From positions 2,786,205 through 2,850,204 of the forward strand of contig OZ022595.1 of NCBI GenBank assembly GCA_963669155.1: 64,000 nucleotides of DNA, in the 5' to 3' direction. Positions 1-64,000 of the stretch are shown one piece after another; the first letter of the stretch is position 1; the number at the start of each line of letters is the position of its first letter. The notes below the pieces were generated by a model. It did not search any database. It was given only the letters and a program-made list of their open reading frames with translations, and was not told the DNA's origin. The translations under genes were made by a program, and so were the position numbers. The stretch comes from Arbacia lixula (Eukaryota; Echinodermata; Echinoidea; Arbacioida; Arbaciidae).

Positions 1-104
1 AGAGAGAGAGGAAGTGGATGATAGGGAGTGAAAGAGATAAAGAGAGAGAGAGACAGAGAGACAGAGAGAGAGATAGGGAGAGAGAGAGAGAGAGAGAGAG
101 AGAT

Positions 105-150
<46 letters not shown>

Positions 151-256
151 GGAAATGTAAAGGCAGAGTTGGGTAAGTAGAAAGAGAGAGAGAGAGAGAG
201 GGGGAAATGTAAAGGCAGAGTTGGGTAAGTAGAAAGAGAGAGAGAGAGAGAGGGGG
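1..256. repeat. (GA)n microsatellite with an embedded tandem unit
   Basis: The window opens in a long GA-rich tract. Inside it, a roughly 52-bp unit (GA run, then GGGGGAAATGTAAAGGCAGA and GGGTAAGTAG) is repeated at about 137-180 and 181-232, with a third partial start at 233. This is a compound microsatellite/minisatellite. The GTAAGT inside each unit is not a supported splice site. Confidence 0.9.
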
Positions 257-1490
257 GAATGAAGGGGGAATGGGTAAAAATTATGTCAATAATTTTCTAA
301 TGTCCTTTGTCAACATAAATCACGAATTCATTTTAAAGTCTTTATTATTGATCACTCAATAACCCTTTAGACTCAAATATCAAATTCAGTTATTTATTTC
401 CCTTTAATATTCCAATTTACCCTAAACAATTATATGTGCAACTGTTGCAGAATATGAATTCAATCTGGCACAAAAGGAATCGATTGTTTTTGTATTGCAT
501 AAGTCAAAATGTTACACAATGAATCAGATGAAGAGATAAAGGATAATTCATGACATTTCTTCAATCATATCGATCGTGCCTACGTGATCCTTCAACCAGA
601 ATAATACTACTCAATGATGCAAGGATAGGCCCCAGATAAACCCTTAAATTGTTAAACCACTTATGTGCGTGCCATGTGTATATTCTTTTTTACCCGTAAT
701 ACGCTCACAGTCATACCCCATAGAGAGCACGTTTGTCTAGCACACAGAAGGTTAAAGTACACTTCATTTGGTTATGTATTAATGCTCCCCTATTATTGAT
801 AAATAAGACATCAGAAACGAACATAAATGTATGGTCGAATGTGGGTATTAGGCAATGTTAGGTGCCGGGTAAATTCATCTAACAACGCAAGAGGGCGCTA
901 GTGAAATACGCGACGGAGAGAAAAATCAAGTTTTTAGTACGTTTAGCGACTTGACCACTTGTGTGCCAGATAAAATGCTGCACAAAGGGAATTGTGTGTA
1001 TTGCTTGCGAATAAAATTACACGCAGTATTCAAAGGGTTAAAGACATATAACTGTGATACACGACGTATGATGAATTTATTTATTTCTTCCGTCTTCTTT
1101 TACTAGGGCAGCCGGTCAGTGAGCGAAGCACTGTTCTCCCTGTGGGCCCTGGGTACATCAAACAACAAACATAACATAGACAAGCACGAACATTTGATAA
1201 TTAAATATAACATTTACATAATATAAGGCTCACATTATCACTGAAGTAAATGTAATGGATAGAGGAGGAGACTAGCCCTTACCTAAATTACGTACTTTAG
1301 TTGAATTAATTAAGGTCCGAAGCCGTCATTGTGAAAGTGGCGGGGCGGATGTATAATAACAAGGAGTCCCATAATGTAACCCTGCCTCTCCCTTATCTTT
1401 TATGCGCTTATGTTATGGCCTTTTGTTACCTTTTATATCTTCCCCGGAAACAAAATAGCGAAGAAGGAGGGGGCGCACAGACAGACATAG
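257..1490. other. AT-rich stretch downstream of the GPCR gene, no gene seen
   Basis: I see no credible open frame, RNA gene or repeat copy here. It lies 3' of the minus-strand GPCR and may include its 3'UTR. TTTATT motifs near 1076 would read AATAAA on the minus strand, about 600 bases past the stop. Confidence 0.5.
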
Positions 1491-1537
1491 CAAGAGAGAA
1501 AGAGAGAGGGGGGGGGGGGGGGGGAGAGGAAGGGGGT

Positions 1538-1590
<53 letters not shown>
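1491..1590. repeat. poly-G and (GA)n tract
   Basis: A GA run, a G homopolymer of about 17 bases (near 1508-1524) and a (GA)n run of about 50 bases (1539-1590) lie about 100 bases past the GPCR stop codon, so probably within its 3'UTR. Confidence 0.9.
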
Positions 1591-1594
<4 letters not shown>

Positions 1595-1690
1595 GCATGC
1601 ACACTGTTGAATAGCGGGACTAAAATAGCACCCAATTATAAAGCACTGAAAATAAGCGTGTTCCGATATTGTTTCATTCACAGTTCGTTT

Positions 1691-3071
1691 TTAAACATCA
1701 TGAGCTGGATGAAATTGGGGCTGTTCTCCCTGCTCACGCGAGTCCATTTTCAATGACATTGTCGGAAGACCCACCGACCTTTTCCGCATGGGCTCGCTGC
1801 GCATCTTCTTCAGGGACCGCAAGCTGAATATATGTTGGTCAGTGGGAATCACCCCGAAGTCGTTCATCATGTCATCGCTGAAGCTCCCAGGTTTCATGCG
1901 GACGTTCGTCGGAAGGACTTCGCCTTTCGAATTCCGAATGCCGATGAAATACCGCTGCTCTGCGGAAATCGTCGGGACTGACTCGCGATGTCTCGGGGTG
2001 ACGAGGCCCTCCCATGGCTTAGACAACCAACAGGCTCGGCAGCCGGTCCGGAGTCTTCGCCAGATGGTCTTCGCCCTTTTCCGGAATTTCTTGTTCATGA
2101 CGAAGTAGACGAAGACGTTGATGCCGCCGCTCGAGATCGTGAGCCAGAATGCGAGGAACTCAACCAGCCCCGGAATGTCCGTGTGGCACACCACGGTCAG
2201 AATAAGACTCGCTAGTATCGTGTACGGCAACCACGTAATGTAGTAGACGCCAGCAATGATTATAAGTAGTTTGAATGCCTTCATATTCTTCTTGAATAAC
2301 ATCGGGTAGCCCTCGGTTTTCGTCTTTCCGGAAGAACCCGAACGCCCGAAGAGGATTGCTCTACGCCGAGAGCTCTCGAGGACTCTAATGTGGACGCGGA
2401 TCGAGGTGAATGTGATGACGATGAAACCCGGTACGAGTAGGACCACGAGCGCGACGATGTAGTACACCACGTTATCTTCGTACGCTGCCGAGCAGGTCAG
2501 TTTGTCGTCATCGTACTCATGACCGAGCCCCACGGAAGTGAACATGAACGCAAAAAACGCACCGCACGCTATCCAGAGAGCTAATATGACGACCAGAACC
2601 TTCTTCTTTGTGACGTACCGCTGATGGTGGAAGGGATGAACAACCGCGATATATCGTTCGATACTTAAGCAGATGATCATGAGAAGCGATACTCGAGTGA
2701 ACACTTCCGATAGGAACGCGACTATCTTGCACATGACTTCACCGTACGGCCACCGATGCATGACTCCCGGAGCGAGTGCCATCGCTGCGACAAGACCCAT
2801 TCCTAGATCGGCAACCGCTAGTGATAGCAGGAAACATCCCTGTACGTTTTTCAACGATTTCGAGCTCCCGATCACTACAATGTTTGTTGTATTGCCGAAC
2901 ACGGCCAGGAGGACGATGGCGAGGAGGAAGACGACTTCGACCACGCACAGGAGGGTATGGTGCATAGCATAATTTAAGTCGATACCGTTACGGCCATCAA
3001 TTGAAAGAGAGCCGTTCTCCATCAAAACGTCTTTTCCGTCACTATACATAGCGCAAGTGTTAACTCCTTCT
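1691..3071 (-). CDS. class A (rhodopsin-like) GPCR, main coding exon
   Basis: Seven-transmembrane receptor acting at the plasma membrane, ligand unknown. Residues are numbered for the 461-aa spliced model. TM1 is about 41-69 with GN at 61-62, TM2 has D90 in LAVAD, and C116 and C194 form the usual extracellular disulphide. ERY (140-142) replaces DRY at the end of TM3. W168 is in TM4, P216 in TM5 and TWLP (281-284) in TM6. TM7 carries NVFVY (320-324) where NPxxY is normal. One N-glycosylation sequon (N21) lies in the short extracellular N-terminus. The C-tail is about 130 residues, basic, with two cysteines near 346-349 that could be palmitoylated. The open frame reaches 3106 but begins there with GTG after a stop. 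The first internal ATG is at 3049. A good acceptor (pyrimidine run then TTGCAG) ends at 3072, so I take the exon as 1691-3071. Family fit is certain. A lineage-specific expanded receptor is likely, subfamily unknown. Confidence 0.9.
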
Positions 3072-5118
3072 CTGCAAGACAAATCTCTGCCCTCTATCTT
3101 TCGCACGTGCTACGAGTCTAGGAATCCAGTAATGATACGCGAAAGGGTTAACGTGGAACCAAAGGAGACGGATTAAGGTTGATCGACATGACACGCTACT
3201 GTGACGCGGCGGTAAACACGTCAACCGCCCTCACCGTTGGCACATAAATTGGTGTGAAGTTCACATCGACGCTATCATCAGGAATTATTTCAATTTTTCG
3301 GGTCAGAATTCATAGAACCGTCCTTAGAATATTGTTATTATGTAATGACTAGCTCTACCATCTTTGTGCCAACATTAATAATGGCACTTGGTTACATTCA
3401 AACAACGCATTTTACGTAGAAACATGGCTGTGGTGTTGACGCATCCTGTTCGTATTGAGAAATTCCTTCCAAGACGGCAGACCTTCTACAGAGTCAGTGT
3501 CAGCACCTGGATATAGTTAAGAGATAAAGAAAAATAATAAAAATACATTAATACATGATTTTATGTTAGATAAGATGTTGCTCGATGGGACGAACGCTTG
3601 AAGTGTTTGATGTTTATATTTCTATAGATGTGTTTTGTCTGGTTTCTAGACTAAACGAGACTTTTTACCTTCTCCATTTCCCCCTATTTTTTTCTTCTAC
3701 TAGTCCTCCCTTGTCTTATTCCTCAGGTTCAGTTCCATTGCTGAACTTCATAATGTGTACCACTCGTTTGTACCCGTCCGCCCTTCTGCCTGACCAATGT
3801 TGATGTAGGTATTTCACAGTTTTGTGACCAGTGTCTTGACGGCTCATCGCCTGTTCTTTTCCCCTTCCATTGACCACTTACTTTACGTAGGATACACCAA
3901 TATTCGGGAGAACCCAGAACTTATCACAAACAGCTTATGGTGCTCTTAAGCACGGATGACCTTCATTAATAACTCATCGTGCCCGCATAATTGATGTGAC
4001 CACTGACGCGAGGTGATAAAAGCTGCCACTCAATGTTATTGCCATGTCACATACACGTAGTATTATCATCTGGATTGCATATAACATGATGCGCTATAAA
4101 ATGTTTTTCCTATTTCCATACCTTATATAGAACAATATACCATGAAACACGATCAGTGTCGTACAACAAGCAAGTAAACGAGCAAAGAGCAAAGCGGACA
4201 ATTTATATCAGTTTGATCTTTTCTGCACTGAGCCAGACAAGAAGTTACCCAAAATGATATAAATGTTTATTTTGACGCTCGAGAAGCTATTTGGCAGCCT
4301 GTGTCACAATCCAATCATACAATGAATCATGTAATTCATCCAATTATCTTCTTCATTAATTGTGAAACAAACATTAATTAAGGTAGACAGTAAACCATAG
4401 ATACAGTTGAAGTAATCTTTCTTCATTTAGAACAAACCTAACGTATGCGTTCATCAATTATATTACTAGGGTAAAATACAAGAAAAGCTGACTGAGATAA
4501 TCTGTTCAAAAGTATATATTCAAAATATATTGCACATGAACATTATGCCTTTTGTTTGTATTCTTTTTCAAAAATATGATTATGATATAGCGAATACACA
4601 GTTGGGTAAAGTGCTGCAGCAAAGTCATGTTTTACATTTCGAGGCTGAAATAACAAAACTCGTTTCTTTGTAGTATTACGATTGTATAAGAGAGAGTAAA
4701 GAGGGCAAATGAGATTAGCGCTCAGCGGTTATCAATAATGTTTCGCATGATTCATTTATGTACATTAATTACTTAATTTGCTTGCTAATGTTGAAGTAAA
4801 GCACTATCAATAAGCATAAATCATCGAAGCAGCGTTTTATAGGCACAAACGAGTAAGTTTAAAATAATTGTATAACTGTCATCGATGAGGGCTTTGACTA
4901 ATTAAAAATCATGTCATAATAAAACCAAGGTAAACGCTTCAAAATACATTTAAATGTATACCTTGGTTACAATAATAAACCGAGTCAATATCATGTATAA
5001 CAATGATGTTACGGAAAGTTATTTTCAAGCTATGCTCACAACTGCTCGTCCTAATGCCCAACATGCTTACAAACTGGAAATAAATAACTGAAATGAGAAT
5101 GAATAGTGCTCTACTCAC
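3072..5118 (-). other. proposed GPCR intron 1
   Basis: AT-rich DNA between the acceptor at 3072-3073 and the donor at 5117-5118 on the minus strand. I see no other gene in it. If the small upstream exon is not real, this is simply the GPCR promoter and 5' flank. Confidence 0.4.
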
Positions 5119-5150
5119 CTCATTAAGTGGTACGTGATTGATTAAGGAGT
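5119..5150 (-). CDS. candidate 32-nt start-codon exon of the GPCR
   Basis: On the minus strand a strong acceptor (CACATCATTTTTGCAG) is followed by 32 bases ending ATGAG and a strong donor (GTGAGTAG). Its ATG (5124-5122) plus two bases joins the acceptor at 3071 in phase 2. This gives Met-Arg-Glu-Gly-Val-Asn and then the GPCR frame. A fit of frame by chance is about one in three, so the match supports but does not prove the model. Alternatively the exon is untranslated and an internal Met starts the receptor. Confidence 0.45.
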
Positions 5151-6581
5151 CTGCAAAAATGATGTGATAATCACAAACAATAATGGCATAATGGACCAAT
5201 CACCACATATTGCGAGGATTTAGCCGATCGAGGCGATGTTGTCTTCGCCCGTCAAGATGTCTTCAAGACGATTTTAATTATGCATACTCCGACGCTGTTC
5301 AAGTTTCGAGGTGGTTCCGGGATGTGATCAGCATTATCCCATAACAAATTGATGACGTCACTTCCTATTAATTCCCCATGAAAGTATAATGTCACGTAAC
5401 AGTTTAGTACGCACAGAGTTGTGGCTCAAATTTCTGAAAGCCTAGATTGTTTTCAAGTGCCCAGGTTTTTAATCTGCCAGCCACAGCAAACATATTAATG
5501 TTTAGTTTTCTCTTAACAAGATACTTATGATAACTTTACCAGCATCTGCTGTAAAGCACAATGGCTAAGATCTGCTATCATTATTTTAATTATTATTATT
5601 ATCTATTCATTATGATCGTTTTCATGAATTTATCTATTTTTGTCTAATCATATTTTCTCCATTAGTTTTTACTTTTATTTTATTATTCTCATCATTATTA
5701 ATTTTCATTAGTTTATTTCATTGAGAGAGAGAGAGAGGGAGGGCGATGTTACTATGTGAAAAAGCAGGGGGCCGAGGGTTGTGGGAGGGGTCTAAGAAAG
5801 GAAGGAGTCCCACCCCTCCCGCGGTAGGAGGATTTTCTCTTCTCCATTTTATGTAAGAAAGTTCATGCATGTTGTGCACTTAAACTGCATGTATGCTGTA
5901 TTATTAGCATTATTAACACTTTAAAAAAACAGTTTACTCAAGTTCATGATGTTTTTCTTTTCCACGTCGAAAGATAACACGCCACAAGTTGAATGAACTC
6001 GTAGAGATACTGTATACGATAAAGATCAGAGGCGGGAAAGCCCCTTTCCATCATATCGATTATGCATGTACAATATATTTCCCCAACCAGTACGCTCGAT
6101 TTTGGTTATGGGAGTCATTGAATCGCGTGATTCGAATTATTCGGCTTTTGTTTCCAACCTTCCGGGGAGGGCGAATGCAAATTTCAAGTTTATTGCGATC
6201 CATTGTATGACTTTGTTTTAGCATAGAGGTATTTTATTACTAACATTACATCATAGCCTAATAAGAATACCCGGAAAAAATGAAGCCCATTCGTCCTTTA
6301 CGTCATTATGCATTAAAGGTTGTGCATTTCAAATGTCAATGAACGAAGTAAGATATGCAATTGATTTATACGAAATAATGCAGTATTACTGTAAATATGA
6401 CTGTAAACATTATGAAGTATTCGATATTGTACAAATGTATATGAATAAATTGGGCGTTTCAGACTCATATTCTTTTTCGGCGTGTTTATAATTTTGTATT
6501 TTGCATCTATATTTTTATCGCTATCGCAATTTTTACAAGTCCATAATTGTATATGATATGTACTTCAGAGCCATCTATTCA
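5151..6581. other. AT-rich non-coding DNA
   Basis: ATT-rich low complexity sits near 5580-5720, followed by a short GA tract at about 5725-5745. I see no supported gene. The open frame at 5989-6210 begins with TTG and lacks any recognisable domain. Confidence 0.5.
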
Positions 6582-6706
6582 CAGAGTTTGTCCAACTCAG
6601 TTTTAATAGGTAAGAACATGGCGCATGCTGCTTTGTCGGGCAAACGGATGACAAAAGGATATGCGGCCATGATGTTACCTTTTGAAACCGAGTTGGCCGA
6701 ACTCTG
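6582..6706. mobile_element. palindromic MITE-like element, family 1, copy A
   Basis: The arms are inverted repeats: CAGAGTTTGTCCAACTCAG at the left pairs with the complement of GAGTTGGCCGAACTCTG at the right. Both arms continue inward with a GGTA(A/G)CAACATGG-like stretch. It has no coding capacity. It shares its core with the copies at 6737-6880 and 15708-15852. Confidence 0.65.
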
Positions 6707-6736
6707 GGTGATAGCTGTCTCCGCCCCTTATCAGAG

Positions 6737-6880
6737 CCATCTAGAGATTGGCCAACTCGGTTTCAAAAGGTAGCAACACTGCGCATATACTCTTCTGTTA
6801 TCTGCTTGCCCAACAAAGCAACACTCGCCATGTTGCTACCTCTTTAAACCGAGTTGGACAGACTGAGTGCATCTAGATGG
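6737..6880. mobile_element. palindromic MITE-like element, family 1, copy B
   Basis: The ends CCATCTAGA and TCTAGATGG are inverted. Inside them GGCCAACTCGGTTTCAAAAG at the left matches the complement of the right arm, then AGGTAGCAAC on both sides. It lies only 30 bp from copy A, and both are next to CCGCCCCTT(A/T)TCA motifs. Confidence 0.65.
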
Positions 6881-8650
6881 CCCGCCCCTTTATCATAGCC
6901 CCGCCCTCTTCTTCCTCTTCCGGGTAACATACGTGCCACTGTACCTTATTGACAATCTGACTTACGTACTTCACTTCAGGATATCCTTGTCAGTATATTA
7001 ACTAGCAGATTGGATTTCGTTCTCCCCGTCTTGCTGGTTGTTATAGGCACTACTAGTCAACTTAGAACGAGGAGAATGTCACAGTATTCATTTTGTGCTG
7101 AAATTGAGGAGCCCTAGTACAGATTCAAGATTCAGTTTCAGTTTCAGTTTATTTTTCCACAAAAAACATCCAAATTATACAAAGGCATTAATACTTTCCA
7201 TTAGCGTTTTCGTATAAATTTGTTTATATATGTCCTGAATTGAAAGAAGGGAAGGACAATCCCGATTCGCATTTTGATTAAGGTCCAATGTTCATAACCA
7301 TGAACATGATGAAGAGACATGGAATCATTATGCTAGCTTTATTCTTGTTTAGTAATGACATTTTTCATGATGACTCAGTGACCAGTAGGCCTATGCTCAC
7401 CGGCTTTCATCAATAAGGAATGATATTTTAAAAATGTAAACAAATAACCCAATTGAATCTGTGCATCATCTGTGTATGGAGAATAATTATGTCGATATCA
7501 ATGGAGTATACCCGCTTTAAACAAATTCAAGACACGAACTTTTCAATCGTCTAAATGAATAGCGTATGACGGGACCAAAATTGGTTTTACTATATATTAA
7601 TTTGCTTAGTTCATGGTGTTATTATAGAACTTCCTTGACAATATTACAACTAAAAAATTACTTTTATCCAGAGCGAAATAGTAGGCCTTTTGGGAATATG
7701 ATTTTTATTTTTGTTCCTGCAGCGTATAGTAGGGATCGACACCTCATCACACATTTAAGCACATATTACTGCTGATCCAAGGCATTACAGATCACAGAAT
7801 GACAAAGCATTATGTCTTGTAAAAACAGAATCAGGAAAGATTATACCAATTGACTTGCTTTGCGTATTACGATTTGATTTACAGATGATTTTGTAAAATG
7901 TTTGCCTAAGTACTTATTGCTGATTTCCTTCTAATATTAGCCTACTTGTTAAATTGGCTCGATAGAACCACAACATTTCGGTCTCCGGACCAGTTCTTAT
8001 ATCAACTATGGGTGATGATTATGTTATTACAACAACAAATCACATCCCACATTTTTTTTTTTGAAATATAATCCTAAGCCTAACCCTGACCCTAACATAG
8101 GCCATATACTTTCCGCAGTTTAATGTGTCCAAAAATGATTCTACATGTAATAACAAATTCTCTCGATCACGTACTTTCCACCGACGACAACTCGGAATAG
8201 CAGTGTTTCAATTGCATGTATTAAATGATGTGGGATACGAAAGTGAATAAGTACTTTTTAAGTCTTTCCAGTCGATGTAAGAATGAACTATATTCATGGT
8301 AACCATTATTTCAACTCGCAAATTATGAATAATCAACAGGCTCGAGTGTTTGATCGTAAAAATGCTAAACAAATGTACGGCGCATGAGCGTAGAGGGCAG
8401 TAGACTAGTTATTGTTTGGTAAAAAATCAACGGACACCGTGCGTCAACATTCACGCAATCACGCACGAAATTACGAGTTTGATATCGTGCATACACGAAA
8501 CACATGATTGAATTTGCTCTGAATTTCTGAACACTCAACACGCCTCCAGGCCTCTAAATCTACTCCAAAAATACTCCAACGTAATAGCACTATACAACGA
8601 GACTTGGTACTTGGATTAAATTTTACATTAAGTCCTCCACAGATGCGCAA
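6881..8650. other. AT-rich non-coding DNA
   Basis: I found no gene or clear repeat copy. A short CAGTTT repeat sits near 7132-7150. The CCTAA/CCCTAA-like words at about 8075-8095 are too few to be telomeric. Confidence 0.5.
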
Positions 8651-8732
8651 GTCACGGTGGCCGAGTGGTTAAGGCGTTGGACTCGAAATCCAATGGGGTT
8701 TCCCCGCACAGGTTCGAATCCTGTCCGTGACG
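8651..8732 (+). tRNA. tRNA-Ser (anticodon CGA)
   Basis: An 82-base cloverleaf without intron. The acceptor stem GTCACGG/CCGTGAC has discriminator G. The D arm holds box A (TGGCCGAGTGG). The anticodon stem TTGGA/TCCAA encloses CTCGAAA with anticodon CGA at 8684-8686. A long class II variable arm (GGGGTTTCCCC) is typical of serine tRNAs, and the T arm holds box B (GGTTCGAATCC). A TTTT at 8739-8742 can end Pol III transcription. It reads UCG codons. All arms pair, so it looks functional. Confidence 0.97.
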
Positions 8733-9160
8733 ATATGCTTTTGCGCAAATTTGTTTTTGCTTCTTTTGTACTTCTTTAATGTATTTTATGCGTCTTCTTT
8801 GGCTTCAAATTCCATATGATTTTTTTTTGTTTCACTAAGAATATGTTTTTTTGTTTTTTAAAGAATAGATTCTTAATGATATTCATATAACTATAATTTA
8901 ACTATAATTTTACACAGGGTCATTTGTGCTCATCGTCCATGTGTGTTCTCATGATGTACCACCAAGATGCACACACTCTCTGAGAAATTGTAATAAATGA
9001 ATGGAAATTTGAATAAAATGGGAATTTCTGCAACACCTAGTTCTTCTCTATCATCATCAATTGCATATAGGTTTTTGACATTTTTTTTTATTTGATTATT
9101 ATCCATTATCTTTTTTGTCCTTAACACCGCCCCTTTCTCCGTCTCTCTCTCGTTTTTTTT
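8733..9160. other. T-rich non-coding DNA
   Basis: T runs and AT-rich sequence between the tRNA and the tandem array, with no gene seen. Confidence 0.5.
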
Positions 9161-9745
9161 TAATTAATCATTATCCTCTCTCTTTCACTCCCTCCTTTCC
9201 ACCCCCCCCCCCCTCCCTCTGTCTCTTGATATAATAAACAATATATGTTTATTTGTAATATTCTGTTCTCCTCCTTGCACGGGGCATGTCCTTGTTTATT
9301 TTCCCGTCTGCCGTTACTGTTTTGTGTTCTCTCCATCTTCCCTCTCTTTCACCCCCTCATTTCCACCCCACCCCCATCCATCCCTCTTTCTCTCTCTCTC
9401 TCTTGATAAAATAAACAAAAATATGTTTATTTGCAATATTTCTGTTCTCCTCGCACGTTGCATGTCCTCGTTAACAATTTCCTTCTGTTGTTATCATTTA
9501 ATTAATCATTATCCTCTCTCTTTCACCCCTCCCCTCTCCCTCTCTCTCTCCCTCTCGATATAATAAACAAAATATATTTATTTGTAATATTTTTGTTCTT
9601 CTCCTTGCATGTCCGTGTTGATTCTTTTCCTTCTGTCCATATCATTTCATTAATCATTAAGCTCTTCCTTCCATCCCAAGCCCCCCCCCCCCTCCCACCA
9701 TACCCTCTCTGTCTCTCTTTCATAATTCAAATATTATTCTCCCTT
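9161..9745. repeat. tandem array of about 165-bp pyrimidine-rich units
   Basis: Four diverged units start near 9161, 9325, 9499 and 9648. Each holds, in order, ATTAATCATT or a related word, a CTCTCTTTCACCCC stretch and a poly-C/CT tract. The first three then carry (A/G)ATA(A)AATAAACAA, TTTATTTG(T/C)AATAT and TGTTCT(C/T)CTC...TTGCATGTCC. The fourth is partial. The open frames over it are low-complexity artefacts. Confidence 0.7.
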
Positions 9746-10690
9746 GATATTGCACCTGTCTCATTCTCATTCTATAAGTTCATCTCCTTTATTTTTGTTT
9801 ACCTGCAAAGGAGATCCACATTATATTTTCGAAGGGAAGACCGTACCACAGGGAACGATAAATCAATTTTGATTGAACAAATATGCAGCAACCGGTAAGA
9901 TTTTGATGATACATAAATATTAAGAGAGTATTTATCATTTAAGGTTTATCAGTGCTGTATTACTGCAATTACATATTTGATTGAATCATTGGCGAGACTA
10001 CTAAAGCAACACTTTTTAAGTGTATACGCACTGATTATCATTGTCATGCAAATTTATCGTCTACAAGAATCTTGATCTTTGTCCCTCAAAGTATAACTGT
10101 ATGGAGCGTTATCAACGAAGCCTGTCATTTCCACAGAATGGAATGTGCAATCGTGTAGCTATGGCAACTATCATATCACAATCTGACCTACATTCACAGT
10201 TGTGTAAATATTATTTCATGCATGTGGACAATGATAATGATAAACAGCATTCAATTGAAGGTTATTAAGAACAAACGTTTACAGGGAATGATAATAACTT
10301 CTTCTCTGTCAGACTCCATTTTCCCGAGGGGAATGGTGTGCATTACCGGTGCAAAAATGCCTCAATGGTGCAGAAAGAGTTAACTCGTCTGCCAGACTCC
10401 ATACTGCCCAAAAGGATGGAGTGTGTTACCAGTGCAAAAAAACCTCAATGGCGCGTTAATAGTTTTAAGTAAGGTATTACCTCAAAATTCAGTGGGAGGT
10501 ATTGTTGTGGTAAAGACTACGGATCATGTTTTTTTTTCTAGTTTACACAGACGATACATGTACTATGAATTAATTATTTGTCGGATAATTTGAAATTCAA
10601 ACACAGGTATCAATGATGCTCTGTGCGATATGCCTGTATTACTGATATAAAAATAGAGTGCATAAATAGTTAGACTTGAGAGGTCTATGG
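9746..10690. other. non-coding DNA with a short tandem duplication
   Basis: Two diverged copies of an approximately 80-bp unit lie at about 10303-10460 (CTG(T/C)CAGACTCCAT, then TTACC(G/A)GTGCAAAAA and CCTCAATGG). Similar words recur at about 11345-11415 and 21760-21815, so this may be an old dispersed repeat. I see no gene. Confidence 0.4.
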
Positions 10691-10900
10691 TAGCCTGATT
10701 TCCAGGCTGCTGGGTATATTTTTATCTCAACTGACAAATAGAGTCTAGTTATCTAAGACTAGTCACTGTGTCATTCTCCTCTTTTTGAAGTCCGTCCAAC
10801 AGCTGGGGAAGAAATTGAGAATGGTTAGTCTACTGCAGTCAGACTGCTTTATTGAATTGTTTGGTTTGGAAATGTCGAATAGCCTCGAATCCACGATAGG
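10691..10900 (+). mobile_element. MITE-like element, family 2, copy 1
   Basis: The element matches the reverse complement of 24727-24945 over its whole length. The shared core includes CTGACAAATAGAGTCTAG, GACTAGTCACTGT and TAGTCTACTGCAG. Its ends are inverted repeats containing AGCCTGG...AGGCTG and a (A)AATGTC(T/G)AA(C/T)AG motif. It has no coding capacity. The open frames on both strands here are shadows. Confidence 0.65.
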
Positions 10901-11910
10901 TCCATGCATGCTGCTAGATGAATACGAAATTACATGTTGTCTTATCGCACATGGCCAAAGATTAATGTCTCTTTTCAAAGACGTGAGGGAGAGAAGGACT
11001 TGACACGTTTTTAAAACAAATTTTTCCAACAAAACAATAAAAAAAAATATGCAGCTTAAAGAGCCGTTGTCACGTAAATACTAATTCACCATCTCGTCAC
11101 GAGGATTTCATCCCACAAATCCTACTACATGAGAGTACATAATCAATTGCAATATAAAAGAATTGACACTCTATTTCTATACTATGCACATGATAAGTTA
11201 TACACTGATTTCCAATTATTTCCCCTCCGTCGAATTGCAACTGATCAAATCAATAGGCAGTACAGGAAATAAACAAATATCAAAAAATAAATACCATTTT
11301 TTGTATCTACCCGTGACCACTGCAAAACACTCAGACAAATGTCAGACAAATCGCTGCTCTATGAGATTCACGTGTATTGCAGGTGCAATAATGCACCAAT
11401 GGCACATAGAAGGTTATTGAGTAGTTTTGATTATAAATGCCATAAGCCTGAAAACAAGTCTAGCCAATTATTGTAGACGGTACAATTAAAGCCACCATGC
11501 CGCCATGTACAGTGTACACGTTCATGTTTTTCTGTTAGGTTTAATTGTATGTATATCTGGTTTGAAAAGTCCTTAACAAATGATTTTAAAATAATGATTT
11601 ATGACAAGAATTCCAGGAACAACATCACATATAAGTAATGTTATTTCTTTGATAACTATAGATAATCATACATAAAATCTGTATGTTACCTATGACGTAT
11701 GTTGGCAGTTATCATTTTTTGCAGAGGTGTGTTGTCCATCGTTTCCACATGAGGCACTGGCATAAACGAATAACACGTTTAAGTTACATTCCTCTCGCAT
11801 CCCATCTCATGAAATATGCACTGCAAAACCACGAAACCCATTTCGTTTTGGTTCGGAAAAGACCAACCCAATTGTGTTCAATAAGTACTGTTTGTCCGTT
11901 TTCCCCTCCT
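10901..11910. other. AT-rich DNA 3' of the TRIM gene
   Basis: Probably includes the 3'UTR of the minus-strand TRIM-NHL gene. TTTAAT near 11540 reads ATTAAA on the minus strand, a possible weak poly(A) signal. No other gene is seen. Confidence 0.4.
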
Positions 11911-13950
11911 CTACTTCTTCGCCAGTTCCTTGACTTTTCTCCGGAACACCTTGACGGTGTCTTCATCTGACACGACGACGTGGCCCTCGGCGGAGAGACA
12001 CACATCGAAGGGCTCTCTGAAGGCCGTGGCGACACACGCCACGTACTTCCCCTTGTCGTCGTACATGTGCACGCCCTTCTCGCCGCCTCGCTCCTTGTGG
12101 ATGACGTAGATGTTGTTGTCGTCGTCGCAGCAGACTCCACTCGGCTTCAGCTTCCCGTGTTCGCCGTACGAGTCGACCGCCATCAGAAGCTTCCCTTCCT
12201 TCGTCATGATGCGGATCTTCTGCTTCCTCGGGCAGCTGACGATGATGCGATCACGGAGATCCGTGGCGATGTGGCTCGGGCCGACCACGGGGAGCGTCTT
12301 CAAGAGTGTGCCGTCGCTGTAGTGGAAGGTGATGACATTGCGCTTGCTGTCTCCAACAAGAATCCGGTTTCGCCGATCGACAGTGACGCATGAGAGCTCA
12401 ACGTCGAGCAACTTTGTGTGCTCTTCTTTGTTCACGGTCTCGAAGCGAAGGTAGAAGCGACCTTGCGGGTCATAGATGCGGACAAATCGCGATTTGTCAA
12501 CGGCCACGAAACGGCCATCAGGCAGGCAGGCGACGTCCTGTGGCATGGAGAGCTTCCCGTCAGGTTTCTTGTCGGAGTTCAGCAAGCAAACAAACTTCCC
12601 CTCCTTGTCCAGTACTTGCACGCGGTCGTTGCCCCAGTCCGCAACGATGGTGTGTCCGTCCAGCGACACCCCTACCCCACGGCACCAATCGAACTGACCT
12701 TCCTTGGACCCCGGAGCCCCGATCGTGGTCGCTAGCTCCCAAACAGGAGTCGTATCCTCACTCACCTCACTTTCCGACTCCGTCGATTCGCTCTTCCCAC
12801 CGTCCACCTCCTCCACTTCCTCCTGACCTTCCCCGCCGGTGATTTCCGCCACGTCAATGACGCTGAGATCCTCTGAAGGCAGAACGGGTCGCAGTTTCTT
12901 CAAGTCCGCGAGCCGAGTCCGCAGGGCGAGATCCAACGAGAGCAAGTGATAGTCGTCACCGAAATCAAGAACGCTTTCCCCTAGCTCAAAAGCAGTTGCG
13001 AGTTTTTCCAACGCCATCTCGATCCTATCAACATGCTCCTCGATTTTATCGTCATTTTTCTTCTCGCATAACGCGACGTTCCCTACATACCGCTGCTCCC
13101 TTTCATCCAGGTCGTCCTTCTCACCTTTGATGGCGTCTTTGATCTCGGTACGAAGCTGTTCCGCGCTCTCCTTCAGTGCCTTCCGAGTCTTCTCCAGGAT
13201 CTCCCACGCTCCGCGGAACTTCGCTGCTGTCTGTTGCGTCTCGCTAATCGCCGACTCTAGCTGCTGTTTCCTTGCCGATGCCGCTTCGCCAACCCCAATA
13301 CACCGATGCTCCGGCCCCTTGTGATACAGCACAACACAGTCTCCACATGCCAGTAAGCTGCACTTCTCGCAGAATGAAGATATCGGTTCCTTGTGCTCGC
13401 TGCATTGCTTTTTCACGCCATTCGTCTCGTTTACATCTGGGTCCTTTTCTTTCATCTTCACCCACTCCTCCATCGTGACGATGGTGTGATTGCGAAGCAC
13501 CTTAATGTTGTGGTGCGCCCTCAGACATCGCTTACACATGAACTCCCTGCAGTCCTGACAACGGCACGTGGCGACGCTCCCCTTCTCGCACGACGTACAC
13601 GTTTTCTCCGTCACGCTCGTGTCCGATTCTGATTCCGTGCTCGACTCCGCCTGATCGCCCAGCAACATCGACCTCATCATCCCGACCATAGTGTTGACCG
13701 CCAGACTGCTGGCCTTTGTCTTCACGGGGGACCCATCCTTGCAGAGGTCGCAGCGGAACTGTCCGGCATTCTGCTTCTGTTTTGTCTCTATGCAGTTCCG
13801 GCAGTAGGTGTGGAGACATGGCAACATCCGGGGATCTTCGTATTCGCGCTCGCACAGCGGGCACGTGGTGAATTCCTCCATGAAGTGGACGCTGTGCACG
13901 TCCGTCTCGGGACTCCCCGGGCAGTCGCCCTCCGAGATCTTGGCTGACAT
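11911..13950 (-). CDS. TRIM-NHL protein (RING, two B-boxes, coiled coil, NHL-type beta-propeller)
   Basis: A 679-aa complete frame from a true ATG. The RING finger has C30-C33-C45-H47-C50-C53-C67-C70, the C3HC4 pattern of ubiquitin E3 ligases. B-box 1 is at about 118-155 (C118, C121, C131, C134, C139, C142, H155) and B-box 2 at about 183-215 (C183, H186, C194, C197, C202, C205, H215). A charged coiled coil runs from about 222 to 330. An acidic Glu/Ser linker at about 374-400 leads to a C-terminal propeller (402-670) with repeated GV.V..DG..(V/I)ADWGN-type blades. The likely role is a cytoplasmic E3 ligase or RNA/protein scaffold, TRIM2/3/56/71-like in layout. It is one coding exon in GC-rich sequence unlike its AT-rich flanks. 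An acceptor sits just upstream, so the 5'UTR is probably spliced. Single-exon TRIMs are often lineage-specific expansions. The exact orthologue is uncertain. Confidence 0.93.
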   Translation of the reverse strand: MSAKISEGDCPGSPETDVHSVHFMEEFTTCPLCEREYEDPRMLPCLHTYCRNCIETKQKQNAGQFRCDLCKDGSPVKTKASSLAVNTMVGMMRSMLLGDQAESSTESESDTSVTEKTCTSCEKGSVATCRCQDCREFMCKRCLRAHHNIKVLRNHTIVTMEEWVKMKEKDPDVNETNGVKKQCSEHKEPISSFCEKCSLLACGDCVVLYHKGPEHRCIGVGEAASARKQQLESAISETQQTAAKFRGAWEILEKTRKALKESAEQLRTEIKDAIKGEKDDLDEREQRYVGNVALCEKKNDDKIEEHVDRIEMALEKLATAFELGESVLDFGDDYHLLSLDLALRTRLADLKKLRPVLPSEDLSVIDVAEITGGEGQEEVEEVDGGKSESTESESEVSEDTTPVWELATTIGAPGSKEGQFDWCRGVGVSLDGHTIVADWGNDRVQVLDKEGKFVCLLNSDKKPDGKLSMPQDVACLPDGRFVAVDKSRFVRIYDPQGRFYLRFETVNKEEHTKLLDVELSCVTVDRRNRILVGDSKRNVITFHYSDGTLLKTLPVVGPSHIATDLRDRIIVSCPRKQKIRIMTKEGKLLMAVDSYGEHGKLKPSGVCCDDDNNIYVIHKERGGEKGVHMYDDKGKYVACVATAFREPFDVCLSAEGHVVVSDEDTVKVFRRKVKELAKK

Positions 13951-13988
13951 GGTGCTGGATTCTGGCAGATTTCTAGCTTTGGTCTCAC

Positions 13989-13990
13989 CT
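13989..13990 (-). other. 3' splice site in front of the TRIM start codon
   Basis: The minus strand reads CCTCTATTCTTACAG and then GTGAGACC, 38 bases before the ATG. The pyrimidine tract and CAG make a good acceptor, implying a non-coding first exon further upstream (above 13990). The same bases could also be read as a donor (CAG|GTGAGA), but that would not fit the start codon downstream. Confidence 0.45.
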
Positions 13991-14447
13991 GTAAGAATAG
14001 AGGAAAAATTACATATTTATTATTTTCACGAAAAAAACATAAAAATGAGAATCCCCCCCCCCCCCCCCCTAAACAAAAAAAAATGATATAGTTTCCGGGA
14101 AAATATTACGTATAATATAACTTACGAAAAAAAAATCACAAAATGATTTTAACGAAAAATGTCAGAAATACATTTTTGTCACAAGAAAGCTAATACTACA
14201 CGGCAGTGATCAAAGACGCAATTTTAGGCGAAATGGGTGATATGAATTATCAGAGGCAGCAATGTTTTGTTACATGCATCTCAAATTTCGGAACTGCAAA
14301 ACTGACTGCTTGCAGAGATTGGCAAAACAGCCTCACATTTACGAGTACCAAAAGAAGAAGAATACAACACCTATTAGTGTAAAATTCGTAAAGTACATTA
14401 CAAAGGATTCCGGAAGAAGAGGCCACGATGATGATGTCATATTCACA
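13991..14447. other. AT-rich sequence upstream of the TRIM exon, with a poly-C tract
   Basis: A C homopolymer lies at about 14054-14069, next to A-rich sequence. No gene is seen. Confidence 0.5.
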
Positions 14448-14663
14448 TCAGGAAGTTGCTGCAGTTATGGTCCGCCTATGCAGATCTATATCTTGGGCTA
14501 ATTTGCCCGCTGTAACAAGGGGAATCTCTAGCTGGTATTTCACACCCTGCTCCAACGCATTATCTGCCTTCCTCTTGAACGCTTCCCAGGTAAAACTTCC
14601 CCATCCAAAAATTCCTCCATAAGAGATGAGGTCCATAAGAGTTATATTCTTATAGAAAAACAT
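14448..14663 (-). CDS. small uncharacterised ORF (71 aa)
   Basis: ATG-started frame on the minus strand with balanced, non-repetitive composition. A short hydrophobic glycine- and tryptophan-rich stretch (ISYGGIFGWGSFTW, about 13-26) is followed by a charged helix-like part with KRKADNALEQ and then QLEIPLVTAGKLAQD. A second ATG (residue 10) has G at +4. It looks like a small one-pass membrane protein or an exon of one, but I recognise no family and it may be chance. Confidence 0.3.
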   Translation of the reverse strand: MFFYKNITLMDLISYGGIFGWGSFTWEAFKRKADNALEQGVKYQLEIPLVTAGKLAQDIDLHRRTITAATS

Positions 14664-15707
14664 TATCTTACTTATTAGCCATGTGAACTCATCATTGAAG
14701 ACATGGTATTGCCTTGTTTTTAATGATTGGCGTACTAATCAATGGTGCGAAGAAGCTGGACTTCAAACTTATGGGTAAAAACAATCGAGTGCACCTTTGT
14801 CAGATTAGGCCAAAGGCACTTTAAACGTTGACCTTTCGTCCGGGTCGATGGGAAACTGACAATAGGAAATTTCTTGGGGTGAAAGCTTTGCAGTATTCAA
14901 ACACGAAAATATCGATTCACTAGGGGAAGCTGTCCGTTATTCATCAACAATTGAGGAGCACCTCTGTATTTGCGTCGATTAACAAAAGAAGAAAAGCTAC
15001 AATTGTATTCGTCCACAGATAGTCTGTGCAGGGGTCTGTGCCTCTCGTACAGTACAAGTGCTATGTATTGCTCCATCGGGAGAGTTTGAAAAGCTAATTC
15101 ATTGGGTCCGAATTAGCCGTGTTCGTAATGTATCTTTAACTATTCGCCTAACTGCGTCGTAAAGCATTATGACATTCACCTGCACGTTGTGATTCAGTGT
15201 CAATAGGTTGTACGTACAGTGAATGTATTAAATATTGTTTACTCGGACCAGCTTTGGGGGTATCCATTAGCAACGTATTGTTTGAACGACGCAAATAACA
15301 TGCTGCATACATAATGAAAATGGTTTATTTCTTATGCTAGTATTTTGCTTAAAACAAAAGGGATAATGGCTGAAGGAAAGAGACTATCAGAAGCACTAAT
15401 GTTTTGCTCTTATTATGCATACGGCCAGTGTCAGAATGTCGAATAAGTTTGAAATTGCTCGCGAACTGCACAGTATTGTATATGTATCATTGATGATGTA
15501 TTTAACTGTGGGTCGCTGAAATCATAACTGTTTACATTGACAAAATGATATGGGGTGCATAGTAATATTTTATAGGACTACGTGACGGCCGTGTAACTAG
15601 CAAACATAAAACAAAGAGTGAAATCATAACTCACAGATAGGGGCAAAATATTTCCCTCACAAGAGGATGAATGCAACTCAAGGTGATATTCACCACCATG
15701 CACAACC
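14664..15707. other. non-coding DNA, no feature seen
   Basis: I found no open frame with coding character, no tRNA and no repeat copy. One CAG|GTGAAT on the minus strand near 15178 could be a donor of an untranslated exon, but nothing else supports it. Confidence 0.4.
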
Positions 15708-15852
15708 CCTTTATACACAGAGTTTGGCCAAATCGGTTGCAATAGGTAGCAACATGGCGCATGGTGCTTTGTTAGGCAAGCAGATAACAAAGGCATATGC
15801 ACCTTGTTGCTACTTTTGGAAACCAATTTGGCCAAACTCGTTGTATAAAAGG
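15708..15852. mobile_element. palindromic MITE-like element, family 1, copy C
   Basis: Ends CCTTTATAC and GTATAAAAGG are near-perfect inverted repeats. The arms continue with CAGAGTTTGGCCAAATCGG on the left and its complement on the right, then AGGTAGCAACATGGCGCAT towards the centre. It is clearly related to 6582-6706 and 6737-6880. The surrounding 183-codon open frame is a by-product of this element and the adjacent poly-C. Confidence 0.7.
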
Positions 15853-17314
15853 CTCTGTTTAGTTTGGCACCATCCAACCATATCGCCCTGTGGGTCTAAG
15901 TACCCCCCCCCCCCCCCCCCGCCCCCTCGGCATGTCATTGTTCTCATGCACTCTTACAAAGCAACCTTGAACTTGAATTACAATGAGTCCTTTGAAAGAA
16001 CCGAATCTATTGATCACACGTTTAGCGCAACAATGTGCTACTCGATCACTAGTGATCTTGATCTTTTACAACTTCGGCTTTATGTGGAAACACATGAGCG
16101 GTTACTTTATTTACTTGGCCCCCCTGTACCCCTCTCCTGTTCCTCTGTGTACCAAAGCCCCTTGATAAATATTGATCTAGGAGTGGAATTTCTAGTATTT
16201 ACATTAGCTGCGAGGTGAAACGACATAGCCTACGGACTACACGCACTGTGTACAATGTTATTGTTAATGCACCTTGTATACTTCATACACGCCCTTTAAT
16301 AGTACGGGCGGCGAACAAAAACATCCACGCATCGGTTGAATTACGTTGCTAGGTATCTCGTTGTAGTCGGCTTCACGTTTCCAAGGTAACCGCCCCAAGC
16401 GTGAGAGTAATCTATTCCCACGGCCTGACTGTGGTAATTTGTATTATTGGCTGTCTGCACAGTTCCTCAACGGTCACGGCGGGTCTTATGAACTACGTGC
16501 TCGTGATTCAGTCACGATCAGCTAGGGCCTTTATAAAACAAGAAGTATCACAATATTACCTATCGAATTGGCAACATAAGTTTTTGTTTAATTTATGTTT
16601 TTTTATCCCGAAGCTGAACATGAATTATGATGTAGATTATAACATAAACAACAAATACACTTAAGAGCAATAAGTTTGTCAATTTGAGGAGCAAAACGGG
16701 ATAACAAGATGGCCAATATGTTCCGAACTAGAAGACTGAGTAACATTTTCATGATAATTTTGCTTTGAAAAAAGGTCACTATTTAGGTGAAACATATCAT
16801 TTAAAGACAAGTGGATTCCTCTTGAGCAGAAATGTATTATCTTACACGTGATACATTTATCATCTGGCCTATTTGGTATAAAACGTTATACCCCCAAATC
16901 ATGCGTGTGCGGTGCATGGGTATGATTGGGTTTGAATTGTGTGTTGTATATTGATTGTGTGTTCTCTCTTCTCTGCTCACACGCATTGTCTAAACAAACC
17001 AACATGAAAGCCAGTTCAATTAAGGAGCCTGGGCATGACAAATAGAAACCACAAATAAAGCTCAATCGCCTACGTTGGACAGAATACAGACTCTTAACGG
17101 TAGTATTCAAGAGCTAATGGACATTGTGATACAAGTAAGTTGAAGAACATGTCGAATTACTGAACAAAAATGTAGTGCTTCTACCTCCCCACAAGTCTCG
17201 AACATACGATGTTTCTTCTTTCATGAAATACCACAGCTACAAAATATCACGGTTTATAACTATGTTGGCATTATGAATCGGAAAACTATGGTATGCAACA
17301 TTGTATCAATTTCC
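15853..17314. other. non-coding DNA with a poly-C tract
   Basis: Poly-C lies at about 15903-15920. No gene is supported. A possible short exon ending at 17134 before GTAAGTTG is recorded under rejected items. Confidence 0.4.
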
Positions 17315-17554
17315 TTTTTGGTCACCACGGGATGAATCAAAACTTGAGATGGGGGACAGTGTGTAGAAAAATGGAGAAGAGCCCAACATACGCTGATAAT
17401 AGTGTGGGATCAACTGCAAAATCAAACCTATTTTTGGTCACCACGGGATAAATCAAAACTTGAGATGGGGGATAGTGTGTAGAAAAATGGAAAAGAGCCC
17501 AACATACGCTGATAATATGCAATGAAAAAACAACTGCAAAATCAAACCTATTTT
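17315..17554. repeat. 116-bp tandem duplication
   Basis: Two copies start at 17315 and 17431 with TTTTTGGTCACCACGGGAT, then AATCAAAACTTGAGATGGGG and a common AGCCCAACATACGCTGATAA. High identity indicates a recent duplication. The open frame across it on the minus strand is only the repeat read twice. Confidence 0.85.
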
Positions 17555-17917
17555 GGACAGTATGAATTATGTACGTGGACGTGACAAAACCATGCTTATA
17601 CCTTGGAGACGTTTGACAACAGCGTCACGATATTCTTACTGTCAGCTTTAATTTGCTGGATTATTTGAAGTAAACAGGATGACGTATCGGATTACCTGGG
17701 ATTAACATCAAGTGTATTGTTCATCAAATTGATTAAAAAAAAACATTTCTAAGCTCGGGTTGGGATACAACGGGGTATCACAGTTTAAAGAACTGGAGAC
17801 TAATTCTATCTCTGAAATACCACTCTGTTTGAAACGCTCCATTTTAAAATAAAGCTTGGATGACAGTAAAAACGACTTCCCGGGGCAATTTCCATTAGAA
17901 AAAAGTGTTAGTACCAT

Positions 17918-18160
17918 GTCATCGTGGCCCGGCGGTTTAATCGATGTCCGGTTAGCAGTAGATGCTGGTTCAAATCTTCGAATCCCTCTGCTTTCAAGAT
18001 TGTATTCCGACTTGTTTTTCCATTCACTCTCAATCTCAGCGAGGATGAAACACTCTATCCTTTCTGCTGGGTGTTACCCTAAAGTTTGTATAATAAAAAC
18101 TTGTATGGTTGCATGCTCGCATTCTGGATTGACGGTTTGGTGCTCGTTAAAAACCCACCA
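17918..18160 (+). mobile_element. probable tRNA-derived SINE fragment
   Basis: CATCGTGGCCCGGCGGTTTA resembles a Pol III box A region. GGTTCAAATCTTCG, 45 bases further on, resembles box B. The following body has no coding sense. No second copy is in this window, so the call rests on the promoter-like boxes alone. Confidence 0.35.
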
Positions 18161-18707
18161 TTTGTTACCTCGTGCTATTTCTAGTAACCCCCGTGAATGC
18201 ATGAGGCCTGACAAATGCCAGAATGAAGACGCCCAGAACAAATCTCATGAGACTGTCAGAAGAATTTGTCCGGTTTCTTACAATCCTAGAAGGTGGGAAA
18301 GTGGCCTCTCGGAAGACCCGTACACACACGGAATAAAAAGGGAGAGTAAGCAGCCCATTATATAACTGGAATGTAGTACTCATCAATGAAATCAGTTTTT
18401 AGCAATAGCATGGTGGCATCGTTTTGAGGCCAAGGGTAGTGGTTTGATTCCTGCTATAGCCATGATAGAGACCATCTCTATGAGCAGACCACTGGTCTAC
18501 AAAGACCACTTTTGTTGTAAGTTTTCCTTGAAACAATGTCTCACATTGAAACCTATGTTAAAGTACATTTGCCTGTACATAAATATCGACGTCGTGCTTA
18601 TGAGGAACGCATTTATCTTGTCATGTTCCACTGTATTAATATGGGATTAATAATATGGGCAGAAACAGATCCCGCTTTTTAAACGGAACGGAGGAACACT
18701 ATACTGT
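18161..18707. other. non-coding DNA
   Basis: A GTAGTGGTTTGATTCCTGCT stretch at about 18437-18456 is weakly box-B-like and could be another old SINE. Nothing else is recognised. Confidence 0.35.
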
Positions 18708-18810
18708 GGTTGTATAGATCATGTAGATGGTAAATTATCATCCTGTCGTGCAAACACTTTGGTTGTATAGATCATGTAGATGGTAAATTATTATCCTGTC
18801 GTGCGAACCC
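18708..18810. repeat. 53-bp tandem duplication
   Basis: Two near-identical copies start at 18708 and 18761 with GGTTGTATAGATCATGTAGA and continue with TGGTAAATTAT(C/T)ATCCTGTC. Confidence 0.9.
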
Positions 18811-21800
18811 TCGTGTGTATATAAAGTGTCTGAGATGATAATTGCAACATGATAATTGCAAACCTATAAACAAAAAGCCCATTTTCCCCCTGGCAAGAAT
18901 TCAAAACAAAAGGAGAAGCATTTGCAGGGAGCTTTTTTTGACAGTGTATTAAAATCATACTGCACTTTCAACAGACACTGGAGGTTATTTATCTGTTGCC
19001 CCATAGATTGATTAAATCGATAGAGTTCATTGTGTTGGTAGTATAATTACTCTTGGGGGTCAATACCAGCTTTGTGTATGCGCATACTTTGCCGGCAATA
19101 GCGGAGTAGCGGAGATCTGTGCCAAGGCGTTGGAATATTATTAGTTTCGCTAGCGCAATGACCGTGGGAAATAATAGACATTGTACAGGGTCTTATTAGC
19201 CCCTTCTATCTCTCTTCTTCCTTCAGGATGCTTAAGTGATAGCATTGCGACTGGTGTATTCGTGTGGAGCGCAATGCACAAAGTCTTAAGTGCATGTATT
19301 TTTTGTACAGCATACGAGTAAAACAGAGACCAGAGACCATACCGCCCTTTGGGAATGATGAATATTTCCCGAGTAAAAGCGCCTTATTAGTGTATATAAT
19401 GAGATACATTCATTAGACATGATTGTCGGTGGTGTATCATTGTTCATGCGACATCTTATCCAATAGGCCTATTAAGTATAACTGCTACTGCTACTGTTTT
19501 ATGAACAATGGCAGATATTTATATGAGAACATACATGTAGCCCATACTCAACGAACACTTACCAATTGTGGCAATATAAACACCTTTCAATCGTCTGCAA
19601 AATCAACTAATCCATCACCAAAGCCAAGGACTAAAAGAGCGGGATGTACAGGACATGTACGTCAGATGTCAGACGGTCCAGTATGCGAAAACTACGATGA
19701 AACATAAAGGCAGAACGCGCAAAACAGCATAAACACGTACAGTTCAGGAAGGAATGTGAAATGTTACGATGAATTAATCAAGTCTCGGGCCAAATTCCAT
19801 ACAGCTAGAGCAAAGCTCCAGAGTCCGTGTTCTTGGTGGTCCAGTAAAATAACACTACTGGCCCAAACCATTGAGAATACAACGAAACTAACGACCTATG
19901 AAACCACGTTGAGTAAGTGATACTGCTGTAAAAAAGAAAAAATCCTTTGAAAATCGCTGGAGCATCGACCCATAAACAACAAGATCTCGTGATTCTAAGG
20001 CTCTTTGGGAAATCGTAGTGCCCATTTGCCTGAGAGGCACTTATATTACTGTCTAATGAAATACAAGAAGATGTACATATGACCGATGCTTACCGTACTA
20101 CTAGCTACGCTTGTTGCTCGGCCGCCACCAGTATCATGATATCATCCCACGCACAGTGTTATAACTGCATTGCACGCTTGAGACGTGATGTAGTCAGCGT
20201 ATTATTATTCAGACGCGACACCTGTAGAGAATGATGATTAACAGTGACCTTAATCCTTAACGTTGCTGCTTTCCAACGCTATTCTCCTTCCCGGAGGTAG
20301 AGTGTAATTCCTCCTTTCACGTTGAGATAGACACCATTCTTTTCTCGAGCATTCGTATCCGCCTTCTATGTACGTCACCTTACATGCTCCGCTGATCCAT
20401 GTACGTATGTGTACGGTTCCTACGCCCCACGCTCTGGCCAGCGAAGAGTTGCTGGCGAGGGTATTATGATGTGTGTCCGTATATGGAGCCGTGCGCTCGA
20501 ACCCGTTTATTGATCTATCTCCTCTTTTCAACCACGTCAACCCGACCAAAACATTGCCCGCCTGCCCTTTTCAAACCAGTTTAAAAACACACAAATCATT
20601 TTTCTTTTAAATGATATGAAAGCGAACATATCCTTTCAATCATCTACGTATTTGAAAGAAATATGACAGTGGAAGTGCACAAAGGGATGATGGTTAATTT
20701 TCATTTGTCAAATTCAGATTTTCGATGATTATGGAAAGAGACGATTCGTTCCGTTCATTCATGCTGCGGAGCAACGATCGCCCGTATGGAGTATTTTGGG
20801 CGGACTTTGACCCCACATTGACTGTGTTCCCTGTAACACGGCATGAGCTAAGGTCACATTACTAGACTGTCTGCAAGATCTGCTTAATGGGTAGTGTTGA
20901 ACTTGACCTGTTGATCGGTCTACCATCATACCATCTAACAATTTGTTATGCGATATGTCGTGATATATTTGATCTGTAATATATCGTGATATATTCTATA
21001 CGTAATGTAACACGTAATACATTATTATATATCTGTATAATATGCAATATATAATCCGCAATACAGCGTGATTCATTATGGTTACCTATTATATTACACA
21101 ATAATGTATCTGACAGGTCAGGTAAAAGTCTTATCTTACAGAACATAATTCCTTTGAGGCAGTGTCGCATTGTTGTGATCGTGAATCATCCCGACAACAT
21201 CCCAGACAACATACGCCCGGAACAGACGTCCTAGCGAACTATTTCCCTGGCTAACAATGCCTCTATTTTCGTGTATAAATCCAAGTCACAAAACCACGTT
21301 CTTTTATCATATCGAACTCATTCAATCATTGATATATATCGATTTCTCTCTTGCCTGACCTCATGGAGAAGGCATCTCTGAAAGAGACACGTCCCTTTTA
21401 ATTAGAACGTCCCGCAACATACGCGGAATTTTCACGTAATGCCTGGCCGAGCGATCGATACCCCGATTGTTTAATCAGGCTAATCCGTTCGTGACGGGGT
21501 AGACGTGTTAGGGATCCTCATAATCCAATCTTTCTTTGAAAGCGAAGTGGATCTTCAGGTAAAAAGGATTTACCCTGAGACCATCAGTGTTTGAAGTGGC
21601 TGAATGGGGCTTATTTCTTTTAAGACGTACAGGGAATCCCTTTCAATAGTTCAAGTACTTCACCTTTATCCACGTATAAGTGACGTTCGAAATTCTTACA
21701 ATGGTATCCAAGACCGACTTATAATATACTCTTCTGGTTATTTAATACTTTCTTTGCCAGACAAAGTGTGTGGGATTTGCGTGTATTATTTGAGCAAAAA

Positions 21801-21882
21801 TACATCAATGGCGGACTAAACGTGTTTGGTATGAAAGGCGAAAAGAAGAAAAGCCTCTTGATTTGCTCGATCTTTCTTTCAG
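18811..21882. other. long non-coding stretch
   Basis: No gene is supported. It holds AT-rich imperfect palindromes at about 20945-21110 (repeated ATATATCGTGATAT-like words) and some isolated donor-like sites on the minus strand (near 20094 and 20372) in a more GC-balanced part that might carry a promoter or untranslated exon of the downstream TRIM gene. Confidence 0.35.
19563..19594 (-). other. candidate 32-nt untranslated exon
   Basis: The minus strand reads GTTGATTTTGCAG, then 32 bases, then GTAAGTGTTC: a good acceptor and a good donor. It lies upstream of the TRIM acceptor at 13989 and could be one of its 5'UTR exons. There is no other support. Confidence 0.22.
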
Positions 21883-21986
21883 GATCGCCTTCGGCTCTCT
21901 CCAACAAGACCATTCTTGCAACAGGCGCACACTCATTGAAATAAACCGTTGCATTGATCCTGATCGAAAAAGCTTACTACACCTTC
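21883..21986 (+). CDS. candidate isolated coding exon
   Basis: A strong acceptor (CTCGATCTTTCTTTCAG) is followed by 104 bases open in one frame and a donor (CTTC|GTAAGATT). The frame reads IAFGSLQQDHSCNRRTLIEI and onward with no recognised domain. No neighbouring exon was found, so it may be chance. Confidence 0.22.
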
Positions 21987-22723
21987 GTAAGATTGTTTAC
22001 CAAAACCTAGTTACTAGGCATCAGAGTGCATGGATACAACCGAATATGTGCTAAAGTCGCAACAAGCAAAACTTCTTTATATCTGATTTAAAAACTCCGG
22101 AGATACTTGTTCTATTGTTTTGTGATGTTTTCAAAATATTTATATTTAATTTATATGTTGAAGTATACCAACATATTTGTCTATGCATTGCCTCATTTGA
22201 ATACAATGCTGTATCATTACAAACAAATCGCAGCAGGTTTGTATTTTATCATGAAATATGATAATGTGGAATGACCCGATATCATCCAGAATCAATATAA
22301 ATTAGATGACTCTCTGTCACTTTACATGGCCTGCCAACTCGGAATAATTCTGTCACACAGCCACTTAGCCCTTCATTATTTCCAGTTTTATTTAAGCAGG
22401 GTGGCCTCTTCAGTTATAAAACTGCTGTCACTGAGAGCCCTGACGGATTAAAAATACATTATGATACATAACAACAAAAATACATCAATCCAAAACATAT
22501 CAATATTTCTAACAAAATCAACATAGTGAAATTAACAGTAACATCATAAACTTCACATAGTTCAATGAAGATTGCAGCCTATATGATTACACAAATTTAG
22601 AGATGTAGCAGTATGGAAGGGATATTGCAAAATCATAAAAAGAGTAGGTAATCAGGAAAGCCCCAAACTATACAAAGCTAAATACAGTATAGGCAGTTAC
22701 GATTACAAGTGTAATTGTACGTA
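21987..22723. other. AT-rich non-coding DNA
   Basis: No gene or clear repeat seen. Confidence 0.5.
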
Positions 22724-23146
22724 TCTGGGTGATTCTACGGGGTTAGGGCAATTTTTGTGACATGCCACAACTCCAAATCCATATCTTTTTTTCAAACCAG
22801 GCAAATATAGTCCAATAATGGCATGAGCAAAAAAATGGGGTCCCATCCAATTTCTTCTCAAAGACCATGGCATATTGCAATTTGACTTATGAACATATCT
22901 TTTCCATGTAAAAAACAGTATGATGTTCATGTAACGGTAGTAGATTTTTGTATGCCCGTTGCTTCAAACCCATAACAGATTTCAAATTTTAGCGTCTATA
23001 ACTGAGAAAAAAGAGCATTTTTTCATTGACAGCTCAAAACTTAACCACATTTGAATTGATCTTCATGGTGAATTACAAAGGTTGATACCTCCATTACATG
23101 GACATTGCATGAAAAATTTGCCCCAGCCCCATGGAATGACCCATCT
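22724..23146. mobile_element. possible terminal-inverted-repeat element
   Basis: The left end reads CTGGGTGATTCTACGGGG, then TTAGGGCAATTTTTGTG. The complement of the right end reads ATGGGTCATTCCATGGGG, then CTGGGGCAAATTTTTCATG. This is an inverted pair of about 40 bp at roughly 70-75% identity. It has no coding capacity. The ends resemble words in the element at 26082-26531, which may be a related family. Confidence 0.4.
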
Positions 23147-23460
23147 CAAAACAAGGCATTTAAGATAAATACTTTTAAGACATTACCAGGATTTGAAAAC
23201 GTCATTGGCTTACCACGCATCTTTATTCTATGGTAATGAGAGAGTTAAACGTATATATATCCACTCTGTGCCCAAGGAAGGGACACCCTATGCTACGCTG
23301 TGCATTTTGCGCAGACCGCCCTCTGTAGCTCATATCCTTAGAACTCAAACACTTCAATTATTGGGCGGGCTGGGTTGTAATGTCTTTCTCCTTGCATGGG
23401 ACTTTATTATTCTCGAACATTGTCACGACATTCATTTTTCTTTACATATTACATAGATAA
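23147..23460. other. short non-coding stretch
   Basis: Nothing recognised. Confidence 0.4.
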
Positions 23461-23612
23461 CATGGATACAAAGGCAGAGACAGAGACAGACATATCTAAC
23501 ATGCAGATATAGAGGCAGAGAGAGAGAGAGAGAGAGAGTGGACATAATAGGCATACACGCGCTTCCGTCACGTCCGTATGCAAGAGGGAGGGCGAGAGGT
23601 ACATGGAGAGAG

Positions 23613-23674
<62 letters not shown>

Positions 23675-23760
23675 GTTAAACGGATGACTGTGGATTCGTC
23701 ATGTTTATTGTGCAACTCGGAGTTTCATATATGTACATATACACAGTTCGGGTACCAAAA

Positions 23761-23835
<75 letters not shown>

Positions 23836-23839
23836 AGGA

Positions 23840-23897
<58 letters not shown>
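23461..23897. repeat. three (GA)n arrays
   Basis: GA arrays lie at about 23517-23538, 23600-23673 and 23761-23896, separated by unique sequence of roughly 60 and 85 bp. The third has GAGAATGAGAGGAAGAGAGA interruptions. The open frames here encode only Arg-Glu or Ser-Leu repeats. Confidence 0.95.
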
Positions 23898-23898
<1 letters not shown>

Positions 23899-24726
23899 TA
23901 CCTTTTTTAAAAGGCGATACGGAGTAGCCCGATACCCGAACATCAAGATAATTGGACAAATATATCACACATGACTTCAAATACGATATTGCATGTATAT
24001 TTGTTTAACAAAATTCCTTTGTAAGACAAAACAATCTTAATGAGGTAAACGGTATTCAAAGGAAGCCGTGCGAAGAAAATCTCTGAAACAGCAGAGGCTG
24101 AGGAAGAACACCGCCAATAAGGTCGGTAACGACATCACAATCGTAATAATCGTTACAATAACCATACCGATAAGTATGATTGTGGCAATTATTCTAATGG
24201 TAACGGTAATGATGATTGTGATATGAATGAATATGACGATAATGGCGGTGATGGTGATAATATGGTAAATGTGAAAATGACGATTAGGTTGCTGAACAGG
24301 TTAATGAGGTTTGTAAAATGATTAAGACAATGATGGCAAAGACAATGACGACGTAGTCGGTAATAGTTTGAATAATGAATTTCAAATTAAGGTTTCATGT
24401 ACATGGTTCATATATAAAAAAAAAACAACTCTAACCTGAGAGGAGCTTGCAATCACTGTATAAGCCAGGTTAGATTGCATCTTGACATACGGCGGCCAGA
24501 AACAGTCTCCATTCCAGACCGGCAACGTCATTCTTAACTCATCACTGTGCGCTCTCATGTCTCAGAAGTAGCTTAAGGTGATCCCAGCGACTGGAAAGCA
24601 GGCTAGCGCGAAGCAGAAATGGAAGTTGTAATGGATCGACCAAAACATAACATGTCGACATGCCGTGCTCATCCTCGGTATGTTAAAGGTATAGTGGTAA
24701 TGATTACCGGTTATGATCATGGCACA
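23898..24726. other. non-coding DNA, GAT/AAT-rich in part
   Basis: An imperfect GATGAT/GATAAT-rich stretch lies at about 24125-24360. No gene is seen. Confidence 0.5.
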
Positions 24727-24945
24727 ACCTGGTCTGGCTTCCAGCCTGTTAGACATTTTCTAAACCAAACTATTCAATGAAGGGGTCTGGCTGCAGTAGA
24801 CTAATCATTCTCAATTATTTCTACAGCTCCCTAAACATAATAGATTGAGAAAGGAGCAGAATGATACAGTGACTAGTCTTCGATTACTAGACTCTATTTG
24901 TCAGTTGGGATCAGAAATGTCTAACAGCCTTGTAGCCAGGCTAGG
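24727..24945 (-). mobile_element. MITE-like element, family 2, copy 2
   Basis: Reverse-orientation relative of 10691-10900. It begins with ACCTGGTCTGGCTTCCAGCC and ends with AACAGCCTTGTAGCCAGGCT, which are inverted repeats of each other. The interior carries CAGTGACTAGTCTTCGAT and CTAGACTCTATTTGTCAGTT. Confidence 0.65.
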
Positions 24946-26081
24946 CTCAACCGTTCTGCGTCGTCACTGGAACCCCAATCTCCATTTCGTTAGCTCTTTG
25001 TAAGCCACGAGTAATACACACAATTCCCAAAGAGCAACATTTGATTTGGTACACAAAGGGTTAAACCGATGCTATCATCCTGATAGTTTTCCTTCTTGGT
25101 ATATTGAAAGCACAAACGATTGGGGTTCGTTGTCATGGTAACACATTGCTTTATTGATTATTGTTCCCGTAGTCTCCACTTCTTCCCCTTACACTTAAAG
25201 TCAGGGATGAAGTTTTAAATTGCAAGTCCGGCATATCTTTACAATTTGCCCATTGCTGCTCTGTATTTCTTTCACAAAAGACTCGCATATTTGTTTTTAC
25301 TCTCCCATATTTTCCTTTACATTTATACCATCGAACGCTTTACAGAAAGAGTTTATTGACATCACATTGATTTATCGATGAGGTTTATTTCCTTTACGAT
25401 ACTTGTTTTGTAGTTTTGCATTTCAAAAGCATGGTCGCAACGGAAACTGATTTTATTGAATGTCATAGACATACATCCTAATCCTTAGCCTTTCCAATCT
25501 TACAACATAGGCACATTTGTGAGGCCCCAAGCACCTTCTTAGGGAAGGAATCCAAGTAATGAATTATTATTCCTTTTAGTGACGTAAATCTAAGAAGCGC
25601 CGCCACACTCGAATAAAACATACATGTTATTCCCCGCGCTCCCTTGCTAGTAAAGTAAACAAATCACCGTCTGCGCAAGTCAACTTGACAATTTTATTTA
25701 CGTACGCGCTGGACATTTGATAATGGCGCCCTCTGCGAAAATATACAAGACAGCATAATGATGTCGCAAACTCGTCCAAGATTCTAGTTTTATGTCTATG
25801 TGTAAAGATTAACTTATTATCCAACTTAATGGTGTTTCTCTGTATATGCCCCATTCGTATTTGCAGTAGTAGTGCAAGTAAATCCAATGAATCAACCGTT
25901 GGTACGGCATAGAGGGAGTTAAGGATGTGTGTGTGTGTTTGTATATGTGTGTTTGTGTGTGTGTGCGTGAGTTTTTGTGTGTGTGTGTAAGGGGGAGCGG
26001 GGAGGAGCAATGCTTTACCGATGACTAAATAATTTTATTTCAAGGATTATTTGGGGGGAAATGGCTATGGGATGGGGAGTA
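24946..26081. other. non-coding DNA with a (TG)n tract
   Basis: (TG)n with interruptions lies at about 25926-25990. The minus-strand open frame over it is repeat-driven. No gene is seen. Confidence 0.5.
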
Positions 26082-26531
26082 CATGGGGCTGTCTACAGTA
26101 AAGGGACATTTTTTGGCACAACTGAATCATTTGAAATTATGACCACCTTGCACCACCAAAATATGTCAGAGTGTTGAATTAATTTCTTCCAAAAATAACA
26201 GCTAAATTCCTGCTCTGAATGTTTATTTATTATATATTTCTAAACTAAGCTTGTACATATTTGCCATATCACATCGGTAACGGGACAGACGAGTGTGTTA
26301 CAAAATTGTCTGTCCCGTTACCAACGTGCTATGGCAAATTTGTACAGGGCAAATTTTCTGAAGCGTACAAAACCTTGTAAAGTGTAAATCAATACATTTC
26401 ATTGATATTTTATTATTATTGGCTGGTTATGTTTAAGAGACAAAAAAATCATTGAAATTTAAGAGATTTATGCATATATGTTACAGCAAATGTAACAGAA
26501 ATGTACCCCATTACTGTAGACAGGCCCACAT
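26082..26531. mobile_element. non-autonomous TIR element with a central hairpin
   Basis: The left end CATGGGGCTGTCTACAGTAA matches the complement of the right end (CATGTGGGCCTGTCTACAGT), followed by GGG(G)(T)ACATTT on both. At the centre, 26251-26290 and 26308-26346 form a 40-bp hairpin (TTGTACATATTTGCCATATC, then GGTAACGGGACAGAC on the left arm) with a 17-base loop. It has no coding capacity. Confidence 0.6.
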
Positions 26532-27662
26532 GTCAGTTGGTATGTTACTATTATAGATGAATGCAGCGCCTCCATCGACCCATAATTCGGTTAAGTACAT
26601 TGTATACTAATATTGGTATAAAGGGGGAGCTCCGCGTGCAATCGGACACAAACATAATTATATTTGGGTAGGACATATTTTTTGACAGGTTCTTATGATT
26701 TACTAGCCACAATCAAAATACAATAAATGTATTGATAGCCTACAAACATATTACGTACTTCATCATGTATTTATATCATATTTTACTACATATACACAAT
26801 TATCTTTATCGCGTTCAACTGTTTAATATTTTTTTCCTAAAGTTATTTGTGTTGCAATATCATCTTCTCTTTCCCGGTTATATGTCTATGTGATGTTAAT
26901 TATTGATTTTGTCCGACTTGTTCTGTCTATTTAGTCCCTTTAAGTGATTATTTACCGAGGTACCAACAGTTGTAGGGTAAGGTTTGACCGAATTGCAGAC
27001 ATACACACCCAGCAAGACGTTAATGAAAGTCGTAGTAAGATCAGAGATTGGATTCGGGGTGTTAAAAGGCCGGGTCGTCACGTGTCAGCATTCCGACACC
27101 TACTACACATATTAGCCCGTATTTACAACGGTAGCCTAACTTGGACCGCGTACTAAACATCGGCTAACTTAATAAGGTTCAATATGTATCATTTGATGTT
27201 GTCACAAAATCATTGACTTCCACCACAGAATCAGAACAGTGGGTGATTGAAATTATTCGCTGTCATTATTATGTGGACAAACTCAATATAGCATAGTGAT
27301 TACGAGGACAAAAACAATTATGTTGAATCAATAATAATGTTTCTTGTGGTTTTATTTGGAATCCCATAAAGTTAGTTCAGGTAAAGTACACTATTACGTT
27401 AAACCTCTGTTCTGAATACATGCCAATATGTATCTATGCGCGTGTGTTATGTTTCTGGTCGTGTGAAGTAGCTTTGTCGCCAAACTTCTCCCATAAACAT
27501 TTTTCGTTGTGGTGGCAGGGATGCCGCACCCCCCCCCCCCCCCCTCCCCTTCCCACTGGCTACGCTTGAAATCCCATGAGGCACGGGCAACAGTGCAGGG
27601 AAGTCTGTGAGAATATACCGTGACAAAATGAAATGTGGGTTTCAAGTGACCATATGTTTGTC

Positions 27663-27712
<50 letters not shown>

Positions 27713-30700
27713 CGTTCGTGCGTGTGTGCGTGTGTTAATTATTTTATGCGTGTGCGATTATGCGCGCATGTTTGCTTCGTGTGTCTCTCAATCAGTACTT
27801 TTAATACGATATTTTTGTCATAATTCCATTACGAATTACTAACGGGACAATTTAGCTGGATCATGGCCAGATCCTTGCACGCACTCATCGGCTGTAGAGC
27901 GTACCTCCTTTCTTTTACTCGACATGAAGATTGGTCCGCCATAGCCCGTTCACTCAATTTAACGAGACGCCATATTCCCAATCAGAATTATATTCGGAGA
28001 ATAAAAGATGGCAAAGATCTTTCTATGATATTCAGAATGCTATTTCTTTGCAATGGGGTACGAACCTAATCTCGTATTGTCTATTCTTAGAACAAATGAT
28101 AGAATTAAAATACTTCGACGAGCCTCTTTCAATTACACTGCATGATGGGTATTAAACCGACGGGTAAGCAATTAGCAGGCGGCGTCGCGGTGTCACACAA
28201 ACCCAGCGGGTCACTCCACGCATGCCAGGCCCACGCGCCCCCGGTTAGCTACCTTGGATGGCCCGTCTAGCCTCGTGCCGCACCTGCTCTGCTGTTTATC
28301 GGCTTCGTGGAAATAAATCTTGACCGTCTCATGTCCGCTTGTCAGGCGAATAAACATCGCAGGATCGAGGTGGAGAAATGTGAATGTCTGGTCATCCATC
28401 AGACACGTTCATTCATCTGTCGTAACCTATCTAGTCTCAATATAGCTGTTTATTAGCTTCCATCTGTTACATCAACTCAGCTATTTGTTTTGACTGTATT
28501 TCATTGACTTGGCTGACCCGGTAATTTTTCAACACATCTCTTGACTCAAAATCATTTATTGATAGAGCCTATTTGTTTTACGTCATATTCGTACTAAGAT
28601 AACAAATTAATGGGTGTGTTAGCTTTTTTGTTTGGAGACTGCAGCCTAGAAAAACTGATTTGCCTACAAAATAGGGCCTACATCCGTAAGGCAGGTGATC
28701 AATGTAAGAATGTATGTAGTCCTGGACTCTCCTTAAATCCATTACATGATCAATTCACGTAAGTTTACTTTCATATCACACATCATTATATCGAGTATTA
28801 CATACAAGTCTATCGTTGCCAATTTCACGGTACCCTACATTTTGCAACTTTAAACATGTATTACTTTATTCCATCTTTGCGCAAGCTTCACTCTAGTTTC
28901 GTTTCAACTCGCATTGAAAACAAGTGTGCAAGGGTTTGGAAAACCTTTGTAAGACATAAGTTACACAAGAGTTTTTATTGGATGTTTAGGCCTTGGCATT
29001 GATGGAAATGTGACATCTTTGGGAATTACTAATTATCTATGTTCTTGTCTCATGTTGCTAGCACTCTCAATTAGGACTTTATATTATTTCGGTTGATGTT
29101 AATGATTTTGATTGTGAAAGTTTTTATTTTTGTTTTGGAGCGATTTTGTGTGTTTCCAATAGGCCAGGCTTTAAGATCTTGTGAAGTTTTTTGGTTCAAG
29201 CTAGACAACATTTGATGATATCTATTTCCCAAACTTGAGTCACATTCACATCCAAACCCAGAGCACAGAGAATGGAGGTAGTCTAGTAGGGTTGCAAACC
29301 GCCCCTTTAAGATAAGCATACTATTGTCGTGGAGGTGTACATTTCGATGTCGAAACCATGTGATTATTGCCATTGACCTGCGAGCCACATTGTTCGATGA
29401 TAACATTCAGGAACATCAACACAGACATGACATGCTATCCGCAAAGAACTCCACACAAAAAAGACAGTAAACATCCAATATGCCTTCGATAACCCAGGAT
29501 AGCGCGTGTCATTGTAGATCTTCTGTGAAGATTGTCACTTAAAACCCGTGTATGTAAATTGGAGTGATTGGAACATCACAAAATGTCAGGGTCTTCATAC
29601 ATCAATTTTTGTTTGAGAGGGAAGAAGTACGGACCTTGGAAATTATGATAAATGTCTTCTGAGCGATATGATGACAGGTGCGATGTATCAAAGGTAAAAT
29701 GTTCGAAGTCATGACGGAATGTTTCAACGTCCAAGGCGATGTTTTGTGATAACATTCGAATGAGGTGGAGTGCTGTGGGGCGGGGGGGGGGGGGCAATGA
29801 GAAACCTTAATGTTAGAAGGTAAACGTTTCGATATCGACCATGACCATGTGCATTCTAATAAGAGATCGTTCGTTTTACTCCTCGAGTCTCATGTTAGGT
29901 AACAAACGATTTGAGACCGTTTGTCCACTGGTCAGCAGACTAGCTTTTAGGTAGTTGGGCATTTTATCCTGTACAATAAACATATCTGGCTGCAGGAGGC
30001 CAGGAGCTAATCACTATCTGGTTATTCACCCCCTAGACAAACCGCGAGAAGAGCACACTTGGACTTGCCATACCAGACCCGTATACGTACTTGTGCTAAT
30101 GTGGATAAAAAATGGCAAACAAACTGGAAGCAAGACTAACAACTAAACTTACATCTTATGTACACTTATTACAATCATATAGAATGTCAAAAAGAAGACA
30201 TTGACGTACCTTAAAGGCATAATATTAATGATATGATCTTATTTTCCCAGGGTAGCCTCATCACTGCGAACACTGCATTTTACAAGGCCCCTGTTTTATT
30301 ACCCCATTCACTGGATCAAAGGATCCTACCAGGTTCCTATTTCTCTGCTAAGTGATGAGAAGCTATGTGGATTAAGGTGTTTTGCTGAAGATCACAAGCG
30401 GCAGCTGCTGCGTTTTAACCCTTACCTTTCTGATTACCTTTTTGATTAAGAGGCAAATCACTATCTGGTTATTCTCGCTTAAGACAGACTTCCATATCCG
30501 TAGTTTTCACTAAATTTTATTTTTTGACCTGCAACTGCACCACACCCCTTCAGCTTAAAGGTATAACGGTATAACTATCAAACCTTACTTCATGAAAATG
30601 ATAAGTGTAAGAGAAAACAAGATAGAGAGGGGAAAAGGAACATGTTTGATTGAGAGAAGGAAGAAGGGATCGGCATAATGAAACGAAAAAAAAAAATTTC

Positions 30701-30806
30701 ATAAGAAGCGCAGTAGACGGACAAGAAGAAAAGAGGAGAAAACAAACGTAAGAAGAACATAAAAGACATTGATGGGTTTTAGGAGTCGAGTTGTCACATG
30801 ACTTAC
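26532..30806. other. long non-coding stretch with simple repeats
   Basis: Poly-C lies at about 27532-27544, (GT)n at 27664-27732 and poly-G at about 29780-29794. A GCAAATCACTATCTGGTTAT-like word occurs at about 30006 and 30453. No protein-coding gene is supported. A minus-strand 62-codon frame at 28211-28399 is treated under rejected items. The region may be intron of the gene whose exon is proposed at 30807-31094. Confidence 0.35.
27660..27735. repeat. (GT)n microsatellite
   Basis: A GT run of about 50 bases followed by GTGCGT variants. Confidence 0.95.
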
Positions 30807-31094
30807 CCTTTTGGTGTTTCCATGGTGACGGGGTCGAGTGGTGGCTGGTGGGCTGCGTGTCTTCCACATGACATGGTTCATCTTACACACGAGACTTCCA
30901 ATCAACAGTAGCCTCAGAAACACATCACAACACTGCACGGCAAGCTTCAGCAAAAACGACACAAAAATCACAAAATCGGGCGTGACCGGGCCTAGGAAGA
31001 ATGGATCCCCAGCCTTATTTCCTAAAGGGGGGTAGCCGCAGCCCCCGTCACGCCTTAAGACTCCATATCCAGGGAAAAACTCGCCCCCCACCAT
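30807..31094 (-). CDS. candidate first coding exon of a membrane protein
   Basis: From ATG at 31094 (G at +4) the minus strand is open for exactly 96 codons to a near-consensus donor (AAAAGG|GTAAGT), leaving phase 0. A glycine/proline-rich N-terminus is followed by one or two hydrophobic segments (about 38-70, with FVIFVSFLLKL and FLRLLLIGSLV) and then a basic tail. I recognise no family. An out-of-frame ATG lies ten bases upstream. The next exon was not found, so the rest of the gene is unknown. Confidence 0.38.
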
Positions 31095-31505
31095 GAAAAC
31101 ATTCAGCGGAAAACCGCGCTACTCGTGCGAGATCACGGTCATCGCGGTAACATGGCGATGGTAGCAACAGTGATAGAGGTTGAAGAAAGCAGGTCGCAAC
31201 ATCGTGCTTGGTTTCCTGCTTGACCAAAGAGCCACGAAGGAGTGGCCACTAAACGTGTTTTTTGTTTGTCGTCGTTAACGCTTACATCTTGTCCAGTTTC
31301 CGGTGAGCTTTCCAATGAACAAAAGAAAAGTGTTTTTGAGAATAAACGCGAAGGGTCTTAGACGAGGCGAGATGGATGCTGAGATAACAACTTTCTTCGT
31401 CTTCTTCCTCCTCCTCCTCCTCCCCTACTGGTCTTCCTCTTCGTCATTCCTCCGGGTTACCGGACTGTGAGGAGGCCGTGGCGCCGCGATTATCCAAGGG
31501 CGTCA
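31095..31505. other. non-coding DNA upstream of the candidate membrane-protein exon
   Basis: More GC-balanced than its surroundings. It could be the promoter or 5'UTR of the minus-strand candidate exon, though no core promoter motif is clear. Confidence 0.3.
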
Positions 31506-31725
31506 CGCTCCGGGGAGGGCGGCGGGGGTAAGGGGGGGGGGGGGGGTGCACAGCCCCTATTATTACCCCCACACCTTGAATCTAAACCAGTCTACCTATT
31601 CGTCCTGCTGTTACCCATCTCAGCAAACTTTTTTTCCAGGAGAAAGCAAATACCTTCAAACCCTCCTTCCTCATTCAACTGCATTTGGTATATTTGTATA
31701 TATATACATGTATATATATATATAT

Positions 31726-31780
<55 letters not shown>
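31506..31780. repeat. poly-G and (TA)n tracts
   Basis: Poly-G lies at about 31532-31546. (TA)n, broken by ATACATGTA, lies at about 31694-31779. The Tyr-Ile repeat frames here are not genes. Confidence 0.95.
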
Positions 31781-31781
<1 letters not shown>

Positions 31782-32454
31782 GGTGACGCCGCCTCACCTC
31801 TCCCATTTTGACGACACCCGGACACGCCCCTGATTTGGTAGCGTAGCTGTCACAGCGGGTGAAAGCCGTTTATCCGCCAGGTTTAGGACCGCTATGGGGA
31901 TAGTCTTAGGAAACATAACCACACCAGCGTCTTACAAGGGGTACGAGAAAGGTGCTAACAACCATTTGCAAGTTCAAGACTCATTACTGTAAAAAAAAAA
32001 ATGGATCATATAACTAAGAAGATTGGTGGATAAGAAAATGATATACATTTGAAATCGTTATAAGGTGTAGGCCTAGTACGGCAAAAATACAGACGTAGAA
32101 GAAAAAAAACATGAACGTGCGGGTACAGAAATAATAAATGGAGAATACGAAGAGAAGATTCATTAGAATTATAAGTTGAAGGACAATATGTCCCATGTGA
32201 AATACATGTACGTAAACGTCACGGTCAAACCGTTGACAATGCACATTAGAGATGTTATCGCCTTATAACGCATGCAGGGTTGGATAGAGTTTTCATTATT
32301 CATTATATCCTGAAATTTAACACATCACTTATTATCCATGTTATCACCTTTGCGATACTAATGTGTGTTCATATCTTCATGTGATAGCACGTGGAAGTCC
32401 GTTAAGATTCTAAAGTTCAGAATGTGTGGAAAGCACACATGCATACTCATTCGA
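31781..32454. other. non-coding DNA
   Basis: No gene or repeat copy recognised. Confidence 0.5.
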
Positions 32455-32575
32455 TCTCCCCTTGCACTCATATATACACACACACGCACGTGCGCGCGCG
32501 CACACACACACACACACGCACACACACATACACTCACACTCATACACACATACACACAAACATACATTGCCTCAT
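32455..32575. repeat. (CA)n microsatellite
   Basis: A CA-rich run with CGCG and CATA variants lies immediately before the SINE at 32642. Confidence 0.95.
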
Positions 32576-32641
32576 CCAAGAAGATCCGGTTATGTGAAGT
32601 GGAAGGATTCTCAACCATGGAAGAGAGGAGCGCACGCATGT

Positions 32642-32985
32642 ATTTCGAGGTGTCGTGGTTATGAACTGTGCCTGAAGATCTCAAGGTCCCAGGTTCAATC
32701 TCCCATCCATGGCATTTGCGTCCTTCAGCAAGGTACGTAATCAACATTGCTGCTCTCCACCCAGGAGTATAAATGGGTACCTCAGATTATGTGAATGATC
32801 TTCACCCAGCGCCGATATCTTGCATCGGGCAAGGAATACTCCCCAAGGAGTGGAAATGGTGTGCATATGTGTGCGTGATAAGTTGTTGTATCCAGCGACT
32901 AGGGACCTAATTGTAACATTAAACTTAATTCTGTCTCCGGACTGCGAAATGGGAAAGACCCTCTACGCCATATAAAAAAGAGAAC
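32642..32985 (+). mobile_element. tRNA-derived SINE, copy 1
   Basis: GTGTCGTGGTTATGAACTGT (box A region), then GATCTCAAGGTCCCAGGTTC (box B, GGTTCAATCTC). The body continues with CAGCAAGGTACGTAATC and CTCTCCACCCAGGAGTATAA, then GGGTACC. The 3' part has GTATCCAGCGACTAGGGACC and ends near CGCCATATAAAAAAGAG. It matches the reverse complement of 51064-51322 along its length, which confirms a dispersed family. Confidence 0.75.
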
Positions 32986-33597
32986 GCGACAATACGACGA
33001 TTTTACGAAATGTTGTGAATCATTACGACTTTCTTCGAATTAAATACGGAGCACTTACAACGCGTTTGTGATTCATTGCGTATCAGCTCGAACCAACCTC
33101 GCGTTGATTCATTATCAAATTCGTTAAAGTGGAAATTAGGCTATTGTATGCCACGTTGAATCCGTTTAGTTCTGTTCGTGGTGTCTATGCCGCATTCCTC
33201 CGATTTGAAAGATCGGGATGGATCGGGATAGATCGGTTTAAATCGTCAATTTTTTTTTTACCCAATCCGCCCGAACAGAACAACGATCAAATCGTAGCAA
33301 GAGCAACATAATGGAACAATCTGAAGATTTAATCCTCTGTCATTTCCAGAAAGAGTTTAAATTGGCTTTCACTATCTTATGATTTAACATCCCATATATA
33401 TGAAGACATATCAATATTTAGATGAAAACTATAGCCTCAAAATTGGACAAAAAAGAATTTAGAGAGTCAAAACAGTAAGTATGATCAACAAAACGAAGTA
33501 AAGTTGAGTTTAATAAAACAATTTGGGAGCAATCGTCTTTAGTGACTTATAAGTGCCACATTACATGTCATTGAATAATCGACTACAGGGATACAAT
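32986..33597. other. non-coding DNA
   Basis: Nothing recognised. Confidence 0.5.
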
Positions 33598-33700
33598 AAA
33601 ACTATGCAACAGTAATAACAATGTATGGAATGAATGACATGAATAGAATTAGGTTTAGGTTCTATATAGACAAACCATGAACGATTTAAGTAGCATAATT
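33598..33700. repeat. direct repeat flanking the LRR-gene fragment, left copy
   Basis: Shares ATGCAACAGTAATA, ATGACATGAATAGAATTA and TATATAGACAAACCATGAAC, then GATTTAAGTAGCATAATT, with 34046-34195. It ends exactly where similarity to the LRR gene begins. Confidence 0.7.
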
Positions 33701-33941
33701 GTCATACAAGAGAGCTGAAGTGAAGCGAGATCAACGTGTACAGTGTGTCCCTTGATAAGGGAACAGGTGATGCCAGAACATGGCATATTATTTCCATTTA
33801 TTTTCAAAATGTGTAACGGTCTTAGTTGTGCAATACCTAGATTTTCAATGTTATTATCACTCGGAAAAAGATTATTTTGTGATGGAAGCGAGTGGGCGAT
33901 TGTATATGGAATGAATGTTAGGCTATTCTCACCAAAATTTG
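33701..33941 (-). pseudogene. decayed partial copy of the neighbouring LRR gene
   Basis: About 240 bases match 36733-36972, part of the LRR coding exon, at roughly 85% identity. For example, GAAGCGAGATCAACGTGTAC and GGCATATTATTTCCATTTAT are shared exactly. Small changes disrupt the LRR frame. Only this internal piece of the gene is copied, and direct repeats bracket it. The plus-strand open frame here is a shadow. Confidence 0.85.
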
Positions 33942-34045
33942 TATAGACTGTGTAAAGGTAGTATACACCATTTCACTCGCTGACATTGGTACAGATTGAA
34001 TTGAATTCAATTTTTTTTTAATTTTTCCCACTCACTATACAAATA

Positions 34046-34195
34046 CTACAATGCAACAGTAATAGCAGTAATAGCAGTAATAACAGTAATGGAACAGGAA
34101 CAGTAACAGCAATGCATAAAATGAATAACATGAATAGAATTAATCGAGTTTTAGGCTCTATATAGACAAACCATGAACAATTTAAGTAGCATAAT
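34046..34195. repeat. direct repeat flanking the LRR-gene fragment, right copy
   Basis: Same sequence as 33598-33700 with an inserted AGTAATAGC-type short repeat, making it about 45 bp longer. Confidence 0.7.
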
Positions 34196-35399
34196 TATTT
34201 TGAAAAAACTACATTAAAAAGTTGAGGGGAAAAGGGAACTGCAGTGTAGCTGCAGCTAGGTGTTGGGCGACATTCCAAAGATTGCCGTATTGTAATCAGT
34301 ACTCCAATGTTTCGTCTCAAATAGACGCGTACTGATTTAGTTCCTTATTCCTTGTTACAACCAATTCAAGCGATAACAATTGTTAAAGTCTCAACTGCTT
34401 CAATGTCAGTTTAATTTCATTACATATGCATACTACATTGGAGCATTGTAGACTGGATCCTGTTTTGGACATTACATACTATGCTCATAGAGGCATATGA
34501 TAGTCCTCCAAGGAAAAGTCCACCCTACAATTAAGGTATAATCAAAGCAAAAACATGAAAAAAAAACATACTAGTGATAGTTTGATGAAGATCCGTCAAA
34601 GGATACAAAACGATTGTTTTGATTTTGTGACGTCGCGTGCAAGGTGCCTCCATTTTGTTGTGTGCACATGTTTTTGAAAACGTTTTTGGAAAGGATATTC
34701 ACCATTTTTATTGTGCATTTCATGCATCATTAGAAACACGTTTTTACACACAAACCTCTATGAAAAAATTCCTTCATCAAAAGCATAAAGAGAACAATTT
34801 ATGGAATCATACAGCACAGAACATACGGGAGAGCACCTCGCACGTGACGTCACAAAATTGATATTTAAAACGAACCAGAACTTTCTTATCCTTGTAAGGA
34901 TTTTCGTGAAACTTTCACTTATATGTTTCTTTCATGTTTATACTTTTATTGAAAGCAAATTAACTTCAGGGTGGACCGGCCCTTTTAGTTTCGTTAAAAC
35001 AAAGACAAATGGCATAAAAATGTCACATATAATCTAGATATTCTTCTTATTCTGGGCGCTCATGAACCCATCTTTCGTAGTTGTTATATAAGTTACACCA
35101 TTAGCATCACTGAAACCAGTAACGGCACTATTTAAGCTGCTGTGTCACCAGTTTAATTACTAACACCATTATCATCAGTGACACCAGTGACTAAAGGCAT
35201 GCATCAGTAAGAGAAATGGACCTGACACCATGGATTACGATAACACTAGTGACATTAGTGTAATGAATGTCAACAGTAACTCCAGTAACATTGATAACAC
35301 CAGTGACACCAGAAGCAATACTATCATCATGTTGAGTGAATTTTACAAATTTTGAATAAAAGTAACAGTAAAAACATAACGAACACGAACAAAGTGAAA
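34196..35399. other. non-coding DNA with an imperfect ACCAGT minisatellite
   Basis: 35095-35320 contains many (A)CACCAGT(A/G)AC-like words, an imperfect short tandem repeat just 3' of the LRR gene. No other gene is seen. Confidence 0.45.
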
Positions 35400-36098
35400 T
35401 CATAATTGTACATAGAAAATCAGAGTTGCAATCACGACAGACCAGATCCCGATGTGCTTAGAACGATGCGCGCTTTTTGAAAACAATGTCTGTCCGGTGA
35501 CGGAAATCACGCTGGTGTTCAAATGTTCGGAGACCGTAAACGCCCATGGATCCTCAATCACGCAGACTACTGAGAAAGGTCCGTCTTCCCCCTGGTGATT
35601 ATTCTCAGTCGAAACCATTACGTCAATGAATTGAAGCAGAGAATTTTGCCAGATGTCAACGGCACGACACGCCACCAGTATATTGTGGTGGGTGTGAGAA
35701 CTGTTTGGGGTAAATTGGAGCCGATCTGGCAACATACGTATGCGAGGGTCCTGCATGGAGATCATCGGGGTGTTTGGCTGAAGGAAGGCACTAGCCATGG
35801 CGTCAGCAGTCTGCTGAAAAATCCATTGGATGCGAGGTAGTGGTCGGGACGTCACAGGACACTGGATAGAAATGACTGCGCCCTCCTCAACGGTACATGT
35901 GTTGTCATCATGTAGGGACAGTGCACAGGTGTAGTCATTTGTTAGATAATGCATCTTCTGGATATGGGTTTCCATTGTAGGGGACAGACAGGAGCGGTAG
36001 ATAGTGACATCATCTTCTATATCAAGTAACCACCGTTGCGGGCAGGTACAATTCAAATGGTTTCCCCGTAAGAAAATTTCGATCTGAAAGCGATGCAT
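35400..36098 (-). CDS. LRR C-terminal cap, Ig domain and probable GPI signal (downstream part of the LRR gene)
   Basis: This 232-codon frame lies in the same reading frame as the LRR frame upstream, separated only by TAA and one codon. It begins inside a last LRR and runs into a cysteine-rich LRR cap (LRGNHLNCTCPQRWL). An Ig-like domain follows (cysteine in ISIQCPV, tryptophan in RIQWIF, cysteine in ILVACRA). The very C-terminus is a hydrophobic run (GIWSVVIATLIFYVQL) after a small/basic stretch with no cytoplasmic tail, which suggests GPI anchoring or a bare TM. It is almost surely the 3' part of the LRR gene rather than a separate gene. Its first ATG is only the first Met after the stop. 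Confidence 0.8.
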   Translation of the reverse strand: MHRFQIEIFLRGNHLNCTCPQRWLLDIEDDVTIYRSCLSPTMETHIQKMHYLTNDYTCALSLHDDNTCTVEEGAVISIQCPVTSRPLPRIQWIFQQTADAMASAFLQPNTPMISMQDPRIRMLPDRLQFTPNSSHTHHNILVACRAVDIWQNSLLQFIDVMVSTENNHQGEDGPFSVVCVIEDPWAFTVSEHLNTSVISVTGQTLFSKSAHRSKHIGIWSVVIATLIFYVQL

Positions 36099-36101
36099 TG
36101 A

Positions 36102-38648
36102 TTAAGAACTTTTAGGTATAACACTTTTACTTATCTTTGTAAGATGATTGTTAGACAAGTCCAACTGTTTTAAAAACTGAAACATTGTGTAAATATTCAG
36201 ACTACATGTCAAACCTGGAAATCGTACCAGGTCATTGTCTGACAAATTCAGGTGTCTCAGAGGGTGGTGATTTAACCGTGTTGCAAAACATCCAGACAGA
36301 AACTTAATGCGATTATCATTTAGATATAAGAACCAAGCCTTCGGAAACTGTGCCGTAAATCTTGAAATATTGAATGTTCGCAATATATTGGCGCTGAGGT
36401 TAACATGATAAACATTAGGGCCTTCCCAATTAGGAATGTCCACCAGCCTGCTCTCTACAAAGCTAAATTCCGACGTTTTTGCCAGTACAACAAATTCTGA
36501 TATGTGAAAATGATACAGGAATACATTTCGCAAAATCAACGTACTTAAAGCGTTACCTGTCCCCTCTGATTGGACAGATCGTTCCGACATAATGCAGCTG
36601 CAATTATTTAGGTCAAGTTGGACATGTGCAAGGTTTAACCTCAGTCCCATAAAGCACATTATACTACCATAAACTCGAAGATTGTCAGCACCCTGAATGA
36701 AAAGTTTCCGTGGAACTGGCTTGACCAAATCTGTCATACAAGAGGGTTGAAATGAAGCGAGATCAACGTGTACAGTGTGTCCCTTGATAAGGGAACGGTC
36801 GATGCTAGAACGTGGCATATTATTTCCATTTATTTTCAAAATGTGCAGTTGTCTTAGTTGTGCAATATCTAGATTGTCAATGTTATTACCACTCAGATCA
36901 AGATGATATAGTGATGGAAACGATTGGGCGATTGTATTTGGAATGAATGTTATGCTATTGTCACCAAGGTTTAACGTGTTCAACATTTGAAACCCAATGC
37001 CTGAAGCTGGGAAGTTCTGTAGACATGTGCTTCGAAGAGACAGAATTTGTAGACTAGGGAGAAAGTAAAAGGCGTCATTTCCAATTACTACTATTCGATT
37101 ATTATCGAGAGTCAAGGTCAACAAGTTGGGAAGATAGGAGAATTCTGAGACATGTTCGATAACATTGTTGGAGAGATCTAGGCGGTGTAAGCTGAGTAAA
37201 TTATTAAACGACGTTGCATCAATTCTTGATATTGCGTTTTCCTGACAGTGAAGCGTTTGAAGATTGCGGAATCCTGTAAAAATAGATGCCATTCTTAGTT
37301 TGTTTCCATCCATTTCTAGATATTGAAGCCATGGCAGGTGTGAAAATGTATCTGTATCGAATCCTTCGATGTCATTCTTGGACAGATATATCGTAGATAA
37401 TTGCGGATTTGTTAGCTTTCCTATAATAGATGTTATGATATTTTCCCCCAGGTCTATCAGTACTAGCTTTGGTAAATCTAAAAAGTTGACAGCCCGCAAA
37501 GCCGTGATTTTGTTGTTACGCAAACTAATTCCGTTAATATGCTTGAGGCCATTGATATCTGGAATTGATCTTAACAAATTGTTGGACAATATGATGTAGC
37601 GTACGGACGAAATATTTCCTAATCCCTCTACGGTCGAGATTCGGTTAGATGAAAGATTGATGGTGGTCAGATATGTGTGGTTTACCAGGCGTGCACGATA
37701 GATGAGTCCATGTGTTATTTTCAAAATCTCAAGATTCGGGGCTCTTGCCAGAAGATTAGGCAATAAGGAATTGTTGGAGACACCACAGAAGTCGGTAAAT
37801 TTTAAGCTTGGAAAGTCGGGAAGTGCACTCTCATCAAAGCGGTAATTACTCTGATGTCTGACAATGACATTATCAAGAAGAGTAATGTCTTGAAGTGCGG
37901 ATATATTGTCGAGACGGTTTCCATCAAGTGAGATTGAACTAAGAGAGTCTGGGAGCGAGTGGTTGTCTATTGTTGAGATTCTATTAAACCTAAAATTGAT
38001 TGCAATGAGTTTCGGCAACAGGAACGTACCCTGGTGTATACGGCTAATACGGTTTTGATCTAAGTGCAAAAATTGAAGTTGTTCAAGTCCCACAAATGAC
38101 TGGTCGGTTACTGTTTCGATCAGGTTTCCTGTCAAATCAAGAAGAATGAGAAGCGGGGGTAACGTATTTCCTTCTATCTGACGCAGTTTGTTGAATGGAA
38201 TATATAGCTGCGTGAGGTTGGGTACACTTGATCCAAACAGAGGAGGGATCTCGTGTATGACATTATGATCTAATCTTAGCTTGATTAGCGATCGAAGACT
38301 GTGAAGTCCCGGAATTGCCTGCAGGTAGTTGTAAGTGATCAGAAGGGTTTGGACAGCTGGAAAGCGGAGAAAAACAGAATCGTCGATCGAGTTGATATCG
38401 TTCCCGATGAGATAGAGAACGATTTTGTTCGGATATATGAGTGGTAAACCATCTTGTACGGTATCGGGGCCATTGCCTCCCTCGAAATACGAGCTGACAC
38501 CATATACCCTAAAGCAATGGATTTCAGTGCCTAAGCGACCCACACAAGAACAGATCGGGCATAGGTCGACCACTTCATGCTTAGTGGAGTGAATCAACGC
38601 GAAGAGCAGGAAAAAGACCAATCTCCGTTTGGGATCTTCCCTCGCCAT
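36102..38648 (-). CDS. large leucine-rich-repeat receptor ectodomain
   Basis: An 848-aa frame from a true ATG. A signal peptide (residues about 1-24, with LVFFLLFALIH) precedes an N-terminal cysteine cap (C30, C33, C35, C45). More than 25 LRRs with the LxxLxLxxNxI pattern (for example LHRLDLSNNVI and LYHLDLSGNNI) run from about residue 75 to the end. It is an extracellular recognition protein of the Toll/LRR-Ig type without a TIR domain here. The frame stops at TAA (36104-36102), one repeat short of a cap. The cap, an Ig domain and a membrane anchor follow in the same frame at 35400-36098. Possible explanations are a nonsense allele, a sequencing error, readthrough or a pseudogene. A 39-nt intron (GTTATACC...TTTCAG) would bypass the stop but is very short. 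An acceptor (TTTTATCATACAG) ends ten bases before the ATG, so the 5'UTR is spliced. Confidence 0.88.
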   Translation of the reverse strand: MAREDPKRRLVFFLLFALIHSTKHEVVDLCPICSCVGRLGTEIHCFRVYGVSSYFEGGNGPDTVQDGLPLIYPNKIVLYLIGNDINSIDDSVFLRFPAVQTLLITYNYLQAIPGLHSLRSLIKLRLDHNVIHEIPPLFGSSVPNLTQLYIPFNKLRQIEGNTLPPLLILLDLTGNLIETVTDQSFVGLEQLQFLHLDQNRISRIHQGTFLLPKLIAINFRFNRISTIDNHSLPDSLSSISLDGNRLDNISALQDITLLDNVIVRHQSNYRFDESALPDFPSLKFTDFCGVSNNSLLPNLLARAPNLEILKITHGLIYRARLVNHTYLTTINLSSNRISTVEGLGNISSVRYIILSNNLLRSIPDINGLKHINGISLRNNKITALRAVNFLDLPKLVLIDLGENIITSIIGKLTNPQLSTIYLSKNDIEGFDTDTFSHLPWLQYLEMDGNKLRMASIFTGFRNLQTLHCQENAISRIDATSFNNLLSLHRLDLSNNVIEHVSEFSYLPNLLTLTLDNNRIVVIGNDAFYFLPSLQILSLRSTCLQNFPASGIGFQMLNTLNLGDNSITFIPNTIAQSFPSLYHLDLSGNNIDNLDIAQLRQLHILKINGNNMPRSSIDRSLIKGHTVHVDLASFQPSCMTDLVKPVPRKLFIQGADNLRVYGSIMCFMGLRLNLAHVQLDLNNCSCIMSERSVQSEGTGNALSTLILRNVFLYHFHISEFVVLAKTSEFSFVESRLVDIPNWEGPNVYHVNLSANILRTFNISRFTAQFPKAWFLYLNDNRIKFLSGCFATRLNHHPLRHLNLSDNDLVRFPGLTCSLNIYTMFQFLKQLDLSNNHLTKISKSVIPKSS

Positions 38649-38658
38649 TATTATAGGT

Positions 38659-39634
38659 CTGTATGATAAAACAAAATGACGGAAGGTGACAAGTATTGAC
38701 GTCCAGCGTGTGAATTAGTACTACCTCTAATAATACTGGGAACAGATCGGATATAATATAATATAATATAAATTTGGTGAATACTGTGGTGTGATAAATG
38801 GTTTATCCCTATAGCACAATCATGACACTAATTATAATGATAATACAACACATATACATGTATTTGTCCCTTAATACGGGCATTTATAAGCGCACAGTTT
38901 TCTGTCAATTATCCTAGGAATTAAAGGAAAAACCTTCAGTAATTCAAAAATAATAAATATATAAATGGGTAAATGCTAAAAATCAACATTGATATGCAAA
39001 TTCATTGACTGACCCAAAACTGGAATATTTCAGAGAATTATGTATTAAAAAGGTAAGTTTTCAGCAGGGTCTTAAACGGATTCACAGAAGTGGCTCGATG
39101 TATATGGGCAGTTAGAGAATTCCGGGGAGAAAGGGCAATTACAGAAAAAGCACGATCACCGTATTTTGTGGAAGTACGAGGTCCAGGAATTAATTGCATT
39201 ATAGAAGATGAACGGAGAGGTCTCGAGGAAGTACTGAAACGTAAAGAAATGAAATCTGCGAGATACTTGGGGGATTGCCCATTCCGAATTTTGTATGTAA
39301 GGAGAAGAACTTTAAAAGATATACGGTGATGTATTGGAAGCCAGTGGAGAGAACACAGGATTGGGGTTATGGACTCCGATTTCCTAGATAGGAAGACGAG
39401 TCTTGCAGCAGAATTCTGTACCCGTTGGAGTGGAAGTAAGTGTGAATGAGGGAGGTTAGAAAATACAGAGTTACAGTAATATATGTGGCAGGAAACGAAA
39501 GCGTGCGTTAATTTTGCAGTTGTGGTTCGTTCGAATACTTTCTAAATCCACCCAATTTTGAACATTCCAAAATATATCACAGTGACAATGACAATATCAA
39601 TACCGGCTAAAAATGCTCGTTTGGGCACACTTAC
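38659..39634 (-). other. 5'UTR intron of the LRR gene
   Basis: The donor GGCTTCAG|GTAAGTGTGC is at 39634 and the acceptor TTTTGTTTTATCATACAG ends at 38659, both near consensus. The intron is 976 bases and is largely filled by a LINE fragment. The first, untranslated exon ends at 39635; its 5' end is not visible. Confidence 0.6.
38753..39545 (-). mobile_element. 5'-truncated CR1/L2-type LINE
   Basis: The minus strand is open for 167 codons from 39541 to the stop at 39040-39038. It reads like the C-terminus of a non-LTR retrotransposon ORF2, with YYCNSVFSNLPHSHLLPLQR, VQNSAARLVF, ITPILCSLHWLP, FKVLLLTYKI, PKYLADFI, YGDRAFSVIA and FKTLLKTYLF. It has no Met start because it is 5'-truncated. A short 3'UTR ends in an (ATATA)n-type tail at about 38753-38772. 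The open frame and single-frame preservation imply a fairly recent insertion, in the same orientation as the host LRR gene and inside its intron. Confidence 0.8.
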
Positions 39635-39635
39635 C

Positions 39636-41544
39636 TGAAGCCGCAGACTGATGACTCGAGCTTGCTTTGATCTCTCTCGGGTCACCTCTGTCTAGCTGTT
39701 TCCCAAGCTCAAAAATTCCAGTCAGCTTTATCGATTCTAAAGCAGACTCTTGACAAATTGAGATCTATCCACTCTAAATAATCTTAGGCGGAGAAGCTAA
39801 TCCCCATGGTCATATTTTGCGTTTACTTCTTCTGCGATCCATTCGTGATAGCCTGGGCGGATTTAGCAGTGATCAAGTACTTCAAAGAGGGACATAAATG
39901 GTATGTATGTCACTTAATCTCATAATTGTACAAATGATGATCATTATACGGTATTTTAGTGAGAAGCGTCATAGATCGTAGAAGGGCAAACGGTCGATAA
40001 AATAAATCACGGGTGAACAACAAAGTCCTAATGGCAAACTAATCTCTATATCAGAAAGTTTGAAATCAAATCAGACATTCAAGGGGGAATCGTTTATAAA
40101 AGAGTTAATCTAAGAAAGTTTGTGAGAAGCACAAACTTGTAATAAGACACTGCCTTGACTGTAGTCAGCGGCTTCGTCTTCCCAAGGATGTTTAAGCACA
40201 TTGAGTGCCAGCAGCCATTTAATTAATGCAGATTCATTGTACTCTGCTTCTAGTCACAAAAGAACGCTTTACAAAGATTTTTTCTCTTTGATCTCCCAGG
40301 TTCGAAGCCGCCGATTCTCATGATGATTTTTGCCTGGATTTGACGTATAAACAAAATCGGATGCGCAGAAGAATTTTGGGAAATATCCTCACCCCATATA
40401 CTTGCGCAGTTGTGACATGTAATACCTACGATGCATCTATAAAGATTCAATCGAGGAATATTGCTACAATATGGCAAAAAGGTTCTAAACGTGATGTCAA
40501 GTTCCAGTACAAAAGTCTCAATTTCATAATGTTCCGCATCATATTCCATTAAAATAATTGCATTGAACGTTACTTTCAGATATTTTTTTTTCGGACAAGT
40601 AACATGAAAAACGTACCCAGCTGCGCCCTAGCTAGTATTTTCATCTGAAAAAGTATCAAATTGTGTATTCGCTTATCCTTATTAACTACATAACAAGCAC
40701 TTAGTGCCAAAATTAAAAGTTCAGCAGCGAAAGCTGAAATGTATGCATGTACAGGAATGTGCATGACCTATTATAAAATCCAGGTGAACGTGACGCAATC
40801 GCGTATGCATCATATTGTTGAGAGCAGCTGCTAGTCATGAATTTTAAGTGGCGGAATCAAACCTTGTTCAAAGGGATGGATATCCATGTGCTTAAACACC
40901 CTTGGTCTTCCAGATGTATTGCAAACAATGAAAATACAAAGACAAGAAGAGACGGCTCAAAGATTTTACACGAATAGCGCCTCACTTCCCCTGAATGAGC
41001 TTACGATAAATATTATAACCGGTTGACCCTAGGACATCATTTGTAATGGTAATATTTTGTTTTATCAATATTAACTGTTTTGCCCGAATTGATTTAATTG
41101 AAAGAAATAACCACCGATATCATGTCTGTGCAAATGGGTCTCTGTGTTTAGACTGCAAGGGCGTCATCTGGCTGTATTTATTGGCGCGCAAAAACAATCA
41201 TTATTGGCGAGAAAACAAGGAGCTCTCTAAATCGGTGTTTTACGGGCTGTCATACAAGACATAAATATCGTAAATATCTGTCATTGTCTTACTCGACGGC
41301 CCTTTCGTTCTGCTTCCAGAGCTTAACTCGTGATAAGCCAGGAGGATTGGTGTGATAAAGTGCTGGAAGGACGAGGGTGTACCATGGAGATCTCTGGTAG
41401 TACGAAGTGTGAACGCACATGCTCTTTTCCTAATGCTCAATAGCCTAAATAATCCGGGTGGAGACAAGCTACTCTGCGTTGTAGTGAGCATGATGTTACT
41501 TAATAAACTCAAATGTTACCGTTGAGAAGTAACTGCTTATGACT
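39636..41544. other. upstream flank of the LRR gene, non-coding
   Basis: It should contain the first untranslated exon and promoter of the LRR gene just above 39635. No core promoter motif is clear. No other gene is supported. Confidence 0.4.
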
Positions 41545-41585
41545 GTTGGGTTATCATTTCCATCATTACTTTCATCATCACTGTT

Positions 41586-41620
<35 letters not shown>

Positions 41621-41836
41621 TACCATCATCATTATAACACATCCCACTCTTTACGACTACCACTACCACATCGTCATATTCATTATCATTACTACCATCA
41701 TCATCATCATCAACGACATCACTACCACCACCACCACCATCATAACCATAATTTCTTCATTGTTTCAAGTGGGCACAACACGCCGTTACTGACCATACAG
41801 AAATGTTAGGATGTTATTATCATCATCAATATCATC

Positions 41837-41867
<31 letters not shown>

Positions 41868-42560
41868 ATATAACTATTATAATCAAATCAATTTAAACAA
41901 TTTAATCATCGTCATCATAAATATCACCCACCACCATTATCGTCATATTCAAAGTCATTACCATCATTGATATTTATACTTTATCATCATCATCATCATT
42001 AACGTTCACTTCGATCCGATTCAACTTTATTCCACTCAATGCAAAACAATAAATTGACACATGAACATGAATAGGAGATAAATGTATAAAACACAGAAAA
42101 CAATATTGCATGAGAGGGTAGCAGCCAGGAAGGAGCAACCTTATAATGGCCCGACCCAAAAATTATATCATCATCATTATTATCATCATCATCATCATCA
42201 GTATCATGTTTATCTTCACCATCTCCCTCATCCCCTCATCATTTTCCATGTAATGGGCACAATATACCGTTATTCACAAAACAGACATTTCTCCATAAGT
42301 ACTGCTTGTGATTGGTCAGGTTAACATCATCATTGTCATCATCATCGTCATAATCAATTTTATCATCATCTCCCTCATCCATATCTTCATCAAATCAGTA
42401 TTATAAAGTTAATCATCGTTATCATCATCATACATATCAAACTTATTATTTCCAACACCACCACCATCATCATTTTCATTATCCTTACCATCATTAATAT
42501 TACATTAATTAATGTCATCATCTTCATCACTACCAGTTTTTTTACGTACCCATCACCGTC
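41545..42560. repeat. ATC/TCA trinucleotide-rich block
   Basis: Repeated runs of CAT/ATC lie at about 41585-41620, 41695-41745, 41815-41870, 41980-42000, 42160-42205, 42325-42350 and 42415-42490, separated by ordinary sequence, some of it duplicated (GGGCACAA(C/T)A(C/T)(A/G)CCGTTA near 41770 and 42255). His-rich frames are artefacts. Confidence 0.85.
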
Positions 42561-44819
42561 TCCACCATCCTTTCACCATTTTCGATATTGCCACCATAAT
42601 CGTGATGAAATCAAAATCTTAAAAAAAAAAACCCTCATGTGTCCTCCACCGCCCTCCAATACACATTCGTCATTGTCTTTCAACTGCTTTATTAGGTATA
42701 TCTATCTCTCATGTGCCTCTGATTCGATTCAAACATTGCCCGAGGCATGCCCAATACAACAACAAACAACGTGAACATACAGGATACCCCGTCACGAAAA
42801 CTACGCCATTACGAAAGCAATATTTTGTAAGCAGAGGAGGGCTGCGTTGACACGTCATTTTCTGGGAGTAATTGCGTATGTCAGTGCAAATTACTGACAA
42901 GATTTTCGGACAACAGATGGCTAACGTCAGCTGCCTTAAACAGTAGTGACCAATTCCACCTCGCGCATTCGGACTCAGTTCAACTGCGACGACTAACGGT
43001 TTAGCTAATCCCCGAGTAGTACAGTGGCATATTGCCGAGATATTTTTATAAACAAATATGTTTCAAGTTATTGTTAGACATTTAGAAGTACAATATCATT
43101 ACAAATAAACATCATACTGAATTTAGTAAAGAAATATATTCAACAGTTATAGGAATAGAACCGTAATCTGACACAATTGACATGTAGTATAGAATAGGTG
43201 GGGGTACAGACGGGGAAAGGGATAGAGAGGAGTTAGGGAGAGAAGATATTTGTGTTGACTTGTGGGTCAATGTTTTTAAGTAACCTTCAACGTTATATTT
43301 CACTGCTAAATGCCGACGGTGAAACGTAGCTGGCGCTAGTCAGACTAGTGAGGATGGCTTCAGGGAGTACAATATAACGTGCTTATTGAAATGTTGACAT
43401 ATTTCATAAACAGCTTTGCTTCAATGTTCACTTTGGAGGCGGCGACGCACTCAGTACACACTCCGTTCTAGGCAAAAAGTATATCGTCTTTTAGACTGAC
43501 ACCTATGTAAACAAATCAATAGAAACATCACGTTTATGTAAAAATATAGTAATTTATTTTCACTTTTTCACAAATAAACAAGCATAATTCAATCTGTCGA
43601 ACTAACAATACAAAGACATAAATTTCGAATAAACACATTTTTGGTCATAGTAACATTATATTTCAGTTTAAATTGCATATATGGTAGATTGCAAATTCAC
43701 CATTATACTTTATAAAAAGTAACATTCGATGTAAGGAATAATGAAGGACCGATCCCTTCCCCCCTCCCCCCCCCTTTTTTTTTTTTTTTTACAATTTAAG
43801 AAGTGACTTTATTTATTTATTTCATTTATTAGTTTTTGTTTCAACAGTATCCTTTCTCAGCCCTTTTTAACCCTTTTCACTTAATACAAATCACAGTAAA
43901 TGTAAACAAAATAAATACAATAACAAAATAGTCATACATAAAGTCACATAACCTAATAAGTGTAAAAAATGAAAGAAATTAAAATCAATATCGTAATTTA
44001 TAAGAGTAATGGCCATGATATCTGTGGAGCACTCTGGCAGCAGAGAACTAAACTCATTTTGAGTATATACAAGTGTTTCTTTTAATATACACTTGCAAGT
44101 GAGAATTTCTGTCACTCTAAACTCAATACAACACAAATAAAGGAGGATCGACAGAAAAGGAGAGGTGTACCAAAAGGAAAAGAGAGAAGATAGGAAGATA
44201 AAATGCAGGACACAGAACGGCTTTATATCAAATCTATTAAACGACTAATAGGCTACTTTTAGAATGTAACACGTAATTATCAATTAATGATGAAGCGTTC
44301 AGTACAATTAAGCTATACATCTGTACTAGTTCACAAACCCAACTATCTTGTACTGCACTGATAATTTGCAATAATTTAAGACTAAAATAAAATGACTTCT
44401 ATACGGAAACACGCCATTTTGTCAGCGAAACTCAGAAGGCAGTATGAAGGACTAGAAATTTTTCGACTTGAAATTCCAAACTAAGATTTAAAGGAAACGA
44501 AAGGCCTTCATAGGAAGAGCTGATTTTTTTATCTGAAAATGAAAATCATCTAAGTTCGTAAACCTGACCAAATCGTAACTTCATATGACTTGGCTAATTT
44601 CTTTCACACTTTCGGCGATCCGTTTCTTGGATGCTTTTACCTTTACTCTCACTTATTTTCCTTTTACCTGCTTCGTACTAAGCTATTAAATGCTCATTGA
44701 TTTAAGGCACAAAATATGCACTACGGTATTGAGAGGGTTAGTCAACTTAAAAACTAAGATTAGTGAATACGGGCACGCACAATAGGGAATGTTGGAGTAC
44801 AGTTCAATTGGTCCAATCA
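42561..44819. other. AT-rich DNA 3' of the spliced cytokine-like gene
   Basis: A C/T homopolymer pair lies at about 43759-43791. Minus-strand AATAAA signals (TTTATT at about 43809-43830) or ATTAAA (44078) could end the transcript of the gene starting at 50525. No other gene is seen. Confidence 0.45.
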
Positions 44820-45002
44820 TCACGAAGCGGGGCAGTCACGTGACAGTCCGTCCAACGTTGATTGGCAAATCACCTGGGTACGAAGCCTCCATAAGAATGA
44901 TCTCACTGCGTCCAGGACTAAGCACCTACGACGTGATACGTTCGTGCAGGTTCCAAATGTCACGTCGACATGTTGTGCCGTGGTCAGTGGCAGGGGCTGG
45001 CA
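44820..45002 (-). CDS. candidate helical cytokine-like gene, last coding exon (helix D)
   Basis: Sixty codons and TGA, after a good acceptor (TACGTCCTCTTTGCAG). It joins the previous exon in phase 0. Residues 135-194 of the model hold a proline-rich C-D loop start (CQPLPL), a sequon at N155, and an amphipathic helix of about 25 residues (SRRRCLVLDAVRSFLWRLRT) followed by two further cysteines. The helix has the L-x-x-L-x-x-F/W-L-W-R layout seen in the D helix of CNTF/CLCF1-like cytokines. That resemblance is from memory of the family and is not an alignment score. Confidence 0.72.
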   Translation of the reverse strand, partial: CQPLPLTTAQHVDVTFGTCTNVSRRRCLVLDAVRSFLWRLRTQVICQSTLDGLSRDCPAS

Positions 45003-45413
45003 CTGCAAAGAGGACGTAAGGAACCGTTTAACCATAATTCATCTTTCTACATTCTATTTAAATAACTGGTTTAGTGTCATTCTTATCGTCCCACAGTGCA
45101 TTGCGCAGTGACATCCGGAGGATGTTTTGCAGGTGTATCCACCTTCGGTCTCAATCAGGTCTTCACTAGACCGAAATAATGTATGACTGGCAAACATATA
45201 CGCCTCATCATGGAACGATTTCTCCTTGCATGCGGTAAAGACATGTGTGCATCATTACACTAGTCCATGTACAGTATTACACATAATTTCCATAGCGTCC
45301 TTTCTTGTATGTTACAGAACACACCAGTGTTATATACATGGTTTGCATGTGGAAAAACAAACACAATGAAATGAAATTCGTAGATCTCAAAAGAAATCGT
45401 TATGCTAACTTAC

Positions 45414-45593
45414 CCAGCAATTTTCCACTGTCGCGTGTAAGCCGTTAGCTATCCGGGTGAAGTTAGCCCGTAAATTGATCAGGTCAGTCGACCAGGTTGA
45501 TCCCTCTTCCAGCTCAGCTATCACGTGAATCAGGAGGTGTTCAAAATAGCGGGCTTGCTTCGTGCTGTTGCCAAAGTTTACCAACGTGGCCGA
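45414..45593 (-). CDS. candidate helical cytokine-like gene, third coding exon (helices B and C)
   Basis: Exactly 60 codons between a strong acceptor (CTCTCCCCTTCTTTCAG) and a consensus donor (CTGG|GTAAGTTAG), phase 0 on both sides, open in one frame. It encodes residues 75-134. A helix-forming segment TKQARYFEHLLIHVIAELEE is followed by a short turn and then a second helix, WSTDLINLRANFTRIANGLH. Two N-glycosylation sequons (N83, N118) show that it is an extracellular protein. The exon ends in Cys-Trp. Confidence 0.78.
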
Positions 45594-46125
45594 CTGAAAG
45601 AAGGGGAGAGAGACAAAATAATTAAATTATAATGTATTTAGATATTCAAATAATTTAGATTTTAACTTTAATTTTCTTGAAGGGTATTTTCTAGACAAAT
45701 AGGTAAACATAGTGACTGTGAAAAACTACATAGAATAAATAATTTTGAAATTACTCGTTCAAATTGTTGACTGTAAGCAAAGTGACAATGGGAGTTCACT
45801 TTTTAGAGAAAATAAAGGAAATGACACATTTGATATTAATGCACATTTAAGAAGCTAACATACGACATGCAAATAAAGTGATCACACTCCCTCCTCCCGT
45901 AGAAGGTGCACACACTTTACTTGAGCAATTAAATGATAATTTCTTGATTAACATACATGTGTTATGTAGCTTGTTACGATCTAATACAAATAAATATGAC
46001 ATAAAATGACCAATTCTAACAGGTACACCTCGTACCTTTAGACCTGCAGACATTGATATATCAATTTTCATATGGTTTTATCATATATTACGTGATTTAC
46101 TATGTTACACTCTAATGATAATTAC

Positions 46126-46212
46126 CGAGGTTAGTGTGGTGAAAGTGCTCGGACAAGGAGCTATCGCAACTTCCTGTAGGCTCACTATGTCGTTCGCATC
46201 ACAGCTCATGTC
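46126..46212 (-). CDS. candidate helical cytokine-like gene, second coding exon (A-B loop)
   Basis: Exactly 29 codons between acceptor TTTTATTTTGCCTAG and donor CTCG|GTAATT, phase 0 on both sides. It gives residues 46-74 with two cysteines (C49, C65) and VSLQEVAIAPCPSTF, typical of a long inter-helix loop. The splice sites are good and the frame stays open through all joins. Confidence 0.72.
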
Positions 46213-46566
46213 CTAGGCAAAATAAAAAAATACACAAATACAAAATATAACAAAAATAGCAAAATAAGTTCGACTAAATAAACAAATATCAAATCCAATC
46301 CATGTATATTGATATCTATGTATACGAGTAAACTGCCTTACAAAATATTTTACCATTTTTATAAACAAGAGGGTACACAAATTACATATCATGCACCGAC
46401 AGGCATGTCTATGATATTTATAAAAATCTAAACTGCTCTGAGTGGTATGGACAAGACGGTAAACACTGGGATTCTAAACCATGCTATGATCCCGAGGCGC
46501 TTGCATAATTTGTTTTATCTCACCTCGGACTTATAGTCTAATGATGTCCCGAATAAACATTTTTTC

Positions 46567-46600
46567 ATATATATAAAATATATATATATATATATATACA
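46567..46600. repeat. (TA)n tract at the 5' junction of the Penelope-like element
   Basis: Alternating TA with one AAAA break. It ends where the retroelement frame begins. Confidence 0.95.
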
Positions 46601-46639
46601 TCAGATCATCAAGCTCAAGTCACTCAAGTAGTTACTGAT

Positions 46640-48304
46640 ATGATCACTAATGATGAACTCCCATCCAACGCAGTCAATCTTCTTCAGGAGAATCCTCGAT
46701 GTTCTACATTCTACATGCTCCCGAAAATCCACAAGGCTAATAATCCTGGACGCCCCATCGTATCTACCATCAGCTGCCCCACGGAACACATTAGCCAATA
46801 TCTCGACAGCGTTATGGCCCCTCTGGTAACCAAGTTGGATTCGTACGTCAAAGATACTACTGACGCCTTGCACATCCTCAGTAACTTCACCTTTCCAGAA
46901 AACGCATCCCATCGCCTCCTCTTCACCATGGATGTCTCTTCTTTGTACACCAACATCCCCTTGGAAGATGGACTGAAGGCATTCAAACACTACCTTGAGC
47001 TGTATCCTACAGACGACAGGCCGAACACCGTCACCCTCATGAGACTTGCCGAACTCGTCCTCACATTATCGTCTTTCAAGTTCGGTGACGACTTCTACAT
47101 ACAACAGAAAGGCGTTTCCATGGGAACCAAGATGGGACCTTCTTATGCTTGTCTGTTCATTGGTTTCATCGAAGAGCAAATGATCAGCAAGTTCCCTGGA
47201 CCTAAGCCTGTCCTCATGAAGCGGTACATCGATGATTTCATCGGCGCTTGCACGTGCTCCACTGAGCAACTCGAGACTTTCTTCAGTTACGCCAATAACT
47301 TTCACCCGTCCTTGAAGTACACACACAGTGTCTCTGATCATAGCGTCAACTTCTTGGATATCACAGTCAACATCACTCCTGTTGGTATCAGCACCGACGT
47401 TTTCTACAAGCCCACAGACTCTCATTCATATCTGAATTTTAAGTCCTCACATCCTCCCTCTTGCAAGAAAGCTATCCCGTACTCACAGTTCCTGAGGCTC
47501 CGCCGGATTTGCAGTGACACGCCCACCTTCACTCGGAGAGCCACACAGATGGAAAACTTTTTTTCCATCAGAGGATACCCTTCTCACGTGACAAATAATG
47601 CTCTCGAGAAAGCTGCCAAGACCAGCCGTTCCCAGGCTCTTCAACCCCGGGAAAAGTCATCTAATCCTGGCATCCCTCTGGTTCTGACGTACAACCAGAC
47701 TTCACGCCGCATCGCCAATATCGTCAAGGAGAACAACCACATCATTCAAGCTGACGAGACTACACGCCGCGTGTTTGGCACCAACCCCATCATGCCGGCA
47801 TTCCGGAGGGACAAGAACCTCCGTGATACTTTAGTGCGCTCGTCCCTTGCTACTTCGAATCCTACACATCCCGGTACATCACCTTGCAGGAGGCCCCGTT
47901 GCAAGACCTGTGCTCACATCTCGTCTTCTACTCAGATCCAGGGACCTAAGGGCAGTTGGAGAGTTCGTGGTAATTACACTTGTACCACCACGCACGTCAT
48001 CTACGTCATCCGCTGCGACAGATGCGACCATCTTTACATCGGGGAGACAAAGCGCAGACTGGCCGATAGGATAACTGAGCATCTGCGTTCTATCAAGCTG
48101 CGGACTCCCGGACTGCCTGTTGCTACCCATTTCAACCAGGGTGTCCATTCAACTGATGACCTGAAGGTGCAAGTAATGGCAGCATGTACTAGTGAAGGGC
48201 AGCGGAAGATACTGGAAGAACGACTGATCTTTCAGATGGGGACCCTTCAACCGATTGGAATGAACGTCTCATTCAGGAGCTTTCCTGTATCTATTCCTCA
48301 CTGA
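46640..48304 (+). CDS. Penelope-like reverse transcriptase with GIY-YIG endonuclease
   Basis: 554 codons from the first ATG; the frame extends about 13 codons further upstream to the TA tract, so the true N-terminus is lost. RT motifs in order are FYMLPKIHK (24-32) with GRPIVS (37-42), FTMDVSSLYTNI (95-106, catalytic Asp98), GVSMGTKMGPSYA (158-170), RYIDDFIG (195-202, catalytic Asp pair) and the PLE-typical FYKPTDSHSYL (255-265) with PYSQFLRLRRIC. A CxxxxC-x2-C linker (C416, C421, C424) precedes the GIY-YIG nuclease (453-530: VIYVIRC, LYIGET, RITEHL and a distal Glu in ILEERLI). The single open frame with all catalytic residues suggests a young insertion. It copies RNA at a nicked target in the nucleus. 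It lies antisense to the host gene. Confidence 0.93.
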   Translation: MITNDELPSNAVNLLQENPRCSTFYMLPKIHKANNPGRPIVSTISCPTEHISQYLDSVMAPLVTKLDSYVKDTTDALHILSNFTFPENASHRLLFTMDVSSLYTNIPLEDGLKAFKHYLELYPTDDRPNTVTLMRLAELVLTLSSFKFGDDFYIQQKGVSMGTKMGPSYACLFIGFIEEQMISKFPGPKPVLMKRYIDDFIGACTCSTEQLETFFSYANNFHPSLKYTHSVSDHSVNFLDITVNITPVGISTDVFYKPTDSHSYLNFKSSHPPSCKKAIPYSQFLRLRRICSDTPTFTRRATQMENFFSIRGYPSHVTNNALEKAAKTSRSQALQPREKSSNPGIPLVLTYNQTSRRIANIVKENNHIIQADETTRRVFGTNPIMPAFRRDKNLRDTLVRSSLATSNPTHPGTSPCRRPRCKTCAHISSSTQIQGPKGSWRVRGNYTCTTTHVIYVIRCDRCDHLYIGETKRRLADRITEHLRSIKLRTPGLPVATHFNQGVHSTDDLKVQVMAACTSEGQRKILEERLIFQMGTLQPIGMNVSFRSFPVSIPH

Positions 48305-48322
48305 TATACATGTATTTGTTTC

Positions 48323-48323
48323 C

Positions 48324-48363
<40 letters not shown>
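48323..48363. repeat. (CT)n tract
   Basis: CT repeat just 3' of the retroelement stop codon, followed by T/C-rich sequence to about 48490. Confidence 0.95.
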
Positions 48364-48364
<1 letters not shown>

Positions 48365-48912
48365 TCTTCTCTCTGCGCTCCTCCACAGTTGTTCTTTTTT
48401 TCTCTTCTTCTTTTTTTCTCTTTTTTGTTTATCCCTTTCTCACGTTTCTTTTCCCTTTCTTTCATCTTCTTCTCTTTCTTCTTCTTTTCATTCTCCGACT
48501 CTGAATTGTGAACGTTTTTATATCTGATATATTCTTCTCTCTCTTTTGACTCTTTGTCTTATTATTGATTTTAAATTTTCTCTCATTTTTTTCTCTAGGA
48601 ATTTTACCTAATGTCGGCCAGTGGATTTTGTTTACTGTAATGTAGTATATGCAACTTTACGTAACTACTTGTGATTGTTTTTTGCAGGATCCCTAATGAG
48701 TCTACCGCCTAATTTTGATTTATTTTCACTTTTTTTTTGTGCAGGAACTTTACATCATGTCGATATGTGGATTTTACTCTATAATTTGGTTTACCTATTT
48801 TTACGCCTATCTTGTACTACGTAACAATATGTAATAAGCGCCCCTAGTTTCAGTTTAAAATACGCTCGTTGTACGCAATCATGTTTTTGTGTAAATTGTT
48901 CAGTCATTCATT

Positions 48913-48937
48913 CTTGATAAAGGTCTATGACCGAAAA
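48913..48937 (+). ncRNA. hammerhead-ribozyme-like core in the Penelope-like element
   Basis: CTTGATAAAGGTCTATGACC followed by GAAAA. This has a TTGATAA box, a 4-bp stem II (GGTC/GACC) with a TAT loop, and GAAA, the order CUGANGA-stem II-GAAA of a hammerhead. Two positions of the conserved box differ, so cleavage activity is doubtful. Penelope-like elements are known to carry hammerhead motifs, and the position in the 3' part of the element fits. Confidence 0.4.
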
Positions 48938-49020
48938 TTCGAATAATTTTTCTTCTCCGGCGTTTCATTTAATTTGTTTGTCTTCACCTAGTAATCAGCG
49001 CCATCGCATCCTCTATTCTT

Positions 49021-49022
<2 letters not shown>

Positions 49023-49053
<31 letters not shown>
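49023..49053. repeat. (TA)n tract at the 3' junction of the Penelope-like element
   Basis: Alternating TA, about 30 bases. Confidence 0.95.
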
Positions 49054-49055
<2 letters not shown>

Positions 49056-49547
49056 TTTTTATATGAACACTGGAGCAAACCTCACCTTCCTTCCCATTTA
49101 CCCAACAGCACTAATTTTACGGTGAATTCATTATTTTGCGCACGTTTACCATTGTCATGAGTGTACACGCTTTGCGAAATGCTTGTCTTGAAAGAGTATC
49201 AGGACGACAACAATTGGCGACTATGGCAATCTTTACGATAAATAATTGTATGCACACACGTCCATAGACTCTCACGACACAAGCTCTCTGCCATTGATGA
49301 ATGCATATTCATTGAAGAAAAAGTGCTACATTGAAAGTTCAATAGTAAATTGATGGTACTGTGGTCTCATTTAACCATGACATTACCATGCCTTGAAAAC
49401 CCCATTGGTTTACAACACATCTTCTTGCCATTGGTAATACAAGGGTTAATGGAAGGATGGTCAAATCTATGTCACGACTTTCAACCAATCAGATAACAGC
49501 ATTCTTCAATGAGGTAGATTAATAAGCAAATAAGGGTGAGGGTGATG

Positions 49548-49656
49548 GGACGAACTATCACTTCCGAGGCGATCTGGATGTAGCTATCTTTCCGAAGCGC
49601 AGCTGAGGAAAGATAGCGTATACATTCAGATCGCCGAGGAAGTGATAGCTCGTCTC
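49548..49656. repeat. long hairpin
   Basis: Left arm GACGAACTATCACTTCCGAG, then GCGATCTGGATGTAGCTATC and TTTCC, pairs with a right arm starting GGAAAGATAGCGTATACATT and ending TGATAGCTCGTC. Each arm is about 45 bp with a 13-base loop. Flanking CCAATCA(G/T)ATA(A/G)CAGCATT occurs as a direct repeat at about 49484 and 50029. This is probably a non-autonomous DNA element of about 570 bp. Confidence 0.6.
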
Positions 49657-50379
49657 ATTGCTTGAAACCAAAAGTTGATTATTTGCTTTATATTCCACAT
49701 CTGAAACCAACTATCTATACCAAAAATGATACTTTGACGTAAAAAGGTAATGTTTACTTATTTCCATAACCCCGAGCCGCTGCCATGGGGAACACGCGTT
49801 AGGAAGCGCATTAGGACGCGCGTTAGGACGTGTTAGATGTCAAGTGATAGTCCGAGTGTAACGCACTTTTATTTCGCGCGTACCCAAAATATTAATCACG
49901 CATTATGACTGTGAGGAGTGAAGAGATCAGCGAAACCAAAAAGTACTATCACCTAGAGTGTAACGAAGTTTTATTCTCAGGTGATCTGATAGGAAAAACT
50001 ACGCCTCATCACGTGATCAACTCTTGACCAATCATATAGCAGCATTATTAGTATGTGGAATATAACCAATATATAATGACCAATGAAGTGGTAAAGATGA
50101 GTGAAGAAGAGGAAGTATTGGTAGGAAATATGGGAAACCACATTTTGCGTTCACGATCACGCAGATTGATTTTAAATGATAATAGCCTACATGTATTTCC
50201 GCAATTTCTTCGTTTATCTGTATTTGAATATGCACGCTAGTCAAGTATAATTCACATGCTTATTTGCAAAGAGAAGGAGAACCATAGATATAGAGAATGT
50301 TAAAGAACAGAGGAAGAGAGGGGAGGGGGGAGGTGACGGTCGAAGAGAAAAAAAACATGATTTTCTTTCTGGAACTTAC

Positions 50380-50525
50380 CTTGAAAAGCCCTCGTGCAAG
50401 ACTGTCAGCTGTCGATGCTTCTGATGCACTCATCGCCCGGGCGACTACGGGCGGGCAAGTGGCTGGGAGAGGGTTTCCCATCACGCAGCCTCCCAGCATA
50501 CACACACGCAGCATAGCTAAACCAC
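50380..50525 (-). CDS. candidate helical cytokine-like gene, first coding exon (signal region and helix A)
   Basis: The coding part runs from ATG at 50514 to a consensus donor (TTCAAG|GTAAGTTCC), 45 codons, phase 0. A short hydrophobic N-terminus (MLRVCMLGGCVMG) could serve as a signal peptide, though a weak one. It is followed by a first cysteine (C20) and an amphipathic segment (VVARAMSASEASTADSLARG) taken as helix A. A likely acceptor (TATTCGAACAG) ends at 50526, so the start could also be in an exon further upstream. The frame above the ATG begins only with TTG. The assembled protein is 194 residues with nine cysteines after the signal region and three sequons. All three introns between coding exons are phase 0, the rule for helical cytokine genes. 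It could alternatively be another small secreted helical factor. Confidence 0.62.
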
Positions 50526-50725
50526 CTGTTCGAATAGACAAGTATACACGTTGTGATACCGAGCACTGTATATGACCCGATCATATCCGCCTCCTCCGCA
50601 TGCAGAGCATGCGCGCGCATCCCCACATGCGTTACTATAACCCGGTATGAGAAACTCCCACAAGCATGGTACCCGGATGTTTTGGTTTATCGGAAGTGGT
50701 TTGATTTTTTCCCCTTTCTACTTAC
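50526..50725 (-). other. possible 5'UTR intron of the cytokine-like gene
   Basis: A consensus donor (TTATG|GTAAGTAG) at 50725 and the acceptor ending at 50526 define a 200-base intron. The upstream exon ends in ATG. Joined to the next exon it would read ATG-GTG-GTT-TAG, a three-codon upstream frame, so it is more likely untranslated. Confidence 0.35.
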
Positions 50726-50726
50726 C

Positions 50727-51063
50727 ATAACTGGAAAACAATCCGGAAACCGGAAAATTCAGAATAAGGAACTTCCGTAGTCAATATATCGGAAGATATG
50801 TAAAGGTTGCCAAATGTAGGGAGCCACTATACGCGAATATGCGATCTGGTAAGAAAGTGATTTATTTTCTTTTTTTTTCAGAAGTTAAGGCGAATAAATA
50901 TTAGTTAAAAATGTATAATTTTTTACGTCAGGAGACACTGGTATGTTTTTTTTTTTCTCAACGAAAACGTGATCTATATTTGCCCTTTCAGTTTAATTGG
51001 ATTTGTTTAAATGCAATATAGGGCCTTCCCCTTCGTAGTCCGGATACTGAATTAAAAGGAATG
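50727..51063. other. upstream flank of the cytokine-like gene
   Basis: Probable promoter region for the minus-strand gene. No TATA box is clear. A donor-like ATGCGATCTG|GTAAGA on the plus strand near 50850 might mark a divergent transcript but has no other support. Confidence 0.3.
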
Positions 51064-51322
51064 TTACAATTAGAACCATGGTCGCTGGATACAAGTACTT
51101 ATTATATACACATATGTGCAACATCTCCACTCCCTAAGGAGTAATCCTTGCTACACGATATCGATGCTGGGTTAAGACTACCAGGTACCCATTAATATAC
51201 TCTTGGGTGGAGAGTAGCAATGTATCTTGCTAAAAGACACAAGCCATGGGTGGGATTGAACCTGGGACCTTGAGATTTCAAGTCACAGTTCAGAACCACT
51301 ATACCACGACACTTCGCACGCA
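51064..51322 (-). mobile_element. tRNA-derived SINE, copy 2
   Basis: Reverse complement of the family seen at 32642-32985. Read on the minus strand it has GTGTCGTGGTATAGTGGTTC, then CTTGAAATCTCAAGGTCCCA and GGTTCAATCCC (box B), followed by the shared CTCTCCACCCAAGAGTATAT body and a GTATCCAGCGACCATGG 3' part. Confidence 0.75.
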
Positions 51323-53021
51323 CGATAATAAGATGTATGTTCAAGTTACAAGAACATTAGTTCTAAAAGATATCATGTTTGAATTGAAAATTGTTGATTT
51401 AATTTAGTGTTTGATTGGTAAGAAGAAAGAAGCAAGCAACTTATATTTTCTATTGAGATAAACAATTGTGAACGTCTTTTGCAAACTAGTCAAGAATGCT
51501 TTCTTTAATATACTAGATTTACATCTGGATATGATGAAAGGGATTGCAATTGGTCTTAGTATTGCAAATGACAAGTATTTCTATATTGGTTCAATCATTA
51601 CTTCAGAACTGATTACAATATAGCAATTATTACATTATGAAGAATTTCCTAGGCAATGAGTTTGATTCAATATCTATGCTTCCTAGTTTATAAACTGATG
51701 TAGAACTCTATTATACTGTAAAATAAATTGTCAAAAACGCGGAAATAATTAACACACTATTAACATTGTGTTACACACTCAAAGAGGCCGTATTATAATG
51801 GGAAATTGATATTGTTATTATTATTATCATTGTATCAGAATTAGACTGCAGAATTAGAATGCTATATATTCCAAAAGCGGTAAATCTTTTTTGAAATATC
51901 TAACTTTTTAGCTTTTAAAATATTCAAAAATTCAGCCTGTTTAACTCTCTCCTTCGAATTTCAAACGAGAGTATGGGAAATTCAATACTTCGTAAGCAAT
52001 TAGAACGCACCAGTTTTAAACAATGATATGCATTCAAATATCTGGTATTAAATGGCTTGTCGCAAAAAAAAAACACGCATCGTTTTATATAATGATTTTA
52101 GGAAAAACAAGAATTGCCATTTAAACATACAAACCAATCAAAAATTGACATGTAAAATGATATGTAAAAGCGTAGTATTTGACACAATATGAATGATATA
52201 TGTATATAGATATATAGACAACAAAAAACATCTATGTATTGATAATTGAAAGGGAGACAATTAAATTGGTGGATACATAGAACGAAAGATTGATTAATAT
52301 AAAAATAGATAAGTAAATGCACGCTTTATAATCTTGAAATTTGTATAAATTTTGTAAAGGCGGTTGAGGCAACACGCTTTTTACTGATATAAACATATTA
52401 GTTTAAGATATATGCATCATATACATCAACAAATAACTTTTTGCTATGAGTTTAAATGTATAGATTGAATATGCAAAAAACTTACACAGAGCTCGAAGCA
52501 GTCTGATGACAGCAAATCCCGATGCCAAATTCATAGTTGCAAATTTTAATCTATACTCTACAATTGTAGGTATTCAGAAAGAGTAGTATAAAGCTAAGCG
52601 ACAAATACAACTTAGAGAACTATTCAACAAAACAAATTATATGTCTGTCTCAAAGTTAATGCTCGGTATATATACACAATTTGGTTGCAAACAAACAAGT
52701 GTCACTTGATTAATTTTCTTGAAATCCTACCTTGTATCCAAATTTGGAACAGAGCTAGTGGGTGGACGGGGAATGGTGGGTTGCCCGATAGACTTATAGT
52801 TATGGTCTATTCGGGTGTTTGGCTCTTACCGGTTCGAGTCCATATAGCGTGGGCGCTTCGTCGCCGGACTAAAATTCTAATCAGTAAAATTAACCGAGTT
52901 AACTCGAAAAAAGCATTGTTTATTATTTTTTCATGGAGTGCCCCCCCCCCCCCCCGCTGGTGGTTTATATGTATGTCTGCAAGCGAGAGAAAGACAGAGA
53001 GAGAGAGAGAGCGAGAGGGAC

Positions 53022-53054
<33 letters not shown>

Positions 53055-53120
53055 AAGACAGACATAATTATTATCACAGAATACGACCAAACAACTGTTT
53101 ATTTGGAAATACTTGTTGCC
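51323..53120. other. AT-rich non-coding DNA with simple repeats
   Basis: Poly-C lies at 52940-52956 and GA/CAGA repeats at 52984-53065. Possible but weak splice-flanked stretches on the minus strand (near 52490) are listed as rejected. No gene is supported. Confidence 0.45.
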
Positions 53121-53409
53121 ATGTCAGAAATGGCCAGGATATGCTAGGGAAAGCAACTGCAGGTAGTCATTGCAATGACTAAATATGCGCATAATTGTTG
53201 AGCTTTATTCTACCTTTGATAATGTCACTGCGGGAAACTTGATTCGGATGATATTTCGGAGGCGGAGCTTTGCAGTGCTTAAAAAAAATATATTTTTTTG
53301 ATGTAAAGATATATTATACAAACTGGTATTGTTAATAATTTTGAAATAAACATACTTATATGCATTAACGGAAGTCAATATAAATTTCGATGTAAGGGGA
53401 CCTCTAATA
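53121..53409 (+). mobile_element. single-arm copy of the foldback element
   Basis: Diverged but colinear with the right arm of 60848-61493. It shares ATGTCAGAAATG, GCAGGT(A/G)GTCATTGCAATG, TCTACCTTTGAT, then GTGTCAC-like and GATATTT(C/T)GGAGG stretches, and ends in GGGGACCTCTAATAG versus GGGGCCCTTTAATAC. Only one arm is present. Confidence 0.65.
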
Positions 53410-53448
53410 GGCACCTTTACATGAATGAAAGCAGGAGAAGACTCATCT

Positions 53449-53488
<40 letters not shown>

Positions 53489-53989
53489 TTATATTCCTTT
53501 CTTTCATTTTGATATCGTTAATGCGTATAATTGTTCATGGTTGAAATGATCTATCATGATGATGAAGATATCAACTGAATAAAATTCGAATTCATCCATC
53601 CATTTCACTACCCTATACTCCCAACCCTCTCACTTTCCCTCTTTCCTTGTCCCGTTTTGTCTACCTGTCTTTCTACAATCTATCTCTTCCTCTTCCTATC
53701 TACCTGTAGGTCTCTTTTTCTCCCTTTTCCTATGTCTCCTGTAATCCGTCCCTTCACACATTTTCTCATTCTCTTTCTTTCTTCCTTTCTCTCACTCTCT
53801 CTCTATATATATCTCTGTATATCCCCTCCCAATCTCTCTACCATACGCTGACATATTTTGACAAAAGGGAGCAACTAAAAGAAATGAGACTTCTCTTGTA
53901 AATGAGCAAAATGTACCTGTTACTTGCATTGGTATCAGTGCAACACCACATCATGGTTCATTGAACATCTAGCAGCACTTTTATATTAG
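53410..53989. other. non-coding DNA with a (CT)n tract
   Basis: (CT)n lies at 53452-53485, and pyrimidine-rich sequence runs to about 53830. Confidence 0.6.
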
Positions 53990-54250
53990 GTTAAATGTGG
54001 AACGTGTTGCAAACAGGTGGAAGTTACTCCACAATCTATTACCTCCATTATTGTGTGATAGGATCACCCTTAAACCCCGCCTCTCCCACAACCTTCGTAA
54101 TTCAAAAGGAATGTTAAGTCTACCGAAACCAAGAACTGACTTTGTAAAAAACGGCTGCCTATATCGCAGTTTCCAAGATTTCGATTCACTACCAGAACCT
54201 ACTCGGACATAAGATAATTTGAACTTTTTGAAAGATAATCTAGTTTTATT
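53990..54250 (+). pseudogene. 3' end fragment of a non-LTR retrotransposon ORF
   Basis: The open stretch reads LLHNLLPPLL, HNLRNSKGM, LSLPKPRTDFVKNG and YRSFQDFDSLPE, the pattern of the C-terminal end of CR1-type ORF2 (NLR.S...lpkprT.f.k.sf.y.....wNsLP). The following LNFLKDNLVLFW resembles the usual final FK..LK..L. It is heavily truncated and is not the same copy as 54838-55755. Confidence 0.5.
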
Positions 54251-54360
54251 TTGGTATCATTTTTACACATGCAGTTGTATTGTTTTGCTCAGACCTGCTC
54301 TGCTCATAAATCCCCTCCCCTACCCCTCCCTCTACACCCTCTCTGTCCATAAATACTCAC

Positions 54361-54464
54361 CGCTTAAATTTACCAAATATGACATAAACGACGTATGAGG
54401 TCCATATGCCAGATACCGCATAGCGTGGGTTTACTTGAGAACAATAGCTAGACAAGAGGCAGAC
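54361..54464 (-). CDS. candidate coding exon of an unknown membrane protein
   Basis: The minus strand has a strong acceptor (TTTAGTTTGTTTTACAG) and a strong donor (AAGCG|GTGAGTATT) enclosing 104 bases. One frame is open throughout: VCLLSSYCSQVNPRYAVSGI, then WTSYVVYVIFGKFK, with hydrophobic ends that suggest a membrane segment. The phases would be 0 and 2. I recognise no family and found no partner exon, so the evidence is splice-site quality and the open frame only. Confidence 0.38.
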
Positions 54465-54837
54465 CTGTAAAACAAACTAAAGTTACATCAATATTTAGAA
54501 ACAAATCAATACATTGAGAGGTTCTTCCTTAGGACAGCATTTGTTTTCCGAATTTCCATGAAGATGGAACACTCATCATGAATCACAGGCATGAAATTCT
54601 TCAATTCTATGCAGAGAAACTCATCAAGATAGCCACAGAACTACAGTACCTATTGATCAAGTTCCTGAACAGCAGACAATCTAATAGACAATAAATAAAC
54701 AGAATGGCAGCGCATCACAGGTGCAACTGTAATTAAATGATCGTGAACTTCACGCAATATTTTAATCTGGGAATAATTCACTCTATTGTGTAGAAGCTGC
54801 CTTATAGTTAATAACGAATTGGATATTGTTACCACTT
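54465..54837. other. non-coding DNA
   Basis: Nothing recognised. Confidence 0.4.
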
Positions 54838-55755
54838 AATAAGGGTGACGGGGTCGTACTTGAGTCTTATTTGCCAAATCGATTCCATGCTGTAATTATA
54901 CAAAAAACCAACAACAATCATCAAGATTCGTATATCTGCAGGGGTACCACACAGACCAGTGTTCACTCTATGCACTACACCACTAGAATTGACAATCACA
55001 ATGTTCATGAAATGTTGTATGCTAATGATACTCAATTGTATATAACATTTAAGCAAGCAGACGTAGTTGATGTTATATGAAAAATGGTTGTGTTCAAGTG
55101 GTTAAGGAATGGTCACAAGTAAACGGTCTTAAGCTCAATAGGAGCAGGATCAAATGACTTTTCATACATATCTTGTTTTCGTTGGACAGATCTTATACCA
55201 ATCATTAGTTTGGATGGCATCCGGGTTGCTTCTGTCGGGAAGTATAGAATTTTTGATACAACATTTAATGACAGATTTACTGAAGACAATGTTGTTTTAC
55301 TGAAATGAAGGTCTGAATTTATTGCACTTCACAAAATTTGAGAAAAAAACCCGCAATCTAATAGAAAAATTAAATACCGAGTGCTTAGTGCATGCACTGG
55401 CGATGTGACAACTTTAATAGATCTTTGCAACAGCCTCCTTTCTGGGATTTGGGGTTGCTAAGGGCAAAAGATGCAAACCATGCAGAACGCTGTACTTCAT
55501 CCTCTTTGCCTTGTAAGAAAACAAGCACCTGTGTCTCACATTATAATATACTTACATTGTCTTTCCATTCATTCTCGCATTTCATTCAAAATGATGCTGT
55601 TGACATACGAGTGTTTTTATCTGATTAAGTTGTTAAAAGTGTACACACCAGTAAAAAATCTTCGTTCTAACAGGGAGGTGTTAGGAGGGAGAAACAATTC
55701 GAGCATAATATATTCAAAGATATTTATGGATACTAAAGCGTGCTAGTCAAGTTCA
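54838..55755 (+). pseudogene. frameshifted CR1/L2-type LINE reverse-transcriptase remnant
   Basis: Pieces of an ORF2 reverse transcriptase occur in order but in shifting frames: LESYLPNRFHAV, then GVPHRPVFTLCTTPL (degraded GVPQGSVLGP region), LYANDTQLYITFKQ (catalytic YADD changed to YAND), VKEWSQVNGLKLN, HAL followed by a degraded CNSLL region, MQTMQNAV, then HCLSIHSRISFKMMLLTYEC and YTPVKNLRS. Several frameshifts and stops make it dead. It is older than the LINE at 38753-39545. Confidence 0.75.
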
Positions 55756-57188
55756 AAAGCATTCCACAATCACTACAATGCTTTGAAATCCCATGCTCAG
55801 CACCGACATTTAGCGGATGTCAACTTGGAAAGAAATATCTTTAATTTCCTATTTTGTTTCTCGAAGCTGTGTTTCTCATCACATTAATTTGATAATTTTC
55901 AAGAAAGTTAAGGGCAACACCACTATAAATTATGTACTCCACTTTCCTCTATAGGATTCTTGAATGATGAATAAACGGAGATATAATTGGAATATAAATA
56001 TTGTATTTGTTTAATTCCTCACATTCATGCATTCATGAGAGCAAATACATAATTTCCATGATAATTGCTCAGATGTGTCATTTAAGTTTCACTTTCACTT
56101 ATGTTTTTTTATTTCACATTTTGTTTGCTTTGCAATTGTTCATTGTATGTCCTGTTTGATGCCACGACATGTACAAGTGTGTTCTGGTTCACATACTTCT
56201 TAAGATTGATGAAAAGATCATAATTTTGTTACTGATCAAATTGACTTATTTCTCCCCTTTCCGGATTTTTTCGGAAATGTGGGATTCACTCATTATCACA
56301 ATTACATCTTAAGCTCTACATTATCATTAAGAGAGTTTGCATGCAAATGTGTGCGAGATATTTTACTTGAGAAAACTATTCATTTGTGTTCGCTAATATC
56401 TGTTTGTCTCACAAAAGTATTGATGCCATCTAACAGAACTGGACAAGCGAAATAAAACTATATGAATGCTGTTCTCTCTGCACAATCATGTTTATAGTTG
56501 TTAAAACACCTGCAAAGCACATAACTTTTCGAAAGTGGCAATCATGGATCCAAAGAAAGAAGATTGATTCATATCCTTCCTTAACACTACCCCTAGTTCT
56601 AATAAGAACAAATTGTTCAATATTCTGGTCGTAACTGCATCCTCACTTACACTACCTGAACCTTGTGGGAAAATCTCCCGGAACACTTTAAAAACACATT
56701 GATTCAATTTATAAATTTAAGATTGCTTTAAAGACGCACTAATTCAAAATCTTAAATGTCCAACGCATGCACTTTTTGAGACCTTTTTCAACCTTTCAGC
56801 AACAGAACTAGTAAATGATGAGTAATAATGGTAAACATTTGGTACTTTTCCCACTTTGTGTTTCGTATGCCTGGAATGTTGTCTCAAACTCCTCTTCCGT
56901 CACTTTTACTTAGAATGTTAAATCAATGAATAAAATACCCGTCAATGTTCTCAAAACAGGAAAAGTCCACTTTGAAGACAATGTGCAGGACATTTACAGT
57001 GCATCGACGCGTAAACAAATGCCATTTTGAGGAGAGCGACAGAGGGGCAAAGTTCTTACAGCCGGATTTCTGTTAGACAGGCATCGTGTGAAGACTGTAG
57101 GTATATATTCATCCTTTATTGGGCGAATGATTAAAACATAAAACACATTGTCAGCTTTGTAAATTAGAAAGTTGTATGCCATTTTAAA
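55756..57188. other. AT-rich non-coding DNA
   Basis: The first part may be the 3'UTR of the LINE remnant. The minus-strand frame at 56501-56707 has no recognised domain. Confidence 0.45.
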
Positions 57189-57306
57189 CCACTACTAGCC
57201 CGATAGACAATATCGGACCGCTAAACCTCTCACTGAAGTGATTTTGTGTAGAACCAATTGTCTTGACAACACGTTCATATGACGAAACCACTTCGATACT
57301 CTATAA
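57189..57306 (-). mobile_element. MITE-like element, family 3, partial copy
   Basis: Matches the reverse complement of the left half of 62663-62885. It shares TAGCCCG(A/C)TAGACAAT(A/G)T, CGGACCG, (T)TAGAACCA, CATATGACGA(A/C)ACCACTTC and then G(A/G)TA at the end. Confidence 0.55.
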
Positions 57307-58587
57307 GCTTAACCTCTAACGTGCCACTTGTGAATTGTCCACCATTAATACACATACTGTGCATCCCATACAGGAAAAATTTTGTCTTGCGCAAAAAGGA
57401 TTTATAACAGGTGACGACGAAATGATAAAAGGGAATTAACAGTCGTGGTAGAGATTATGATGAAGTTGGGACCTGTCTTCACGAATGATCATTATCTTTA
57501 CCACCCCAATGTATTTCCTTTCATCCTCCAACACCAAGGATATTTGAAATGTGTAATACGTCAATATCATTTCTCTGACTCGGCGCTGAAAGTGTTAATC
57601 GAGATATGACAGGATAAAACCCGATATATCCGGTATTGTCAACCTACGTCAGTGCAGCTGCCCCGAGTGAACTTGAAATTGACGAAAGCTTAACTCCATA
57701 AGCGCTATCAGGAAAAACGGAAACAATAGAGGAAATCAAACTTAAGCGCTGCGCCGGTTGCCATTGTTTCCACACACCAAACGCATAGCTTAGTTGTGAA
57801 TCAGGTCCGTTTGGATATCAGTGTCTGTGTAACAAAAATATACCAGTAATCAGAACCCGACTGTTATGTAACTTCCCTTGATAGTCTAGGCTTTGGTCGT
57901 CAAGATGACATTGCCCATGAGAAATGGGTGCGAATTTGTAGTCACGAGCTTCACTCTTTGAGTGCCACATATGTATGTTTTGCCGTCAATAATGCATTCA
58001 AATTATATTAGAGAATGAGTTTGTCTGCCACACAAAAAATTAGAGATCAATATTTGCGATAACATGATGCTATGCATTGATTACCCATGACATGCAACAT
58101 ACATTGTAGAATAGGTTTACGAATTTCCTAAGAATTGTCCTACTTCAATGCATTCTTAAAGCATTCTAATATGCATTATACCGCAAATATCTCTTTTCCT
58201 TATTTCGGAGATAAAGTTGCCAAAATATCTTGTTAAAGTTAATTCCCCTGCCAATATTTACATGCGACGGTAAAATCTGCCATTTGTAGGTAAATTTGGT
58301 CAGGATACTTTTTGCTTGGTATATATTTTTTGTATTCATTTTTATTTTCATTCAAATGTTTTTTCCTTCTTGTTTATTGTGTGTGTGTGTGTGTGTGGGG
58401 GGGGGGGGTGATCCGATTGAATAACACGAATTAAGTACTTATTTTCTTGATTCGGTAAAATTACGTGCACACGGTAACTTTGGCATTGTCAAGAAAACAC
58501 AATCGCCTGCGCCTCGTCTGTTAAAACAGAAATAGAATACAAATATTGATTATAAGATTAGTGCAAGAAACTAAACACAACAAAAAA
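57307..58587. other. non-coding DNA with GT and poly-G tracts
   Basis: (GT)n then G(10) lies at 58378-58408. No gene is seen. Confidence 0.5.
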
Positions 58588-59244
58588 GTAAGTCCCCCTC
58601 TTAGCAAAATAGCATAACTTTTTATCGAAGAGGTTTTGGGTAACATAATTTGGCAGGATTGTTCCTTAACTTATTGACGAACCTCTATGTGAAAATCACA
58701 TTAATCCAATGTCATTTTCAAAAGACACAAGGGTAATTTTGGGATTCTGTCATGAATCTTTGATGAATTCCATTTCTGGTGCATGATTTATGTCCTTTTA
58801 TTGTTTATCATCCATCTCTCAATGGACCTACACGTATCCCGACACTTAATACATTGTTCTGGTTCAGTGAGCACCGTTTAACAAATGCTCATCCCTCTTG
58901 AGTTTGAAACTTTTAAAAACCCTTTATTTTGGTGAAAAAATAAAACTCTGGATATTTTGACAAAGATGTAACATGACATCTTATGAAAACATAAAAACTT
59001 ATTTTCGTGTAATTTTTGAGTGATGCCAAAATGTACTGTTAAAACAGCATAAGCAATTACCCTTTTGACGTTTTAAAAGTGACACTTTCAGATTTGCCCA
59101 CTCATGCATGACTAATTGGATTAATGTGATATTCACACAAAAGTTAATCAATAAGTTAAGGAACAATCCCGCCAAATCATTTTGCCCAAAACCTCTTTGA
59201 TAAAAAGTTATGTTATTTTGCTCGGGGGGGGGGGGGGGACTTAC
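58588..59244. mobile_element. foldback element with about 150-bp inverted arms
   Basis: The left arm starts GTAAGTCCCCCTCTTAGCAA and continues ATAACTTTTTATCGAAGAGG and GATTGTTCCTTAACTTATTG. The complement of the right end starts GTAAGTCCCCC (with a longer C run) and repeats the same words in order at high identity. The interior is not coding. Confidence 0.65.
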
Positions 59245-59938
59245 ATTTCTGTGTGTTTGCATTTGTTAATCATTCGTCTCAGACAAGGCCCTTTTTCCAG
59301 GAAAAACAAAAAGTGGATTTAGTAGAACAATAACAATAACATAGCAAGAGCATTTTCATTCCCGTTGGTGATAAATATTATGATTTTAAATCATTGTCTC
59401 CAAGGAGATTTCTCAAGAGAAACATAGCGGGGGCTTGAGTAAAACATTAACAGGGGAAGAACCATCTTGTTTCCGTTGAGAGACATGTTTGTGATTTTTT
59501 TTTCAGGATCTACTGATAGATCCGTCGTGTATAAACCATACTTCCGCCAGAAAATGAAACATAGGTGGTATTTTTGTAGCCCGATTATCAAGAATATGAA
59601 TTAGAAAAGGTAGAAGGAATAGCAAAAGGTATAGTAAAGAAAGAAAAAGAGGGGAAGGTATATAGACAGGGGGAGAGAAAGGCAAAAATAAACAGAAAAA
59701 GACCAAACTGATGGAGTGAGATGGGGGGGGGGGGGGAGGGGGGGGGAGATGCAAGAGAAATGTAGATTATGTGAGTGTGTCTTTGTATATAAAATTATGT
59801 GTGTAGTACTTATCAAATGGGTGTTTGCAATACACACACACATAAACGAACCCTAACAAAATGATTTTTTTTAAATTTATGTTGAGGATAGTCCGCAAGT
59901 GGTGCTCAATTATGTATCTCCCAATGTTATTTACATAC
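59245..59938. other. non-coding DNA with poly-G tracts
   Basis: Poly-G lies at about 59724-59747. The proline- or leucine-rich frames here are low complexity. It may be intron of the candidate gene starting at 60024. Confidence 0.45.
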
Positions 59939-60024
59939 CTGCGTTTCTGTACGAGGGCTCGATAGACAAAAAGGCCACACTTCATCTTTTTTTTCTCAAC
60001 TGGCGAACAATTTTCGAGGGCCAT
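59939..60024 (-). CDS. candidate first coding exon of an unknown gene
   Basis: The ATG has a strong start context (ACCAAAATGG) and is open for 28 codons plus two bases to a good donor (AAACGCAG|GTATGTAAAT). It reads MALENCSPVEKKKM, then KCGLFVYRALVQKR, basic and possibly nuclear. No downstream exon or family was recognised. Confidence 0.33.
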
Positions 60025-60079
60025 TTTGGTAAAGAGTTTGAAAACCGCTTGCAGTCAGTAACCTTGTCAAATACAATTC

Positions 60080-60307
60080 TCAATTCCAGAGCAGCCAAGA
60101 GATCGTGATCGTTATGGCTATCGTTAAGTATCGCCGCGCAGAGGCGACAAGAGATTTTACGGTTTTACACGAAATTCTTCTAGAATACTTATCAAATTCA
60201 TCAAGCAACCATTTAAACAGTCCTGCTGAGATCGACCGTGTGTCTGCGGTGTCTCCTGGTGTCTTCTGCTGCTCTTGGCAGCTTCTTGGTTCATTTTGGC
60301 TAACCAT
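60080..60307 (-). CDS. small uncharacterised ORF (75 aa)
   Basis: ATG-started minus-strand frame with a polar N-terminus, a charged central helix (LFKWLLDEFDKYSRRIS) and a hydrophobic C-terminus. A plus-strand frame (60114 onward, MAIVKYRRAEATRD) overlaps it and is equally open, so at most one is real. It could be part of the 5' region of the exon at 59939-60024. Confidence 0.22.
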   Translation of the reverse strand: MVSQNEPRSCQEQQKTPGDTADTRSISAGLFKWLLDEFDKYSRRISCKTVKSLVASARRYLTIAITITISWLLWN

Positions 60308-60847
60308 GGCCAGGGGCGGAAATCCCAGGGGGGGGGGCGTTCCCCCCTACTATTTCCGTTTCTCTACGGCCACAAGATATAGTTCCCCCCCTCCCTTTTT
60401 TCGGTCCTGTCCCCCCACCATACTAAATGCCCCCCCCCCCTCCAGCCCCCACTGAGAGCACTGGGCGGGGGGCGGGATTAAAAATCATTTAAAAAACACC
60501 CCCAAAAATCTATTTACCCCCCCCCCCCCCCCCCCCCGCTCAGCGGTTTCTTCTTGAGGAAAAAAATGCCCCCCCCTCCCTTCGGGGAGCGAGTTTTGAG
60601 GAGATAACCGTGGCTGCTCACAGTTATCGTTGCTTTTGGCCAACTCTTGGCGGCTGTTAGTAAGACCGTTGTGACGTCATGCATTAGGATTATATGATTA
60701 TGTTATGTACTTGCGCAGATAATGTTGGAATCCCCCATCCGAGCATGCAGACGAGTCCTTCCATGGAAGGGGGATCCCCTACCGTACCACCCCAGGGTGG
60801 GGGGGGGGGGGGGGTGGTAGGACGTCGGGGTACGCATGCGTTCTCCT
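60308..60847. repeat. poly-G/poly-C-rich region
   Basis: Homopolymer runs lie at about 60329-60338, 60431-60441, 60518-60538 and 60798-60813. The words GGGGCGGAAATCCCAGGGGG and CCCCCCTAC resemble ends of a G/C-rich dispersed element, but I cannot define borders. Confidence 0.6.
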
Positions 60848-61493
60848 TTAAAGGGCCCCTGTCATCAAAATATATGTTGACTTCTGTTGATGCAACATAA
60901 CATGTACATAACAAAATCACTAGTTGTTCAATGGAAATATGTGTCCTATATTTTAAAATAATTTTTTTTTATTTCTTTCTGAGCACTGATAAGCCCCGCC
61001 TCCAAAATATCCTCCAACTCAAGATTCCCCCTGTGACACCATCAAAGGTAGAAATTAGCAGGATAATAAGTAAAATTTATGCACAAATTAAATATTGCAA
61101 TGACTACCTCCACCTGTCCACAAGAGCATCACATGTCTTCACACAATACCATCTAACAACCTTTCATGTGGGAATAATCGTTTCCTTATGTCAGAAATGT
61201 GCTACCTATGTGATGATATTATAAGCACTTGCAGGTGGTCATTGCAATGTTTAGTTTGTGCATAAATTATGTCTATTTTCCTGCTAATTTCTACCTTTGA
61301 TTGTGTCACAGGGAGAATCTTAAGTTGAAGGATATTTTGGAGGTGGGGGTTATCAATGCTGAGAAAAAATAAAGAAAAATTATTTTAAAATATAGGACAC
61401 ATATTTCCATTGAACAGTTAGTGATTTTGTTCGATACATATTAAGATGCATCAACAGAAGTCAACATATATTCTGATGACAGGGGCCCTTTAA
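60848..61493. mobile_element. long palindromic (foldback) element flanked by TTAA
   Basis: Terminal inverted repeats AGGGCCCCTGTCATC and GATGACAGGGGCCCT sit directly inside TTAA on both sides. Left arm about 60848-61136 and right arm about 61209-61493 pair over some 285 bp with about 70 bases at the centre. It has no coding capacity. A transcript would fold into one long double-stranded hairpin. TTAA is the target of piggyBac-type transposases, but the end sequence is not a recognised piggyBac end. Confidence 0.75.
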
Positions 61494-61903
61494 TACCCAG
61501 CTTAAAACGGAGGTGCTCAAAGAGTCGTTAACAACGCGTGATACGAACACATGCATGGCATTACAATCATACGTCATTTATTTTTAAACCTCGAGCTTTG
61601 GGTTGGAGGAAAACCACAACCAGCCATGTATAAATAGGTCTCTTTGGCATCGCTCGGATTAGCTTCCTCCCGGTCCCTTGCACCTATCGCGCCAAGGACC
61701 GAAACTCCACCCACTTTCGCCCTTCCTGTTCGCGCTCAGAAAATATCCGCTTAAACCCGCTCTGCCACTCTAAAAATGGCTGTTCCTCCCCCCCCCCCCC
61801 ACCCCCTTCGATTTTATTTTGCATGTCGTGTGGGTTCTGCCGTTGTTTAATAGTCTATATATAAAAACCCATCTCTCACCCTCCCACCCTCCTACTCCCC
61901 ACG

Positions 61904-61953
<50 letters not shown>

Positions 61954-61976
61954 CTCACCCCTCTCTCTACCTCTCC

Positions 61977-62062
<86 letters not shown>

Positions 62063-62662
62063 CTCTGATGTTCACCCGCGAATTTCCTAATTGTCGCTAA
62101 CCTGACCATACAGTACATCCGTTTTGGCGGCAGTGACCAGTGGTATGTTTAGAGCCAGTATGTAACCTGTACCCGGTAGCCTTGACAGACCACTGTGATG
62201 TCATACATGTACTTCAGGAACACATTTTTCCGGTTCGCACCCGGTAGCTCTATAACTTAAGCGAGGTTACTACCGGTGACATTTCACAGGTTGTGAATAA
62301 AATAAAGTGTCGCGTCGAGAAAGCTCTGAATCGCGGTAATCAAAGAGGAGACTGTCGTTGACAAGTGCCGCCACCCGCCCGTCAGATCTTACACAGTGCG
62401 GATGCAGCCAGCGGAACATCTTGTGACCATATAACTTACGGACGCCGCTCAATATGACAAAATGGTGCGATGAATTTATAGATGATATAAGCGCTAGGTT
62501 TTTCGGGTGAACATATTTCAACGGGAAGCAATCCCGGATAATAAGTTGAAATTAATAAAAGCCTAAAGAAAATGCCAAAGATTTGAGACAATTCAGATGA
62601 GGAAGCTCCTTGTGTTTTACAATCTTTGTAACTAGTTGTGTAATTTTCCTCCGTTAATCCAG
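61494..62662. other. mostly non-coding, with simple repeats and one TATA-like site
   Basis: TATAAATAGG at about 61629-61638 is a good TATA-box match but no gene is recognised downstream. Poly-C lies at 61786-61800 and CT/TA tracts at 61911-62066. The minus-strand frame 62270-62521 is listed under rejected items. Confidence 0.4.
61911..62066. repeat. compound (CT)n/(TA)n microsatellite
   Basis: Alternating CT blocks and TA blocks, each repeated at least twice in the order CT then TA. Confidence 0.95.
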
Positions 62663-62885
62663 TAGATTACCGAAGTGGTGTCGTCATATCCATCGTTATG
62701 CAGGTTGCTGGTTCTAAACAACATCGCTCAAGTGAGAGCTCCATGCACCGGTCCGACATTGTCTAGCGGGCTATCGTGTCGGTCACTCCCAATGGGAGTC
62801 CCCGCTATGATCACCGATGTTTGCTCTACTCATGTAGTTTAGAACCAGTTGTCTTGACAATATGGCGTCACACTTCGGTACTCTA
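62663..62885. mobile_element. MITE-like element, family 3, full copy
   Basis: Ends TAGATTACCGAAGTGGTG and the complement of CACACTTCGGTACTCTA form imperfect inverted repeats. Inner TGGTTCTAAAC on the left pairs with GTTTAGAACCA on the right. It is about 223 bp, non-coding, with a half copy at 57189-57306. Confidence 0.55.
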
Positions 62886-63368
62886 TGTAGACAAGTGATG
62901 TTTGCAGGTATTGTCTTGTATATTTACGGTAGACAAGAATAATGAAATTGACATACAGTACTAGTACTACCTTAGTGCTGCCCGATGGAGTAGCACATGA
63001 AGGTTAAAGATGGAAATTCAGGGCAAGTTATCATGATTTTCAAAAATTCAAAACTTCCTCACAATGCTTCTTATCAAAACATTGTCAATGTGATTTTCAG
63101 TAACACATTTATCACGAAAGTGGGTGAAAATGAGTCGTCTTGTTATAATTCGGTGTTCATATGTGGAGCAAATCAAGGATGTTGAGACCGACTAGGAAGA
63201 TAGGTGTCACACCCCCACCAACCCCCACCAGTTCGTCCGTTCCACCCCCGCCACTACGACCGCCCCACTTCCACCTCTACGATTTTTCCTTCCCCGCTTT
63301 TCCCAAAATACACAGGACGTTCCACGCACAACGATAAAGACAGGGTAGACCTTTTGAAGGTCAAACAG

Positions 63369-63425
<57 letters not shown>

Positions 63426-64000
63426 AAAAACACGGGAAATGGAAAAAGAACTACTGTGTGGACTTCCCTCCTAATAGCAAAACTGGAAAATCATCGAAAT
63501 TATATTGATTTAATATTGATTTCTAGAACCTCGCGGTTAGTGTAGCCTAGAGACTGCAGGCCGGAACAACGCACCTTGCGGCTCAGTTCCGCAGAGATAC
63601 GTTATGGCGAGGGGCGCATCGCTGTGCGTTACACTAAGCGGTGCAATATGGCATATTAATGTACACTATGGTTACTATTTGGTATGTTTATTTGTTTGAT
63701 TGATTTTCATGACTCACAAAAAATAAAAACAATTACACTACATGAATGTAAAGTAAAACAAATTATTTGAGAAAAAATTGAAAAAACAACAACAGGAAAC
63801 AGTATCATTCAGTAAAATAGTCAAAAGTGGTACATGTAGTTGCAAAATCATGAGTAAAGCATATCCCCGCCACATCAAACATCGTAGGAGAAGGGGATCA
63901 CACATATGGTTACACTATATTAACATAACATAGAAGCACCTATAGTACATAAGAGACCATCCGGCAATTCACTACAGAGTGGTGTGCTAAATACTAAAAT
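62886..64000. other. non-coding DNA with a (TA)n tract
   Basis: (TA)n lies at 63373-63422. A CACCCCCACCA-rich stretch lies at about 63209-63260. No gene is seen to the window end. Confidence 0.5.
63373..63422. repeat. (TA)n microsatellite
   Basis: About 25 TA units. Confidence 0.97.

Follow-up and report, generated by a model that had tools for sequence, protein, structure and literature searches.

A probable four-exon spliced gene in the sea urchin Arbacia lixula, a candidate helical cytokine with an all-phase-0 gene plan

How far back in animal evolution do helical cytokine genes reach? The closest described gene plan is that of IL-4 and IL-13: both genes of homeotherms, as well as the IL-4/13 genes of bony fish, shark, and amphibian, are described as four coding exons separated by three phase-0 introns (PMC4905449), and the same exon number and phases are reported for sea bass (PMC5440397). 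Exon 3 of tetrapod IL-4 is given as 126-177 bp (PMC4905449). Such ligands are little known in invertebrate deuterostomes, because their sequences diverge rapidly. Amphioxus GHl, a protein of 208 aa, is presented as a divergent type-I helical cytokine with low similarity to its vertebrate relatives (PMC9010856), and the Unpaired ligands of Drosophila are reported to trigger JAK-STAT signaling through Domeless, an IL-6-receptor-like protein (PMC13203501). For echinoderms, none of the titles and abstract openings among the open-licence PMC matches listed names a sequenced helical cytokine. Beck and Habicht reportedly described, in 1996, an IL-6-like molecule from the sea star Asterias forbesi.

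Reports on the receptor side make this gap matter. An IL-6-receptor-like protein of the sea urchin Strongylocentrotus purpuratus has been placed in a receptor tree, while the ligands of the IL-6 family are described, in the same source, as found only in vertebrates and IL-6-like ligands as not found in most invertebrates (PMC13203501). In treated sea stars, in a study of sea star wasting disease, contigs annotated as IL-6 receptor are reported to go up in expression (PMC4503460). These reports suggest that echinoderms may have a receptor for such a ligand; a contrary account describes the purple sea urchin as being without an apparent cytokine receptor signaling system (PMC3296744). Here, we describe a hidden spliced gene in the sea urchin Arbacia lixula whose exon layout resembles that of IL-4 and IL-13, and we weigh the possibility that it encodes a helical cytokine.

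The gene model and its controls

The window—the whole 64,000-nucleotide stretch of A. lixula DNA that was analysed—holds the gene on its minus strand. An earlier note, made from the letters of this DNA, had proposed four hidden exons joined by introns that are all in phase 0. The minus-strand join of 50380-50525, 46126-46212, 45414-45593, and 44820-45002 reproduces that layout: it gives a single open frame of 194 codons (45 + 29 + 60 + 60 in the coding part), from an ATG at 50512-50514 to a TGA at 44820-44822, and its three introns are all GT-AG and in phase 0. The features of the locus, in the order of transcription, are as follows.

50380-50525, minus strand: exon 1 (coding part 50380-50514), with a short hydrophobic start and putative helix A; from frame, splice sites, codon score, and gene finder
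46640-48304, plus strand: Penelope-like retroelement ORF of 554 aa with reverse transcriptase and GIY-YIG, inside intron 1; from Pfam
46126-46212, minus strand: exon 2, 29 codons, the putative A-B loop with Cys49 and Cys65; from frame, splice sites, codon score, and gene finder
45414-45593, minus strand: exon 3, 60 codons, a predicted helical hairpin (B and C) with sequons N83 and N118; from frame, codon score, and AlphaFold2
44820-45002, minus strand: exon 4, 60 codons plus TGA, the putative C-D loop, helix D, and a Cys-bearing tail, with sequon N155; from frame, codon score, and AlphaFold2
44642-44647, minus strand: nearest poly(A)-signal-like hexamer, the weak variant AGTAAA, 175 bases past the stop; from a hexamer scan

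Of the 11 cysteines in the predicted chain (residues 5, 10, 20, 49, 65, 133, 135, 153, 161, 180, and 191), nine lie past the hydrophobic start; the chain also has three sequons (N83, N118, and N155). A recount returned the nine cysteines and three sequons that the note had given, and they would be compatible with an extracellular protein.

Do the four exons look like coding sequence? Each forms a peak in G+C (0.59, 0.52, 0.51, and 0.55) against 0.29-0.39 in the introns and flanks, a range that omits the intron 1 retroelement (G+C 0.50). We trained codon log-odds on 2230 codons from four ORFs elsewhere in the window, those for a GPCR and for TRIM-like, LRR, and Ig-like proteins, with the candidate exons excluded. 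Compared with ~17,000 sampled noncoding segments, every exon in its own frame falls in the top 0.03-0.19%: exon 1 scores 9.7 (top 0.04%), exon 2 6.4 (top 0.2%), exon 3 12.8 (top 0.03%), and exon 4 9.6 (top 0.07%). Among the 1014 open internal exon-frames of the masked window, none scores as high as exon 3 and three score at least as high as exon 2. For exon 4, one antisense frame outscores the sense frame (10.8 vs. 9.6).

These codon scores were combined with generic splice-site matrices, not tuned to this species, in a purpose-written gene finder. With the other ORFs masked and an intron penalty of 15—adopted after lower penalties had over-chained—the finder returns exactly these four exons with a score of 34.2. 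The best rival at this penalty reaches 12.3 when the four exons are masked as well, reversing the window yields 12.3 and 14.2, and ten simulated 64-kb sequences (one strand) reach 7.1 at best. The separation is narrower at penalty 12, at which the finder glues 16 exons across the whole masked window (score 62.9) and the four-exon model scores 43.2 vs. 40.2 (16 exons) in one reversed control; masking these exons leaves 21.8 (8 exons), and simulated sequence yields at most 12.3. Penalty 12 returns the four exons cleanly only if the run is limited to ~43600-51600, and leaving the other ORFs unmasked leads to over-chaining whether the penalty is 6, 12, or 15. As far as sequence can show, the four-exon gene is very probably real.

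Its two ends, the start and the stop, are less certain than the gene itself. The N-terminal hydrophobic core, VCMLGGCVM from residue 4 (mean Kyte-Doolittle 2.24), is weak as a signal peptide, which uncertainty about the 5' end may explain. An overlapping frame immediately upstream begins MIGSYTVLGITTCILVYS and is more signal-like but out of frame with the model; among 21 candidate phase-1 leader exons upstream, none offers a better hydrophobic core. On the 3' side of the stop, the first canonical AATAAA on the minus strand begins at 43830, and we found no enrichment for an AU-rich, cytokine-like 3' end.

The retroelement in intron 1 is separate from the candidate gene and lies on the opposite strand; its Pfam matches (RVT_1, E = 1e-6; GIY-YIG, E = 1.4e-4) are both slightly below the gathering score. 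Elsewhere in the window, an LRR gene occupies 36102-38648, and the GPCR ORF at 1691-3106 shares 60% identity with a protein of Lytechinus pictus, 60% with another from Diadema antillarum, and 61% with a third protein; its other matches (19 of 22) are far weaker, with a best E of 1e-18 and 22-33% identity. These identities agree with a host in or near the echinoids that is no close relative of L. pictus or D. antillarum. Four families of direct repeats of at least 40 bases occur in 38600-64000, all of them simple repeats with their flanks.

Predicted helices and searches for relatives

Does the predicted protein have the helices of a four-helix bundle? AlphaFold2 was run on exon 3 and exon 4 as separate fragments, with no alignment in either case. 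For exon 3, it gives a two-helix hairpin (exon residues 2-29 and 36-59; mean pLDDT 69.9). Exon 4 alone is predicted to have no helix of at least four residues through residue 23 and then a helix at 24-51 (mean pLDDT 54.2). In the numbering of the 194-residue chain, the helices are as follows.

50383-50445, minus strand: putative helix A, residues 24-44, Ala/Ser-rich; from helix propensity
45507-45590, minus strand: predicted helix B, residues 76-103; from AlphaFold2, with heptad p = 0.064 for residues 85-104
45417-45488, minus strand: predicted helix C, residues 110-133; from AlphaFold2, with heptad p = 0.0005 for residues 108-132
44850-44933, minus strand: predicted helix D, residues 158-185, low confidence; from AlphaFold2, with blocks of pLDDT 66, 72, and 54

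The earlier note had described four amphipathic segments in an up-up-down-down arrangement, and these claims stood in part. In a heptad contrast against within-segment shuffles, amphipathicity is clear for C (p = 0.0005), whose heptad core is L112, L115, F119, I122, L126, and T129, and borderline for B (p = 0.064); it did not emerge for D (residues 156-180, p = 0.78) or A (residues 22-46, p = 0.96). Fisher's combined p over the four segments is 0.006. The heptad p values need a discount, because this test was picked after the hydrophobic moment, significant in none of the four segments (p from 0.08 to 0.89), had failed. In control 22-mers, heptad p < 0.05 occurs in 0 of 41 from the GPCR, about 10% of 60 from the TRIM-like ORF, and 0 of 76 from the LRR ORF. 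The helix A segment has a propensity of 0.33 vs. 0.58 for the whole chain (lower being more helical), with a moment p of 0.08-0.09. As for the topology, the predicted exon 3 hairpin with its short turn fits it, and the long loop followed by a helix in exon 4 fits at low confidence. Computation supports the gene model, its phases, and, as a structural prediction, the helical hairpin of exon 3; it weakly supports the helix of exon 4.

Searches for relatives were consistently negative. Pfam at E up to 10 gave no family for the spliced chain, exon 3, or exon 4, so at the level of sequence the product would be assigned to no Pfam cytokine family. Neither a PDB sequence search with the predicted protein nor a word-based search of 5.8 billion proteins, echinoid proteins included, returned a relative. 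Viral contigs queried with exon 3 contained 10 stretches that fit a pattern, none of which was confirmed, and a translated self-search found no tandem paralogues in the 64-kb window (beyond the exons themselves, E >= 0.044). The missing relative is weak evidence, because the closest proteins of a neighbouring gene are just 60-61% identical and a word-based search could miss a fast-evolving ligand.

Weighing a cytokine against other readings

What kind of protein might this gene encode? We lean, short of calling it probable, toward a real and probably fast-evolving echinoderm gene for a small secreted glycoprotein, an up-up-down-down four-helix bundle acting as a helical-cytokine-like ligand. 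The narrower proposition, a true echinoderm class I helical cytokine whose gene shares the IL-4/IL-13 plan of four exons and phase-0 introns only, is one that we put forward tentatively. The phases contribute little here: roughly every second animal intron is phase 0, and a four-exon gene would have about a one-in-ten chance of carrying phase-0 introns only, which makes the pattern weak evidence when taken by itself. Whatever weight the cytokine reading carries would come instead from the match between exons and predicted secondary structure. Where the earlier note had assigned the gene to the class I or class II helical cytokines, its gene and phase-0 layout hold; the identity does not follow, given that the searches brought up no relative, that neither helix A nor helix D is distinct, and that the signal peptide is weak.

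The strongest alternative is that the gene is real but its product is a secreted cysteine-rich protein with a different fold—a small helical protein of another kind (a lineage-specific immune effector, a carrier, or a hormone-like molecule) that shares with cytokines just the phases and some helices. We regard this as a serious possibility: the product matches no cytokine family and has nine cysteines, neither helix A nor helix D stands out, the exon 4 model is weak, and three phase-0 introns are unremarkable alone, as about one gene in ten shows. Set against it is the division of the exons—a short exon 2, a two-helix exon 3, and an exon 4 of loop plus helix—which is the one in print for IL-4 (PMC4905449). 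It is unlikely, in our judgement, that the exons are real but belong to a larger gene or to one with different ends, with a signal-peptide exon upstream or with exon 4 spliced onward at a donor near 44874. Some finder runs point that way, since at penalties 6 and 12 exon 1 is treated as internal, with entry in phase 1, and exon 4 ended at 44874 at those penalties and also at 15 with ORFs unmasked; the weak N-terminal signal peptide and the more signal-like, if out-of-frame, upstream frame MIGSYTVLGITTCILVYS agree with them. Yet the same low-penalty runs also glue unrelated sequence, likewise in the reversed control, the 21 upstream phase-1 leaders bring no better hydrophobic core, and both the masked run at penalty 15 and the ~43600-51600 run at penalty 12 keep the model's ATG and stop.

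Might there be no gene at all, the exons being a chance chain of open segments? The lack of a homologue in Pfam, the PDB, and 5.8 billion proteins would sit well with such a chain, as would the closeness of the reversed control (40.2) to the model (43.2) at penalty 12 and the antisense frame of exon 4 that slightly exceeds the sense frame. We consider it very improbable: G+C peaks and codon bias coincide in four separate exons whose phases match, the score of 34.2 at penalty 15 compares with at most 14.2 in the controls, and exon 3 is matched by 0 of 1014 exon-frames.

For a helical-cytokine-like ligand, we infer secretion, the bundle, the disulfides, a receptor, and the function of the product. 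The product would be secreted as a small glycoprotein, and its chain would fold into an up-up-down-down four-helix bundle, with disulfides that may pin both long loops and the C-terminus. Such a ligand could, by analogy, cross-link class I (gp130/IL-6-receptor-like) receptor chains, and cross-linking could in turn activate JAK-STAT signaling in coelomocytes or other target cells. If the product is a true class I helical cytokine, short-chain-like cytokine genes would be older than the split between echinoderms and chordates, and their gene plan would date to the deuterostome ancestor. The gene would also provide a candidate, testable ligand for the IL-6-receptor-like proteins of echinoderms, and gene structure together with predicted fold would be able to find ligands missed by sequence search.

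Comparison with known cytokine systems

How does the predicted gene compare with the cytokines already described? The earlier note had likened the last helix to helix D of CNTF/CLCF1; this likeness found no support from profile or PDB searches (Pfam and the PDB giving no match) and was dropped. CNTF has two coding exons and CLCF1 three, as opposed to the four predicted here, and by analogy of gene structure the exon layout of IL-4/IL-13 would be the better fit. Class II cytokines (IL-10/interferon-lambda) have five coding exons, all phase 0, against the four found here at penalty 15; an extra exon may follow the donor near 44874. The IL-6-like molecule reported from Asterias forbesi is likewise a factor from an echinoderm.

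Among invertebrate ligands, the Unpaired proteins of Drosophila are, by description, JAK-STAT ligands of the sort proposed here, but from an arthropod (PMC13203501). Amphioxus GHl is likewise comparable by description, as a divergent helical cytokine in an invertebrate deuterostome; it differs in that it comes from a cephalochordate, was cloned as cDNA, and was tested as a protein (PMC9010856), whereas the A. lixula gene is predicted from genomic sequence.

Several features set the predicted gene apart from IL-4/IL-13. The host is not a vertebrate, sequence similarity is undetectable in the Pfam and PDB searches, the chain has 194 aa vs. the 142-153 aa given for salmonid IL-4/13, and it has nine cysteines past the start vs. 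four to six (PMC4905449). The gene plan is where the two resemble each other. Like IL-4 and IL-13 as described, the predicted gene has four coding exons and three phase-0 introns (PMC4905449, PMC5440397), and its exon 3, at 180 bp, is near in size to the 126-177 bp of tetrapod IL-4. As in the published IL-4 layout, a short exon 2 is followed by a two-helix exon 3 and a loop-plus-helix exon 4, the latter two as predicted from the single exons (PMC4905449).

A retroelement within the first intron

46640-48304, + strand: Penelope-like retroelement ORF, 554 aa, uninterrupted, with RVT_1 and GIY-YIG matches

Intron 1 of the four-exon gene (the putative helical cytokine) contains, on the opposite strand, an ORF that we identify from its domain matches as a Penelope-like retroelement: a reverse transcriptase (RVT_1, E=1e-6) and a GIY-YIG domain (E=1.4e-4), both slightly below the Pfam gathering score. 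Because this ORF is still open, a fairly recent insertion is suggested.

An overlapping frame at the 5' end

50405-50584, - strand: overlapping frame beginning MIGSYTVLGITTCILVYS

This frame is out of frame with the four-exon model. By eye, its MIGSYTVLGITTCILVYS start looks more signal-peptide-like than the model's own.

Other features of the window

1691-3106, - strand: rhodopsin-type GPCR ORF, 471 aa
8651-8732, + strand: tRNA-Ser, anticodon CGA, detected by both ARAGORN and Rfam
11911-13950, - strand: TRIM-like ORF, 679 aa, with RING, B-box and NHL-repeat matches
35400-36098, - strand: ORF of 232 aa with immunoglobulin-domain matches under Pfam's cut-off
36102-38648, - strand: leucine-rich-repeat ORF, 848 aa

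By their coordinates, the leucine-rich-repeat ORF comes first and the 232-aa ORF continues it in the same frame, with one stop codon between them. We read 35400-38648 as a putative LRR-Ig receptor-like gene that is either interrupted by an in-frame stop or split by an intron that escaped notice. The TRIM-like ORF sits where G+C content is high (a fraction of 0.566 over 12001-14000), and the GPCR ORF shares 60% identity with sea-urchin proteins (Lytechinus pictus and Diadema antillarum) named probable G-protein coupled receptor 21.
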